64,000 nucleotides of DNA from Branchiostoma floridae (taxonomy: Eukaryota; Chordata; Leptocardii; Amphioxiformes; Branchiostomatidae), in the NCBI RefSeq assembly GCF_000003815.2, contig NC_049992.1, positions 13,369,105-13,433,104 of the forward strand, written 5' to 3'. Positions within the stretch are counted from its first letter, which is position 1, and each line of letters begins with the position of its first letter. Shown piece by piece: positions 1-64,000 of this stretch. The notes under the pieces are model-generated. The model was given only the letters and a program-made list of their open reading frames with translations. It did not search any database and was not told the DNA's origin. The position numbers and the translations under genes were made by a program.

Positions 1-221
1 CTGCTGTCCAGGGCTGTAACTGACCCCTCCCCGCCGGCGGATGCTGGGCGGGCTGCTATAAGCGAGATTTAATCAGGCTATCTTACACGGTATTGCATTT
101 AGACAAATGGGACGTCGGAAGCTATAGTTTATTATGCGTTTGTCAATCCTAAAATGATATTTTATATCAGCACCTAGGCAAGAAGACAACAACAATACTC
201 GGAAACACGTCATTGTGACAG

Positions 222-1626
222 ATGTAAGATGGGAGCCGATAGTTTACGTCACCATTGCCATAGTCATCCTTGCAGCAATCATAGGTATGTAAGGCACGGA
301 TTTAATTCTGTAATTAGTTTCGTCAGGTTAGAAGAATTGGAATTGGCAAATTCTTCTTTACAACGATTCTTTCCTGCGTATGGGACGTTACGATTAACCG
401 GGACGAGGGTGATACAAACTTAGTCACGTTTGGGATTCTGTTTCGCCGCAAAAGCGCCACCTATATCGGCTTCATAAAGCATAGATAAGCAGCACCCCAG
501 TAAAGCTCTGAGTAACGTGTCTGACAAGCATTGAAATTTAAGCAGGAAAGATTCACTAGTTGTGAAGAAGAATATATCTTATTTCTTCACGTTGATGCTT
601 GAAAATTTGTTCTGCCACATAAATATAACCATGTAATAACTTGTTACGACATGTTACGAAAGATTTCAAGAAAACTTCTTGTTCTTGTTTTCTTATTTTT
701 TTGTTTTTAAGAAAACAATGGAATTTTGATGACACAGTACACGACATGTTACGAAAGATTTCAAGAAAACTTCTTGTTCTTGTTTTCTTATTTTTTTGTT
801 TTTAAGAAAACAATGGAATTTTGATGACACAGTACATCGATTGATGTGAACTTAATCTTGGATGTTTTTACAGTTGCCGTTTGCTGCATCGTAAAGACAT
901 TACGAAGACGACGGTCTGATACATCACATGGACTTCCGCCCCTACAGACAACGTTAGCAGGGAAGACACCCATAGTATCGTTTGTACATGTAGGAAAACC
1001 AAAAGGAAAGGAAAGTCCCCCCACCGAGCCTGACCAAGTAGGCTTCGAGACCCACCACACCCATGCTGCTGCTGCTGCAAGACAGACAACTTCCACTAGG
1101 AGAAACCCGTTAGCAATGACCCGTTTGGGTACTCCAACTGTGCCGAGACTTAGGAGAACAAAATCACGACAAAACGACGATGGTGAGTTTGCTACCGATA
1201 GTGTATCACAAAATGCAGATCTAAACACCTGAGCTACCTTAAACGGTCCTCTTAAAAACGTTGTAATTGCACGGTGATTAAAGGTAAGAAATTCATATTT
1301 ATAACACACTATTACTAATGCCAATGTTGTGTTACCAATTTCCAGAACTACGCCGCCGCCCCGGCACCCTAAATGATGTCGAACTCATCGTGGACGACAT
1401 CGGCGGCACCTGGAGGCACCTGGGCCGGGACCTGGGCTTCTCTGACGGCCGGCTGGACGGGTTTCAGAATGACTACCCCCTACAGCTGAGGGAAGCCGTG
1501 TTTCAGATGCTGCGCACGTGGATAGAGGAGAGGAGAGGGGACGTAACATTAGGGAGACTCATGGACGCTTTGAACAATGCGGGGAAACCGGAGCTGGCTG
1601 AGGCTCTACTTGAACAAACATCATAG
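222..1626 (+). CDS. Death-domain membrane receptor (TNFR-superfamily-like), 3' part only
   Basis: Three consecutive exons join in frame: 222-284, 874-1182 and 1346-1626 (all phase 1 to 2, consensus AG/GT borders). The first encodes a membrane-spanning stretch (VYVTIAIVILAAII, continuing as VAVCCIVK across the junction), followed by the stop-transfer cluster RRRR. The second encodes a Ser/Thr/Arg-rich cytoplasmic linker containing an AAAAA run. The last is a single-exon death domain beginning about ELIVDDIGGTWRHLGRDLGF and ending LAEALLEQTS-stop. The fold assignment rests on the pattern W-x2-LGR-x-LGF-x12-NDYP-x10-ML-x2-W and its similarity to the death domain of the neighbouring minus-strand gene. 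The extracellular part lies outside the window, so TNFR membership is inferred from the neighbours. Such receptors recruit death-domain adaptors at the plasma membrane. A poly(A) signal AATAAA lies at 1837-1842. Confidence 0.8.
646..835. repeat. 95-bp exact tandem duplication in the intron of the first receptor gene
   Basis: Copies at 646-740 and 741-835 appear identical; each begins ACGACATGTTACGAAAG and ends GACACAGTAC. The second copy ends 38 bp before the acceptor of the 874 exon, so it moves a T-rich tract close to that acceptor. Confidence 0.9.
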
Positions 1627-2339
1627 CATACTGACACATACTGTTTGAAATGCATTGTATTTTGCAATGAATTCATGTAAAAGTATGAAATGTACAAATA
1701 TATACAAATATTTGTAAGAAATCCACCGGTAAAATTATTTCTTTTTACATTAACTACTAGTAGTAACTTGAAGGATAACAAAACATATCCCTCGATGGTA
1801 TCACCATATACCACAAGTATAAGTACAATTCATTGTAATAAACTAACAAACATTTTTGTCATGTTAACAAGTTTTAACGTGATATTCCCCTTACTGATAT
1901 CAACATGATATGCACCCATATCATGTATACAACTACAATGTATATCATACGTTATTGCAGCATTGTCCAATAGCAGCCTTATTATTTTTTAAAATGCTGC
2001 AAAATCTTCTTGCATATTGGCAACCCTTCCACGATCGCAGGGTCACGTCGAAGGTTGCTATACATTTATATACAGCACAGTTACACCGATGGCAACATCT
2101 TATCACTAGGTAGTGTGTAAAAATCTGTCTGTTTTCGAAAAAAAGTACATGGGAAAAAGAGCTTCTGATGTCAAAACGTAAAATCAACTTTTGGGATACA
2201 TTGTGAATTGTTTTCTTAAGGACAGTATCCAGATAAAGAACAACGCCTCATCTATACATGGCTGCAAGTGAGTATGAATAAAATATCCAACGATATTGTT
2301 TAAGTCAGCTGGTTGGGAAGACTGTTTGACTGTCTAAGT

Positions 2340-5256
2340 CTAAGACGTCTCCTCTCTGATCTGCCGCCGCCCATGCTCGAAAGTGAACAGTTTCGACCTG
2401 ACGTCTTCTTTTCTCACTTCCACAAGGGCGTTACCCAGCGTCCCTAGAGTGGCGTCCTCTCTCTGTATTTCGACCCACTTCCGCAACATTTGATACGTAA
2501 TTTCCTTCAAGCCCTGGAAAAATGTGACAGAGCAGAATTTTGCCGTAAGTGTATATTTGTAACATCATAAAACACACACATTCGTCTTCCACTATCTTCA
2601 GAAAAGAAGTTAAACCCAATATCCCGAAATCTGGACTTAGCTTTTAGACTAGTTACTGCAAGCGTATGTCAACGTTACTAAGATGAGGTGGATACACTGA
2701 CTCCAAGTTTGGAATGTTCATACAGACAGACCAAAAAAAATGAGGAGAAGAAACGACAGAGATCTCACCTGATAGTCGTTCTGGAAGCAGTCACATTGCC
2801 CGTCCGTGAAGCCCAGTTTCCTACCCAAGGCTCGCCACTCCGCACCGACGTCCTCGGCTATGTGCTCAGCGTGAGAGAGGGCTACCTTCATATGGGACAC
2901 CTCTGTAACAGTTCAGAATAGGAGCTATAAGTATCTTAAAATCAATGTCACAGTCTCAACAATCAGTGATAATTTGTAAAGGCTAGTGCATACAAATACA
3001 TTTTACAGTCAAATGATACATTCTCTGTCCTCCTTTTGAAGCTATTGAAGCACGCTACCCTGCCTTCACGAAGCAATACAGACTTACCTTCATCTGAATT
3101 GAGAGAGGGGGTCCTCTCTCCCTCTTCTATGGAAAACCCTCTCTGGAACCTCCTAGCGGCGGTAGTGTGGCCCGAATACCGTGCCACCTTCTCTTGACTC
3201 GATCTCCTTGTCTGATTGGAGTCTCCTTCTAGTAGAGGTTGCTGGTGTTCACTCACTCCTACCGGCGTGCCCACGATGCTGGTCTGGGAGGCTCGTTTTA
3301 CGAAGATTTCTGTCAGACTGAGTCTGGGAGGTAAAGACCGTCTGTGCTGGTGTACGGTAGGATCGTCCCTCCACAACATGACCGCAGCAAAGACGATGAT
3401 CGCCGCGATGAATATGACCAGCCCCAGTAACAGGTAGGGGAGCCAGTAAGGCCCCCATGTCGAGCCGCCAGGGTGGGGGGCCTTGGTGTTGTCATCGGAC
3501 TTGTTTGAGTCTGTAACCGACGAAAATAGTAATCAACATAACATATCATTTTCATAATGTTGCTGATCAGATCAGATCATGCAAAAGCAAAGTTGTAATT
3601 TTTGTGCCTCAAATACAATGTAGTATATTAAGAAAAAACCTAGGTCACCTGTTGAGTTGAAGTTTAAACAGCACAATGTAGTCTAGAATAATGAAATACA
3701 CATGCAAAACATTCTGTATTATGTTTTGTTCTACAAAAAACATATTAGGATAAACTTATTAAAGTCGATCTTACCTGTATAGCCGGTAGTGTTTCCATCT
3801 TCTGTAGGAGGGGCGTTTGTTGCTTCGCTCACGGAAGAGTTCGTCACTATATTTATAAAGAATAATAAAAAAAAAAGTCGCATTATTACTTCAAATCATA
3901 GTAGGGATTGGATTCCAGTTAAGAACTAAAATTATACTTGAAATGCGGAATGTGACTTTGCTGAAGGTTGTCCGTCCATTATAGCAAAACTCAAAACTCG
4001 ATGACTTTATCAAGTCCAATGTCGGATGAATAGCAACAACATCTCTATGGTGAATAACAGCAGGTTAACATACCTGTTCCATTGACAGCACAGGTACCAC
4101 ACATGTTGTCTCTCTTCCTGTTGCCCTGTCTGACTACACATTCTCCCCTGGCGGTACAGTTCGTGTGGGCTCTACACTCAGCCGTGCTCGATTCCTCGTC
4201 CGAAAACGTTCCCGGTCTACAGCGCATGCACCGAGTGTTCTTCCAAGGAGTACCTACGACCAGGAGGGAAAGGGAAGTGGTGATGTACGTAATGTATGTG
4301 TCAGCAGAATTACTCAGGGTCACGGGAGAGATCAGGTAAGGAAAATGTTGAATCCCATGGCAAGGCTAAGATGCATGTCCAGGACAAAAGATGCAATAGA
4401 CTAATTTTGCTAGTTCTGCTGCAGTACCAAGGGCATATATTAGGGGGCCTAAAACCGACATTGACCTTCGTCATCCCGCATACAAAAAATTTAACACACA
4501 CGAATATATAACACATCAGATAAATCATATCTTACCTTTTTCCCTGACGCCTTCACCTTTCTGACACTTGGTGTGAGGAAAGCAAAACTCTAACCGTAGG
4601 TAGTACCCGTCATCACATTCACACTGGCGGTTTTGCTCGGCTGTACACGGCAGGGCTTCGTGTTCATGTTCATGGTCCTGCAGGTTACACTGCTGACAGA
4701 GGAGACATTCTATCTCCTGGTTGTGGTATTCTGTATAATGGTCCCATGGACAGGGTAGGCACTCTGTGGGAGTATGTTCCGTACAGGGTCGGTTCATGTA
4801 CTCTCCCGGCTTACACCAGTCACAATATAAAGTTTTACCGGAGATAGGGTCATCGTGCTGCCATTTGGTGGGCGGGGGATCTGAAGCAAGTACCCCACAT
4901 ACAAATAAAGAAGTCTGAAAGAAAATAAAGAGATGAGTAAATAACATTGCTAATATACTCAATGACAGTGATTGGAAACGGGCTAAAAACTTAAGAGAGT
5001 TATAAAGTTCGCGGCCATATTTGAAAGTCTAGAGTGAGTTGTAATTAACGATAACAACAACGTACCAGAATAGAAGTTATTACAAATGCATATTTCACAT
5101 ATCACGTTGCATATTTTGGGTAAAATTCATCATTGGCCCCCCCCCCCCCCCTTAGCTAGAGCACAGGTAGGACTTCGACACGTAAGGATAAACAAACACG
5201 GGCGTAAAACATGGTCTTACCGTAACACACACAAGGGTACCGGCATGCAGCCACAT
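2340..5256 (-). CDS. TNF receptor superfamily member with transmembrane segment and death domain
   Basis: Seven exons (transcription order 5221-5256, 4536-4914, 4074-4253, 3775-3846, 3088-3510, 2769-2902, 2340-2513) sum to 1398 nt, 465 residues, all in phase. Exon 1 supplies MWLHAGTLVCVT, which with the next exon makes a signal peptide ending near VLAS. Residues about 30-195 hold four TNFR cysteine-rich domains (for example LYCDWCKPGEY, ECLPCPWDHYTEYHNQ, CMRCRPGTFSDEESSTAECR) in the osteoprotegerin/DR6 style. A Thr/Asn-rich stalk follows. A membrane helix sits near residues 244-268 (WLPYLLLGLVIFIAAIIVFA), then a cytoplasmic linker with QQPLLEGD, then a death domain split by a phase-0 intron after NDYQ. 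It is predicted to be a plasma-membrane receptor signalling through death-domain adaptors. An alternative start at 4962 would read through an intron and was not preferred. Confidence 0.88.
5137..5150. repeat. Poly-C tract
   Basis: A run of about 14 C residues lies in the first intron of the minus-strand receptor gene. It is a simple homopolymer, prone to length error in assembly. Confidence 0.9.
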
Positions 5257-5843
5257 CTTGGAAATCCACACTCGTCATGTAAGATCTTATGGCTTCCTCT
5301 GTGTAGACATACACTGCTTGTACGTGCTCATTGGCTACAAGTTCAGAATGGCCATGGGTCGATCCCTTTGACGGAATGCGATGACGTCAGAAAGGTTGAA
5401 AGGCGCGTCAACAGGTGAGTCAGACGGCAGGTGAACTGAACGCATCGGAATGCAAAACCACGTTCTCCGTCGGCAGAGTCTCGGCACACCGTGCTAGTAG
5501 AACACATGCATGATGTCGTGTATGTTCGACTTTGCGCGACAAGTGTATAGTATCGGGGCATTAGCTCTAAAGAAACTATCACTTTGTTGACACATTTTGC
5601 AATTTATGATGAAACTCAAAGTTTGCGTACATTCGCACTTTGTGTTATCTCGCACTTTGGACCTGTGCCAGACGTCAACGCCCCATATCATGGCCATGTT
5701 TTCCTCCTGGATTCAATGACTAAATAGAAGTTTTCTTGTCTCATGTACGACTTAAATGTACCTAATATTTGCGCAACAGGGATTTATACGTTGATAAACG
5801 ATCTTCTGATCGAGATCACGAGATCGGCACGTGATTAAAAGCT

Positions 5844-5863
5844 GGGGAATCCCCCGTGAGTCA
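5844..5863 (+). promoter_or_regulatory. Adjacent kappa-B-like and AP-1 sites
   Basis: GGGGAATCCCCC at 5844-5855 contains the near-perfect NF-kappa-B decamer GGGAATCCCC. It is followed one base later by TGAGTCA (5857-5863), the AP-1 consensus. The pair is about 80 bp upstream of the ATG of the osteoprotegerin-like gene and about 20 bp upstream of its TATA box, a plausible core-proximal position. Confidence 0.55.
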
Positions 5864-5883
5864 CCCTTTGTGTGACACGCCTC

Positions 5884-5889
5884 TATAAA
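5884..5889 (+). promoter_or_regulatory. TATA box of the osteoprotegerin-like gene
   Basis: TATAAA 50 bp upstream of the ATG at 5939 would place the transcription start near 5910-5920, giving a very short 5' leader. Confidence 0.5.
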
Positions 5890-5938
5890 CGTCACTGACG
5901 ACGTAACTTTAGCCAGATGTTGTTCAGAGTTCCTGAAA

Positions 5939-8900
5939 ATGGCAGCTTTACTTCGCAGTGCCGTCGTCATCATTCTCATAACGGTAAGGTCTTTTTATAA
6001 TGAGTATGACTGTTCCAAGTGTTACATATAAACCTTCAATGTAAAGTTCTTAAGGGTTTTCTGCCTCAAGAAAAACAAGATCCCCACATTACCTGTTACG
6101 TGTCAGGGGATTTCCAGTTTGAAGCCTTTTAAATGGCACCGTACGAAGGATCTTTAATTCAGCTGCGTCATCTCTGACATTTCTCTAGCTAGGAAATATG
6201 GATAATTCCGGGGTTTCCTCAGCCCTGACATATTGACGACCCCATTGACGTTGGAAATACGTAGTACAACCAAGCAATTATGTATCAAGAATAGATAAAA
6301 TAGGGACACACCCAACAAGTTCCTGAATATATTATCTTTAGACAAAAGGTTAGAGCGTCCTTGTAGCATGAAAGGTAGTCAAAGGGAGAAAGCAGGTACA
6401 GGGTAGGGTTACATGTATGGACCTGTACCTCGGCTACCATGTAACATGAACGTTGACTTTAATCTTTGTACCATTAGGTGTTGTTGACGAGTTTTGTCGC
6501 TGGTGAGCCAGCACGGAACGTTACCTCAAGTTCTCCCAAGTTCAACCACAAAGATCCGACCACCGGACAGCGGCTCCTGTGTGACCAGTGTCCACCTGGA
6601 ACACATTTGAAGGACTACTGTACCGCCGATAGTCCCACTGTATGCCAGGTACCGACTGATGTGTCCTTGGTGTAGCAGGTTTTGCACATGTTCGGCACAA
6701 TGTACCGTAATTTAGCACAGCCAGTAGATGACCCTAAGGTTACACACATGTAACAACAGTCTATTCGGCGGCCTTTTCATGTTGTTAGCAGCTGTGCGAT
6801 ATGCTGATTCAAACATCGATTTCAACACTGTGAACGTTTTCTTGACTCGTGTGTTTTTCAATGAAGGTCTGTCCCGACAACCACTTCACCGAGTACTACA
6901 ACTGGGAGCCCGAATGTCGTTACTGCAACGAGTTTTGTGCCAAACCCAACCAGAAAATGTTGACAGAATGCACCACGAAGCACAACAGAAGGTATTGCAA
7001 CACTTTTCTCCGGTGAAAGTGGTAAAAACTTCGGAATTATAAAAAAAATGTAGCCATTTTAGTTTACAGTGGAAAAGTGTGGGGGCGGAGATGTGGGTGG
7101 TCAGAAGTTCCAGAGAAGTGAATCATCGATACATTCAAGTAAACTTCAAAGAGATGCGGGTGTAAAAACACACCACAAACTATCTCGTTTACAGAACCTA
7201 ATCATGCAGCTAGACTCGTGTCCACAATGCACCGTATTCTTCCGTGTCGGGAGCAATCAAAGACCTTCACGATGCGTTAGTTTGCAGCAACCAGGGTTCA
7301 GTGTGTATACAGGTGTGTCAAAGGGTTTCGTCACTAATTTAGATCTAAGGAACAAAGAACCAGGCCTACAAAGATCTAAACGTTAGTTGTGTATGTATCC
7401 GTGCTGGATATCATCATATACTGTGGCTCAGGCTAGCATTATAAAACGGACCGCTAGTACTGTCTTTAATAAATGTAACGTTACATCCAGTAACTTACTA
7501 CCCGCCAAAACAAACATCCTCTTCTCTTCTAAAACCGGCGACGAATCCACAAACATGTTCCGCATTGAGAAAGGAAATCGGATTATGTGTTGACATATTT
7601 CGAGTACCTTCCTCTTTAGTTCCAGAATTTGATTTCTAGTAACGAAGCTAGGTTCTGATATCGACAGCATTGCTGTCGCAGTGCCATACGTAATGTGTAT
7701 TACCACCTGTTGCTGTAACAGGTGGTACAAATCCCGTCTTGCAACCGGCAAAGATAAGGGCATAGGGCCTTTTATAAAAAGTAAAAGGAAAGGAAAGTGA
7801 TCTCGATTCAGTTTTAGCTCACTGAAGAGCTAAACCTGCAGTGCACTATAGAATGAAGTAGAATGTTGAAACTGAACACCAAAGCCACAACTAAGAATCA
7901 GCCGCCGTTACATTTCAGTATATCACAGTTATGGCATCCCCACATCACGCAAGCCTTGGACAAAATCTACACGACTTTTCAGGAAAATTAAGGAGGTAAT
8001 TGATAAGAATAGCTGCTTCAATGTATCAAGTATTGTGCGTGAAAACCCGTTGAAGCCCCTTTCAAGTATCCGTGACAAAGTTTTCTGACTCCAATAAAGA
8101 CCTTTCTCTTTCTTCCAGGTGTGAGTGCATGACCGGCTATTTCTTGGATCTTGAAATTTGCCGGGCTCATCGACAATGTCGACGTGGATATGGGGTCGTC
8201 AGAAAAGGTGGGAATCGCGCTATGTTTACTTGAACCAAAGAGGTTATTGGGAGATTGAACTTGAGATTGATTTCATGTGAGTGATTACTCAATGTCGACA
8301 GGAACTTTGAAATGATATGACAATTGAAATTGATTCGTGATCGTGAATTGCTTTTCCCCTCCAGGCACCCCGCATTCTGATGTGGTTTGTCGAAAGTGCA
8401 GACAAGGAACTTTCTCTGATGCAACGTCCAACACCGCCCCCTGTCGCCCGCATAGGAACTGCTCTGCTCTTGGCCTGGCCTTCAAACAACACGGGAGTCG
8501 TCACCGTGACGCAATATGTGGGGATTCAGATTCTGTGGAAACGGACCATCCCAACAACAATTCAACTACGCAAACCATCGAAGGTAGATCCCACTTGTCC
8601 GTTTACAAATTGTGTACATTTATTCGACTCAACCACTAATAGAAATGGCAACATAAATCGTACAGCATACTTTTAAGTTGTCCACTTTTGTTTATGTTTG
8701 AATGTATGAATAGTGTTGTACTCGAGTAAAGCTAATGGGGGTCTCAATAAAACAAACTCATAGTGGGATAAGAAAAGAACAATTCAAAAACATTATAATC
8801 ACTGTTTGAAATATTTCCTTTCAGACGATAGTCTTCGCAAAGCAGTCGATTACGTCGCCAAGAATCTGTCCGTCCGCTGGCAGAAATTCGCCAAGAAACT

Positions 8901-9093
8901 GCCCGGTAAGACGGTACCAAGGAGAGTCATTAAGAACATCAAAGCCTCGAACTCCAGTCGCCGCGAAAGGGTGACAGAAGTGCTGAATGAATGGGTGAAG
9001 GTCAACGGCAAGAAGGCCGATCTGAAGGGGATAGAGAGAGCCCTGAGAAGGAGTGGACAGAAAGAGTTGGCCCAAAGAGTTAGAAAGATGTGA
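5939..9093 (+). CDS. TNFRSF11B-like: Osteoprotegerin-like secreted TNF receptor with death-like domain
   Basis: Six exons (5939-5983, 6478-6648, 6867-6991, 8119-8207, 8365-8583, 8825-9093) sum to 918 nt, 305 residues, all in phase. MAALLRSAVVIILIT plus VLLTSFVAGEP forms a signal peptide. Four cysteine-rich domains follow (about 34-187): LLCDQCPPGTHLKDYC, VCPDNHFTEYYNWEPECRYC, CECMTGYFLDLEIC, CRKCRQGTFSDATS. N-glycosylation sequons include NVTS, NCSA and NNST. No hydrophobic helix lies between the last CRD and the C-terminal domain, and none is visible in the short flanking introns. The last exon (about residues 218-305) is death-domain-like with LPGKTV, an internal VLNEW and LKGIERALRRSG, closely echoing the second death-like domain of vertebrate osteoprotegerin. 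It is very basic, ending AQRVRKM. Predicted role: soluble decoy for a TNF-family ligand. Only one death-like domain is present, whereas vertebrate OPG has two. Confidence 0.85.
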
Positions 9094-9954
9094 GCTCAAA
9101 ATGAAGCATACGCAAAAGTTGATGATGGTTTAACCTACTTTATCACGGAGCATGTTCTTTTAGTCGTTATCTATCAGAAGTTTGGCAGTGACGTACAAAA
9201 GAAAATACATATGATATGATGCCATATTAGTATTCATATGTTTCTGTAAGATGTATATCCTGATAAGAGATGCTTGAGTTGTCATGTTTGTTTGATATTA
9301 AGTTATTGACAAGAGGCCATTTCATGAAACAGTTGTTACACTTGGCAAAATGAAATGCAAGTTTTCAAGCATATAAGCATGTATCTTTTGCTTCTTCTGG
9401 TTAAAAAAAGTCAGATCAAACTAATGCAAATTAGCAGGGACTTTGCTTTGTGTTCTTATTCCTTGCATGGAAAATTAATATTTTCAGACCTTTGATAAGA
9501 TCATAAAGGAAGCTGCATTAACTTCTTGGAAATATAAATGGATGGTAAGGCCTGGGATAAGAAATGCTGTGTTAGGCCTAAGGAATTTCTAATAATCACC
9601 TGTACTGTTTCACTGCCAGAATAGAGGTATTGTTGTGATAATCTAGTTGTGCGGTTCTTTATTATTATTTTTTAGTTTAATACAGTATTACTTCAAAGCC
9701 CTTGGTGTTTGCCTTGTCCATTTTGCTCTGTAATTTCGTATTTTGTAAACATCTCATAACTAGTACTGAGCTTATTTTTTTACTGAGAGACCATATCTAC
9801 TGGGTACAAATTCAAATTTGAAGTTAATGTTATGAAAATAAATGAGGCTTGCATGGTATGTATACCAATTGACCCTGTTGCAAATACAGCATATACAATA
9901 TTGTATCCTACACTAACATCATGAGAAAACAAACACGGGACATGAGATCCTAGT
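9094..9954. other. 3' untranslated region of the osteoprotegerin-like gene and convergent gap
   Basis: AT-rich and without a convincing ORF. A poly(A) signal AATAAA lies at 9837-9842, implying a 3' UTR of about 770 nt. The opposing DIS3L2 transcript is predicted to end at about 9950, so the two transcripts stop nearly tail to tail. Confidence 0.6.
9837..9842 (+). terminator. Poly(A) signal, osteoprotegerin-like gene
   Basis: AATAAA about 745 nt after the stop codon, the first canonical hexamer on the plus strand that I noticed in this 3' region. Confidence 0.5.
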
Positions 9955-9970
9955 TAGCACATCTGCAACT

Positions 9971-9976
9971 TTTATT
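9971..9976 (-). terminator. Poly(A) signal, DIS3L2 gene
   Basis: TTTATT on the plus strand is AATAAA on the minus strand. It lies about 1.8 kb downstream of the DIS3L2 stop codon and 129 bp from the opposing poly(A) signal. The intervening sequence (9977-11777) is AT-rich 3' UTR with no supported ORF. Confidence 0.4.
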
Positions 9977-11777
9977 TCCATTTTCATGTCTGTCCCTCCA
10001 AAGTACACATTCAAATTCACCCAATCGTGTTAAGGACAGCTACAATTTTTTGCTGTTCAAAATTCCACAAATTTAGCTTCCAAAAGCTTCCACACTTGGC
10101 ACATTGATATATCAGAAGTGAGCAGCAGAGGTACGACCAAGGCAGTTGGTAAGTTAGCAAATATAAGTCACTACATGTATGCTGGACAACATTCAAATAT
10201 TATAGATACTGGTATTATAAAAGTCATGAGTATCTATTAGGCATGGTTTCAAAAACATTTTGTTTATGGTGATTTTAGCTATCCAAACACAAAAGAACTC
10301 AAAATTTTATTTTTGACAACAACAGTCCACTCAAAAGTTGTGATTGAAAAATAATCAAACATCTTCAAAATGCAGCATACATGCATATTAATGCTTTAGC
10401 ACAGCTATTCAGAGAAAAGGCTAGGTTAATTTGATAAGCACACATTCAAAATTGAAACTTTTACCAAAAAGTGTCTTTTTGCAACAAATGAAAGCATGCT
10501 ATGGCAACATCAAAGTGAAAACACTAACATGGTCTTGTGTCATCTTCTACACAAATATTGTCACAGTAGGCAAAGGAACCTACATTTACATATCCATGCC
10601 AAGAAGGTGTATTTCCTTAAGGAAAAGTCCATCAGGCACAACAATGAAAGAACAGCTTGAGTTCAAAATTTGTCATTTCAATAGATGTTTCATCTCAAAG
10701 ACTCAATTAATTCCATTCCAAAGCTTTGGTAATGGAGAGTAAATTTAGAAATGCTTTTCACAAACAACCACAACATGAAGGCATGGGAAGGCTCATCAAT
10801 AGACAAAATGGTAAATGACAGCAAAATCATTTGAAGCAAATTGCAGCAAGTGTCTAGGCACAAAATAATTCCCAAATCACAACCACACAAGCTTTCAAGC
10901 AATAATGTGAATGTATGATGCACAAATGATTAAACCTATGTACTAAATTGTTATTAAATCAGTGCAACATGCATGTAATTCAACCATTCAAAATTGCTAG
11001 TGTTAGTTGGACTCTACATAGCACCACAAAACAAGCGAAGCATATAGCACACTTGAAACAGGTTATATTCCATACCACTAAGTCCATAACATATGGCCTA
11101 CAATTCTTTGAAACAGTAGGTGTGTTGTTAGGTGTTAGTGCAGCTGCCTTAATTCTTCTTAGCCTTAATCAAGACATAATATTCTTGAAATACACAATTT
11201 CTCTGAAATACTATGCGATAACAAAAAAACAAACCAGTTAATACAGATACAGTGCCTCGGTGCCACAAATATTTGGCCAAATTGTATAATTGTAAGTACC
11301 ATTAGATAGCATTGTCAAACCTTTTTCTACTTCACTACAGTCCTCATTTGCTCCAGAGTTCTTCTTATTTCTCTATAGTTTTAGTTGTCAAAGACAAATT
11401 CTTGCTACATTGTACTTAGATAATCAGTCACTTCTGCTTACACTGCCACTTAAATTATCATTCCTAGGGAAAGTTGCAAATATTCAAGTCTCTTTGAGAA
11501 AAGTCAATACACATTTATATATCATTGTAGCAAATTGGTACTTCTTCAAATAGCAAACAAATTTCTAGTAGGAAAAACTTTACTCTATGTTTGTTAATTT
11601 TTAACAATACAATACTTTTGCTGCTATTTTTTTCTAGTTTTCTGTTTTTTCTTTCCATCTGTAAAAAACACGGAGCGTGCCACATTCCATCGCTTGGAAA
11701 ATGTGGCATTTTTTTCTGTCAAGATGGCGGACTGCCTGTTCACATTTTCCATGATGTTCTTTTTCTGGCCTGGTTGT

Positions 11778-14700
11778 CTAAGGCCTCTTGAGCAAAGCCT
11801 GTGTGGAAAAGCAACAACAACAGTGTTACATTTTGTGAAAAAGGAAATCGAAGGTTCAATAAAAATAATGTCGGACAAGTTTTCTAAAATCCACTTGTCC
11901 TATTGGGCAAACACATGAAAAATTTTACTTACCTGGACCAATTTTTCACTTGCCCGAAATTCAAATGTCACTTCTATGTGCCTCTATTTTTCCATATTGA
12001 CCATTGCTTGATGTCATGACTGTAAAAAGTAACCAGTATATCAAAATCTTACTTGTCCGATCGGGCAAGTGGGGTAGGTCATGCACTTGGACAAGTTCAC
12101 TTGCCCTGTACAATAGGGCTAATGAAATCCAACCCTGAATGTGCAAGAACAGCACAATATTGGTACTCACGCTGTACTTGAGCGGTTGGTCGTTTGCCCG
12201 GAGTGTGACCTGTACTCTGCTGAAGTACGTCAGGACCTGCGTGGCCGGCTCAGGGTGTTCTGGATCTTCTGCCCAGTTCAAGGTCAACTGGGGACGGCCA
12301 TTGACCTTCTCAAAGTCATAGCTCTTCAAGGGGATGGCCTGTGGGTCAAAGGTGAACACAATCAACCAATCACATAAAACTGACAGTCAAAGACTTTTAC
12401 ATCATGCTGCAAACATTACATGCTGACATTTTCCAGTCATTATACATATATTTGTAGAAGAAATATTTGTGTTTGTTTCAACAGTGAAGTAGAAATTCAA
12501 TACTCACATTGCAGTATGCCCTTTTGACGACCCCCAGTCTCCACACCAGTACGTCCACAGCCTGGTCCAGTACTCCCATCACCATGCCGTCCTCCTCCAG
12601 AGGACCACACTCCTGTAAACATCAGGGCACAAGATGTCAGGACTAAAGAGAGATGGATGGCAGTTGTATCCAGTATTTGATTATACGGCTACTGGGGTCC
12701 CTGACACAGGGGTAGGCAGCAATTGGATAGTCTTTACACCGCACTTCCATGCAGCTCCGTCCAGCAGGCTTACCCTACATAGACCGTACACCTTGTTGTC
12801 CCTACTAGTACATTCCATTCAGGATTTCCTTGGTCTCCCACCACCTCTGTTGCCTGACAATTTCAATTCGGTGATGGTTTTGTGACAAACATCACAGAAA
12901 ACTTCAACACCATACAACATTTCACAAGGACTTAGTGTTGACACTGACCTTGACAAAAGAGGCAAAGAACATGTCGGCACTGGCCTCCTGCACCCTCTTG
13001 GATGCGTCCTTCCTGTCATTACAGTGGTCTGTCATACCCTGTAGCTCCTCAGCAGACTTCTCCACAGCAGGACCACAACCTGGGATTGTCACACAGACCA
13101 TCATGTAATCATGACCATAACTAAATTTCCGAAACTTTAAGGACTGGTGGCAAGGTGTTTTTGTGCTTAGGGTTGTATACTAAAGTATACTAAAGAACCA
13201 ACCACACTCATTGACAACAGAAGGAGTCGTGAAGGGTGTGAGTGGATGAAACCTTAAAGTCCAGTCTGTCTAGTGATGACTGCTCCTACTTACTGCACAA
13301 GACAGTTATGTTATGCCTAAGCAGATCATAAGAAAAGAACTTTGCAAAGACCTGAGTCAGCTTACAGATGTGCCCTATGTGGCAGAGACTGCCATTCTCG
13401 TATAGGATTGTTCAGTCATAGTCAAAGGGCTGATATCAATTAGGATTTTACCATATTGACCAAAAGAGGCCATATATGTAGGGTGGCTTAGGCCTGGGTC
13501 ACATTTCCAAAGCGGGGCCCGGCCGGGATGTTTTAAGAAACAAAAAATCAAATTGTATACCTAGAAAATACACAAATTATGCCCTTGGATCTTATTTTGA
13601 CATTTTGTGTATTTTGATGCCTTTATATAATTTTTTTCGCTCCAATAGCCCTTGTTTAAAATGTGACCAAAGGTTATGCAAAACAGACAAGCAAACAGAC
13701 TTCTGGTATACTGTATGTTATTCACAGTTCTCCTGTACTTACCCAGACATGCCCCCAGCAGCCTGTGCACCAGGACATCAGCGTATCTCCTGATGGGTGA
13801 GGTGAAGTGTGTGTACAGAGGCACGTTCAGGGCGTAGTGATGGTACATCCCTTCTTCTGGTAGGCAGCCGCTGCAGAAGTACTTTGCAAGCTGCGAAAAA
13901 AGAACAAAAAAAAAACATTATAAAACCTTAGAATAGTCAAAGTTTGTTGCAATTTTTTGCCATTTGTGTAGTTAAATGTGAACAACAATCAATGATGGTG
14001 AACAAGCTTAAAGTGCATGGATACATAAGTGCAACAGAAGTTTAAACTACATGTACAGTACATTTGTACAGTACTAAATATAATGACATTATTAATATAC
14101 AAACAGCATCAAACCATCAGATTAACTGCCCTAGCAACAGCTCTTAAAATTTGTAGAATTATTTTCCAAGTAGCAAGTCTATACCATAGGCTTACCTGCA
14201 TAGGTTTAGATGCCATGGCAGTCAGGATGTAGAAAGTGGCCTGTGTCTCCACATCATCCCCAATGTAACGGGCAATGGATTGCTGAAAACCAGAGTAAGA
14301 CGTCATTGTATCATCTTTCCAAACTGGTGAATAACATTGGCATCAGATCTTAAAATGTATTACAAACTCTTTGGGGTGCAGTTCCTTTTCTTGGTGATCT
14401 ACATCAATAAAGGTTTGACATTCACGTAATTTTAAAATACCAGTAGGATACACAATACAAAAGTTACTTTTACATGTATGTATAAGTTTTGTAACAGTCA
14501 GGACTTTCAGATAGTGCTCACTCTATTTTGTCAGTGACAATATGTATGCACCAACATAGGCAAACAGTATACACTTGTCACATGTGAGAACCTGCAGCTC
14601 ACTTACATGTAGAGCCCCAGAGCTGCTGATGTCCAGGTTAATCCCCATTGTTCCACAGGTCTTTACCAGGTCCTCCACCATCTTGGGCTGGGGAGGGGGG

Positions 14701-17700
14701 TGGCGCCGCAGGACAGCTCGCTCCGGGAATGATTCGTGGATCTTGTGAGCCACCGCCATGTTGGCCAGCAGCATGAACTCTTCTATCAGCCTGTTGGGAA
14801 TCAAAATTAGCAAGGATATTGATTACAACCCCTTTCAAATAGAGTCTATGACAAGCAACCAAATATTCAACCTGTTGCTGAAAAAATTTTATAGATAAAG
14901 AACATAAGTTTTTACAATTTAAGTGTTTTGTTGTGCTTTAAATTGTGAAGCATACACTATTCCAATTACAAAATTAAGGGTCACACAAATCTAAGTTTGG
15001 TTGCTCATCTGGTGTAGAGGGGCACTGAATTTGTAGAAAAGCGCAGAGCTAAAGCTAAGTTTAACACTAGTACATTTTCTTTACTTTTGGGATGAAATGA
15101 TCATAACTGCGCTTTTATTCTAATTACATGTGGATACCCCTTGAAGAAACTTCCTGTCTATCCTATGCCAGTGTACAAACAAAGCCCAGATGTAAAAACC
15201 CAGTTCCATTTCACCAACCTGTTGCTGTCTCTGATCTGGTACACAGAGCAGCCGTTGGGCAGTCCTGACTCAGGGTCCAGGGAGAATGCCAATTTGGGCT
15301 GCAGAGAAAGAAAAAAAAGATTAGATAGCTTTGAGGATCTTGACAATCTCTTGCACTTGTTTGGTACTTGGATGAAAGTGACAAGTCTAACTGAATAAAC
15401 TTCATGACTGAGTTAAGCAGACCTTCACATTGGTAAAATCGTGTAATAAAATTATATAGTAGCTATGCAAATAAAATAATATACATGTACCTACAATGTA
15501 CCTTACCCTACCTGTATGTCACACAAAACAGGCTGAAAAAAAACATGTTTCCTACCTGGTCCAACCTCAGAGCTCCTCCGTCAAATCTCTTCTTTCTCAA
15601 GTTCTGAGAGATCTGCAAAAGACATAATGACAGTTCTGCTTCATCTGAACTTATAAAACATACATCTGGCCTTGCCTTCCAAAACAGGTTTTCTTGTATC
15701 TGATAAAAGTGCCTGTGTTTGCAATATGTTATTAAGGAATAGCACATAGCTTTTATTGTAAAAAGACAAAAACAGCCCATGAATTTGCTTTGTTCCCAAT
15801 GATAGAAGATAAGACATACCTTGTACAAGTTGAGAACCCTCTCTGCCACATCCTGTATAGAGTGCCCATCAGAGATGGTGGGGAGCTGCTCCTGGGTGGG
15901 GAGCTGGTCAGGGTTATCGATGATGCTCTGGGCGTGGTCGTAGCTCAGCTTCACGCAGGATCGGATGATGGTGCGGCCAAACCACTCATCCAGCACGTCT
16001 CCGGTCTCTGTCAGCTTCCAGATCACAGAGAAGGCCAAACGCTCCTGGGGTGAACAGCAGGTCAGATTAACTTACTGTCAAAGTAGGCACACAAAAAAAT
16101 TTAAAGAAAATTTATGCGCTCTTGGTGGCAAATGTGCAGATGTTGGCACACTGCAGCTGGAGCACCATATCCGTGTATTTTTGGCACGCCTTTTTGACAG
16201 ATAAGCCAAAGAGGCTCTGTGGGCATCACTCCATCGTCATGGTGCATGCACATTTTAAGTGTAGGGCGTACATCAAACCCTGGGCCTATTGGTTCCGAGT
16301 CGAATGCTCAAGTCGCTGTGCCACACAAGACCTCATGATCACACAAAGTAGATTCTACTGCAATATAACAATGGTGTTTTCAGGAAAAGGAAGAGTAATT
16401 ACAAAAACATACATGCAAGGAAATGTAGATCACCCTACATTTGAAGAAACATTTTCATCTACTGAAATATAAAATGACTGTACCTCAGCAGGGTTCAAGC
16501 TGCATAGTTGTTCACACAGTAGGCGGGGCAGCATGGGAATCACCTGCAGACACAAACACAGAATCTCATATGTTAAACATCAATCTGTACAATTCTTAAC
16601 TTGGTCTGGTACTTTTTATTGCAAATGAAATGATTAAATTAATAGTCTGACAAATTCTAATAAGGCACATGCATTGCAGTTCACCTGTGACAGCATTTCT
16701 GGACTCAATTTACTATTAATGTGGAAGTGATTTGAGTCGGACAAGATGTGATTTGATTCCAAACTTTGATACCCTTTTATAATTTCTTTCCTGTTGTACA
16801 CAACACCTGAAAATGTTGCATCTCAATTGAAGTTGAATGATGATATGTATATGATTGACATGATTGTTTGTCCCAAGGCAGATATATTGTATGACCCACC
16901 TTCTGTACCAGGTAGACACTTGTAGCTCTACAGGCTGCTGTCAGGTCCAGGGCTGTGTTCTCCTGGATGAAGTAACTCACATCTGCTATGTGAACACCCA
17001 CCTCATAGGTACCTGCCAAACACAAGAAAATAGTTTATGCTTGGTGGAATGTAGCCTCGCTGTACTTTAACAGATACTACTTGGCCATTACAAATGTCTG
17101 AAATGTAGCTTTGAAAACATTAGTTTTAAGGAGACACATCTGCTATGTGAACACCCACCTCATAGGTACCTGCCAAACACAAGAAAATAGCATTTATGCT
17201 TGGTAGAATGTAGCCTCACTGTACTTTAACAGATACTACTTAGCCATTACAAATATCTGAAATGTAGCTTTGAAAACATTAATTTTAAGGAGATTTACAG
17301 GTGAAATTCTTCAACATATACACAATCAGGACTTGAAATACTTTTTTCTGCATACCTGCACAGGTGCAAGTAACATTGAAAATTACCTACACCAGATAAT
17401 CTTTACCTGCACCACTTTGAATTTAGAACTCTGGATCAAACAAAAATTGTTCAGGAACCATTTCTGTTTTTTCTTCTATATACTTTATAGGTTGTAACAG
17501 TTTGTGCCACTAATAACAATCCACATACACCTTCATCATAGGACATTTATGTATAAAACCCAGTAAATGGACCAGTGCAGGTTAGGTGCAGGTTGACACC
17601 AGAAATACCTGCACAGCTCCAATTTTACCTGCACTAACCTGCATATGCAGGTGGTATTTCGAGCCCTGACAATGCATGGGGAAAATAAAGTTTGGATGGT

Positions 17701-20700
17701 AATTACACACATACAACAGACACGCGGTACTGTTACTGTTATGGCAAATCTTTTACAGCATGTCAACAATATTGTACCTTAGATATAATGTGTACTGCAG
17801 TAATTGAAGGATATTAATCTCAGAGTTGAAAGTAAATATTTATGTCTAATATGATATTTCATCCCCTCCAAGTACTAGTATATATACTATAGAACTGTAA
17901 GTTTTTTTGGGTAACCAACCGTCATCAAGTTTGTTACAGGACACAGCATCGTCCAGGTCCCTCGCTGTGGCTGGGTCAATGGTGAAGATACAATCCAGTC
18001 TGAGGTCCCTCCTGTTCTCAAACTCCTCCTAGCAGATAAAAACAGAACAGCAGACAAAATTTGAGTAAGTTTTAACAGAAACAAAGGCTCATACGTTAAG
18101 TTTTACAATGCATAAATTTTAGGTATCAATCTTAAGTTCCACACTTAAAAGTACAAAATTGATACCAAATATATTAAACATAGAAAAAAAGTAAGTGTAA
18201 TAACTTACAGCTGGAATGGACCATGGTAAATCTTGTGGCAGGCACTGTAGAACCTATAACAAAAGGAATCAAAAGCTCTTATTACAGTATAGTACATTCT
18301 CCAATGACTCATGAACTAGCACAGGTGCTTTTCTCAGTTACTTATTACATTAGAAACACAACTGTTTATGAATCAATACACTAACAATTGACATATTAAG
18401 CTTTCCATTGAAGGTAAGGTACATAAACCGTGTAACCAAAAGGAAGTAGAGAACGTACCACTTCGCTGAACTCGGAAAAGTCCACCCCATTCTCCACCAG
18501 TAAGCCTTCTGTCTCAGGCTCAATCTGTCCAGCCTCTCCCAGGCTCTTTGCTAACCTCCTGTGTATTAGTATAAAGGCAAGGGTCAGAAAAACAATTCAC
18601 AAATCTCTTTTATATCAAACACATACAGTGACATGTTACATCATTGATTGTGCCATTCGGCTGGAGATATACATTGTATAATATATGTCAGATGTACATG
18701 TATGTCGATGAAGGTTAGACATCCAGGTAATAAGATATGCCAAAAACCAGTTACTGAAGCAACTGGATATGATTTTGGAAACGGTCAGACTTTTCAAACA
18801 CCATCTGGTGTCTTTCGTCAGTGACACTGTGTCACTGACGAAAGACATTGGATGGTGTCTGAAATGTCTGACGGTTTCAAAAGTCATATCCAGTTGCTTC
18901 AGTAACTGTTTTATTGGGCGTATGTCAGATGTAACTATTGGCATTATATATTGAGTGTGATGCACAATGAACTCGTGTATATACAGCATCTGCAGGGATG
19001 GAGATAGCATACAAAAATCTATTATTTCATGAGGTTAAATAACAAAAAGGTCCATGATTTCTTGAACCAGTATCATCCAGAAGTAATAGGAGGCTTAGTA
19101 GACTTAAGTGATATTAACCAAGATCTGTATCATGCAAAATGGTAAAGGTTTTAAAGCACTCTTCTGCATTTTATAAGAAAAGAGAAGGGACACCTACGCT
19201 TCAGCAAACCCAGAGTCCTCCTTCCAGTCCGTTATTCTGGCGATGAAGAGGAATTTGGCGTGATCTTCTGGTCGTTCCTTGAACCCTGCGGGACAGTCCT
19301 CCAGCGGGACCTTTAGCCTGGGCAGGCGATGGTCGATGGGGGAAAACAGAACCTTCTCCCTGTCCTGTCACAAACAAAAAACACTTCAGGATCATGTGGT
19401 GTTCTTCTGTTATATCTGAATAGCAATGTATGGTATATCATTTTAGCAATTTGATGCCATTACACATACCCTCAGCTCATTTTTCCTTTTTATCATATAC
19501 TTACAGGTCAGTATGACATGTACTGTGACACTATTTTATGCAAATATCAGATTTATACCAGATTGACTTAAGCCACATAATCTATAATGGAGTGACTGGG
19601 AAATGATATGGGTTTTCAGAACTCTCCCCAACATATGCGATTACATGGAGCTGTCGTGCAAATAGCTGGAGTCTACTGTACTACATTTGCTTCTGGATTC
19701 TTACATTATACTTACTGATAGCTTTGTCATTTTCAAACATCGAAGCCAGAAAACTTTGAGTCCTCACCTTGTCATCCAGCTTCTTGAGGTGGCCCGTACA
19801 GGCTCTGGAATGTTTCTTCTCATAGATGTAAACTACCTGTAGGGGAATAGAAGGGACAATTAATCGTTAAAACAACACAACCAAGGATTGTGAAATATAC
19901 AAGATCCATTCTTTCATTAACATTCACAAAGTTTGGATTATACAGACAGTCATAATAGGCATAGAAAAATAATAGCTTAAAATATAAATGCAGACAGCAG
20001 GAGTTACAAAGTCTATCCCTAGACGACATACAAGACTGATTAAAAAAAAAGAAATTTAATCAATCTAAATGACAGTTATATTTCCCCCTCAGTGATACCT
20101 CAACAGAGGTTTCAGAGCAGTATCAAGAAGAAGAAGAAGAAGGAATACAATCATGTATTTCCAAATTGTATGTTTCAAAAGAATAAATCTGACTGAGGCC
20201 AGAAATAAGTGGAGCCACACACTGATCATCACTTAGGCCAAGGGGGAAAATGTTGTATTTCCTATTTCAATACAATACAAGTTAACAATGTCAAACTTTG
20301 ATTTTGTGTATAGTGGTTTCAAATCCTTGGATACACTGAATTTTCATTAGATAGGACAAACAGGTATTTTTTTTTTACTTGAACAGGAAGCAGGCTGAAT
20401 AAGAGTTCTAACTGTAAACTACCTTTTGTATGTGGTCGGGAAACAGGAAACACAACATTTTTTCCCTAGGCCTTAGTTCCCTAAATAAATTATACTGACA
20501 CATTCACTACACCCCCCACTTGTTCTGTCATCCACAATCTGGGACCAAGCTAACAATGCCAACCTTGGTACTAGTCCAAAACTTTGCCCTAGACTACACC
20601 TCTGCTAAGTGACCATCAAATTTTTAACTTTTTGATAATATTCAAATGTAGTAAAATTACATGTCAAGTATTATATTTTTCAAGTTCTACCTACAATGCA

Positions 20701-23604
20701 AACATCCTTTTTTATCATCTCATCTCCTGCTATGATTTTATACACTCAGTCACTCAATTAGTATCATGTACGCTCACCTTGGCAGTTTTCTGCAGGAATT
20801 GTTCAGGAACAGTGGTGGGGTCGATACCTGGTTTCTCAGCTGCCTTTGGTGTCTTAGCAGACCCCGCTTTAGGAGGTTGTCTTCCTAAAAAGGCAAAGAA
20901 TTTCAGTTAATGAAAACCTGAATCCCAACAGTAACAAGACAATGTCAACAACTTTCAGGACTGCATACATCCCTATGGGGATTATCTCAGTTACAAAAAA
21001 GGATTGTAGTCCCAAGGACTTTGTTTCAAAATAAAATAAGAAAAAAAGTAGCTTACGAGATAGTATTGACCAGGGGTTTAGCCAGCGTCCGTTTTTCCGT
21101 CAATTGACGGAAATTTGCTGCGTCTGACGGAAAAATTTTAAAACCAATCCGTCAACCTTGACGGACAAAAATCCTTGGTGGAAGCTACAGGCGGCTTGGG
21201 GACGCCGTCCACGGCCGTAAAAGCCACACACTGTTTGTTTTGCTATTGTTATGATTGTTGACAATGTGTGTCGGCGCGCTTTCGCATACGATAATCTCAT
21301 TAAAACCCGTTTTTCAAGGTCTCAGTTCAGTCCTTCTAATCAATTTTCGCGGTTTTCGCGACAATTGTAATTGGCTGACGGAAAAAAAATTCGAGCTGGC
21401 TAAAGCCCTGGTATTGACACATTAATATGAAAACATACAAATGTATGTTCATTACGAATGTATGTACATAAGCTTTCATTGCTAACCTTTAGGTGTTGTT
21501 TGTTCCCCAGGCTTCAATCTCCCGGCCTTATCTGGGGTTCTGGTGGGTGTCCTCGCTGCTGCACCCTTTGCTGCCGCGCCCTTAGCTGGTGTTTTTGCCC
21601 CCTTTCCAGCAGGATCTTTCTTTTTTCTATCGTTCTTCACTCCGACTTCTTTTTCCGATGATTTTGAGGAGTCGCTCTCCTTGGGCGACCCAGCAGTTCC
21701 ACTGGAAGATGCAGCATCCCCACTGCCTTCTGTAAGTGGAGACTGCGGTCCAGCAGTGGTGTCTACTGCTGCCTGGGCACCTGCTGGTTCAGGTGTGCGT
21801 AGTGCTAACTGCTTCATGCCTTCTGTCAGCTGTGTCATTGGACTGGTACCATCGGAAGTTGCAGCTGTCTTAAGATTTTTAAAAAGTTCATATTCCTGTT
21901 GTAAGACCTGTAACAATAGTGTACGGAATGCTGTAATTCAGGAAAGGATATATTATACAAAAAAATATCTGTTGATATGTATTTTCGTCAGTTGTTTTGT
22001 GCAGAAACTTTCAATAGTGTTTTATGTATATACTCTTGTTCAGGGCAGAACAAATGTATTCACTTATTCTGTTCCTTCAGCATTTGTGCACTCTTATTAT
22101 GTAAACCATTAAGACATACAACAATAACAATAGACAATAACTTTTTGCAATGCCATGTGCTCCTTATAAGTTATACAACAAGCATAATTGTGCCATTAAA
22201 AAGCTGGATTGTCATATGAAACTGCAAACTGAATGCTTTTCTTAGCTCCCCCACACCTCCCACAACCAAACTAGCAAGAGTTCATACAAACAATTTCAAC
22301 TTGTATCCCCCCTCCCCCATGAATTCTTGAGTGTAATCTTCTGCATTATTTTGCACATGTGCCTGACATGAGTTCCTCCTGTGGGAGTGTGCAGGTGGCA
22401 GCTCAGTTAGAGACAGTGATAGGGAGAGCCGTGTGGGCTGACTGTGATCTGGGACAAGTTGATACAGGTTTGGAGTGCTCGACAATCCAGGCATACCACA
22501 CATAATGACTGAAGCACCAAATATGAGACCTCAGGGTCCACGCATCATGTGTCACAGGACAGCCATGTGGGCAAATGATCCCACTGAGTCATTAGAGTAG
22601 ATAGACTTTCAACATAGTCAGGCTACATGTACAAGTATATCTGATTCACATTAGGGAAAGCATGAATAAAAGGGGTTTTATCTTTTCTGTTTTGTCTCTT
22701 ATAACAATCAATCTATTGCTATCTCTTGGCTCTCTAACAGTTTATCACTATCATTGAGTTAATACTATATTGAGTTAATACTATAATAGTAACTTTACGT
22801 GTTTTCAATAGTCACTGATCGAAGAATCATTTTATTAACTTATACTATAGGACTCCATGTAATTTGTATCTCTGCTATATTTTATTTGGCCCTTTTCCCC
22901 TCATAACCTCATAAAAGCGACCTGCAGGCCGATTTGAGCCTCTCATGAATAAAAAAAGGTTCAAACAAACAAACATACAAACAAGACCACAATGAATTGT
23001 TCTACTATCCACTTACCCTCCACTCAGACCTGGGCAGTACCTTCAGCACCACAATGTCCCCGTTCAGGGCTCTGTTACGAGCATGCAGCCCCGGGATGTA
23101 CAGGTCTGACATGCCATCCTGTAGGGTGAACAGGGAACAATAAACATAACATCTTACAGTTACACCATGCTATCTGGACATCTGGTAACAAAACATATAC
23201 ACTGTAGACAACTTTCTAAATGTATGATATGTGTGAAAGCCTTTTTTATTTACAACAAGCAGGAACTGATCATGGGCTATAACCATTAAGTCTTGATATA
23301 ACATTTTACACCTAATAATATGACACCTAACATAGCTACACAAGTGAAAACAGATAAGTAGAGTATAAAGACAAAAATATGTAGTTTAGACTGAGTTGCC
23401 TTTTTGCACATTATAATCGCAGTTTGAAATAACATCCTAAAAATCAAATTAATGGTTGTGATATGCAAATCTAATGCTACTCACCGGAGCAGGAACATAG
23501 GCATCTTCAAAGTTCCTGGCGTTGATTCTCAAGGCACCCTTGATAAAGTCTCCTTTCTTCAACCCCTCTGCCACGGCTTCTCTACTGATGTACTGCTCAA
23601 AAGG
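11778..23604 (-). CDS. DIS3L2: DIS3L2 catalytic portion (cold-shock, RNB and S1 domains)
   Basis: These 21 exons alone (about 872 residues) span nearly the length of vertebrate DIS3L2 (about 885), lacking only its short divergent N-terminus. Approximate positions within this part: first cold-shock half 1-74, insert 75-250, second cold-shock half and CSD2 251-375, RNB domain 378-735, S1 775-866. The final coding exon is tiny (21 nt, 11778-11798) and encodes ALLKRP-stop, matching the conserved LKYSAxLKRP end of the family. The acidic residues of RDLDDA are intact, so the enzyme should be active. The insert exon (21487-21907) is rich in Ser, Thr, Pro, Lys and Ala. Confidence 0.9.
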
Positions 23605-26600
23605 CTGTCAAAGGAAAAACAATGCATCAAAATCAGTACTTTTTTTCCATAGTAAATTAAAAGACTTTTCCAATTTGATGACAGTCTATAGATTTAAATG
23701 AAACTCAGCAAACTTAGTAGAATCAGAAAACTTGGGCTGTAATTCAATGATTGTTATTACCCTTTACATGAGGTGATTATTACCTGCATGCCCCTGCCTG
23801 GAGTCCTGCCTGGTGTTGGGGCTCCCTTCCCACTTGGAGTCTTAGCCTTGTTCTTCATGACTGCGTCCTTGGCTGCAGGTGTTGCCGGCGCCTTTGGTCT
23901 TGCCTTCAGGCCAGGTGTGGCAGGTGCCTTGGCCCCAGCCTTTGGGGCAGCCTTAGCAGCACCTGCTACAGGGGCAGACTTTGCCCTTGCAGGTGTAGCT
24001 GGTGTCTTCTTCTCTGCAGCTGACTTGGCTGCAGCTGCAGACTGCGCTCTAGGTGTTGCCTTCCCTGCGGCACCTGTGGCATCAGCCTTCTTTGCTGCAG
24101 GTACTCTTGTGGCAGGTGTTGCACCTGTTTTCTTTGCAGCAGATGTAGTTGCTGAGGCAGGCCTCCTTGTGGCTCCCAGGGCAGGCTTCTTATCGGCAGC
24201 AGCTGTTTTGGCAGAGGCAAGCCTTGTTGCTGTGTCTGGCTTCTTCGTTGGTTCCTTCTTTGCTGCAGTAGCTGATGAAGGTCTTGCAGCTGCCCCAGTT
24301 TTGGCAGCAGCTGTTCTTGTTCCCAGGGTGCCAGCCGGCTTCTTGGCAGCTGTTTTTGGCTCTGCCTTCGGTGCAGCGGCACCTGCAGGTTTGGGTCGAG
24401 CTGTCCTCGTCGGGATACCAGCCTTCTTCTCTGCAGGCTTTTTTGCAGCAGCAGAAGGTTTTGGGGTTACCTGGTCGCCAAGAGCAGCAGCAGCGTCCAC
24501 AGCTACCTCAACTGAATCCACCGACGCTTGTTCCTCAGCACTGCTCCCTGTTGCTGCAGCCTTTGTCAAAGGTTTGGGTCTGGCTGCACCTGGCTTGCGG
24601 TCTGTTTTTGTCTTGGGTACTGCCCCGCTAGGTGGCGCCTTTGTGGTCTTTGCCGGAGCACTGGCAGGTTTTGCCGCCCTGGTGGCTGCAGTACCTGTGG
24701 TCTTGGCAGATGGCGCTGTTGCAGGCCTGGTGAGCTTCTTAGTTTTCGGTTCTGAGACAGATGATGGCTTTTTCGTTGGTTCTGCAGCCTTTGTAGTCTT
24801 AGTCGCCCCAACAGCACCTAACTTCTTCTTAGCAGGAGGAGCTTCTTTTGACACAGACGATGGCGGGGTGGGTCGCTTGGTGATATCCTTCCCAGCAGGC
24901 TTTGCAGCAGCAGTTTTCCCTGGAGGTTTAGTCTTCGGCGCAGCCTTGTCAGCGGTCTTGGTTTTGGCAGCTGCCGCAGCTGCAGGCTTGGCTTTCTTCA
25001 CCTTCTCTTCTGCCTTAGCTTCCTCTGGAGGCTTTACTTCAGCACTGCAAGAGTGGAGAAGAGTTTAAAAATACAGAGAGATGGTTCGTCTGAACATAGA
25101 ATACACAACAAGTTTGGCAATTGTCAGTATGAAAAGAAGATTGAAAGGGTCTAGAGTACGATACACTCTACCAGCATCCCTTTCAACTGCATACATTTGG
25201 TTGGTTGACATGAATTGTAGATGTACATGCCTAATGCTTACAGTTACAGTTACATAATAAAATTAATGAGCCCTGAAATTTTGATGTGCTATTGTAAGAC
25301 CCCAAAGTTACACCCCCATAAGTATAATAGGATAGGCCAATGGCCCAGAGAGGACAGAGACATTCTGGAACCAGAACTGGATTAGACCAGATTTGTACAG
25401 TAAGCTTTTGTATGCACCCAATTTTGCATGAAATGTCAATGGAACTTGAAGGGTCAGCTATCATTATTTGTTATTCAGTCACTGACAATTTACCTTAACT
25501 CCATACATACATGAACACAGGCATACTGTAGTTATCCTTATTATATGATACCTTAGTGAAATATATGGGTGACTAAATAACAATACTCAATAGCCTTTTG
25601 TACATTTGTAAACCGTGACATATTACTCATATACAATGTTTACACTTTATCCTGACTGTAGCACAGAGATAGTAAAACCTGCTGGATTAGATGTCATAAA
25701 GCCTGCATGTTGTTTACTAGAGAAGGAACATTATACAGGATGTGGGCAGCCAGTACACAACTGATAACAGGCCAGAAAATTTTATCAGTACAGAGAGAAT
25801 GCTTCTGATATGATAATGTAGATCTTATCATAGTTTTCAGTTTCCTAAATGCTGAATATCTTAAGTATCCAAAACATCAAATCATTTTAACAGAATTATT
25901 TCTAAGGCTGCATTTTATGAAAAGTTTATGATTATTACATAATGTCAACAAAGATGGTATTGGTGGTTAGTCCTTGTCAGTTTCCAGCAATCCAGGCTTG
26001 GGATTCATATGCTTTCTATTTTTACACAGAGGAGAGTTTACTTATCAAAATAGCTTGCCCTGGTGGCCTGGTAGTCACTCTAGTGTCACAATACTGAAGA
26101 AACCTCAGTACACATTTGAACACACAGACACTGGAATTACATGCATACATGCACTGCAAAACCACGAAATTTTACAGTAGGGTAAGCCACATGGGTATGG
26201 TTTGTAAATTGTTTTTATACTGGCTAAATGAACAATCTAAAATTTACATACCATACTAGTGCTTCATACTTTCAAACCTTAAATGATCAACAAAGACTAA
26301 ATACTTTCTAAAATTCTTGATTTCACTGATAAGATAGAATATATAACTTTTTACTATACAGCCCTTTACTGTGTATCTACTGCATATCAAAATTCAGAAT
26401 ATCATAAATAATACTTACACAGCTTCAGTCTTTGGTGCTTCCTCTTTCACCTGTAAAAGTACACATACATGCAACATTATTTGGTGGTATGTTTAACTGG
26501 TTTTCCCTCCTATATGTAATAGTCAACAAAATCAGACAAGCACTATATCATGTTGAGAGAGGAAGTCCCTCTTTGTATAAATGTAAATTTATTTGTATAT

Positions 26601-29600
26601 AATCCTGGCTTAACACGGACATGTGCAAAAGGCAGAAAATTGACCTCTTTGCTCAATGGCACCTGTAATTGTAACAAGCCATTTAACTTCCTGTAGCAAT
26701 GAAGCAGAAAATCTGTGCAAATTTGCGCCAAAATTTAGGTCAGCCAATCTTTAATGGAGTAGTGTCCAAAAGGGTTAAACTACATGTACATGTAGATACC
26801 CAAACGTACATATAACATCAGATACAGCAGTTTAGATATAGGCACTAGTAATAGTATGAAGCCCTATAGTACCTAAAAGCAAGGTGCTTGATAAAAGCTC
26901 CTTGCTAAAAGTTTGTTATTTTTCATCTTGTCTAAGTGCAAAAAGATGCTGTATTTTCAACAAAACAGATGGTGTTTCTGCATTATATCATTTATAGAAT
27001 TAATGTCTTTGGTTGTGCTTAAAACAAAGAGAGGGGACAGTGAAGAGAAATAACAAAGTAAAATGTTATCTTACTTCTTCTTTATCAACAGGTTCTGCAA
27101 CCACAGCAGCTGTAAACAGAATCAATAAAAACATAATCAGTAAAAAGTTTATACAATTGGACACAATATGTATATGACTTAAAATCTTTGGCAAATATCA
27201 CACTCAAAGGATGAAATTTTAAGGAAGAATGATAAGGTTTTTATGTAAGCCCCAAAACCTTGTGGTGTGACATAAAGAAAAGGGAAATGCAAAGTGTCTT
27301 CCTTTTGCGGGTATATCAATGAAGCTACAGCTGAGCAATTTGACCTAGCGCTCAACAAGTTGTATTGATAAAAAATGTATGGTTTTATGCCTTGTGTGTT
27401 TTGTTGTCTTTCTATTCATACTTGTATGCTTTGTATAAGCCAATATAAAGTCAAGGGCAATACAAATTAGATTTAGGATGCAGCAGCACTGTTGACATAC
27501 ATGTATGGCAGCTTATGTGAGATACCCGCTTCAGCATGCAATGGTTTTAGTAGGGGGATTTCGCAATATTGTTATATGCTATGTAATAATACAATGTATG
27601 TTATTAAGGTGCACATGTATACAAGCAAAAGAAGTTAATAACATGCCAGTGAAGTTAGAAGGAACCACATGTAGCATAATAAGCAATCTATCACTACAAA
27701 GCTGCAGTAGGCTAATGGCACTAATCTACACTACCTTCTACTACATACATATAACTTACTACATACATAACATTTTTATTACATGTACTTTAATTTAAAT
27801 GCAATTCAAAAATTTTAGTAGAGTAGAATACTGTGTAGTAAACATTTCTTCAAGGAAAAAGATATGTCATGGAGTTTGATATGAGAACAAAGCCATGAAT
27901 GATTTTATAAAAAAAAGTTGCTTTTGTATGTATTGGGTTGTATGTGATCTCTAAGAAATCTACCAAATACTAATATAGTATACTGTAATACTACATATCC
28001 TTGTAGTAAGATTGGGATGACAATGCATTCTGTGAGCATGACTGCAAAGACAGCTGCTAGCTCGGGAAGGGGGAGTTACAATACATTATAACAGATATGG
28101 CACGTACTGTGGACATACAAGCATTGTTAATGATGTGAGGTTAGTAGGTTGCAGCATATTGACTCAGAGAGCAGTGCTTGGCAGGGGGTACAGGCTTGCT
28201 CATGCAGCTAGGACAAACAAAAAGCAGCACGGCAGCTACATGAGCAAAGTAGTCTCAAGTTCAAGCATACACTGCACACAGAAGCCACACGTCAAGTACC
28301 TTCCACTTGCATAGCTTCTGGCTCAGGCACTTTCTCCTCAGCTCCCACATCAACTTGGACAGGAGGAGCCACAACTGCATCCTCCAAGCCACCAGCTCTC
28401 TCTTCAGCTCCCACAACAGGAGGAACCTCGGGCACACCCTCCACACCAACAGCTTTCTCTTCATCCCTATCCAACACCTCTGTCGCTACCTCGGCTGCCT
28501 CCATTCTCATTCCTTCATCCACAACGCTTTCCATCGCCTCTTCCACAATTTCTGCAGCTTTGGCCGTATCCGTGGCAATCTGCTCCACTTCCTGTTCCAA
28601 CTTGCCCGTCTCCGTGACAACCTGCTCCACATCTTCCATCCACTTCTGCTGCGCAGCTATGGCTGCCATCTGGGCCACCTGTTCCGCCTGCCTCGCCTCT
28701 TCTACCTGGACCTGGTCAGCAATGACGTCAGGGGGTGCAACAATTTGTTCATCAGTGATATCGTTGGGTGCCGCCTCGAGCACCTCAGCTTCCATTGCGA
28801 CTGTCTCTATGTCTCCTGTGCTGGCAGTTTCCACACTAACTAGGAACTCATCATCTGGCTCCACCTTGGGTACTTCAGACACCGTGATTGCCGGGATGTC
28901 TGATGTAGGTGAATCAGGTGCTATGGCAGGTACCTCCTCCTCTAGATCTGCTTCTTGTTCTGGCTGACTTGGTTCAGATTCTGTGGGAGTTACTTCAGGA
29001 GTGCTCTCACTCTCCTCTGGTATGGTAGGCACTCTGATGTCTGCCATGGGGACGGGAGCAGGCTCGTCTGGAGGGAACACCGCATCAAATGGCTGGGCTT
29101 CTCCTGCCACATCCGATACATCAGCACCTTCCTCCAGGATGGGAGCTTGGTGTGGGGCAACAGATGGTTCCAGTGGTGGGTCGTCACTGGGGAAAACTGC
29201 ATCCCAGGCCTGTGGTTGTCTCTCCTGCTCAGAGAAAGCAAAGCTCTGCATACTGTGCTGTTGGAAGTCCCTGTCCCACGTTGACGCCTCAGGCGTTTGG
29301 GGCGACTCCGTCTCCACCTTGTCATCTACAGCACCACCCTGAACATCAAACCCCCAGATGTCATCAGTAGCTGTTGGTGCTGCTGCTGCTGGCTCTCCCC
29401 AGGGACCCTCCTGGGGAGGGGGGCCTACCTCTGAGGAATCCCCCTGGCTCGCAGGAACCTCCTGTGGCATCTCTGCGTCTGGCTCCTTCACTGCCAGATC
29501 CGAGAAGAAGTCAGCATCTTGGAATCCAGAAGGAGGAGGACCTGTTTCTACCAAAGGATCCTGTTCAGAACCAGTGGTCAGTTCTGGAGGTAACCCTTCC

Positions 29601-31273
29601 TCAATCAGAGGGTCTTGCTCTGCTAATTCGTTGAAGGGGTCGTACACAGCTTGTGGCATTTGTTGATCTTCTCCTGCAACACCAATCTCTTCAACAGGCT
29701 GTTCACCAGATGGCATTGCCTCAGTTACCTCCATGCTTTCTTTTTCTTCTTCCATTCCCATGATTAACATTGGCTCTTCACTTGGGGCTACATCACCGAG
29801 GTCTTCCTTTTGTCCTTGAACTTCTGGGACAGCTGTTGCTTCCGCATTACCATCCTCTTGCCTCGGACTCTTTGGTACCTCTTCTTCCTCCATCTCATCA
29901 CCTGGTACAAACTCAAAATCCGAGGTCTCTGTGATTTCTGCATCTTGCACAGAGTCCTCCAAGTCTGCCTCTCCAGGTGTGGACACCTCTTCACTACCTG
30001 TTATCTCCTGTGACACATCTTCTATCAAATCCTCTGGCTCCTGCCGAGCTCCTAGCAGGGCCTCTATTGTAGCCTGCTCTGATAAGAAACCTTGCTGCTG
30101 CCCCTCCTCAGCCTCTTGTGGAGGGGTATCTACAATTTCTGCCTCTATGTCGTCAGGACCAACATCTTCAACTTTTGGCTGAGACATGAGCGCAGCAACT
30201 TCTTCTTGCCGTTTTGATTGTGCTAGTATTTCTTTCACGACATCATTTACATCTTCCTTCTCTGTCACTTCGATTTCATGTTTCTCCACTCCATCTCCAT
30301 TTACTTTCATGGCTTCTGCCCCTTCAAGCTCTGCAACATCGGAAGGCACGACTGGCTCTTCAGCACCCAGTGGTGGTTTGGGATGCTCTGGGGTACTTGG
30401 TGAATCAGAAGATATTCCTCCATCTCCTTCCGACTTCCTCTTCTTTCTCTTTTTCTTCTTTTTCTTACCTTCTCCCTTTTCTTTCTCCTCTTGAATGACA
30501 CCTGGTGAATCTAGTTGACCAAAGGCAACCTCTTCAGGTGCCTGTTTTTCTGGACTTAATTCAGGCACAAGCTCTTCAGGCACAAAGGGCTGGGCAGTTG
30601 GGTCAAAGGGTTTAGCATTTGGGTCAAAAGGTTTTGCAGTTGGGTCAAAGATGGGAGCATTGGGGTCCAGAAAGGGTATTAAAGGGTCAAAGGATGCGAC
30701 ATTGGGGTCAAATGGCTTTGCAGTGGGGTCAAAGGATGGCACATCAGGGTTAAAGATGGGTGCTGTTGGCTGGAACGGTGGCGTGTTTGGGTCCAGCGTC
30801 GGTTTAATAACTGGATCAAACGGTTTGGCTGTTGGGTCCAGAAGTGCGAAAGGTTTAGCGTTGGGGTCCAGCCCTGTTGGCTGGTCTGAGCCTCCAGGAG
30901 AGGGCGTTCCCTCGGCTCCGGCCGGGCGAGGGGTCATGTCGAGGGGACACTCCTCGCAGTCAGGTATCAAACATACAGGTGTTCCTGTCACAGGCTCCGA
31001 GGGTGGGACCTCGTCATCTCTGTCCCCAAACTGTAGGTCCTCTGGTCTTTTGGGTATGTCTATCGGTTCCACAGTTGGTGCCTGTCCGAAATCCAGAGCA
31101 GTTCCACCGTTCATTTCCCCAGGCACTGGCATATCCCCCATCATGGGCACCACTTGGTCTGGGTCTACAGGCTGCCCAAATCCTGCCTGGAAATGTGCCT
31201 GTCCAAAGTCTATTCCTTCAAGTTCCATAGGCTTCTGAACGTCTTCAACGCCCTTTCCTTCTTCCTCAGCCAT
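11778..31273 (-). CDS. DIS3L2: DIS3L2 exoribonuclease with a giant acidic/basic N-terminal extension
   Basis: Coding exons in transcription order: 28300-31273, 27075-27109, 26419-26450, 23784-25044, 23485-23604, 23017-23118, 21487-21907, 20778-20884, 19768-19836, 19198-19364, 18459-18558, 18209-18253, 17920-18028, 16900-17012, 16484-16543, 15820-16044, 15556-15612, 15219-15298, 14607-14790, 14196-14282, 13743-13890, 12949-13079, 12508-12612, 12171-12338, 11778-11798. All phases agree; the total is about 2,306 residues. The last about 872 residues match DIS3L2: cold-shock region starting [14 protein letters not shown] and split by a low-complexity insert; RNB nuclease domain with the metal-binding cluster [16 protein letters not shown], then [32 protein letters not shown] and [21 protein letters not shown]1-like C-terminus ending LKYSALLKRP-stop. 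DIS3L2 degrades uridylated RNAs 3' to 5' in the cytoplasm, independently of the exosome. The residues upstream of PFEQYIS are described separately. Whether all transcripts carry them is unknown. Confidence 0.85.
11880..12140. repeat. Probable interspersed repeat just upstream of the last coding exon
   Basis: Contains repeated CTTGTCC/GGGCAAG words in both orientations (for example CCACTTGTCC, TTCACTTGCCC, CTTGTCCGATCGGGCAAG). This is typical of a small inverted-repeat-rich mobile element. Ends were not defined with confidence. Confidence 0.35.
13491..13620. repeat. Interspersed repeat related to the one at 50760-50880
   Basis: GGGGCCCGGCCGGGATGTTT followed by an AAGAAACAAAAAATCAAA-like tract resembles the CGCCCGGCCGGGTAGTTTG stretch with GAACGAAAAATATGAC at about 50788-50825. 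Two dispersed copies suggest a repeat family. Confidence 0.45.
14870..15010. repeat. Interspersed repeat related to the one at 33540-33710
   Basis: Shares CAACCAAATATT, AAGGGTCACACAAAT and similar intervening AT-rich sequence with 33540-33710. Both copies lie within introns of the same gene. Confidence 0.4.
16240..16350 (-). repeat. Possible tRNA-derived SINE fragment
   Basis: On the minus strand the sequence reads TGTGGCACAGCGACTTGAGC followed by CCAGGGTTTGATGTACGCCC, resembling degenerate A and B boxes of a tRNA-derived SINE. It resembles the clearer copy at 59330-59410. Confidence 0.35.
16978..17291. repeat. 157-bp tandem duplication containing part of a DIS3L2 exon and its acceptor
   Basis: Copy 1 is 16978-17134 and copy 2 about 17135-17291, with only a handful of differences. 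Each copy holds the first about 35 nt of the [12 protein letters not shown] exon plus its acceptor and upstream intron. Only copy 1 is followed by the rest of the exon. Copy 2 is an orphan acceptor with a truncated exon. Confidence 0.88.
17327..17668. mobile_element. Non-autonomous DNA element with terminal inverted repeats
   Basis: Left end CAGGACTTGAAATAC and right end GTATTTCGAGCCCTG are imperfect inverted complements. The interior has several direct and inverted ACCTGCAC/GTGCAGGT motifs. There is no coding capacity, as expected of a MITE-like element in a DIS3L2 intron. Confidence 0.55.
18748..18908. repeat. Long near-perfect palindrome (hairpin) in a DIS3L2 intron
   Basis: Left arm begins CAGTTACTGAAGCAACTGG; right arm ends CCAGTTGCTTCAGTAACTG. 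The centre is GTCAGTGACACTGTGTCACTGAC, so there is almost no loop. The arms are about 80 nt with few mismatches. It looks like a foldback/MITE element. Confidence 0.85.
20131..20142. repeat. (AGA)n microsatellite
   Basis: Short AAG/AGA triplet run in an intron; simple sequence. Confidence 0.6.
21070..21411. mobile_element. Non-autonomous DNA transposon with TIRs and target-site duplication
   Basis: Ends CCAGGGGTTTAGCCAGC and GCTGGCTAAAGCCCTGG are inverted complements with one mismatch. The element is flanked by TATTGA on both sides (21064-21069 and 21412-21417), a likely 6-bp target-site duplication. The inside is rich in TGACGG/CCGTCA motifs and has no transposase ORF. Confidence 0.75.
23784..27109 (-). 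CDS. Lys/Ala/Pro-rich basic exons of the DIS3L2 extension
   Basis: Three exons (27075-27109, 26419-26450, 23784-25044) encode a short acidic bridge ([19 protein letters not shown]) and then about 420 residues dominated by Lys, Ala, Pro and Thr. Recurrent words are AKPA, TKAA, PAKKT and AAAK; it ends [17 protein letters not shown]. The composition resembles linker-histone tails or the proline-rich basic region of MAP-type proteins, but I see no tau-type repeat or other domain. The 3' border is CAG|GTAATA, phase 0, joining PFEQYIS of DIS3L2. If that intron were retained, a stop follows within seven codons. A Met inside this exon ([11 protein letters not shown]) could start a short-N-terminus DIS3L2. 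Confidence 0.7.
28300..31273 (-). CDS. Acidic repeat-bearing 991-residue exon of the DIS3L2 extension
   Basis: One very long exon starting [15 protein letters not shown] in good context (AACGATGG). It ends QVEG with donor G|GTACTT, phase 1, continuing to the exon at 27109. Regions: residues about 130-230 carry a degenerate seven-residue repeat ([21 protein letters not shown] and similar); about 268-280 is a Lys/Arg cluster like a nuclear signal ([11 protein letters not shown]); most of the rest is Glu/Asp/Pro/Val-rich and probably disordered. No enzymatic domain is visible. The acidic-then-basic arrangement resembles MAP4/MAP2-type proteins in composition only. I do not recognise a specific family. 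Confidence 0.75.
30583..30876 (-). repeat. 21-bp coding minisatellite (heptapeptide repeats)
   Basis: About fourteen degenerate units on the plus strand of the form TTGGGTCAAAGGGTTTAGCA encode DPNAKPF-like heptads on the minus strand. Units vary in length and keep the frame. Slippage-prone. Confidence 0.8.
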
Positions 31274-34200
31274 CGTTGAGCTCTGTGCTGGTGTTTAACT
31301 CTTCTCCAATCAGTTTAAGTCTAGCAAATAAGTACAAAATCAAACTGTTACCAATTTATACAGAAAACAGCAAAAAAGTATGTGGTGAAATAACCTAGAA
31401 AACAATCAAGCAAATAAACATATACAAAACATGTAATGAAGCGCATTTACGCAGTACCATTCATTTCATAAAACTAGTGTTGGCTATATTTGCAGACTGT
31501 ATGCATAACAGAGTGAAGTATGTATTACTGGGTGGGGTGAGCTGTAATTTTGTCATCAACATTCTGTCCTCACTGCAAAACTATTTCCCTCCCTTAACCC
31601 GGGCCTACTCAAACAATGAACGTGACGCGTCTACTCGCTTCCCACACAACACCCGAGAACTGGGCGGGGAGGGCGCTTGAACAGTCGCCATTGTTGTGGC
31701 GTACTTTCTCCCGTGTTTGTCGTGGAACAGTCAAGGAGACCAGCTGCTGGAGGGCGGTTGGCATAATGAACCTATTGTGCTGACAGCCTGATCCCTGCAC
31801 ACAACTGCACTGCTCTTTTGCCAGACTGTTTGGCCTTTCTTTGGTACAGAAACAGCACTGTTGGTGACTTGGTCTGAATCTAGCTGAAACCTAGTACTAT
31901 TAAGCTACTAACCTATCATCACTGAACAACAGCGAGAATTCCTTTTCTGGGACAAAACATTTCAGCAATGGCCTTGAGATGACAAGATTTTAATCAGTTG
32001 ACTGTACTAAGGAATTCATTGCTATAGGGCGTGGACATAGAAATATACAAGTATCTTGCTCTTCCTATACGTAGATTGTTTTATTCTTGTTTATAGTTGA
32101 AGTTGTCAAAAAGCCATTTCCTATATAATTCTCCAAAGTTTGACAAACTTGAGAAGGGCACAATGCTTTCAAATTGTATAACCTTTTTAAAAGATATACC
32201 TACACTGTGTCCAAGAAAAGTCTATGACATACATATGGTATCATCAAGGTATACCAAAGTTCAGAGGCCAGCATAGATGGTGCTATACCTTATCCAAGAG
32301 TAGAATGTAACTGGAGCCCCCATAAACACACCTACTGGCAGTCAGGTATTTGCTTAACAGTTACCGTTTGGGCTTGTGCTCATTCACCTGGAAAGGTGCT
32401 TGTTTTTCTTGTCTCTTAAGACCCAGCTAATATTTAACACCTGTCGGAGAGTAAGCCTTGACCATGACTGCAGTTAAAAATTAAGTTTGCTTTAAAATTT
32501 TTGCATAATCAAAAATAAGTTTGATAACAAATAAAATAATTTTATTGCACAAAATGCGTATTTGCCCCTCAAGAAAAAAACACTATTTTGTTGCCTGGAA
32601 AGAATATATTGCAGTTGTTGAATAAAAAAATACTACAGTGCATGAACAATACATATTTTCCAAAATGGTTGTCATCACATGACAGATCAACAGTAATTTT
32701 AGGAGGGTCAATTTCCAGAAACTACTTTACTCTAATGATGAAATGATGTAATACTTTGCTGCCTAATGAGTCTGACTCATGTGTGCATGGGGCGGCAAAT
32801 GGAAGAGTAATGTTGCCACAATGCTGTCTGGCTGTATCCTTATTAGGTTATCGTCTCCGTTATCAGACTAAGAATGACATTACAACCTAATCTAACTGTC
32901 AGTCTTTTGAATTTTAGACTTTCTAGTATGATTATCTTTTAGCATGTACTGCCTGAGTTTTTAAAATCCAAATGCACATATGGGAACTACCATTATCTTC
33001 AGCATAGAGGGTGATTTTTATCACCAAGGATATATTTGGGTTGCATTTGTTTGTGGGTTGCTTCAATGCTTGTTTGTATTGGGTTAGAATCATAACTTTC
33101 AAAGTTGCAGATGGATCATAATGATTATGTGTCAACAAGACAAGTTTCAATATGGGCTGCATAGCAGATGTCTTGCTATATGTTTCAATACAATGTCATT
33201 TGGGCAGCAATCAGATGTACATTATATCTACACAGCATGCATAACCATGGCCTTGTTCGTTATTGATATTCCTTGCCTTGCCCAAAGTACATGTATATTG
33301 ACAGGAAACTGTCTGACCCTGCATGAGTCAGTAGTCATTTGTCCCAATTACACTTGCCTGGAAATTCAATTTGCCATCACATAATACTTCCCCATGTTGT
33401 AATGTGATTACAAACTAGCAGAAGGATACAGAAGGCAAGCTCATTACTGATAGCACTGTGAACAATTTGATTTTCAGGCTAAGGATCAAACTAGTAATAC
33501 AGTATTAAACCCCCTTTCCACTAACATGGTTGCCACTGAAAGCAACCTTTGAGCAACCAAATATTTGTGACCAACTTTCATCGATCAAGAAAACATTTTC
33601 TAATGTATTTTGTATGTTTAATGTTTTTTGTTGTCTTTTAAATCATATGTTTGCATTATGCATAAATTTCCAATCATAAAAGCAAGGGTCACACAAATAC
33701 AATTTTACTCAGCTGTCTGGAGGAAAGGAGACCAGAATGATTATAGAGAAGGCTCTTTCCTTGGAAGGACTCATATTTTCTTAGGTAAATATATATAATT
33801 ACACTCTACAGTTACAACATGTTTTAAGCCTATGACCATGAGCATTGTACTTTTGTGCCTGGTGTAACTGATACAAAACAAAAATAACAGGATTTGCAGT
33901 GTAGAACAAAATACAAAGGGATCTTTGTTCCCCAGATACATGTAATACCTGGCTTATACAGGAGCAATTTTCTGTCGACAAATGACGTCAGAATCAGCCA
34001 ATGAAATGGTGGACTGTAAGTTCTCTTTGAACCCTTTGCAAGCCCCGAAAAGCCAAAATGGTCTCCCTGTAACCAGTGTGAACAAGACATTTGTCAGCGT
34101 GTGGATAAGATGAAACGTGTAGAGACATTACTCTTATAGCTTAACAAAAACTTACAAGTGATATTGAAATAAAAAAACAAACAGCTTGTGATTTTTTTTG

Positions 34201-35388
34201 TATGGTGTCTTTCTCATGCACAATGTCTTCAATTTCCTTTTAGCTTCTTTGGTGAGACCATGAGAAAACTCTACAATCTAGTATCAAAGGGTTGACCAGC
34301 ATTCTGTACAGCCTGACCTGAAATGGCTGAATTATGTTGTGTTGGCCTGGGGTATGTCCATCTGTTTGTACACTACTGTGGCTTTATATGGTGAGTGCCA
34401 TCAATTCCTCTAGGAATTCAGAAACTCCTACCAGAATTCTCATCAAGGAATTATATTCCATATCATATTATGTTTATGATATTCATTCTTGCAATCTGCA
34501 TAATGTCATAATTAAAAGAGAAATGGAAACACTGATAACCATAAAACAAAAAAATATGGATTTCTCATTTACCTTCATGAATATTTGCAATTTCTATTTA
34601 CTTTTTTCTATTCAATTCAAATATGCCAAGTATAGACTTATATTTGACTTTCAAACTGTTGGCGAATTGACCCAAAACCTTACATTTCACATGAATTGAA
34701 TATCCAAAAATGACAACATTTGATGATCATCAAAGAAAGAATTTCTAGAGACTAGCACATGGTTCTGATTTAGGTTAAACAGTAGCAAAATGGTAGCTGA
34801 TATCCAAACACTCCCTACTTGTGGGACAAATCTATTGACTTTGTCACCTAGTTGCAAACAGTTAATAATGGTCAAGGGACAAATCAAACTGATTGGGCAT
34901 GAAATTAAGCAATTTATCCAGATTAGCACTGTACAATTAGGTTAACCTAAAACAAACTATCTCTTTGTCAGGGCAAATAAATCACTCTGGACTAGACAGA
35001 CTGATTTTTGGTGTGGGCCTACTGACCTGACAGTGGGGCCGGATATCTTAATTCTCCCTGACAGTTATAGACAATTAATGACAATTGTGGCCCAGGAAAA
35101 ACATCAGCTGCATGTCCTGCTAGGAAGGAACTGGATATCCTGTGGGTCTTTTAAACTGTCAAGATGATGAAATACAGCAATTGCAGTTACTGTTACAACC
35201 TTGTTTCCAGACGCAAAAATAGATTTCAATAAAACTGGTGTAAAAAAACTTCCAGAATCCAGAGCTTATACTACAAAATCATTTTTCTGCCACTTTGGAT
35301 TAATCAAAACAACAAGAAGTTTGTCTTCATTTTTATACCATTTTTCTCTCTTACTGAATTGATTTTATCTTTCCCTTCATACTAAACC

Positions 35389-35515
35389 TAGCCTGGGTAC
35401 CATGCTCTGAAGTAACGTACTACCCACAGTCAGCAGTTACTACAGAGGGCTGTACCCAGACTAGCAAGCGAAAAGATTGGGCCATCGGTTACTACCGAGT
35501 ATGGTACCCAGGCTA
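35389..35515. mobile_element. 127-bp MITE with perfect terminal inverted repeats
   Basis: Begins TAGCCTGGGTACCAT and ends ATGGTACCCAGGCTA, exact reverse complements of 15 bp. Inside are further complementary GGGTAC/GTACCC words. No coding capacity. Confidence 0.75.
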
Positions 35516-36517
35516 CCTTAAACCAACAGTTGATGATTATAAAAAAAAAACAATGTAAGATATATTGAAAATGAGAGATGATACATAATACTCAAATATG
35601 CATATTCTTACCATTGCAATATCACTTTTGGCTTGGGGAGCCTGAGATCACCAAAGAGCAAGCACATATACATATGAGGTAGGATTAAATCTCTTGAATA
35701 GATTCCGTTACATATATTGACCTCATAGGCCAAGCTGTCACAGGCCGTTTCTAAGACATTTGAATACAGACTTTACCCACACAATAGTTCCCACTCAACA
35801 GACGTCTCCACAAAGGACACTTTAAATGGCAGAAGAGCCCGTATTGGACCACAACAATAGGACATCTGGACAGTCTATTGTTCTGGGTGAAGAGAAGAAC
35901 AATTTAACAAAAAACATTAACTGATTAAGACCATAGACTGCCCCAGAAGCTGTGTTGCCACTGTAAAATCTATACAAAGTGGCGTCTATTGTGGTCTCAA
36001 GTACATGTAGATGTTACTACATGTATTGTTGGCATGTTTACAGCCTTACTATTTGCTTGAAATCAATGTTACTGAAAGATCACAAATTACTGTACATGCA
36101 CATGGCTTATGATAAACAGCAATCCTACAGGCAATTCAGGCCCAGCAATCCAATAGATTTACAGTAAATTATACCAACCATCAAGCAATGCACTGACTTT
36201 CCATAGAAATATGATCATGAAAATAACAAAAACATTTCTGTATACAAAATGCCATTTCCTTGTTGAAAACAAACATTTTCCTTGACATTCCCCTGCAAGT
36301 GACCTTGCTATTGTCAGTTACATGTATTTAGTACTTTCCTTATTTAGCAGGGGCATCGCCTCACATAACCTTGCCCAAGATAAGGTCAGGCCATAACCTT
36401 TGTGTTGATTTTGTACAAAATTTATGACTATAGAATACAGACAACATGATATCCAAAAAAAGTATTCTAATTCATTGTAAGTTGTTACAATGCCAGTTGT
36501 TTTTTTTGTAGTTCTTT

Positions 36518-36593
36518 CAGTCAGGGCTAAATTAACAAAATGCAGAAGGAGACTTCAGTCAGGGCTAAATTAACAAAATGCAGAAGGAGACTT
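36518..36593. repeat. 38-bp exact tandem duplication
   Basis: The unit begins CAGTCAGGGCTAAATTAAC and ends AGAAGGAGACTT; copies are 36518-36555 and 36556-36593. Intronic or intergenic, no evident function. Confidence 0.9.
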
Positions 36594-37902
36594 AATTATA
36601 TTATAGGGGCACTTATCCATCTTAATCGGTACTGCTAGTAGTGCTGTTCTTGTAACAAATGAAGCTTTTCTTATGACAGTTGCAATGTTTACACAGAATA
36701 ATTTTGACTTTGCTTGTTGTGTACGACGTTTCGAGCCAAGTTTGAGGGTAAACCTCCCTTCTCATCACATGATTGTCAAAGGGGGTCACATAATTCAAAC
36801 TTCTCACATTCAACAACTGTGCTCTGTAAGCTGTTTGTATTTCACTGACCTTCGAGAACTTCAATATGACATAAAGCCTTGTGGTTCGGGATAATCAATT
36901 CTAACTGTCCAGGCTGTACTTAAACTAGTATTAAATGGTGTTGATTTGCTTTTGAATGACCTAACACAACAAACAAACTTTTGAGGTGATTGGAAAATGC
37001 CAATGGGGGAAAAACACTTTCATAAAAAAAAGAGGGAGGGGTTATTGGTGGTGACATGTGTCCCGAGACCCCAATGTGGTTTATTCTGGCTAGACACAGA
37101 AAATTGTATAATCCTAGCTGGTGTGTTATGCTTCAATTTGGTGGTTATACCAGCTACAGAAAATGAGATACAGCAAATGAGGAGGAATATATCTATTACA
37201 CTGTAACAGTAGCAATTGATGGTTTGTTATGTTTACTACTGTGTAACACAAGTCCCCACCCAGTGACAGAATACCCTTTTATGTGGTGAGGGCGGAAGTA
37301 AGTGCCATACATGGCAGGGTCGGTCACTTATTTGGATTTGGAGGGACCGTTATATTGTTGTTCCCACAACCAGACAATCATTGACCTTGGTTAAACACTG
37401 ACGTCATCCACATAATTCATGTCTGTAACGTCTGTAACGATTTATTACTTTGTATTCTCCCAAAGACGGTTCGGAAAACGCAGGTTTATGAGAAAACAGC
37501 TGTACGACAATAAGAAGGAAGTAAGAGAGTTACACTTCCACTAAAGACCAGCCGAACGATGTTTGAGGCCCCTCCCCAAATTTGGACAAAAATAAAGAGA
37601 GACAACTGTCGGGCTGGGTGAATAAACCAGACCTAGCCGGCTAACAGAGGCATCTGAGATATGCCAGGGTGTACAGTGGGGTAATTCTGGCCGCGACAGG
37701 GCCGGACGGAGCGGCGGCAGGGTGTGAGGACGGGAGAGTCGTCGGGGCCACACGCCTCACACTGCAAGCAAGGCCCAGGAATCTGAGACATGTTCTACCG
37801 TCGCGTCACGCCTAACCAATGTTTCAGCTCACATTCTAGCCCTCCGCAGCGCTACAACAGCACGGCTACCACGCAATTAGAGAGACACGTCCCGACACTT
37901 AC

Positions 37903-38090
37903 CTCGACTCCACCAGATTTCGGAATATCCACTGCGCCGGTGATGATTTTAGGGATTTCTCTCGATTTTTGCTCAGAAACTGCCCCAGTTGTCCGCCATC
38001 TTGACAATACCACGTGATCACGTTTTCACCAATGACAGTAGCTTTGATATCCTCGACGTATGAAGAAGTCTTTGTAACGAGACCGCTCAT
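37903..38090 (-). other. Candidate first exon with an upstream open reading frame
   Basis: A consensus donor (GAG|GTAAGT at 37903/37902) ends a segment with an ATG at 38090 and 62 open codons (MSGLVTKTSSYVEDIK to NLVES). Spliced to the acceptor at 31321, this frame ends at a TGA that overlaps the main ATGGCTGA by a few bases, so it would be an upstream ORF rather than the protein N-terminus. It ends 10 bp from an assembly gap, so the promoter may be missing. An independent coding gene is not excluded. Confidence 0.35.
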
Positions 38091-38100
38091 TTGCTACTAA

Positions 38101-38200
38101 NNNNNNNNNNNNNNNNNNNNNNNNNNNNNNNNNNNNNNNNNNNNNNNNNNNNNNNNNNNNNNNNNNNNNNNNNNNNNNNNNNNNNNNNNNNNNNNNNNNN
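38101..38200. other. Assembly gap (100 N)
   Basis: Exactly 100 unknown bases, a conventional unknown-length placeholder. Linkage of the flanks rests on scaffolding. Confidence 0.99.
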
Positions 38201-39019
38201 TTTCTTATATAGTGAAGAATAAATCGTTAAATTAAGCCCATTACGCATGATGACACATTCATAGCATTTATATATTAGAAGAACTTTTATTTCTTCTCAT
38301 GTTTTCACCTTTCTTACACCTCATTTGGATTTTATACTTGGACACATGATCAAAATTTCACAGACAAAATTTCATAAACTTGTGCCCTATTTTGGCTACA
38401 AACTCCTTGCGGGATTCTCACGAAATGCAGATTACGTCACCGTGTGAGGTCATCTACATGTAATACTGTAAACTCGGGAATGAATCACTGCTTTATAATC
38501 ATGTTTATCTGACCTGAATACCAACTAATTGATCCTCATAGGCAGGGCACGTCAACAGACGGACAAAATGGCGGGAATACGTACATTCCATGTACGATGA
38601 GAGCAATGATCATGACTCTGTTTCGGCTACAACATATGTATAAGAGTAGTTACTTTTTTGGTACTTTACAAAATATATTGAACTCATACAATACAAGTAA
38701 CATTGTAAACTTCACGCAGTGTTATAGTATTCAAAACTGGCTAATCTATATACTAGTACATGTAACATTACATGTCTAATATATGTGACATCAAACGACT
38801 CATTTGAAAATGGACCTTATACATCGATATATCACCAATAACCAAACAGACAATAACATATTGCTTGCTTGCTTGAGTCCATCCGGTCTCGAGTTGCAAT
38901 GACAGCCCATGCGTCCCTGTCAATCATTGCTCGTTGTAAGTTGTCAACTTAACATATAACCAAGGATATATACAGAATATCAAAGATCAACTTTTGGCTT
39001 AGTTTAAGTTTTTATATAT
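38201..39019. other. 3' flank of the LPCAT3-like gene
   Basis: AT-rich, no supported exon. A minus-strand AATAAA (TTTATT at 38286-38291) could serve the longer LPCAT3-like transcript, about 730 nt after its stop. Confidence 0.4.
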
Positions 39020-39421
39020 TCAATGTCGGATATCTTCACCCTTTTCCCATACAAACTTGTCCAACAGAGTCGTCTGACTTGGCCCTAGGTAAGCAGCGAC
39101 TAAGTTTTGAGCGTCCTCTTGGTTTTCTAAAATGTCCACTTGTACATAACTTGTTGTTGTTGTTGTTTCATCATCAGAGCTATCATCAGAAACTGTAGCA
39201 AAGTTCCATGATGACGCAGTACTCTCTGTTGCCATAGTAACGGAGGTTTGTGTAGTTTTGCGACTTGCCGCGGACGACTCGGGTATCACCGATTGTGGTG
39301 ACGTCATCTCTAGGCCCCGGTCTGATGTTCGTCTATTGCGTGAAAATCTTCGAATAACCCAAGATATCACAAGAACGCCCCCGAGCAGTAAATGTCCTAT
39401 CCAATGCAGCAACGTGTACAC
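39020..39421 (-). CDS. LPCAT3: Alternative last exon B of the LPCAT3-like gene
   Basis: Acceptor CATATAG|GTGTACACG, phase 0. Encodes VYTLLHWIGHLLLGGVLVIS, a final membrane helix, then RRFSRNRR and about 100 Ser/Thr/Asp-rich residues ending KGEDIRH-stop (133 residues). It is homologous in its first about 27 residues to last exon A, and both follow KWVK equally well in frame, so they are mutually exclusive terminal exons. Confidence 0.8.
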   Translation of the reverse strand: MYTLLHWIGHLLLGGVLVISWVIRRFSRNRRTSDRGLEMTSPQSVIPESSAASRKTTQTSVTMATESTASSWNFATVSDDSSDDETTTTTSYVQVDILENQEDAQNLVAAYLGPSQTTLLDKFVWEKGEDIRH

Positions 39422-42400
39422 CTATATGTAAGGAAGAAAACATATGCAAGAGTAAAGGAGGGTGGTTGGGTATTTCGTTGCTCCTTGTCGTCTTTATATG
39501 TCATTTGATGGCGTGGCTTCTGGATTTTCATCGCGTTCGGGTTCCGCTAGGTGTCGTGAGGGAATGTCCACTGTGACGCTACCGTTTTCCCTGTCTGAAG
39601 AAGTTATCTCAACTTTTGAAGATGAGGTTCCGTTAGAAGATGTAGCGACCTCCTGTCCGTTCTTTGTCGGTGTCTGGGGAGGATCCAGACATCTCCGTAC
39701 CAGGGGACCGATCACTAACGCTAGACCAAGGGCTATGAATCCTCCCCAATAGAGCAGTCCGTAAACCTGTAGAGTAAGCAAAAGTGTTTTTGCCAACTAT
39801 GAAACACAATGCACCACCCGTTCATCCTTTTTCTTGTGACCTGACTGTACCCTGCAAGCATTGGGCGAGGCTAAATAGTTGTGTTTCCTCGCTGCGTTTC
39901 TTTTACAAAGTGCCTCCTCAATGGAGATAAGAAAACGTGACGATTTAACCTCCCTAATATTTGCTCGGAGTGCAATATACCTGGACGATAAATTTAATGT
40001 ACATCATTTCAGCCTAGCGTTCGTGACAGAATTAAGTTAGATTCAAAATCTGCAGGAAATGATTATTTCTATGTATCAAATATGTGGTCTACGTATGCGT
40101 AAGCTTGTCCCTTATTTTCTTTTTTCTGTATCGTATTTAGATAGAGCCCGAGGTTCAAATAATTCAAACTTTACCTTGACCCACTTGTCGGCCACCAGTA
40201 GTGCGAAAGGCACTATCATGTAGCCGAACATAGCCCAGTTGAACACCCAGCTGATCACTAGCGCCACACCGCGGACTATCCGCGCGCCTGCAGTCGACAG
40301 GACCCTCGACACTGGCACACGTCGGGCCATTTCTTCGAGCTGAGAAAAAATAATTCGCATGGCCATCGATTATAAGAAAAAAACACACGAGCAGGTTTTC
40401 TTGCACTTTCCATTATAGCATAACTGGTGCTGAGTTCATACTGAATGCGAAACTGATATGCGGTTTTCCCACATTGCAATCTTGGTAGGGCGAAAATTTT
40501 CAGAAGTGTGCAATATGAGCAATCAAATGAGCAGTTTGTGTGTAGTACACGTCACGTCAGGCTTTACATAATCTCCAAGCAGATCCTACGGTAGCATAAG
40601 ATTGTATTAAAAGCTGCGAGATGAGTGAAGCCGGCCTTAGGAAGTGTGTATGCTAACGGTAGCCAAACACACTCCCTAAGGCCGGCTTCACTCCTCTCGC
40701 AGCTTTTGATACAATCTTGTTCTACCGTAGGGTTTGCTTGGCAATAAGGCGTTACAATTATCCATATTGTTGTGCTAGGTTGTGTGTAAGATGCATGTAT
40801 ATATACTCGTATAACCACTGAGACACACCAAAATCCATTCCGGTGGTACTCTCAATGTAGGTTGGTCCAAACGTTTTCTTACCTCCCTCGAGCCTCGAAC
40901 CCAGATAACTTCAAAGAGAAAAGCCGCCTGGTAGCCGCTCAGCAGTCCGTGCCAAATACCCAGGTACGACAGCGTCACCACAAAGGACACAATGCGCATG
41001 CCCAGGAACCGCAAACGCTTGTATATGTAGCTGCAAAATAAATCCTAATTTGGTCCAACACGTACGTTTCTGTATTCCTATCATATTTTGAAAAAAAAAA
41101 TAGTTACGTTAAGCATTTATATCGGATTGTGCTGGGAAATAAGATGAATATCAATTTGTTTTCTATGATCCTTTTCCATATTTCTTCATATCACAAAAAT
41201 TAACGATAGTACCGAAAGACGATAAAACTTTCAATTACAGATATCAACTACCTGCATTATCCGTAACAACTAAATGGTAACAATTGACAAGTAGAATAAT
41301 GTTTAAATACCATAATTATAACAATTGATAAGAAGGATAATGTTGATATAACATGAATATAACATGAATCATCATACTCTACAATTGATAAGTAGAATGA
41401 TATCATCAACTTGAGTGATCCACAGAATGTAAAACAAAAGCATTTCGTGTGTGCGGGCTGAAATGAAAATAAGAGAGATAACAATAGATGGGAAAACGGT
41501 GAAACTACATGTAATTGATGAAGAGAAAACTATCACCAAAGACGTGGGTCGGCTTTCTGTACTTACTTCATCAGCCAGGTGTTGGTGGAGAGGTTGAAGG
41601 ATTGAATCTTCTCATCCGGTGAGACTGACAGTTCCCACGGGATGATCTTCACGTTCTGACAGGCGTCCATGCGGGGAGGGCTCCCGTCAGCACCAGGGGT
41701 GTACGCCAGGCCGCAGATGATACCAACACCTTCCTATGTATAAAATGCGGTAAACCATCATTCCATGTACAGGAGTGATTGGTTTGGGCAATATGTGACT
41801 CACAATATAGTACTATTCCATGTCATCCATTTTCGTTTCATAGTTAATCCAAAAACTCATCACCAACTTATCATCAAGTTCTTTATTGGATATCGGAGCA
41901 ATGTAAGAACCTTCTGGTTGTGTAAAAGGAATTCTCCGATATTCTATATTCTACCAACCTAATGAAATTATTATCTCCATGAGAAATGAAGATATAGTTT
42001 TGGGTCTTTGTGTGTCTCTGTGTTTGTTTGTGTTTCAGGATATTTGTGGTCAGCATAACTCAAGAACCTCTGGATGGATTGCCATGATATTTGGTGTGTG
42101 GGTAGGTGTTGGAAAGACGAAGGTCAAGGCCCCCTGCTGTAATGTGACCTTGGTACTGCAGCAGAAATTCCGTTTTTTGTATCTTTTGATCTGGATGTGC
42201 TATGGTCTTGATTTTTTTGGTGGCAGATAGCTTGTGACATAAGGAATAGGTGGCACTTAATTTGCATGATTAATGAGGGAAATCTATATTTGTAATATTT
42301 GCCATTGTGGGACTCAAATACCTGTCATATGTAATTTGTGGCTGGTGGAACATGAGCAGATATGAATTATGCAAATACGTCCCTAATTTGCATAATTAAT

Positions 42401-45400
42401 GTAAAAGTGGTATAATTCTTCTAAATGGTAAATGATTGCACAATCAACATTGTGACCAGTGTAAGTTATCTAAATGTGTACATAACCAAGCATAGATTAT
42501 GTAAATGTAGAAATCATTTGCATAATCAGGCTATTTCATGGAGATATGAGGTCTCCGAACTCTTGTTTTCGGAAGTTCCTTGTTCAACGGTTTTAACCTT
42601 TGTCGGGCCATGCGCTAGAAATCAGGCTGTGTGTCTTGATACATCATTATTTTAGCTATTCATTGCGGCAACCAAATAACAAAGAGTGCGTGACTTACCG
42701 AGATCAACCAAACTCCGATCAGTTTACAGATGAACAGTTTTGCCCAGATCGTCACGAAACCCCAACGGCTGAGGAGGCCCAGATCCTACCAGCAAAAAAA
42801 ATAATGAGCGATTTTAGGAATAGAAACAGATATCTTATAATAAACTAACAGTGATATTTACAGCAGTACAGACTAGGGTATAAGTAGTTGTGATAGGGTA
42901 TAAGTAGTTGTGAGATAACTATGAGAAATGAGTGTCCGAACTTACTTCAAAGCCCTGGCTGATCATATAATCATCCGGAAAGTAGATAGTCTGAAGGGTA
43001 AATAACGAAAGGTACACCGCGCCCGTTGCTAGTCTGTTGAGGGCCAGCATAATACTGGAGAAGGCAAAATGAACAATGTCAGTTTTGTTCCTCATTTTGT
43101 AGTAAGAAGTGCATTGTGTGTAAGAATTTAATTATTCCGTTGTAAGTTATGTTCTAGTAAGTTTACTGTTATCGTTGAAAACTATGACAAAAGCTATGGT
43201 ACTATGATAGGAAGTGGGCTCGTACATACATTCCCAGTAAGTACAAACTATAAAGTTATAACACTCCAATCAAAATCCAAGGGACGGAAAAAATCAGGCT
43301 GGATACCGTGAATGTATCCGATGATTACTTACCTTATTGGTGGCTTCTCATCAGTCGATGTCAGAACTCCAATTGAGAACAAATACTGTTTCATTGGGAA
43401 CTGGACGAACAAAGAGACAACATCAGATAACGTTAGATCTTTCTATCCATATACGTACCTATTCTATATATCCATCTATTCAACCTTCACTTCTGTCATG
43501 ACTATCATTGTTTGACATATATTGATACTATACGTAACTTTCTCCATAATGAGACCACCTGATTGACATAAGTCACTACATTTGACTGATATATAAATAT
43601 ACACTGTCTCAAGCAAATAGATGAAGAAATAGAAACTTTTCCCCCAAAATAAAACAACAACAACAACAACAAAGTACCTGTGGTCCGACCAAAAGTCCCC
43701 CGAAGTGATAAACAAAGCCGGACACTTCCAGAAGCGTCGGGGATCTGTTCAGCACAACCTTCTTCTGACTCTCCGACTGTTTCTCCTAAGAAAAAATACA
43801 TGTACCATCACATCTTTGTCAAAAACGACAAATACAGAGAAGCGAAAGCAAATCCAGACAGACACAGGCAAACAAACAGACACATATATGCATGCACGCA
43901 TACAGACGCACGCACACACATACACACGCGCGCGCGCGCGCAATGTATAGGAGGAGAATATACTAGTAAATCAATACAAATGCGAAAGTAACAAAAAATA
44001 TTACCGGTGGTTTGGTGCCGTCATAGATGTCCCACGCCAAACCTACGATAGGAACATAGCACAGATCAGAAAACATTATTTAAATATCCTGAAATTTATC
44101 TCTGTTGTCTGACATATGAAACAAAAAAACAAGTCTTTCTTTCAAAAATCATTATTTTCTGGAAATCTGAATAGTCTGTAACTTTTTTCTAATCTCCAAT
44201 AGTTTGGTTAGAAGTTCTTACCTATCAGACGTAATGTCAGGACACATTGGGGAGTGGTGAAGTTGATAACATAAGTGGTGGTGCCAAGGAGATAGTAATG
44301 TAACAACAGATGACCCTTGGGAAAATAACAACAACATGTAAATAATATGGTCTTTTATCATTAAGGAAGTCAGTCAAAGATATTTTCTCGTTCGCGGTAT
44401 ATGTTGTTAATATTGTGCGTATTTCTTTTTTTGTGTAGAATGAACTGAAAATGTATTTTCTTTCAAACTTAAATAATCACATTTGAATTTGCATGATCTG
44501 AAAGCTATAAGATGTTCTAGAAAAGTAGTCCCACCATATTGTAAGTGAAAGACAGGACCACGGAGCGGAAGGATCCACCTAAGAGGTGGAGCAGCGCCCA
44601 GTTCACTATCACGGACAGGGCGGAGTGATACGTGGCAATACCTAAGGGTAAAACAAGAAGACATGTTTGATGCAGATAGTAAAAAACGATATTAGCGGGG
44701 AAATCTAGTCAATTGTTTCAATAGAAAGCCTTAACTAGATTATTGTGATGTGACAACCAGGAGAGTTAACTCTTGGAATTCTGATGGTAAATAAAAGAGG
44801 AGATAGATATCCTACCAAAGTTGAAGTACATGATGGAAAGTCCCGCAAGGGTGTAGTAGACATGGTAAGCGGTAGGAGGCGCTTTTTTCAGGAACAGTCG
44901 TTGGAAGAGTGCCAATGGATAACCTTGAAAGAGAAAACACGTTAAAATATATGATTAGATTGTGTCTGTTGAGATAGCAGACACAAACGTGATTTCTTGA
45001 TATGGTTTTGGGGCTAAAATATTGCGCATTTTTACAAGGAAGAATGTAAGAAGTGATGTGACACCAACCCCCATCTGATGTGACACCAACCCCCTTATTC
45101 TAAGCAAAGACAATTACATGTGACGTCAGAAACTTGTAAGGGGTTACCACCACCCCCTGTAATTGACACATAGCGGGTAAAGAATCTCTCCTACAGTTAA
45201 TACAACGGATAGTGTTCCCCAAATGTGAAAGGTACGATCTTGATGTAAACCGTTTCCTGTAAGATAAAGGTCATGTCGTCAACGAAGGTGAACGAGAGTA
45301 CTGTCATGACCCACCTAGAAGCAGAGAGAGAATCAAACGCACGGCTTCTTCGGAAGTACCCAATGTTTCAGCAAGGACAGAAATCGAGTAGCCGTTTGTC

Positions 45401-45902
45401 GCCATATTGTTTGAAGACACCTGATTCTGGTTCACTTGCTAACTGCACTGTGATATTCAAATTGTGAAAACTGGTCCGGCTGGTTATTTGGGTCTAAACG
45501 AATCAAAAGGGAGTGCACTTATCCAGTCTCTCGCTAGGAGATATATTGAAATGAAACAATAAAAAGCACAACTTTTGAAGCGGTCACGTTGAAATTCCAT
45601 CTTAAGTTTTGAGAAGAACGGAAACTATGGTGATATATATATATATATATACTAGTTTTCAAATGATGTAACCCTCTCTGAGCAACATATAATCCCGGGC
45701 CGATAAATTATCGGCAATTCCCTGCAATAAAGAGTTGTCTTTGGGCACGGCTCTCTCAGGTGGCTTAAACGTTGTTCTGGTGCATTACACTGTCCAAGAC
45801 AAAACTATTTAACTCACCCAAAAGAAGGGAAATAACGAATCGCACTGCTTCCTCTGACGTGCCGAGTCTCTGTGCAAGAGTACCGATGTTTGCTTCCGCC
45901 AT
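39020..45902 (-). CDS. LPCAT3: Lysophospholipid acyltransferase 5 (MBOAT family)
   Basis: Exons in transcription order: 45818-45902 (or 45315-45405), 44816-44923, 44535-44641, 44222-44315, 44005-44042, 43678-43785, 43333-43400, 42946-43054, 42699-42785, 41567-41733, 40883-41030, 40175-40339, then 39494-39766 or 39020-39421. Phases agree throughout; products are 518 or 561 residues from the distal first exon. Key matches to LPCAT3: LGTSEEAVR at the start, GYPLALFQRLFL, GLSIMYFNFG, CVLTLRLIGLAWDIYDG, LLEVSGFVYHFGGLLVGPQ, the Asn-containing SFNLSTNTWLM, the catalytic-histidine motif LGIWHGLLSGY and VADKWVKVY. The protein is a multi-pass ER membrane enzyme that transfers fatty acyl groups, typically polyunsaturated, to lysophosphatidylcholine and related lipids. 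Neither C-terminus carries the dilysine ER-retrieval ending of the vertebrate enzyme. Confidence 0.9.
39494..39766 (-). CDS. LPCAT3: Alternative last exon A of the LPCAT3-like gene
   Basis: Acceptor CTCTACAG|GTTTACGG, phase 0. Encodes VYGLLYWGGFIALGLALVIG, a membrane helix, then RRCLDPPQTPTKNG and a hydrophilic Ser/Glu tail ending TPSNDI-stop (90 residues). It lies nearer the shared exon than exon B. Using B requires skipping A; using A requires a poly(A) site before B or an A-to-end transcript reading through B as 3' UTR. Confidence 0.8.
   Translation of the reverse strand, partial: VYGLLYWGGFIALGLALVIGPLVRRCLDPPQTPTKNGQEVATSSNGTSSSKVEITSSDRENGSVTVDIPSRHLAEPERDENPEATPSNDI
40574..40742. repeat. 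Long inverted repeat (hairpin) in an LPCAT3 intron
   Basis: Left arm contains CCTACGGTAG, AAGCTGCGAG and AAGCCGGCCTTAGG; the right arm contains their reverse complements in reverse order, ending CTACCGTAGG. The arms of about 75 nt surround a loop of about 20 nt. Outer bases CCAAGCA/TGCTTGG also pair. Foldback MITE-like. Confidence 0.85.
41979..42560. repeat. Interspersed repeat with octamer-like TTTGCAT/ATGCAAAT words
   Basis: Contains GGATGGATTGCCATGATATTTGG-like sequence with GTGGGTAGGTGTTGG and GAAGGTCAAGG, then several TTTGCATAATTAATG units. It matches, in reverse orientation, the block at 55680-56300 and shorter pieces near 4435-4480 and 57415-57480. This is one repeat family present in at least four places in the window. 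Confidence 0.6.
42866..42914. repeat. 21-bp tandem duplication
   Basis: AGGGTATAAGTAGTTGTGAT appears twice in direct tandem between LPCAT3 exons. Confidence 0.75.
43901..43942. repeat. Mixed (CA)n/(CG)n microsatellite
   Basis: GCACGCACACACATACACACG followed by a CGCGCGCGCG run; alternating purine-pyrimidine, capable of Z-DNA. Intronic in LPCAT3. Confidence 0.85.
45055..45105. repeat. Short tandem duplication
   Basis: GATGTGACACCAACCCCC occurs twice in tandem in an LPCAT3 intron. Confidence 0.75.
45315..45405 (-). CDS. LPCAT3: Alternative (proximal) first exon of the LPCAT3-like gene
   Basis: Encodes MATNGYSISVLAETLG and then TSEEAVRLILSLLL, phase 1, ending at G|GTGGGT. It is clearly homologous to the distal first exon at 45818-45902 (MAEANIGTLAQRLG then TSEEAVRFVISLLL). 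Both splice into GYPLALF. Each has its own ATG, implying two promoters about 500 bp apart. Confidence 0.82.
45631..45650. repeat. (AT)n microsatellite
   Basis: About ten AT repeats between the two alternative LPCAT3 first exons. Confidence 0.9.
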
Positions 45903-46695
45903 GTTTCTGGCACAAAGTTTCCTACAAGCCTGGACCGGTCGAGCGGGTTGGACAAGTTGCACAATGAAAAAGTTTTATCCCGCCAGAGCCATATAATGAT
46001 ATCTTTATCATGTTCCTTATAGCCTGATTTTTGTGGTTCTTATAGATGGATATATGCACAGCTGTAAAACTGTATACGTGTAATCTGACACTTAAAAAAA
46101 AGTATGATATATTTCTTGATCAAGTCCAGTTAACATCGAAACATATCATTACGTTAAATAAGTCATATGCACTATTTGACGTTATTTCAACATTGAATTA
46201 CTTCATTCATAGTTAGTCCATATATCTAGTAGAGATTATTCATAGTGTAGTTTAAGTTTGTACATACATACATACATTACCAGTAGTACGGATTGTTTTC
46301 CGATAGAAATTGCATGTTATTCCTATGAGTAACAGCAATAGAACAAAAGTGCACTCCATACCCAATAACAACCAAGGAAAGCCACAGAAGGGTAGGAATT
46401 TATTTATCATACTAAATAAGTATTGAGTTTTGTTGCAGCCACACACCTATCACATGTAAAATGTATTACACGTAATTGATGGCATATAAACAAAGGTGTC
46501 GTATCATATTTCCTTCCCGGGATGTTTGCACGAACTGTGCTACCGCTGTCAAACAAACCCATCGGTATCTCAAGGTAACGGTATATTTGCTGTAGCTTGG
46601 CACGCTTACAGAGTAGACTCTTGATACGTGGCGCAGTAAGCCAGATTGTCTCTCTAAGTACTAGGCATCTTCGTGCACGTACGCGTGTGGAAACC
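45903..46695. promoter_or_regulatory. Divergent intergenic region between LPCAT3 and the defensin-like exons
   Basis: About 790 bp between the distal LPCAT3 ATG (minus) and the plus-strand ATG at 46696. AT-rich on the left, with ACGT-rich words (GCACGTACGCGTG) near the plus-strand start. No firm core elements were identified. Confidence 0.35.
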
Positions 46696-48031
46696 ATGGC
46701 GCTCAAGTTGCTGTTCCTCTTAGCGTTCGTTTCAGCTGCACGTGGTAAGACTGCTTGTTTAGCTTTGGCAGTATTCTTCGTTTTATTGCTGTCATATATT
46801 ACGTAGAAGTGCAACATACGGAAATGTTGTAAACATATTGCGTTCAATAATGAATAATTTCACCTTGCTGGAGAATCACTTTATGTCTTGGTTGTGAATG
46901 GATCTTGTTATCGAATCACTGTAGGAAAATATGTAAATTGCATCATTATAATCTCATCTTTTGTCTTTTTGCACAACAACAATTTTCCGTGACAAAACAG
47001 TTATTTTGTTCTACCCGTTTCTATGTACGTCATAAAAACACCAATCATAGAGTAAATACCCTTGGTGTGTGCCTGTAGCTATTTGAATACGGTAGGGTGA
47101 CAAGATGGTGTACCCGGATACTAGCAGGAAGTAAGGTGGACCAATGTTGGTCCCCACAGACCGGCAGGAAAATGCACATTAAGGATTTAGCAAGAAAATC
47201 ACAATAATGAAGAAAACAAGCAATTCACAGAGCAACTGAATATTTCACAGAGATCTTTAATTTCTTGATTCTCGGGTAGCGGACAGCCACTGCACTGCAC
47301 ACGGTGGGGTTTGCACCGACTACCGCTACACCACCTGTAAGGGCGGCTACCTTCAGCACCTATGTAACGGGGACTCCAACAGGCAATGCTGCATCTCCTG
47401 CGATGATGCATGTAAGTCATCTAGTAGTTTTCTGTAATGTTGTGTGCACTTTATAAGCTTTTAGACAGGAGGCGTTGGTGCACTGCCCCAGGAAAATATC
47501 TGATCTAAATGGACGAAGGGAGTCTCTTCTGTGGCACCTCAGAAGCAATTAACGCAACTTGCACGATGCAGACACATTAAAGACTCTCTGTTGAGTTCTC
47601 TCAGTATTTGACACAGCATGGCAATAAAAGTGAATAGTAAAAGACACACATAGCCAGAGGAAGAGAGGGAGGGAAGGAGGGAGGGAGAGAGAGAGAGAAA
47701 GAGGGGAAAGAAAGGAGAGAGAAAGAAGAGGAGACAGAGGGGAAGAAAGAGAGAAAGGGGAAGGAAATGAGAGAGAAAGAAGAGAAGGAGGGAGGGACGA
47801 GAAGAAAGAGAGAGAAGGGGAAAAAGTAAGGACATAAAATCTACTGCAGCGAAACGATCATACAGTTTTTCATTCCTTGTCCAGGCCAAGCTAATGAAGT
47901 GTACTGGTCTGGCAGTGACGACTCCTGTACGTACGCAGGAGGTTTGTGTAAGCACGACACCAACTACTGCCCTGGTGGTTACGTCAGCGGCATGTGTGGA
48001 GGTCCGAGCTACCGTAGGTGCTGCCTGCAAG
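46696..48031 (+). CDS. Signal peptide plus two six-cysteine defensin-like modules
   Basis: Exons 46696-46744, 47280-47411 and 47885-48031 join in phase. MALKLLFLLAFVSAARA is a signal peptide. Two modules share the spacing C-x6-C-x6/7-C-x8-C-x7-CC: one begins CTAHGGVC and ends RQCC, the other CTYAGGLC and ends RRCC, each with a central GGY. The spacing resembles beta-defensin-type modules, but identity is inferred from cysteines only. The last exon ends CTGCAAG|GTGAGG in phase 1, which fits the GHL10 exon at 49174 exactly, giving a predicted 575-residue secreted hydrolase. If the donor is not used, translation stops at 48138 and an AATAAA at 48492-48497 could end a separate small secreted protein. 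Confidence 0.7.
47654..47828. repeat. Purine-rich (GA/GGA)n tract
   Basis: About 175 bp almost entirely of A and G on the plus strand (GGGAGGGAGAGAGAGAG and similar), just upstream of the second defensin-like exon. It can form triplex DNA and may have variable length. Confidence 0.9.
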
Positions 48032-48846
48032 GTGAGGGGCAAGACATGTTACAGAGTACTTCGAAGCGAAGGATATTTTCTGATAGACCATTCTGCTATC
48101 TAAAGAGGCTACGTTTATACATGGATAATTTACTATAGAATGACCCACAAATAATGATTGAAACGTGTTGGCTGGCTGTTTTGATGACGTCTGTGCATAT
48201 GCAGTTAGTCTATCCAAAAAGTAATCCTAAACATTATATAGTATCGAAATCTATACCAGTTCCAACCGGTACCCGTTACCATGGTTGAAGTCACGTCCTC
48301 CCCCACCTGTGCACAATTTGAAGGTCCTCAGTAGAATTCAAGAACTCGTCCACTACAATGTTCACCCTGCGTTTAGGCTTCAACTTATGGTAAATTTGAA
48401 CAAGAAAACTTCATTCAAGCATAACTATCTATTCTCTGAGGAGTTATATGATATCCACTTCTGGAGTGGAATGCTAGCCAAAACCGGTCAAAATAAAACG
48501 TGCTCTATGATTCTCTCAAAGAGTATAGTTAAATTAAAACAGCCACTTCAATGTTACACATCGTGCCCTTGATGCTCAGCCTAGGGAGGCCAGATAAATT
48601 ATAGACAGACGCGGAGGAATGTCAAAAATATCAACATTATCAAGTTATCTTTCCTCACAGTTCATACCATGAGTCTTTCTGTAAACACGCAGTCTAGTGG
48701 TCGTTCGCAAAATACTTTAGGCGTTGTGTATAAAAACAATGATATTCTGGTGCCTTTGGGTATAGTGATCCTGTAAAAATCTCAGTATTTTTTTGGAGAT
48801 TCTATAATATAATAAGCTACGCACACAGTCCCTAAACGCCCAAGTC

Positions 48847-51800
48847 ATGCCCGTTCCAAAGTTTACCAAGTTCATGAGCCGGCGATATCTGGCCTTGGGC
48901 ATTATAGCAGTCCTTGCCATGTCCGGGGCGATCGTGATGACCATCATTCTGGCTACAGGTGAGATTTAAGCTTGTCTTTACTAACTGGCCAAATCTATAA
49001 ATTGTTTGTGTGTACATGTACTTTCATCATCTGCTTAAAAATGAGATGTTTATTGAGTTCTCTTAGATATGTATGCCAAAAGATCTGAATCAATGAATCA
49101 TGCAAATGCTTTAGGCAACTAGTAGGTTGTGTTTAAAAACAACAGATAACGGTTGAATTGTATCCCAACTCAGAAACCGGCGCCCCTACTATCACGCCCT
49201 CCCCCTCACGCGAGTTCCGCGGTGTCTGGGTCGCCACGGTATCCAACATTGACTGGCCCTCCAGCCGCCATCTTTCCACCGAGCAGCAAAAAGCCGAACT
49301 CATCACGATCTTGGATCGAATGGTGGAACTGAACTTGAACGCCATAGTCTTTCAGGTACATTCTAATCTTATTCAAACCGAACAGAATTGTAGACATGTG
49401 TGTGTTACTTTTACTCTAGGTAATCTTAGACTTGGATATCTCTAAAATCTTACAGCCCGAACTTGAACGATGCTAAACACTATATCTCTCGAAAAATCGT
49501 AGTGAGGAATTCCACACATTGTATGATATCATCGTCAAAGCACGCCAGCAAAACTAAATGTAAAGGTGACCAGGACTCAATACGATAGGTTGACTAGTAA
49601 TTACATTTTGTTTTATGTTCTTTATAGTCTAGTTGTAGGCGAAAGTAAATAATGCAGGTACCTGTTTCCAATATTCTAGCGCACGCGTGTCTAACGAGTT
49701 TGCGCAATGTCACAAAGAAGGCCAATGCACAGAACATGCTAAAGATAGGAATCATTCAATGCAAGCGATCTGTGATCAAAGTTGTTTTGAAACTACGATT
49801 CCCTAAGTTTGAACTAAAGGCGTATTTTGACAGGTTCGCCCGGCTGGGGACGCTTTCTACGACTCTCAGCTGGAGCCGTGGAGTTATTACCTGGCCGGTC
49901 GGCACGGATCGGCTCCCACGCCGTTCTACGATCCACTGGCCTTCGCTATAGAGGAGAGTCACCGGAGAGGCATCGAGCTGCATGCCTGGTTCAACCCGTA
50001 CAGGTGGGGGATTCACATAGAAACAGATATCATCTTCTTCGACCCTTACTTATGTACAATATATAGCAACAATCCAGTTCAACCCGTACTCGTAACTGCC
50101 GCTGCATAAGGACCACCTCATCCTGGACAAGGTGACCAACTTTTCGTGTTCCATTCTAAATCTAGGAATTCTCCCATTGACACAAGCATTAAGAGCACTG
50201 TGCATGTCGACGGTGATAACCTGTCCACATAGACCTGATTTTAATGGTACCTATAAAATCTGGTCCACATAGACCGACTTTTATAGGTACAAATGTACCA
50301 TTAGTCATCTCTGGCATGCAGTTTTTTTGGGCTAACTGTTTTGGGACCTTGCTGGAAGTCGTTTTGTCGACTGTTGTAAAGTGCGTTCACTAAATCCTGT
50401 TTATCCCAAATTACAAAAGGTCCTATACTCAATGCTTATACTAGCTATTGAAATATTCCTGCTTTAAGGGCTAAGACCAAAGCAGCCGGTTACTCCCTGG
50501 CCCCCAACCACATGGCGAAGCGGTTCCCGCAGTACGCCTATGACTACGGGAGCTACATCTGGATGGACCCGGGGGCACAGGAGGTGGCGGACCATACCTA
50601 TGACGTCATCATCGACGTGGTGCGCCGTTATGACGTAGACGGCATTCACTTCGACGACTACTTCTACCCCTACGTCAGCGGGGTGGATTTCCCCGACTCA
50701 GCCACGTATCAAGCCTACCAGGTTAGACTGTTCAATGGAGATGGTCTTGCATGGTTTCTCCATGATAGGGTCCGATTTTCAAATCGGCGCCCGGCCGGGT
50801 AGTTTGCAGGAACGAAAAATATGACATCAAAGATACCAAATCACACAAAACGTTAAAAAACACTAGCCATGTGAATAATTTGTGGGTATTGCTTGCTAAA
50901 TACTTGTGTTTTTCGTTCCCCTTATTTTTCATTCTTAGCGATCAGCCATTCGAGCCAGACGATCATAAAAAAACAACGTGCATATGATAGAAATGACACT
51001 TTTTGTGACCTACTCACATAAGTAACTCTTGTACTTAATCCATAAACATATGATCACAGCAAACGGAATACCATTGCACATGTGCTTTTCAATTATGTAT
51101 AACTGATAAAGTAATAGCAGAAATATGATATGTAAAATTCAACCCTCCCACATTTTTCTGTCATGCATATGGTTGCCTGTTTTCCACCAGACCTCCGGAG
51201 GGACCATGTCCAAGGCTGACTGGCGACGTGATAACGTGAACAGACTGGTCCGGTGGCTGAACAGCGGCATCCACGCCGAGAAGTCTCACGTCAAGTTCGG
51301 CATCTCGCCGTTCGGGATATGGCGTTCGGGCTACCCTGCAGGCATTGTGGGTAAGGGCAATGTCAAGTTTAAGGCAAAGCCAGGATCTTCAATCAAACCT
51401 AAAGCTTCAGTCGTCTTGTGAAATCCCTTATCTTTTCTTACATTCTAGAAACGAGATGAGCATCAGTCTTTCTGGTTTTACAAAAGCATATTTTAGTTTA
51501 AAGTCATGAGCCCTAAAATACTTTAAGTCTAAGAAACCATACTCTCCAAGCAGAGGTTAGTTTTTTTTTGGACGTTTTTAGGCGTTTTTATCGGGCTCTG
51601 TATTTCGGCCGTGAGACATCAACAAAATGGTACAGAGTAGAAAGCCCGATAAAAACGCATAAAAACGTCAAAATAGCCGGAGCCTAACCTTTGCTTGAAG
51701 AGTATGAAAACATTCATTAGACAGACTTACAAAGTTTTCTTAATCACCTATACCTGTAGGCTTCAGCCAGTACGACAGCTTGTACGCCGATCCCAAATTC

Positions 51801-53468
51801 TGGCTGGAGCAGGGGTTGGTAGACTACCTCGCCCCTCAGCTTTATTGGATGATAGACCCTCCACAGCAGAGCTACCCCGCCCTGCTGGACTGGTGGCTGG
51901 ACCAGAATCCTTTGCAGCGTCACGTCTACACCGGAAATTACCTCAGCAGGATCCTGACCGATGGTTGGCCAGTGTCAGAGCTCATGAACCAGGTTTCACT
52001 CTCACGAGATCGTGCGGATCGGCTGTCGCTGGGAAACATCATGTTCAGCATGAAGCCATTCAGAGACAACAGCGATGGTAAGAGCTTACCAGCTTATCAG
52101 AAACAATAGAGTGAGGGTAAATTTGTCTTTTGATGATGAGGCAATGTCTATTTTTGGTGGCTACGGTATGTGACATTAATAACTTATGGAACAAACACAC
52201 CAGTCTTATTGGAATTAAAGAAATATGTGGCCTTTATTACCGAATATTTAGTCGCAAAAGCAAATGATAGCTTTTCAGCACCAAGGACATTTATATCAAA
52301 ACTCCAAAATAGTGTCTACAATTAATTAGTTTTCATAATACGGTGTATCTACAGACTCTTTGACAATGAAGAAGATGTTCAGTCTATTAAATTCTTAATT
52401 CATCAGGTGTTGTGGACGCCTTCAAGTCGCAGGTGTACACCAGTCCCGCTCTCACCCCAGCAATGCCCTGGCTGGGCAGTCGTGCTCCAAAAGCGCCCTC
52501 TGGCGTTCAGGTAAAGCGAAGCAGTGATTGATTGCAGTTACACATGTCAAGAACCTGTCGATGATATTTGCTATATTCTAAATGACTCTCTGGTATCAAA
52601 CAGTCTCAGAAATTGGACAAAGAGGGTGTACATGTATATATTTGCCAGAAGTGTTAAAACGTCCATTTGACCTTATCATTACCATTTTTGGCTTGCTTCT
52701 CTTTCCTATCTGTTGAGCTGGATGTCTCACTATCAGTTTATATCTATCCAAACAACAGAGCACTACTGACGATATTTTGTGTTTACGCAGGTGGCGCCCA
52801 ACTCCATCACGTGGTCCGGAGACTCCACTGGTGACGTGCGTGTGTGGACCTTGTACAGTCAAGACAGGGACGGCCGTCTCAGCATGGGTCGGTAACGCTA
52901 GTTCACCTATATCGGTGCGGTAATCTATATCCGTTTTTTTTTTTTAGAAAACGGAGTACCTAGCGATATCAAGTAGAAGGATGGTGGGTTCAAACTGCAA
53001 TATTTTGAAATACAGTTGCAATTTGAAACCAACGTCCCTCGACTTGATATCCTTAAATACACTGTTTTTACAAACAACGGCTATAGATTACCTTGCGCAT
53101 AAAGGTGAACTGGCGTTAGAGATTTGATATTTCTAACAACTGATGAAAGAAAATGAAATCTATTAATTACCCTGTTATAGCACAGTACTGACTGTAATAT
53201 CTGTCTTCTGAATGGGCAATTTTATCTTCCTTACAGACTGCTTCAATCTTTCATCGTTAAAACGTTAACGTTGTTGAACTTCATTTTGTTATCTCGTGTT
53301 CTGGCTCGGTTACTTTCTTTAAGTCATGGTTAACGTGGTTATCCGTTTTCAGTTAAATTGCTGGGTGCCGACACCACGACTACCACTGTCGATCCGGGTA
53401 CTTACATCCTAAAGGCGGTGGACAGGGTTGGGAACGAGAGCAGTGACGTCATCGTGGATGTCCCATGA
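48847..53468 (+). CDS. GHL10 (DUF187/YngK-like) glycoside-hydrolase-like protein 1
   Basis: Exons 48847-48958, 49174-49355, 49834-50003, 50469-50721, 51191-51350, 51760-52077, 52407-52510, 52791-52887, 53353-53468: 1512 nt, 503 residues, all in phase. The N-terminus has a basic stretch and a signal-anchor helix (LALGIIAVLAMSGAIVM). Family landmarks: [46 protein letters not shown], the acidic [30 protein letters not shown], and a C-terminal Ig/FN3-like strand region ending YILKAVDRVGNESSD. The (beta/alpha)8 GHL10 family is mostly bacterial and presumed to cleave glycans. The exact substrate is unknown. One donor (52887, G|GTCGGT) is weak, but phase and the paralogue support it. Poly(A) AATAAA at 53569-53574. 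Predicted type II membrane or secreted. Confidence 0.88.
50756..50885. repeat. Interspersed repeat copy in a GHL10-1 intron
   Basis: CCCGGCCGGGTAGTTTGCAG followed by GAACGAAAAATATG resembles the copy at 13491-13620. Confidence 0.45.
51540..51705. repeat. Foldback element in a GHL10-1 intron
   Basis: Left arm starts TACTCTCCAAGCAGAGGTTAG and the right arm ends in its near reverse complement (CTAACCTTTGCTTGAAGAGTA). The inner arms TTTTTATCGGGCT/AGCCCGATAAAAA also pair. The length of about 165 bp with a small loop fits a MITE. Confidence 0.8.
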
Positions 53469-53574
53469 ACGAATCTTGTCTCATGAACATAATTTGATGA
53501 AGAATGTGGTAGAACCCCCTTGGACACCACAAACTTCGGAAACAAGATGTCTGAGAGTCACAGTATGAAATAAA

Positions 53575-54398
53575 CCGATCCTTAGCGATCGATCTCCGTT
53601 ACCCCTGTCTTGTCTCTATTTCACAAGAGTGAAATTTTTTGATACAATCGAGTACAATAAAAGGGCGTCTGATGACTCACGTATTACTGAAACTACTGAA
53701 AATGTTATACGTAGATGGGGATCCAAACAAAAGCTACACTGACAAACGATTGAGATGCTAGCAGAAGTAATGTGCAGTGAACAGGTCATTAGGCCCTTTG
53801 TTTACTTTTTGGTTGTTCGATAAGATACATAGTGGCCGAATCTTCCACGGAACCCACCAACAAAAAATTAATTTTGCATTATCTCTATGGAAATTACACA
53901 AAAACGAATTGAACCAGATATGATAATAACATGATCCCATACCAGTGAATTTTGGTATACGTTGCCTGGCAACCGTATACGTAAATGTGACATTTTTGCT
54001 TTGAGATTTCTGTTAAGATAAAAAAATAACCATTAACTGTTTGCTCTGCAATGTTTCTTTGGCGCCCTTGCCCTTATATATATAATTATCTAAGTCCAAC
54101 AGACTCCAGCTTGTCCCGACATAGCCAGTGTAAAGCGGTCCGTGCGCCCTCGTCCTACCAGGAGACATAGGAATGTTGTTGACAAACCGAGGCCGTACTA
54201 TCTTTAACCCAGGGCTTTAACCGGTTAGCCGTACGTTCAAACGTCAAACTGCCCAGGTCCACGTCACGTGATGAACAGGTGCCCCCATGGTGTGCCGTGC
54301 TGTTCGGCACATAACGTTATTACATACTTCCCTGTTGCATGCAATGAAAACTTGGTAATTTCCGGCATTATTTCTGAGCCATTCCTTTAACTGACTGT
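53575..54398. other. Intergenic region between the two GHL10 genes
   Basis: About 0.8 kb with no supported exon. It should contain the second gene's promoter; no clear TATA box was identified. Confidence 0.5.
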
Positions 54399-57300
54399 AT
54401 GGATGTAAGAATGGATACAGCTCACTTACAAACAGAACATGGACCCAGGACTCAGCTAAACCGCCGGTACATGGTCCTCGGTGCCACCATGGGACTGCTG
54501 GCGTCAACGGTTCTCATCGTGACGGTGGTATTCGTTACGGGTGAGTCACTTTAGGCGCGAATTTGTGCATAAATCTATATTTTCGAATCCTCCTTTCCCT
54601 TCTCTTTGCAGCAATTTGACGCAAATCTATGTAAAAGATTAAAGAAAAATACTGAAAAAAGAGTATGGAGGAAATGATAATCGATTCCATGCATGCTGAA
54701 AAGCGTTGCTAGCAAAGCTCGACAACAGCAACAAATGAGGTGCTTTTATATTGTAACAGTGTGACATTCAAAGTATTGTACATTATTGGATGGATCGGAT
54801 GTGTAAATCTACAAGCTTTCTGAGTTCACGACATATGTTATCGCCGGTTGTCGTCAATATTTGCAGTCTCTGTTGAACTTTGACAGGAACAATGTAGAAC
54901 AAGTAGACTTCGATAACGATATGGAGGACGCCAGAAAGGACTTGTGGGGGCCTTTTAAATGAATGTCTTATCACGTTTGCGACGTCTCTTACTTAAATGC
55001 TTGAAACACTGTACAAATACGTTCGAAAAGTTGAAGGTAGATGCTTATTTTATCCAAATATGCACTGGCCGGTAAAGTCAAAATTTTCGAATATGTATAA
55101 TATATTGTATGTATAATGTATGGTGAATATGTATCATTCTAAATAAATATAAAACTAGATAAAGGAAGCATTCTGATTTTGGCAGCAAGTGTCAGCTTGT
55201 CAAAATTCGAACGGGTTTTGTCATTTTGTATTCTCAGAAGGTGCACACAATGACCTACCAAAGGTAGACCCTCAGTCCCGAGAGTTCCGCGGAGTTTGGG
55301 TGGCGACAGTGGAGAACATAGACTGGCCGTCCAATATGTCCCTCTCTACCGAACAACAGAAGAGCGAACTGGTCGCCATCTTGGATCGCATGGTGGAACT
55401 GAACTTGAACGCCCTCGTCTTTCAGGTGCGTCAAAAGTTCGGACGGAAAATGTAGAAGCTAGAAATTGACATACGGTTGAATTGAATCTTTCTCAGTTTT
55501 TTAAACAAAATGGTTTACCGGCGTTGTGAGTATAGCGTGAGGCGCCATTGATAATATAAATAAACTAGAGTTCCACGAACACATACCTTTGCCAAATAAA
55601 CCAGGTTTGTTATGTAGAATGATGTCTGTAGACAAATGCGCTACTCATTTCATTGTGGATTGATGAACTTTTCCTAATCAATTATGCAAATTAGCTGTTA
55701 ATTTGCATAATAAGTATCACATTATATAAGTCTTTCCTTAGGCTATCTACATGCCAAAAATCATGACGATCCGTCAACACGTTCATATTTTCTCATTAAT
55801 TATGCAAATGAGATCATCATTTGCATGATAAATATGTATTGACATTTCTCTCTTTCTCAGCTACATATGTGACAAGTTTGAGAGTCCCATCATGGAATGC
55901 AGTGGATTTATAAATTTTCCTCATTAATTATGCAAATTAGCTGTTGATTTGCATAATTAGTATACCATTATGTAAGTCATCACTTACGCTACGTACATAC
56001 CAAAGAACATGATGATCCGTCAACATGTTCATATTTTCTCATTAATTATGCAAATGAGGCCATCATTTGCATAATTGATATCTATCGACATTTCTCTCCT
56101 TCCCAGCTACATATGTGACATGCTACATATGTTTGAAAGTCCCATCATGGAATGCAGTGGATTTATAAATTTTCCTCATTAATTATGCAAATTAGCTGTT
56201 GATGACCTTAGCAAGCCGCTAGGGGGCCCATTATCGAACTTGACCTTCGTTTTCCCGACCCCTACCCACCTACCAAATATCATCGGGATCCATCCAAGGC
56301 TTCTCGAGTTATGCTGTTAACAGACACACACACACACAGACACACAGACACACAGACTCACAAGCCCAAAACATAACCTTAGCCATTCTGGCAAAGGTAA
56401 TAAATCCCAGAACCCAAAACCCTCTAGGTTGCCTCGAATAAGTAAAATTGCTATTCTGTACAGGGCACGCCTGGAAAGCAGAGCTAAGCACTGAGTGTGT
56501 TCAACCGTGTATATAAATAAATAGATGAATGAATAAATGCGATGAAAACAAATTTCTAGATTCGACCGACGGGAGACGCATTCTACGATTCTCAGCTGGA
56601 GCCATGGAGCTATTATCTTACCGGTCGCCAGGGGGCTCCCCCGTCACCGTACTACGATCCGCTGCAGTTTGCTGCAACGGAGTGCCATAAAAGAGGGATC
56701 CAGCTCCATGCGTGGCTCAACCCCTATCGGTGAGATCTAGATACAGAGATAGTCGCCAAGGTGGCGATTTTAGATAAATTTCTTGTTAAGCCAGGAGAGC
56801 AGCTAAGCTTCTGAAATCTGAATACTACTGACAAGCTAATTTTTACAGCCATAATGTAGACACCACGAATTATCATAACTTCCTTATGATCAAGTATGGT
56901 CTGTAGAGTACGTATTTATGGGTTTATTAAGATTTCAATCATGTAACCTTTGTTCTTGTCACACTTAGAGTTTTCATCTTGTCTCATTACCTTAAAGAAA
57001 AGAGGCCAACAAGCCGGTTTGAGACTTCAATCAGTAAAGCAAAAGCTCACATTAACAAGCACACAAACAAGCAAACAAATATTTCTACCTCGAACTTGAA
57101 GGGCTCGTCACAAATCTGCAAACTACACCCTACCCGCGACGAACATGGCCCGGCGTTTCCCCCAGTACGCCTACGTGTATGACGGCTACATATGGATGGA
57201 CCCGGGAGCGGCAGACGTGCAGAACCACACTTATGCCGTTATCATCGACGTTGTCAGGCGCTATGACGTAGACGCCATCCACTTTGACGACTACTTCTAT

Positions 57301-60086
57301 CCCTATCCGGCCGGTGGGGTCGACTTCCCCGACAATGCAACGTTCCGAGCTTATCAGGTATTGTTTATTATCTCCATGAAAATTGATATCTACGATTTGG
57401 GATTACGATATTGGGTATGTGGTATGTATGTAGGTGTTGGGAAGACAGGTCAATGTCAGTGTTTGGCCCCTAGGTACTAGGTACACATAGTCAAGCGTAG
57501 TTTCATCTACATGTAAAATCAAGCTCGTACAAGTGGCCGACTCTACATAAGTACCACCTGGCCAATTTGAACATTATTAGAACCTTTGATGACAGACAAT
57601 ATTTTCTCATTGACACAAGTATTATGAATCCTGTCTATAGCGACCAGCTGTCTCCATAGACCAGATTTTATTGCCCCTCTGAGTGATCTTCCTGGACAGG
57701 TTTAAATGTATATTGTTAGTAATCGAACCATTGATAAGTTTTACACAACTACCATGAATTGGTATTTTACATATGGGTGAAAGAATCAACATAAGAAACG
57801 CACGATAATTCTTCAGTCAACAGGAGGAACCATGTCCAAGTCTGACTGGAGGCGAGATAACGTGAACAAACTGATCAAGCGGCTGTATGAGGGTATCCAT
57901 GCGGAAAAACCACATGTCAAGTTTGGTATCTCACCATTCGGCATTTGGAAACCCGGGCACCCAGAGGGGATCGAAGGTACTTGTTAATAAGAAATGCTCA
58001 TATCAATCGCGCTCTAACATGTTAAAGAGTAACCATAGCAAGAGACGGATAAATATGCCAGGGAAGTTAGCCGGCTATAGAAGCACAGGTTACAATCTAT
58101 GGACGTATGACGCCTTCCACATACTTCCTATGTTGCGAACTAGTACAGTAATTCTATGGCCAGCCAACTCCTTTGGCTTATTCTTCTGTCTATTTTCCAT
58201 TACTTTTGCCCAGCAACTTATGGAGTTTGGAAGAGACTAGGTACAATTGTGTTTGTTACATTTTTGACAATCGTGTCATTTGAGTCTGAAGGGCTATAAG
58301 GACCGTGCCTGAAATCCGAACTAAGTTTCTTCTGCTATCAGTTCATATGTCGGAGACAGAGCATGACTGATGGGAATAGTATATTGTACAAACACTTCTG
58401 TCGAGGGTTTGCTCCGTTTTTATTGTTATCCATACCTGCAGGTTTCAGCCAGTACGACAGCTTGTACGCCGATCCTAAGTTCTGGCTGGAGCAGGGGTTG
58501 GTAGACTACCTCGCCCCTCAGCTCTATTGGATGATAGACCCTCCACAGCAGAGCTACCCCGCCTTGCTGGACTGGTGGCTGGACCAGAATCCTTTGCGAC
58601 GTCACGTCTACACCGGAAATTACCTCAGCAGAATCTTCACATCTGGTTGGCCAGTGTCAGAACTCGTGAATCAGGTTAAAATCTCGCGAGAACGCGCAGG
58701 ACAGATGTCCCTAGGAAACATCATGTTCAGCATGAAGCCATTCAGAGACAATATTTCAGGTGTGTACAATCCTACCGCAAGACGGCTTTGCTTTCTTGTA
58801 CTCCCTTTCTGTATTACACCATAAGTACCCCAATTCATCACGAAATGTGACTGGTGTGTGCCAATCTATGCCCTTGTTGCCACCATTTCTATTTTGGTAA
58901 CTTTTGCCTTATATTTCCTTCGTACAGTCTAGCTACGGTGCAAGGGCGTCATGTGAAACGTCTTCAGCACCAAGGACAGGCACGACTATAAAACTAAGCA
59001 TGCCAAGAAAATATTTTCCCTGTAGTTTTAGATGCTTCTTTGAGGCAACATTTCTTGATATTCTAAGGTCTAAGGTTTAAATCTTCCAGGGGTGGTTGAT
59101 ATCTTTCAATCCGACGTGTACGGCCGACCCGCCATCCCCCCAGTAATGACATGGCTGGACACTCAGGCCCCGGACCCTCCCACTGGCGTTAAGGTACACA
59201 TACTTGTACTTTGTTCCTATGATACAAAAGGTTATCGATTAAGTTACGTTTGGGTGTCGATTGACAATAATCATGTTGATCAGTAAGGAAATTTCAAGTA
59301 TATAAATTTAGTATTACGTATGTGGGATCGTGTGGCATAACGTGCGGCCTATGGCCTAACTGCAGGGTGTTTGGCACAGAAGCCAGAGGTCCTAGGTTCA
59401 AACCCTGCCATGTTACCGATCTTCTGTCATTGAGAAAGTTACTTCCGGCCTACGGCTATGGCTATGGGGCTACCTTTACCATAACCTTTAAGTTATTTCG
59501 TACATTAGCCATTATAATGAAGTGTGAACGTGATATGGACTCTCATATCAATTCACCAACAGGCAGGCACAAAGGAAATCACATGGAACAGGGACCAGTC
59601 CGGAGTCGTGAGAGCCTGGGCAGTCTACAGACAGGATCAGGAAAATACCTGGGGATTAGGTAGGGAAAATTGTGTTGTAGTACAGCTTGAGCTGTGCGCC
59701 AAATTCGAAGAAGGTAACCCTGATTGGTTCGGAAGAGGGTTTGCGCGGGGTGTGGGTGGAAATTTATTGTACTGAACTATAGCTGAAACTACTCAGCCTG
59801 TCTTGCATATCTATTGGGGTTGTGACTTAAGTTCCCTTTGTGATAAGATTTTGTCTTAGCTCAGCTCTGAAATCGTTTCATTTCCACATTTCTTACACAC
59901 GCAACGATTGTCTGTTCTTGTGTAAATCCTTACTTTTAAATAAACTACATCTTTTGTTTTTCGTCTGTAGTGCAAGTTTTCGGTTACAACACAACTTCTG
60001 TAAGCGTGGAGGCCGGCACTTACATGCTTAGAGCCGTGGATAGGATGGGGAACGAAAGCACCGATGTCATCGTTAAAGTTTCATAG
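54399..60086 (+). CDS. GHL10 (DUF187/YngK-like) glycoside-hydrolase-like protein 2
   Basis: Exons 54399-54540, 55238-55425, 56560-56729, 57102-57357, 57817-57976, 58442-58759, 59090-59193, 59563-59659, 59971-60086: 1551 nt, 516 residues. Intron positions and phases match those of the upstream paralogue. It starts [14 protein letters not shown] (a second in-frame ATG lies at 54411) with a signal anchor ([20 protein letters not shown]). Landmarks: [59 protein letters not shown] and YLAPQLYWM. The exon at 57102 starts at a poor acceptor (CTTGAAG) that is supported by homology ([15 protein letters not shown] against RAKTKAAGYSLAPNH). In the motif [10 protein letters not shown] the usual Gly is Ala. 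The sixth exon is nearly identical to the paralogue's, suggesting recent duplication or gene conversion there. Confidence 0.88.
55670..56346. repeat. Tandemly iterated repeat rich in ATGCAAAT octamers, ending in (CA)n
   Basis: Two to three diverged units of about 190-240 bp share TCATTAATTATGCAAATGAG, CAGCTACATATGTGACA and CCCATCATGGAATGCAGTGG. They are followed by GATCCATCCAAGGCTTCTCG and an ACACACAC run at 56318-56346. Same family as 41979-42560. Confidence 0.75.
59330..59480 (+). repeat. tRNA-derived SINE
   Basis: GTGTGGCATAACGTGCGG resembles a degenerate A box. GGTTCAAACCC at 59395-59405 is an exact RNA polymerase III B-box consensus at the expected spacing. It lies in an intron of GHL10-2. 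Confidence 0.6.
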
Positions 60087-61286
60087 TATTGTATATGGTA
60101 TAGATGGAAAGAGAGTTGCCAAGTATTTCCCGTTGCACACGCAATATATTATTCTATGGTGACTATGAGATACAGTTATGTATAGAAGGCAGTAAAACAG
60201 ATATTTAGCGCTGTCTTTCCAAGACTATGATTATTTGATCTTTATGACTTTTATTTCATGGTTTACACAGGAAAACATATTGCTTTCTGTTAAACATCTG
60301 AGATATCAAAATAATTACAATGGCCTCTTAAAAGACTTCGAAATGATTTAAGATTGAAAAAACACTCATATTGTCGATGGTTATGATTTATTTCTTGTGG
60401 GAAAATTATATCTTATTACCAAATTGTTTGCAGTTCACTGCAGAAGTAAATCTAGATCATTTCTAATTTCTATATATATGATACTAATGCTAATTGATAC
60501 AACTTGAATACGTATTTATCAAAATATTTGTCACCTTTACAGCCCAACCGAAATCCAACAAGACATGTACAAAAGTATGAAAAGTGTTCAAAATATGCAA
60601 AAAATGTAAACGCTACGTAAACTAGTACCTAGAGTATGCATTCTAATCTTTGTATCTAAGATATTCAATATGTACATGTACAGTTGTTACGACTTTCATT
60701 TCTTATGAACCTTTGACGATAAGTAAACCAGGTATTCAGACCATATTTGCTAGTTTTTTTTCTTCAAAATTTGATACACATTGCAGTATAAAATGTCCAT
60801 TCTTCTCCCATTTCAAATTTCTATANNNNNNNNNNNNNNNNNNNNNNNNNNNNNNNNNNNNNNNNNNNNNNNNNNNNNNNNNNNNNNNNNNNNNNNNNNN
60901 NNNNNNNNNNNNNNNNNNNNNNNNNTACCAGCACATTTGTATGTTAGTGTGGACAAGTTGATCGCTCTCGCTGTTTGAACAAGGCTATTTCCTTGCGCAT
61001 ATTTGATCAGGACTGAAACAAAAGGAAAAGATATGTTATTCCAAAGAAAAAAATATGATACACTAAATGTTGCATTCTAGTAACGTTCCAATGTAGAATA
61101 TGCAGTCACGATTATTCCATACCAGCGACTTGAATAACGCTTTTTGAGACAAAATACAAATTCATAAAACCCTGACCTTCCTAGAGAACGATTAAGCAAA
61201 AGTAGATTTTGTTTGCACCATTGAATGCTTTTATTCGCTTACCCCACCCCATATAAGTGGATGACCCCTGCTGTACTTACCTCCCC
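60087..61286. other. Intergenic region with an assembly gap
   Basis: AT-rich, no supported exon. It contains a 100-N gap at 60826-60925, so gene order across it depends on scaffolding. Confidence 0.6.
60826..60925. other. Assembly gap (100 N)
   Basis: Exactly 100 N, an unknown-size placeholder. Confidence 0.99.
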
Positions 61287-62987
61287 TCATGCACGTGAGT
61301 TACCCCTCGGCTTGTACGTCTTCGTGTTCATTTCTTTGCCGTGAGATGTGATCACGATTGCACCGTAGATCTGTAAAGCATCGGCAGGGTTTGATACATT
61401 TATCTGTACATCATACATCATGTTTTGATGGATACACACTCCAATGGTTCTTTCTCTAAAAGCAACGTTGATCGATGTATCTATTCTTCATTGTTTACAT
61501 ACATACAGAATGTAGGAGACGCTTGTAATATTTCTTCCGTTGCTGTAAACGACACTTACCAGGAAGACCACTGAGAGAAACAGGATGAGCCATTTGGGAA
61601 ACAGGTACATCCAACGCTGCAGACCGTAGATCGGACCGGGGAACGCCTGCTCGATACCTTTCTGTAATGTTATACACGAACATTTTTTGTGGTTAGAAAG
61701 CAAAAACAAATTGTTTCCTTAGAAGGATGGATATTCCCGACATCATTGCTTGCACACAAGTTAATTACTGGTGCATTTATTGCAGTATTCAAATCGTGAG
61801 CACAAAGAAGAAAACTTTAATCAGTGACTATCATCGTGTAATACAATATGATTCAATGGTCTCTCTGTAACTTTTACCATATGTTCTGACTGATAAATGT
61901 TATAACGATCTTGAATGTTGCAGATGCAAATTGCAGTAGTGTGTATAAGAACTTCACACCCTTACCTCATACCAGAACGGCCACCAGACCACGAAGTGAG
62001 TCAGCAAAATGGAGACCACGAAGTCTGCCACCAGGTTGACGGCAGCCACGCCCATCCACGCCATACACAGCCCGGTCTTATACTGTAGAGAAGGAAGACA
62101 TGGACGACGAAATGTTTATCAAGCTACAGACATTCACTTCTCAGCTAGCTATAGGGGATGAACTAATGGTATCAGTACTGCTTGATTCAGGCCTGTTCGG
62201 ATCAAGTTTTTTTTTTTTAAATTTCGGGAATGTCTTCTAGAAGAAGAAACAACTCATGGCGATATACTATCATATTCAATAACACTTAGTGTTTAAGAGT
62301 AACATGGTAAGAATAACATCCTGGCAGAGGCATGAAGCAAAGTGAATGTTTAGCCAAGGTTTATGATTTCGTATTTCCTGACCGTGAGGTAGGAAATACG
62401 AAACCTTTCAAGGCTGCTATAAATATACAACGTGTTCATAAGGCTGTAACGCTACGGTACATGTATATAGCAGGTTACTTACAGTACACAGTACATGTAT
62501 ATAGCAGGTTACTTACCGTACACAGTCCAATAAGTAGCAGGAAACAGAAGATGGTGCCGAGAATGGTGAACGCCACGCCTACACCACTCATACCGTCAGC
62601 TGGGGAGGTGGGAGGTTTGGTAATGACAACCATGTACAAAGCAATGTAAGTTATAGTGTTATCACATTGGAAGTACACATGGAACCTTATATATTCACCT
62701 TACAACGAAAGATACTTCATCATCTCAAAAGTCAACTCAAGTAAGAAGCAATGTACATCGGTATCATATTGAGAGTAAACATAAACCGTTATAAATTCGT
62801 CTTAAAAAAGATAGCTTTCTCAGATCTAGCGTATTTTGAAGAGATATTTTCTTGTAAAGTTTTTTTTTCGCTTTAGTGTTTTTCGTAGGGGGCAGACACA
62901 TGGGCATAGACCTGAGAAAGTTAGATTCTTACCTCCGAGGTGAACCAGGTAAGTTACCCAGTAAGCTAGGTTCAGGAGTGTCAAGAC
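61287..62987 (-). CDS. Unrecognised multi-pass membrane protein, C-terminal exons
   Basis: Five exons join in phase (62933-62987, 62517-62599, 61966-62082, 61560-61661, 61287-61370). They encode VLTLLNLAYWVTYLVHLGA, then GVAFTILGTIFCFLLLIGLC, then two more hydrophobic stretches in GVAAVNLVADFVVSILLTHF and LFPKWLILFLSVVFLIYGAI, ending in the hydrophilic TKTYKPRGNSRA-stop. At least four membrane helices are present. The start lies upstream of 62987 and was not found within the window, or is non-canonical. A strong donor (GGGGAG|GTAAGT) eight bases after the stop suggests a 3' UTR intron. I do not recognise the family. Confidence 0.65.
62457..62524. repeat. 34-bp tandem duplication containing a splice donor
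   Basis: GTACATGTATATAGCAGGTT plus ACTTACxGTACACA occurs twice (62457-62490 and 62491-62524). The second copy carries the active minus-strand donor of the exon at 62517. The first copy has a near-identical decoy donor (TGTACTGTAAGT). Confidence 0.85.
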
Positions 62988-64000
62988 CTGAGTGCAAATG
63001 AAGTCAATGTGAATAAAGAACAACAGAAAGCAACCAAATTAGATTTCTATAATTGTATTTCATTTAGGATAAGAAATATTGCGATTTAGATTATTTATTG
63101 ATTTATGAAGAACGTATGGTTCTGTTGTCAATTAAGTGCACATGTGAGAGTGCCAAGACTTAGCCTGGACCCTGCTGTGATGTCCGTAGTGATTGAGGCA
63201 AGGCGAAGTTCAAGTTCTCTCGAGATCGACTTTATTCACAACTCAACTGGTGATGGCCGTCGGTGGTAACAATCAGAAGTACTCTTCGCTCTCAGTTGGC
63301 AAAGTCCAGATCCTACTTTCTGTCACTGAAGTCCAAACTTTCCAGATCTTTCCACAACTTCTTTCGGCACGTGGCAAAACTGCCACGGCCCGAGGCCGCT
63401 ACCTTTCTCGGCACGAAACGACTGCTACGGCACGAAACTGCCCTCTCCGAATCGAGTGTCTCCTTTTTATCTTCTAAATTTTGGGTTGGGCCAAGACCAA
63501 ATACGGCTAATCTTATGCGAATCTTTGGAATCTGATTGGCCCAGGAAACATGTAAATGTGGACTAATAACTTCTCAAAAGTCCGGAACTCAAGTGACATT
63601 GAATGGCAAAGCGTAAGAAAACCAGTAAATTTCATATTAAAAAGCTCCTCGGAGGCTTCACCTGAGGGTCAGACCGGAGGGGTCGTGAACTTATGCCTCG
63701 GTCAGCCCTCGGGCTACTCACCCCCTTGGAACTGCTTTGGGCACAACCGGCCAAAACTTTACAATGCAAGTTCGAATGCAGCTGTCAAACTTTCTGGACC
63801 GTACCAACTCTGAGAGAGGGAAGGAGCAACAGGTATTCTGACACTCTAGAACACTGTACATCACAAAGAAATCTTATTAACATTCGAATCCGACTTCTGT
63901 CAGTCGCCATTGCTATCCTAAACTATGAGTACAACTTCTCACAACAATTCTGTCATGTTTCAACGGGAAACGTCCCGTAGTTTCGCTAACATTGGAGTTT
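62988..64000. other. Right edge of the window, no recognised gene
   Basis: No supported exon. The stretch 63180-63850 is GC-richer than its surroundings and has the look of a mobile-element remnant (several CGGCACG/CTGCCACGGC words). I could not identify termini or coding domains. Confidence 0.4.

What the first reader, a model, noticed from the sequence alone, without database searches (positions are those of the whole stretch)
11778..31273. DIS3L2 appears fused in frame to about 1,430 residues of acidic and Lys/Ala/Pro-rich sequence
Seen: the splice donor of the basic exon (23784, CAG|GTAATA) and the acceptor of the first DIS3L2 exon (23604) are both phase 0. The three upstream junctions (phase 1, 0, 2) are also consistent, so one reading frame runs from the ATG at 31273 to the DIS3L2 stop. 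Known: vertebrate DIS3L2 has only a short N-terminus before the first cold-shock domain. Inference: this lineage gained a giant disordered or polyelectrolyte module that could tether the RNA-decay enzyme (for example to microtubules, RNA or condensates). Otherwise two genes share exons, or read-through links neighbours.
Basis: partly seen in the sequence, partly recalled or inferred. Interest (0 to 1): 0.75.

Follow-up and report, generated by a model that had tools for sequence, protein, structure and literature searches.

The report
RNA-decay enzyme with giant charged tail
In this animal genome the gene for the RNA-shredding enzyme DIS3L2 reads in one frame with a 1,434-residue, mostly unstructured, acidic-then-basic front section that carries an old repeated motif resembling a docking site for poly(A)-binding protein; whether cells really make the joined protein still needs RNA evidence.

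Summary
A 25-exon minus-strand model (31273..11778) has GT-AG at all 24 introns and one 2,306-residue frame: 1,434 extra residues, then a complete DIS3L2 with its active-site stretch. No transcript was available. The joining donor (23784) is weaker than 19 of 20 DIS3L2 donors, and short alternative first exons exist by sequence, one with a strong donor, so the junction is inferred; I put about 0.65 on one gene with a giant N-terminus. The acidic exon holds an old heptad array, [L/F]-D-P-x-A-x-x-F-x-P (11 units, 30874-30578), whose kept positions are the anchors of PAM2, the PABP-docking motif; the same genome's Ataxin-2 carries two overlapping PAM2 units of the same geometry. But Asp replaces the usual Asn, and Pfam scores stay below cut-off. 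A second basic tract lies in the CSD1-CSD2 linker. Proposed mechanism: disordered recruitment arm plus electrostatic RNA clamp; PABP docking is testable and unproven. A tau/MAP2/MAP4-type microtubule tether is not supported: no tubulin-repeat signature in the window.

The parts
28300..31273 (-). Exon 1: start codon plus acidic, disordered exon (991 codons + 1 nt, pI 4.05)
30578..30874 (-). Heptad array, residues 134-232: 11 units [L/F]-[D/N/Q]-P-x-[A/V/T]-x-x-F-(x-P) plus 2 degenerate units; PAM2-like
30434..30466 (-). [11 protein letters not shown] run, residues 270-280; possible nuclear/nucleolar signal or RNA patch
27075..27109 (-). Exon 2, 35-nt microexon ([12 protein letters not shown] with the flanking base); skipping it breaks the frame
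26419..26450 (-). Exon 3, 32-nt microexon ([10 protein letters not shown] + 2 nt); skipping it breaks the frame
23784..25044 (-). Exon 4: basic Lys/Ala/Pro/Thr-rich exon (420 residues, pI 10.84, net +65); its last 9 residues align weakly (2 identical) with the DIS3L2 N-terminus of 8e27
23485..23604 (-). Exon 5: first DIS3L2 exon with homology support, start of CSD1
23017..23118 (-). Exon 6: rest of the homologous part of CSD1
21487..21907 (-). Exon 7: CSD1-CSD2 linker with a second basic tract ([33 protein letters not shown] at 21631-21533)
20778..20884 (-). Exon 8: end of linker ([10 protein letters not shown]...)
11778..19836 (-). Exons 9-25: CSD2, RNB and DIS3L2 C-terminal domains; the stop codon TAG is the last three bases
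17945..17977 (-). RNB active-site stretch [11 protein letters not shown] in exon 13 (18028-17920), [11 protein letters not shown] in 8e29

Best explanation
One gene encodes a 2,306-residue DIS3L2: a 1,434-residue intrinsically disordered N-terminal arm joined in frame to a complete 3'-5' exoribonuclease. The arm is charge-segregated: an acidic half with a heptad array, then a basic Lys/Ala/Pro half that abuts CSD1; a second basic tract sits in the CSD1-CSD2 linker. Most likely mechanism: the basic tracts on both sides of CSD1 act as an electrostatic RNA clamp that raises RNA affinity and residence. The acidic half acts as a recruitment arm and intramolecular competitor that keeps the basic part off non-target RNA. 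The heptad array docks a partner, the best candidate being the MLLE domain of cytoplasmic poly(A)-binding protein, placing the nuclease on mRNAs whose short, uridylated tails are DIS3L2 substrates. Because the two microexons are 35 and 32 nt, skipping either puts a stop ahead of the nuclease, so microexon splicing could gate its production. Shown: the open frame, splice-site and phase consistency, intact enzyme, charge layout, age of the array and conservation of its residues. Inferred: that the full transcript is a main product, RNA clamping, autoinhibition, PABP docking, microexon gating.
For: Gene model: 24 of 24 introns GT-AG, one frame. Enzyme: matches DIS3L2 chain 8e29 over CSD1 and from CSD2 to the end (E 9.9e-296); Pfam RNB, OB_Dis3, Dis3l2_C_term and Rrp44_CSD1 above cut-off. 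In residues 991-1476 the only in-frame Mets are M1410 and M1433; the next, M1477, lies inside CSD1. No AATAAA/ATTAAA on this strand between 26593 and 23250. KTP and [RK]TP occur in exon 4 (2 and 3 times) and in the DIS3L2 linker (2 and 5) but 0 times in residues 1-991 or 1685-2306. Array: 6 matches to [LPF][NSD][PVT].A..F.P against a mean of 0.003 in 2,000 shuffles of exon 1. Over 13 units pS is 0.72 and pN/pS 0.46: 0.27 at positions 3, 4, 5, 7 and 0.72 at 6, 8, 9. In the same genome a locus with LNPNAKEFNPSAKPFVP, two overlapping PAM2 units sharing a Phe at the same 7-residue step (second unit FNPSAKPFVP against [10 protein letters not shown] here), is Ataxin-2 by its LsmAD domain upstream (33.6 bits, cut-off 25).
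Against: Donor 23784 is weak for this gene, and 3 of the other 14 phase-0 open GTs of exon 4 score higher. A fair scan for DIS3L2-specific first exons (donor at least as good as 23784, ATG at or below 28299) gives 14 of 504 combinations: 12 short ones of 1-13 codons in the introns, among them MYGVK (25508-25494) with a strong donor (8.27 bits, 8 of 9 consensus positions), and M1410 and M1433 in exon 4. Intron 1 has a plausible poly(A) signal pair (27794/27780; T+G 0.62 and 0.65 downstream, mean of these introns 0.51), so an acidic-only product ending ...VEGT is possible. Synonymous codon choice resembles DIS3L2 best in a shifted frame for exon 1 (in frame -0.02, shifted 0.19 and 0.07) and for exon 4 (in frame 0.13, shifted 0.26 and 0.02). 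For PABP docking: the strict pattern with Asn/Ser at position 4 has 0 matches, while all 9 cores I read at the 8 fetched PAM2 loci of this genome (12 matches over cut-off, 8 fetched) have Asn or Ser there. The array is not among the 13 PAM2 matches of the genome. Pfam PAM2 gives array pieces 10.2-14.0 bits (E 0.041-0.69) against a cut-off of 20, and nothing to the whole array; controls score 34.6, 39.5 and 42.4. PMC2854688 has position 4 contacting Glu587 of MLLE, which Asp could repel, and prefers Glu at 9, which no unit has. The PDB search found only RPB1/CTD, no PAM2 peptide. The K/R run (270-280) could send the protein to the nucleus.
Confidence: 0.42

Rival explanations
1. Two products from one locus: the acidic/basic module is made as its own protein (ending in intron 1, or after exon 4), and most DIS3L2 is translated from M1410 or M1433 near the end of exon 4, from a short first exon such as MYGVK at 25508-25494, or behind a non-coding first exon with its own promoter, giving an ordinary short N-terminus.
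For: M1410 lies 25 residues before the exon 5 junction with G at -3; DIS3L2 chain 8e27 has 49 residues before CSD1. First-exon candidates with donors at least as good as 23784 exist (14 of 504). Poly(A) signal pair 27794/27780 in intron 1. Weak 23784 donor.
Against: No poly(A) signal between 23784 and 23250. The upstream phases all fit a single frame. CpG observed/expected is 0.50 just upstream of ATG 31273 (32000-31501) and 0.18 in 24000-23501, but coding windows reach 0.47-0.48 as well, one of them inside exon 4 (25000-24501), so this says little.
Confidence: 0.28
2. The fusion is real but the heptad array has nothing to do with PABP: it is a CTD-like or low-complexity aromatic sticker array (F-D-P-T-A-K-P) that drives condensates or binds CTD-interacting-type domains.
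For: phmmer against PDB finds RNA polymerase II RPB1 or CTD peptides in 17 of 17 rows at E up to 10 (best 1.2e-19). Heptad spacing, an aromatic or Leu at position 1, Pro at 3 and Thr or Asn at 4 are shared. Asp at PAM2 position 4 in 9 of 11 units.
Against: The domains printed for the five best rows carry large bias terms next to scores of at most 23.4 bits. CTD S5-P6 is not kept: Ala at 5 in 8 of 11 units, Pro at 6 in 4 of 11. The overlapping PAM2 pair of Ataxin-2 in the same genome has the same geometry.
Confidence: 0.38
3. Microtubule tether of the tau/MAP2/MAP4 type: acidic projection domain plus basic proline-rich domain.
For: Overall layout (acidic, then basic K/A/P-rich) is like the vertebrate MAPs as recalled; composition.
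Against: No tubulin-binding repeat signature in the window's six frames; no Pfam hit for exon 1 or exon 4 at E up to 1; no PDB relative of exon 4 at E up to 0.01. Repeats elsewhere in the genome were asked for but the search did not complete.
Confidence: 0.05

Closest known systems
DIS3L2 (PDB 8e27/8e29, human, and 4pmw, mouse; species by recall)
   Same: CSD1, CSD2, RNB and C-terminal domain; active-site stretch; C-terminal end LKYSALLKRP against LKYSAILKRP
   Different: 1,434 residues before CSD1 instead of 49; CSD1-CSD2 linker with a Lys/Thr/Pro-rich basic tract
PAM2 motif proteins (eRF3, PAIP2, PAN3, Tob, Ataxin-2)
   Same: Array units keep hydrophobic 3, Pro 5, Phe 10, and mostly Ala 7 and Pro 12; neighbours overlap by sharing a Phe, as in eRF3 (Phe76; PMC2854688, parts 1-2 of 4 read) and as in the Ataxin-2 of the same genome (LNPNAKEFNPSAKPFVP)
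   Different: Asp at position 4 in 9 of 11 units, Pro/Ile/Ser at 9, below the Pfam cut-off; 11 units instead of one or two
Drosophila Dis3L2-Tailor (TRUMP complex)
   Same: Dis3L2 physically coupled to an upstream factor of the uridylation-decay route (PMC6344859, passages only)
   Different: There the coupling is to a separate TUTase; here the proposed coupling is a disordered arm in the same chain
Leishmania eIF4E4
   Same: N-terminally extended RNA factor that uses a PAM2 motif in its extension to bind PABP1 (PMC6379680, passages only)
   Different: Cap-binding protein, one motif MNPNATEFMP
RNA polymerase II CTD
   Same: Heptad with aromatic-x-Pro-Thr start
   Different: No S5-P6; Asp at position 2; 11-13 units

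Membership tests
DIS3L2 (RNase II/RNB family) | CSD1, CSD2, RNB and DIS3L2 C-terminal domains in order | tested here: met
   Pfam Rrp44_CSD1, OB_Dis3, RNB, Dis3l2_C_term all above cut-off
DIS3L2 (RNase II/RNB family) | Catalytic aspartates of RNB | tested here: met
   [11 protein letters not shown] aligned to [11 protein letters not shown] of 8e29 (that these Asp are catalytic is recalled)
DIS3L2 (RNase II/RNB family) | No PIN domain (unlike DIS3/RRP44) | tested here: met
   No Pfam hit in exon 1 or exon 4 at E up to 1
DIS3L2 (RNase II/RNB family) | Short N-terminus before CSD1, as in 8e27 | tested here: not met
   1,434 codons against 49 residues; a variable feature, not a defining one
PAM2 motif | Hydrophobic residue at 3, Pro/Val/Thr at 5, Ala at 7, Phe at 10, Pro at 12 | tested here: met
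   6 full matches with Asp allowed at position 4; of 11 units, positions 3, 5 and 10 kept in 11, Pro 12 in 10, Ala 7 in 8 (units were picked by pattern)
PAM2 motif | Asn or Ser at position 4 | tested here: not met
   Strict pattern 0 matches; Asp in 9 of 11 units; Asn or Ser in 9 of 9 cores read at 8 fetched PAM2 loci of this genome
PAM2 motif | Reaches Pfam PF07145 cut-off (20 bits) | tested here: not met
   5 of 8 short pieces hit with 10.2-14.0 bits, 3 of 8 none, whole array none; PAIP2 34.6, eRF3 39.5, superPAM2 twice 42.4, PAIP2 with Asn4 to Asp 26.2; a 28-residue piece of the second Ataxin-2 unit, first letter mistyped, 17.5
PAM2 motif | Binds an MLLE domain | not testable with these tools
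   Needs peptide binding; the search for this genome's own MLLE domains did not complete
tau/MAP2/MAP4 | Tubulin-binding repeats (PGGG) | tested here: not met
   No PGGG in six frames of the window
RNA polymerase II CTD-like heptads | Y-S-P-T-S-P-S with S5-P6 | tested here: not met
   Ala at CTD position 5 in 8 of 11 units, Pro at 6 in 4 of 11

The most novel reading that the evidence does not exclude
A 3'-5' exonuclease of the uridylation-decay route has been hard-wired to the poly(A) tail: an array of about 11 overlapping PAM2-like sites, with Asp in place of Asn, on a 1,434-residue charged arm docks DIS3L2 on PABP, merging deadenylation-stage recognition and final decay in one polypeptide, with microexon splicing as the on/off switch.
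Probability: 0.2. Interest if true: 0.78.

Novelty: new variant of a known kind. Interest (0 to 1): 0.5.

Why it matters
In flies Dis3L2 sits in a complex with the uridylating enzyme Tailor (PMC6344859, passages); elsewhere its targeting is thought to rest mainly on the U-tail itself (recalled). A natural DIS3L2 with a very large disordered arm and an old, conserved, PABP-motif-like array would give a direct handle on recruitment, and a natural test of whether polyelectrolyte arms change the choice of RNA and the processivity of an RNB enzyme. If the transcripts turn out to be separate, the locus is an example of a nuclease whose upstream exons host a second protein.

Tried and rejected
Tau/MAP2/MAP4 membership: not met, no tubulin-repeat signature in the window. 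Known domain in the extension: none in Pfam and no PDB relative for exon 4. Codon usage as proof of one gene: mildly against for exons 1 and 4. Similarity between exon 4 and the DIS3L2 linker as proof of common origin: only slightly above composition (6 of 500 block shuffles and 3 of 500 full shuffles reach the score), so only a weak pointer. My first scan for DIS3L2-specific first exons used a donor filter that the 23784 donor itself fails; repeated with a fair filter it found short candidates, and I lowered the one-gene odds from about 0.7 to 0.65 for that. Finding the overlapping PAM2 pair in this genome's Ataxin-2 raised the novel case from 0.18 to 0.2; Asn/Ser in 9 of 9 cores kept it from going higher. 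Papers: DIS3L2 with amphioxus 0; DIS3-like exonuclease 2 with Branchiostoma 0; DIS3L2 with MLLE 1; DIS3L2 with PABP and PAM2 2, the last two seen only as listings; an amphioxus fusion search (589 papers) showed 0 amphioxus occurrences in its 8 listed rows; a search on DIS3L2 N-terminal extension and evolution (812 papers, 15 listed) was used only as a listing, plus passages of one paper. That no PAM2-bearing DIS3L2 is in print rests over an open-access library only. PMC4574140 gave no usable passage.

The pN/pS test has an ascertainment limit: the 11 units were picked by the pattern [LF][DNQ]P...F, so the low value at positions 3-5 is partly built in. With the two degenerate units it changes from 0.42 to 0.46. 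The same DNA read in frame +1 gave 0.96 (12 stop-free units) and in frame +2 2.76 (4 units).
Full report
What was checked. I rebuilt the gene on the minus strand from raw sequence and spliced it in a script. There are 25 exons from 31273 to 11778, all 24 introns are GT-AG, and the joined frame is 2,306 residues long. ATG 31273 has a good context and is closed off upstream by an in-frame stop at 31297. The window lies in an assembly of 513,431,437 bases in 431 contigs, in which the first DIS3L2 exon occurs once at the DNA level (1 match).

The enzyme is complete. The 872 residues after the junction match DIS3L2 chain 8e29 over CSD1 and from CSD2 to the C-terminus (E 9.9e-296). Pfam finds Rrp44_CSD1, OB_Dis3, RNB and Dis3l2_C_term above cut-off. 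The active-site stretch [11 protein letters not shown] aligns with [11 protein letters not shown]. CSD1 homology starts at residue 50 of 8e27, so 49 residues precede it there against 1,434 here.

Is the upstream part coding? Exon 1 has no stop in 991 codons where its other two sense frames have 43 and 72, and GC by codon position is uneven (0.72, 0.41, 0.44). Exon 4 is open but so is one of its antisense frames. The two microexons (35 and 32 nt) are the only places in introns 1-3 that yield in-frame peptides made wholly of the A/E/K/P/V/D/T residues of the flanks (criterion set after seeing them). Skipping either or both gives a stop ahead of the nuclease. Against this, codon choice in exons 1 and 4 resembles DIS3L2 less in the true frame than in one shifted frame.

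Is the junction real? Acceptor 23604 is good (7.97 bits; 2.1% of 1,405 AGs score as high). Donor 23784 is weaker (3.07 bits; 14.7% of 1,187 GTs score as high) than 19 of the 20 DIS3L2 donors, though it matches the general consensus at 7 of 9 positions. The last nine residues of exon 4 align weakly, 2 identical, with 8e27 residues 40-48. No AATAAA/ATTAAA lies between 23784 and 23250. Candidate DIS3L2-only first exons with a donor at least as good as 23784 number 14 of 504 combinations with their ATG at or below 28299: 12 of 1-13 codons in the introns, the best being MYGVK at 25508-25494 (8.27 bits), and the two that start at M1410 and M1433 in exon 4. I put about 0.65 on one gene with the extension as a main product; this is a judgement, since no RNA data were at hand.

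What the extension is. FoldIndex is below zero in 1,228 of 1,335 windows of 100 residues of the extension, against 42 of 523 in residues 1685-2306. Residues 1-991 have pI 4.05; exon 4 (420 residues) has pI 10.84 and net charge +65. A run [11 protein letters not shown] lies at residues 270-280. The DIS3L2 CSD1-CSD2 linker (exon 7) has its own basic AKTPAKG...RTPTRTP tract. Exon 4 and the linker share KTP/RTP motifs that are absent from residues 1-991 and 1685-2306, though overall similarity is only slightly above composition.

The heptad array. Residues 134-232 (30874-30578) hold 11 units of [L/F]-[D/N/Q]-P-x-[A/V/T]-x-x-F plus two degenerate ones. Tandem Repeats Finder sees a 21- or 42-base period only over part of it (30583-30739). 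Over 13 units pS is 0.72, while pN/pS is 0.46 overall and 0.27 at positions 3, 4, 5 and 7. The array is therefore old and its residues are kept, with the caveat that units were picked by pattern.

The kept positions are the anchors of PAM2 as defined in PMC2854688 (parts 1 and 2 of 4 read): hydrophobic 3, Pro/Val 5, Ala 7, Phe 10, Pro 12. Neighbouring units share a Phe, as the two overlapping PAM2 motifs of eRF3 share Phe76. The same genome offers a closer parallel. Of its 13 PAM2 matches (12 over cut-off with neighbours counted) 8 were fetched, and one reads LNPNAKEFNPSAKPFVP: two overlapping units with the same seven-residue step, the second (FNPSAKPFVP) differing from an array unit ([10 protein letters not shown]) at three of ten positions. 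That locus is Ataxin-2: LsmAD lies upstream at 33.6 bits, cut-off 25.

Against PAM2: all 9 cores read at the 8 loci have Asn or Ser at position 4, where 9 of 11 array units have Asp. With Asp allowed the array has 6 full matches against a mean of 0.003 in 2,000 shuffles of exon 1; with Asn/Ser only it has none. Pfam PAM2 gives 10.2-14.0 bits to five of the eight short array pieces tried (two of four, three of four), none to the other three and none to the array given whole; the cut-off is 20. Controls: PAIP2 34.6, superPAM2 twice 42.4, eRF3 39.5, PAIP2 with Asn4 changed to Asp 26.2, three shuffled pieces 0 of 3. Since PMC2854688 has position 4 contacting Glu587 of MLLE and Glu preferred at position 9, Asp4 and the missing Glu9 count against binding. 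I file the array as PAM2-like, not as PAM2. The other resemblance found is to RNA polymerase II CTD heptads (17 of 17 PDB rows), which I take to be mostly spacing and composition.

Mechanism. Most likely the arm is a recruitment and RNA-clamping module: basic tracts on both sides of CSD1 hold RNA, the acidic half competes and provides docking, and the array binds a partner, PABP being the most specific candidate. Tails too short for PABPC (under 25 nt) are uridylated by TUT4/7, and such mRNAs can be degraded by DIS3L2 (PMC7988573, passages), so docking on PABP would place the enzyme beside its future substrate. All of this beyond the sequence facts is inference.

Compared with what is known. 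It is a DIS3L2 by every domain test; the extension makes it a variant. It shows no tubulin-repeat signature of tau/MAP2/MAP4. No paper holding DIS3L2 together with amphioxus, or DIS3-like exonuclease 2 with Branchiostoma, was found in the open library. Lineage distribution could not be tested: the genome tool has no relatives of this genome. Searches of the genome for a second DIS3L2, for MLLE domains, for tubulin repeats and for further copies of the array were sent but not answered (listed in Tried and rejected).

Noticed in passing
16978-17293: Tandem duplication of about 159 bp (95% matches) that copies the exon 14 acceptor and the first part of that RNB exon; use of the decoy acceptor at 17169 would read [14 protein letters not shown] and then a stop.
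   Followed up: partly
18744-18912: Palindrome with 84-nt arms, 89% complementary, 1 nt apart, in DIS3L2 intron 10.
   Followed up: no
21071-21410: A 340-bp CpG-rich insert in intron 7 (27 CpG, observed/expected 1.3 in 21500-21001) with inverted ends CAGGGCTTTAGCCAGC / GCTGGCTAAACCCCTG and an 8-bp flanking repeat GTCAATAC on both sides: looks like a young hAT-type non-autonomous DNA element (type by recall).
   Followed up: partly
L003; L010 (G000:C11, PAM2 at 5372779-5372826 +): Ataxin-2 of this genome carries two overlapping PAM2 units, LNPNAKEFNPSAKPFVP; [quoted passage not shown]
   Followed up: partly
27780-27794: Poly(A) signal pair in intron 1 with T/G-rich downstream sequence; could end an acidic-only isoform (...VEGT stop) that carries the array without the nuclease.
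   Followed up: partly
29429: A phase-0 donor (GAG|GTAGGC) lies inside the acidic exon and could splice in frame to exon 3 or exon 5.
   Followed up: no
51744-52109, 57100-57480, 58300-58824 (+): Pfam GHL10 (glycosyl hydrolase-like 10) matches above cut-off; two of them cover the same part of the model, so at least two copies. The family is, as recalled, mainly bacterial.
   Followed up: no
4525-5028 (-): TNFR cysteine-rich repeats (Pfam TNFR_c6, E 3.8e-15), a TNF-receptor-like gene downstream of DIS3L2.
   Followed up: no
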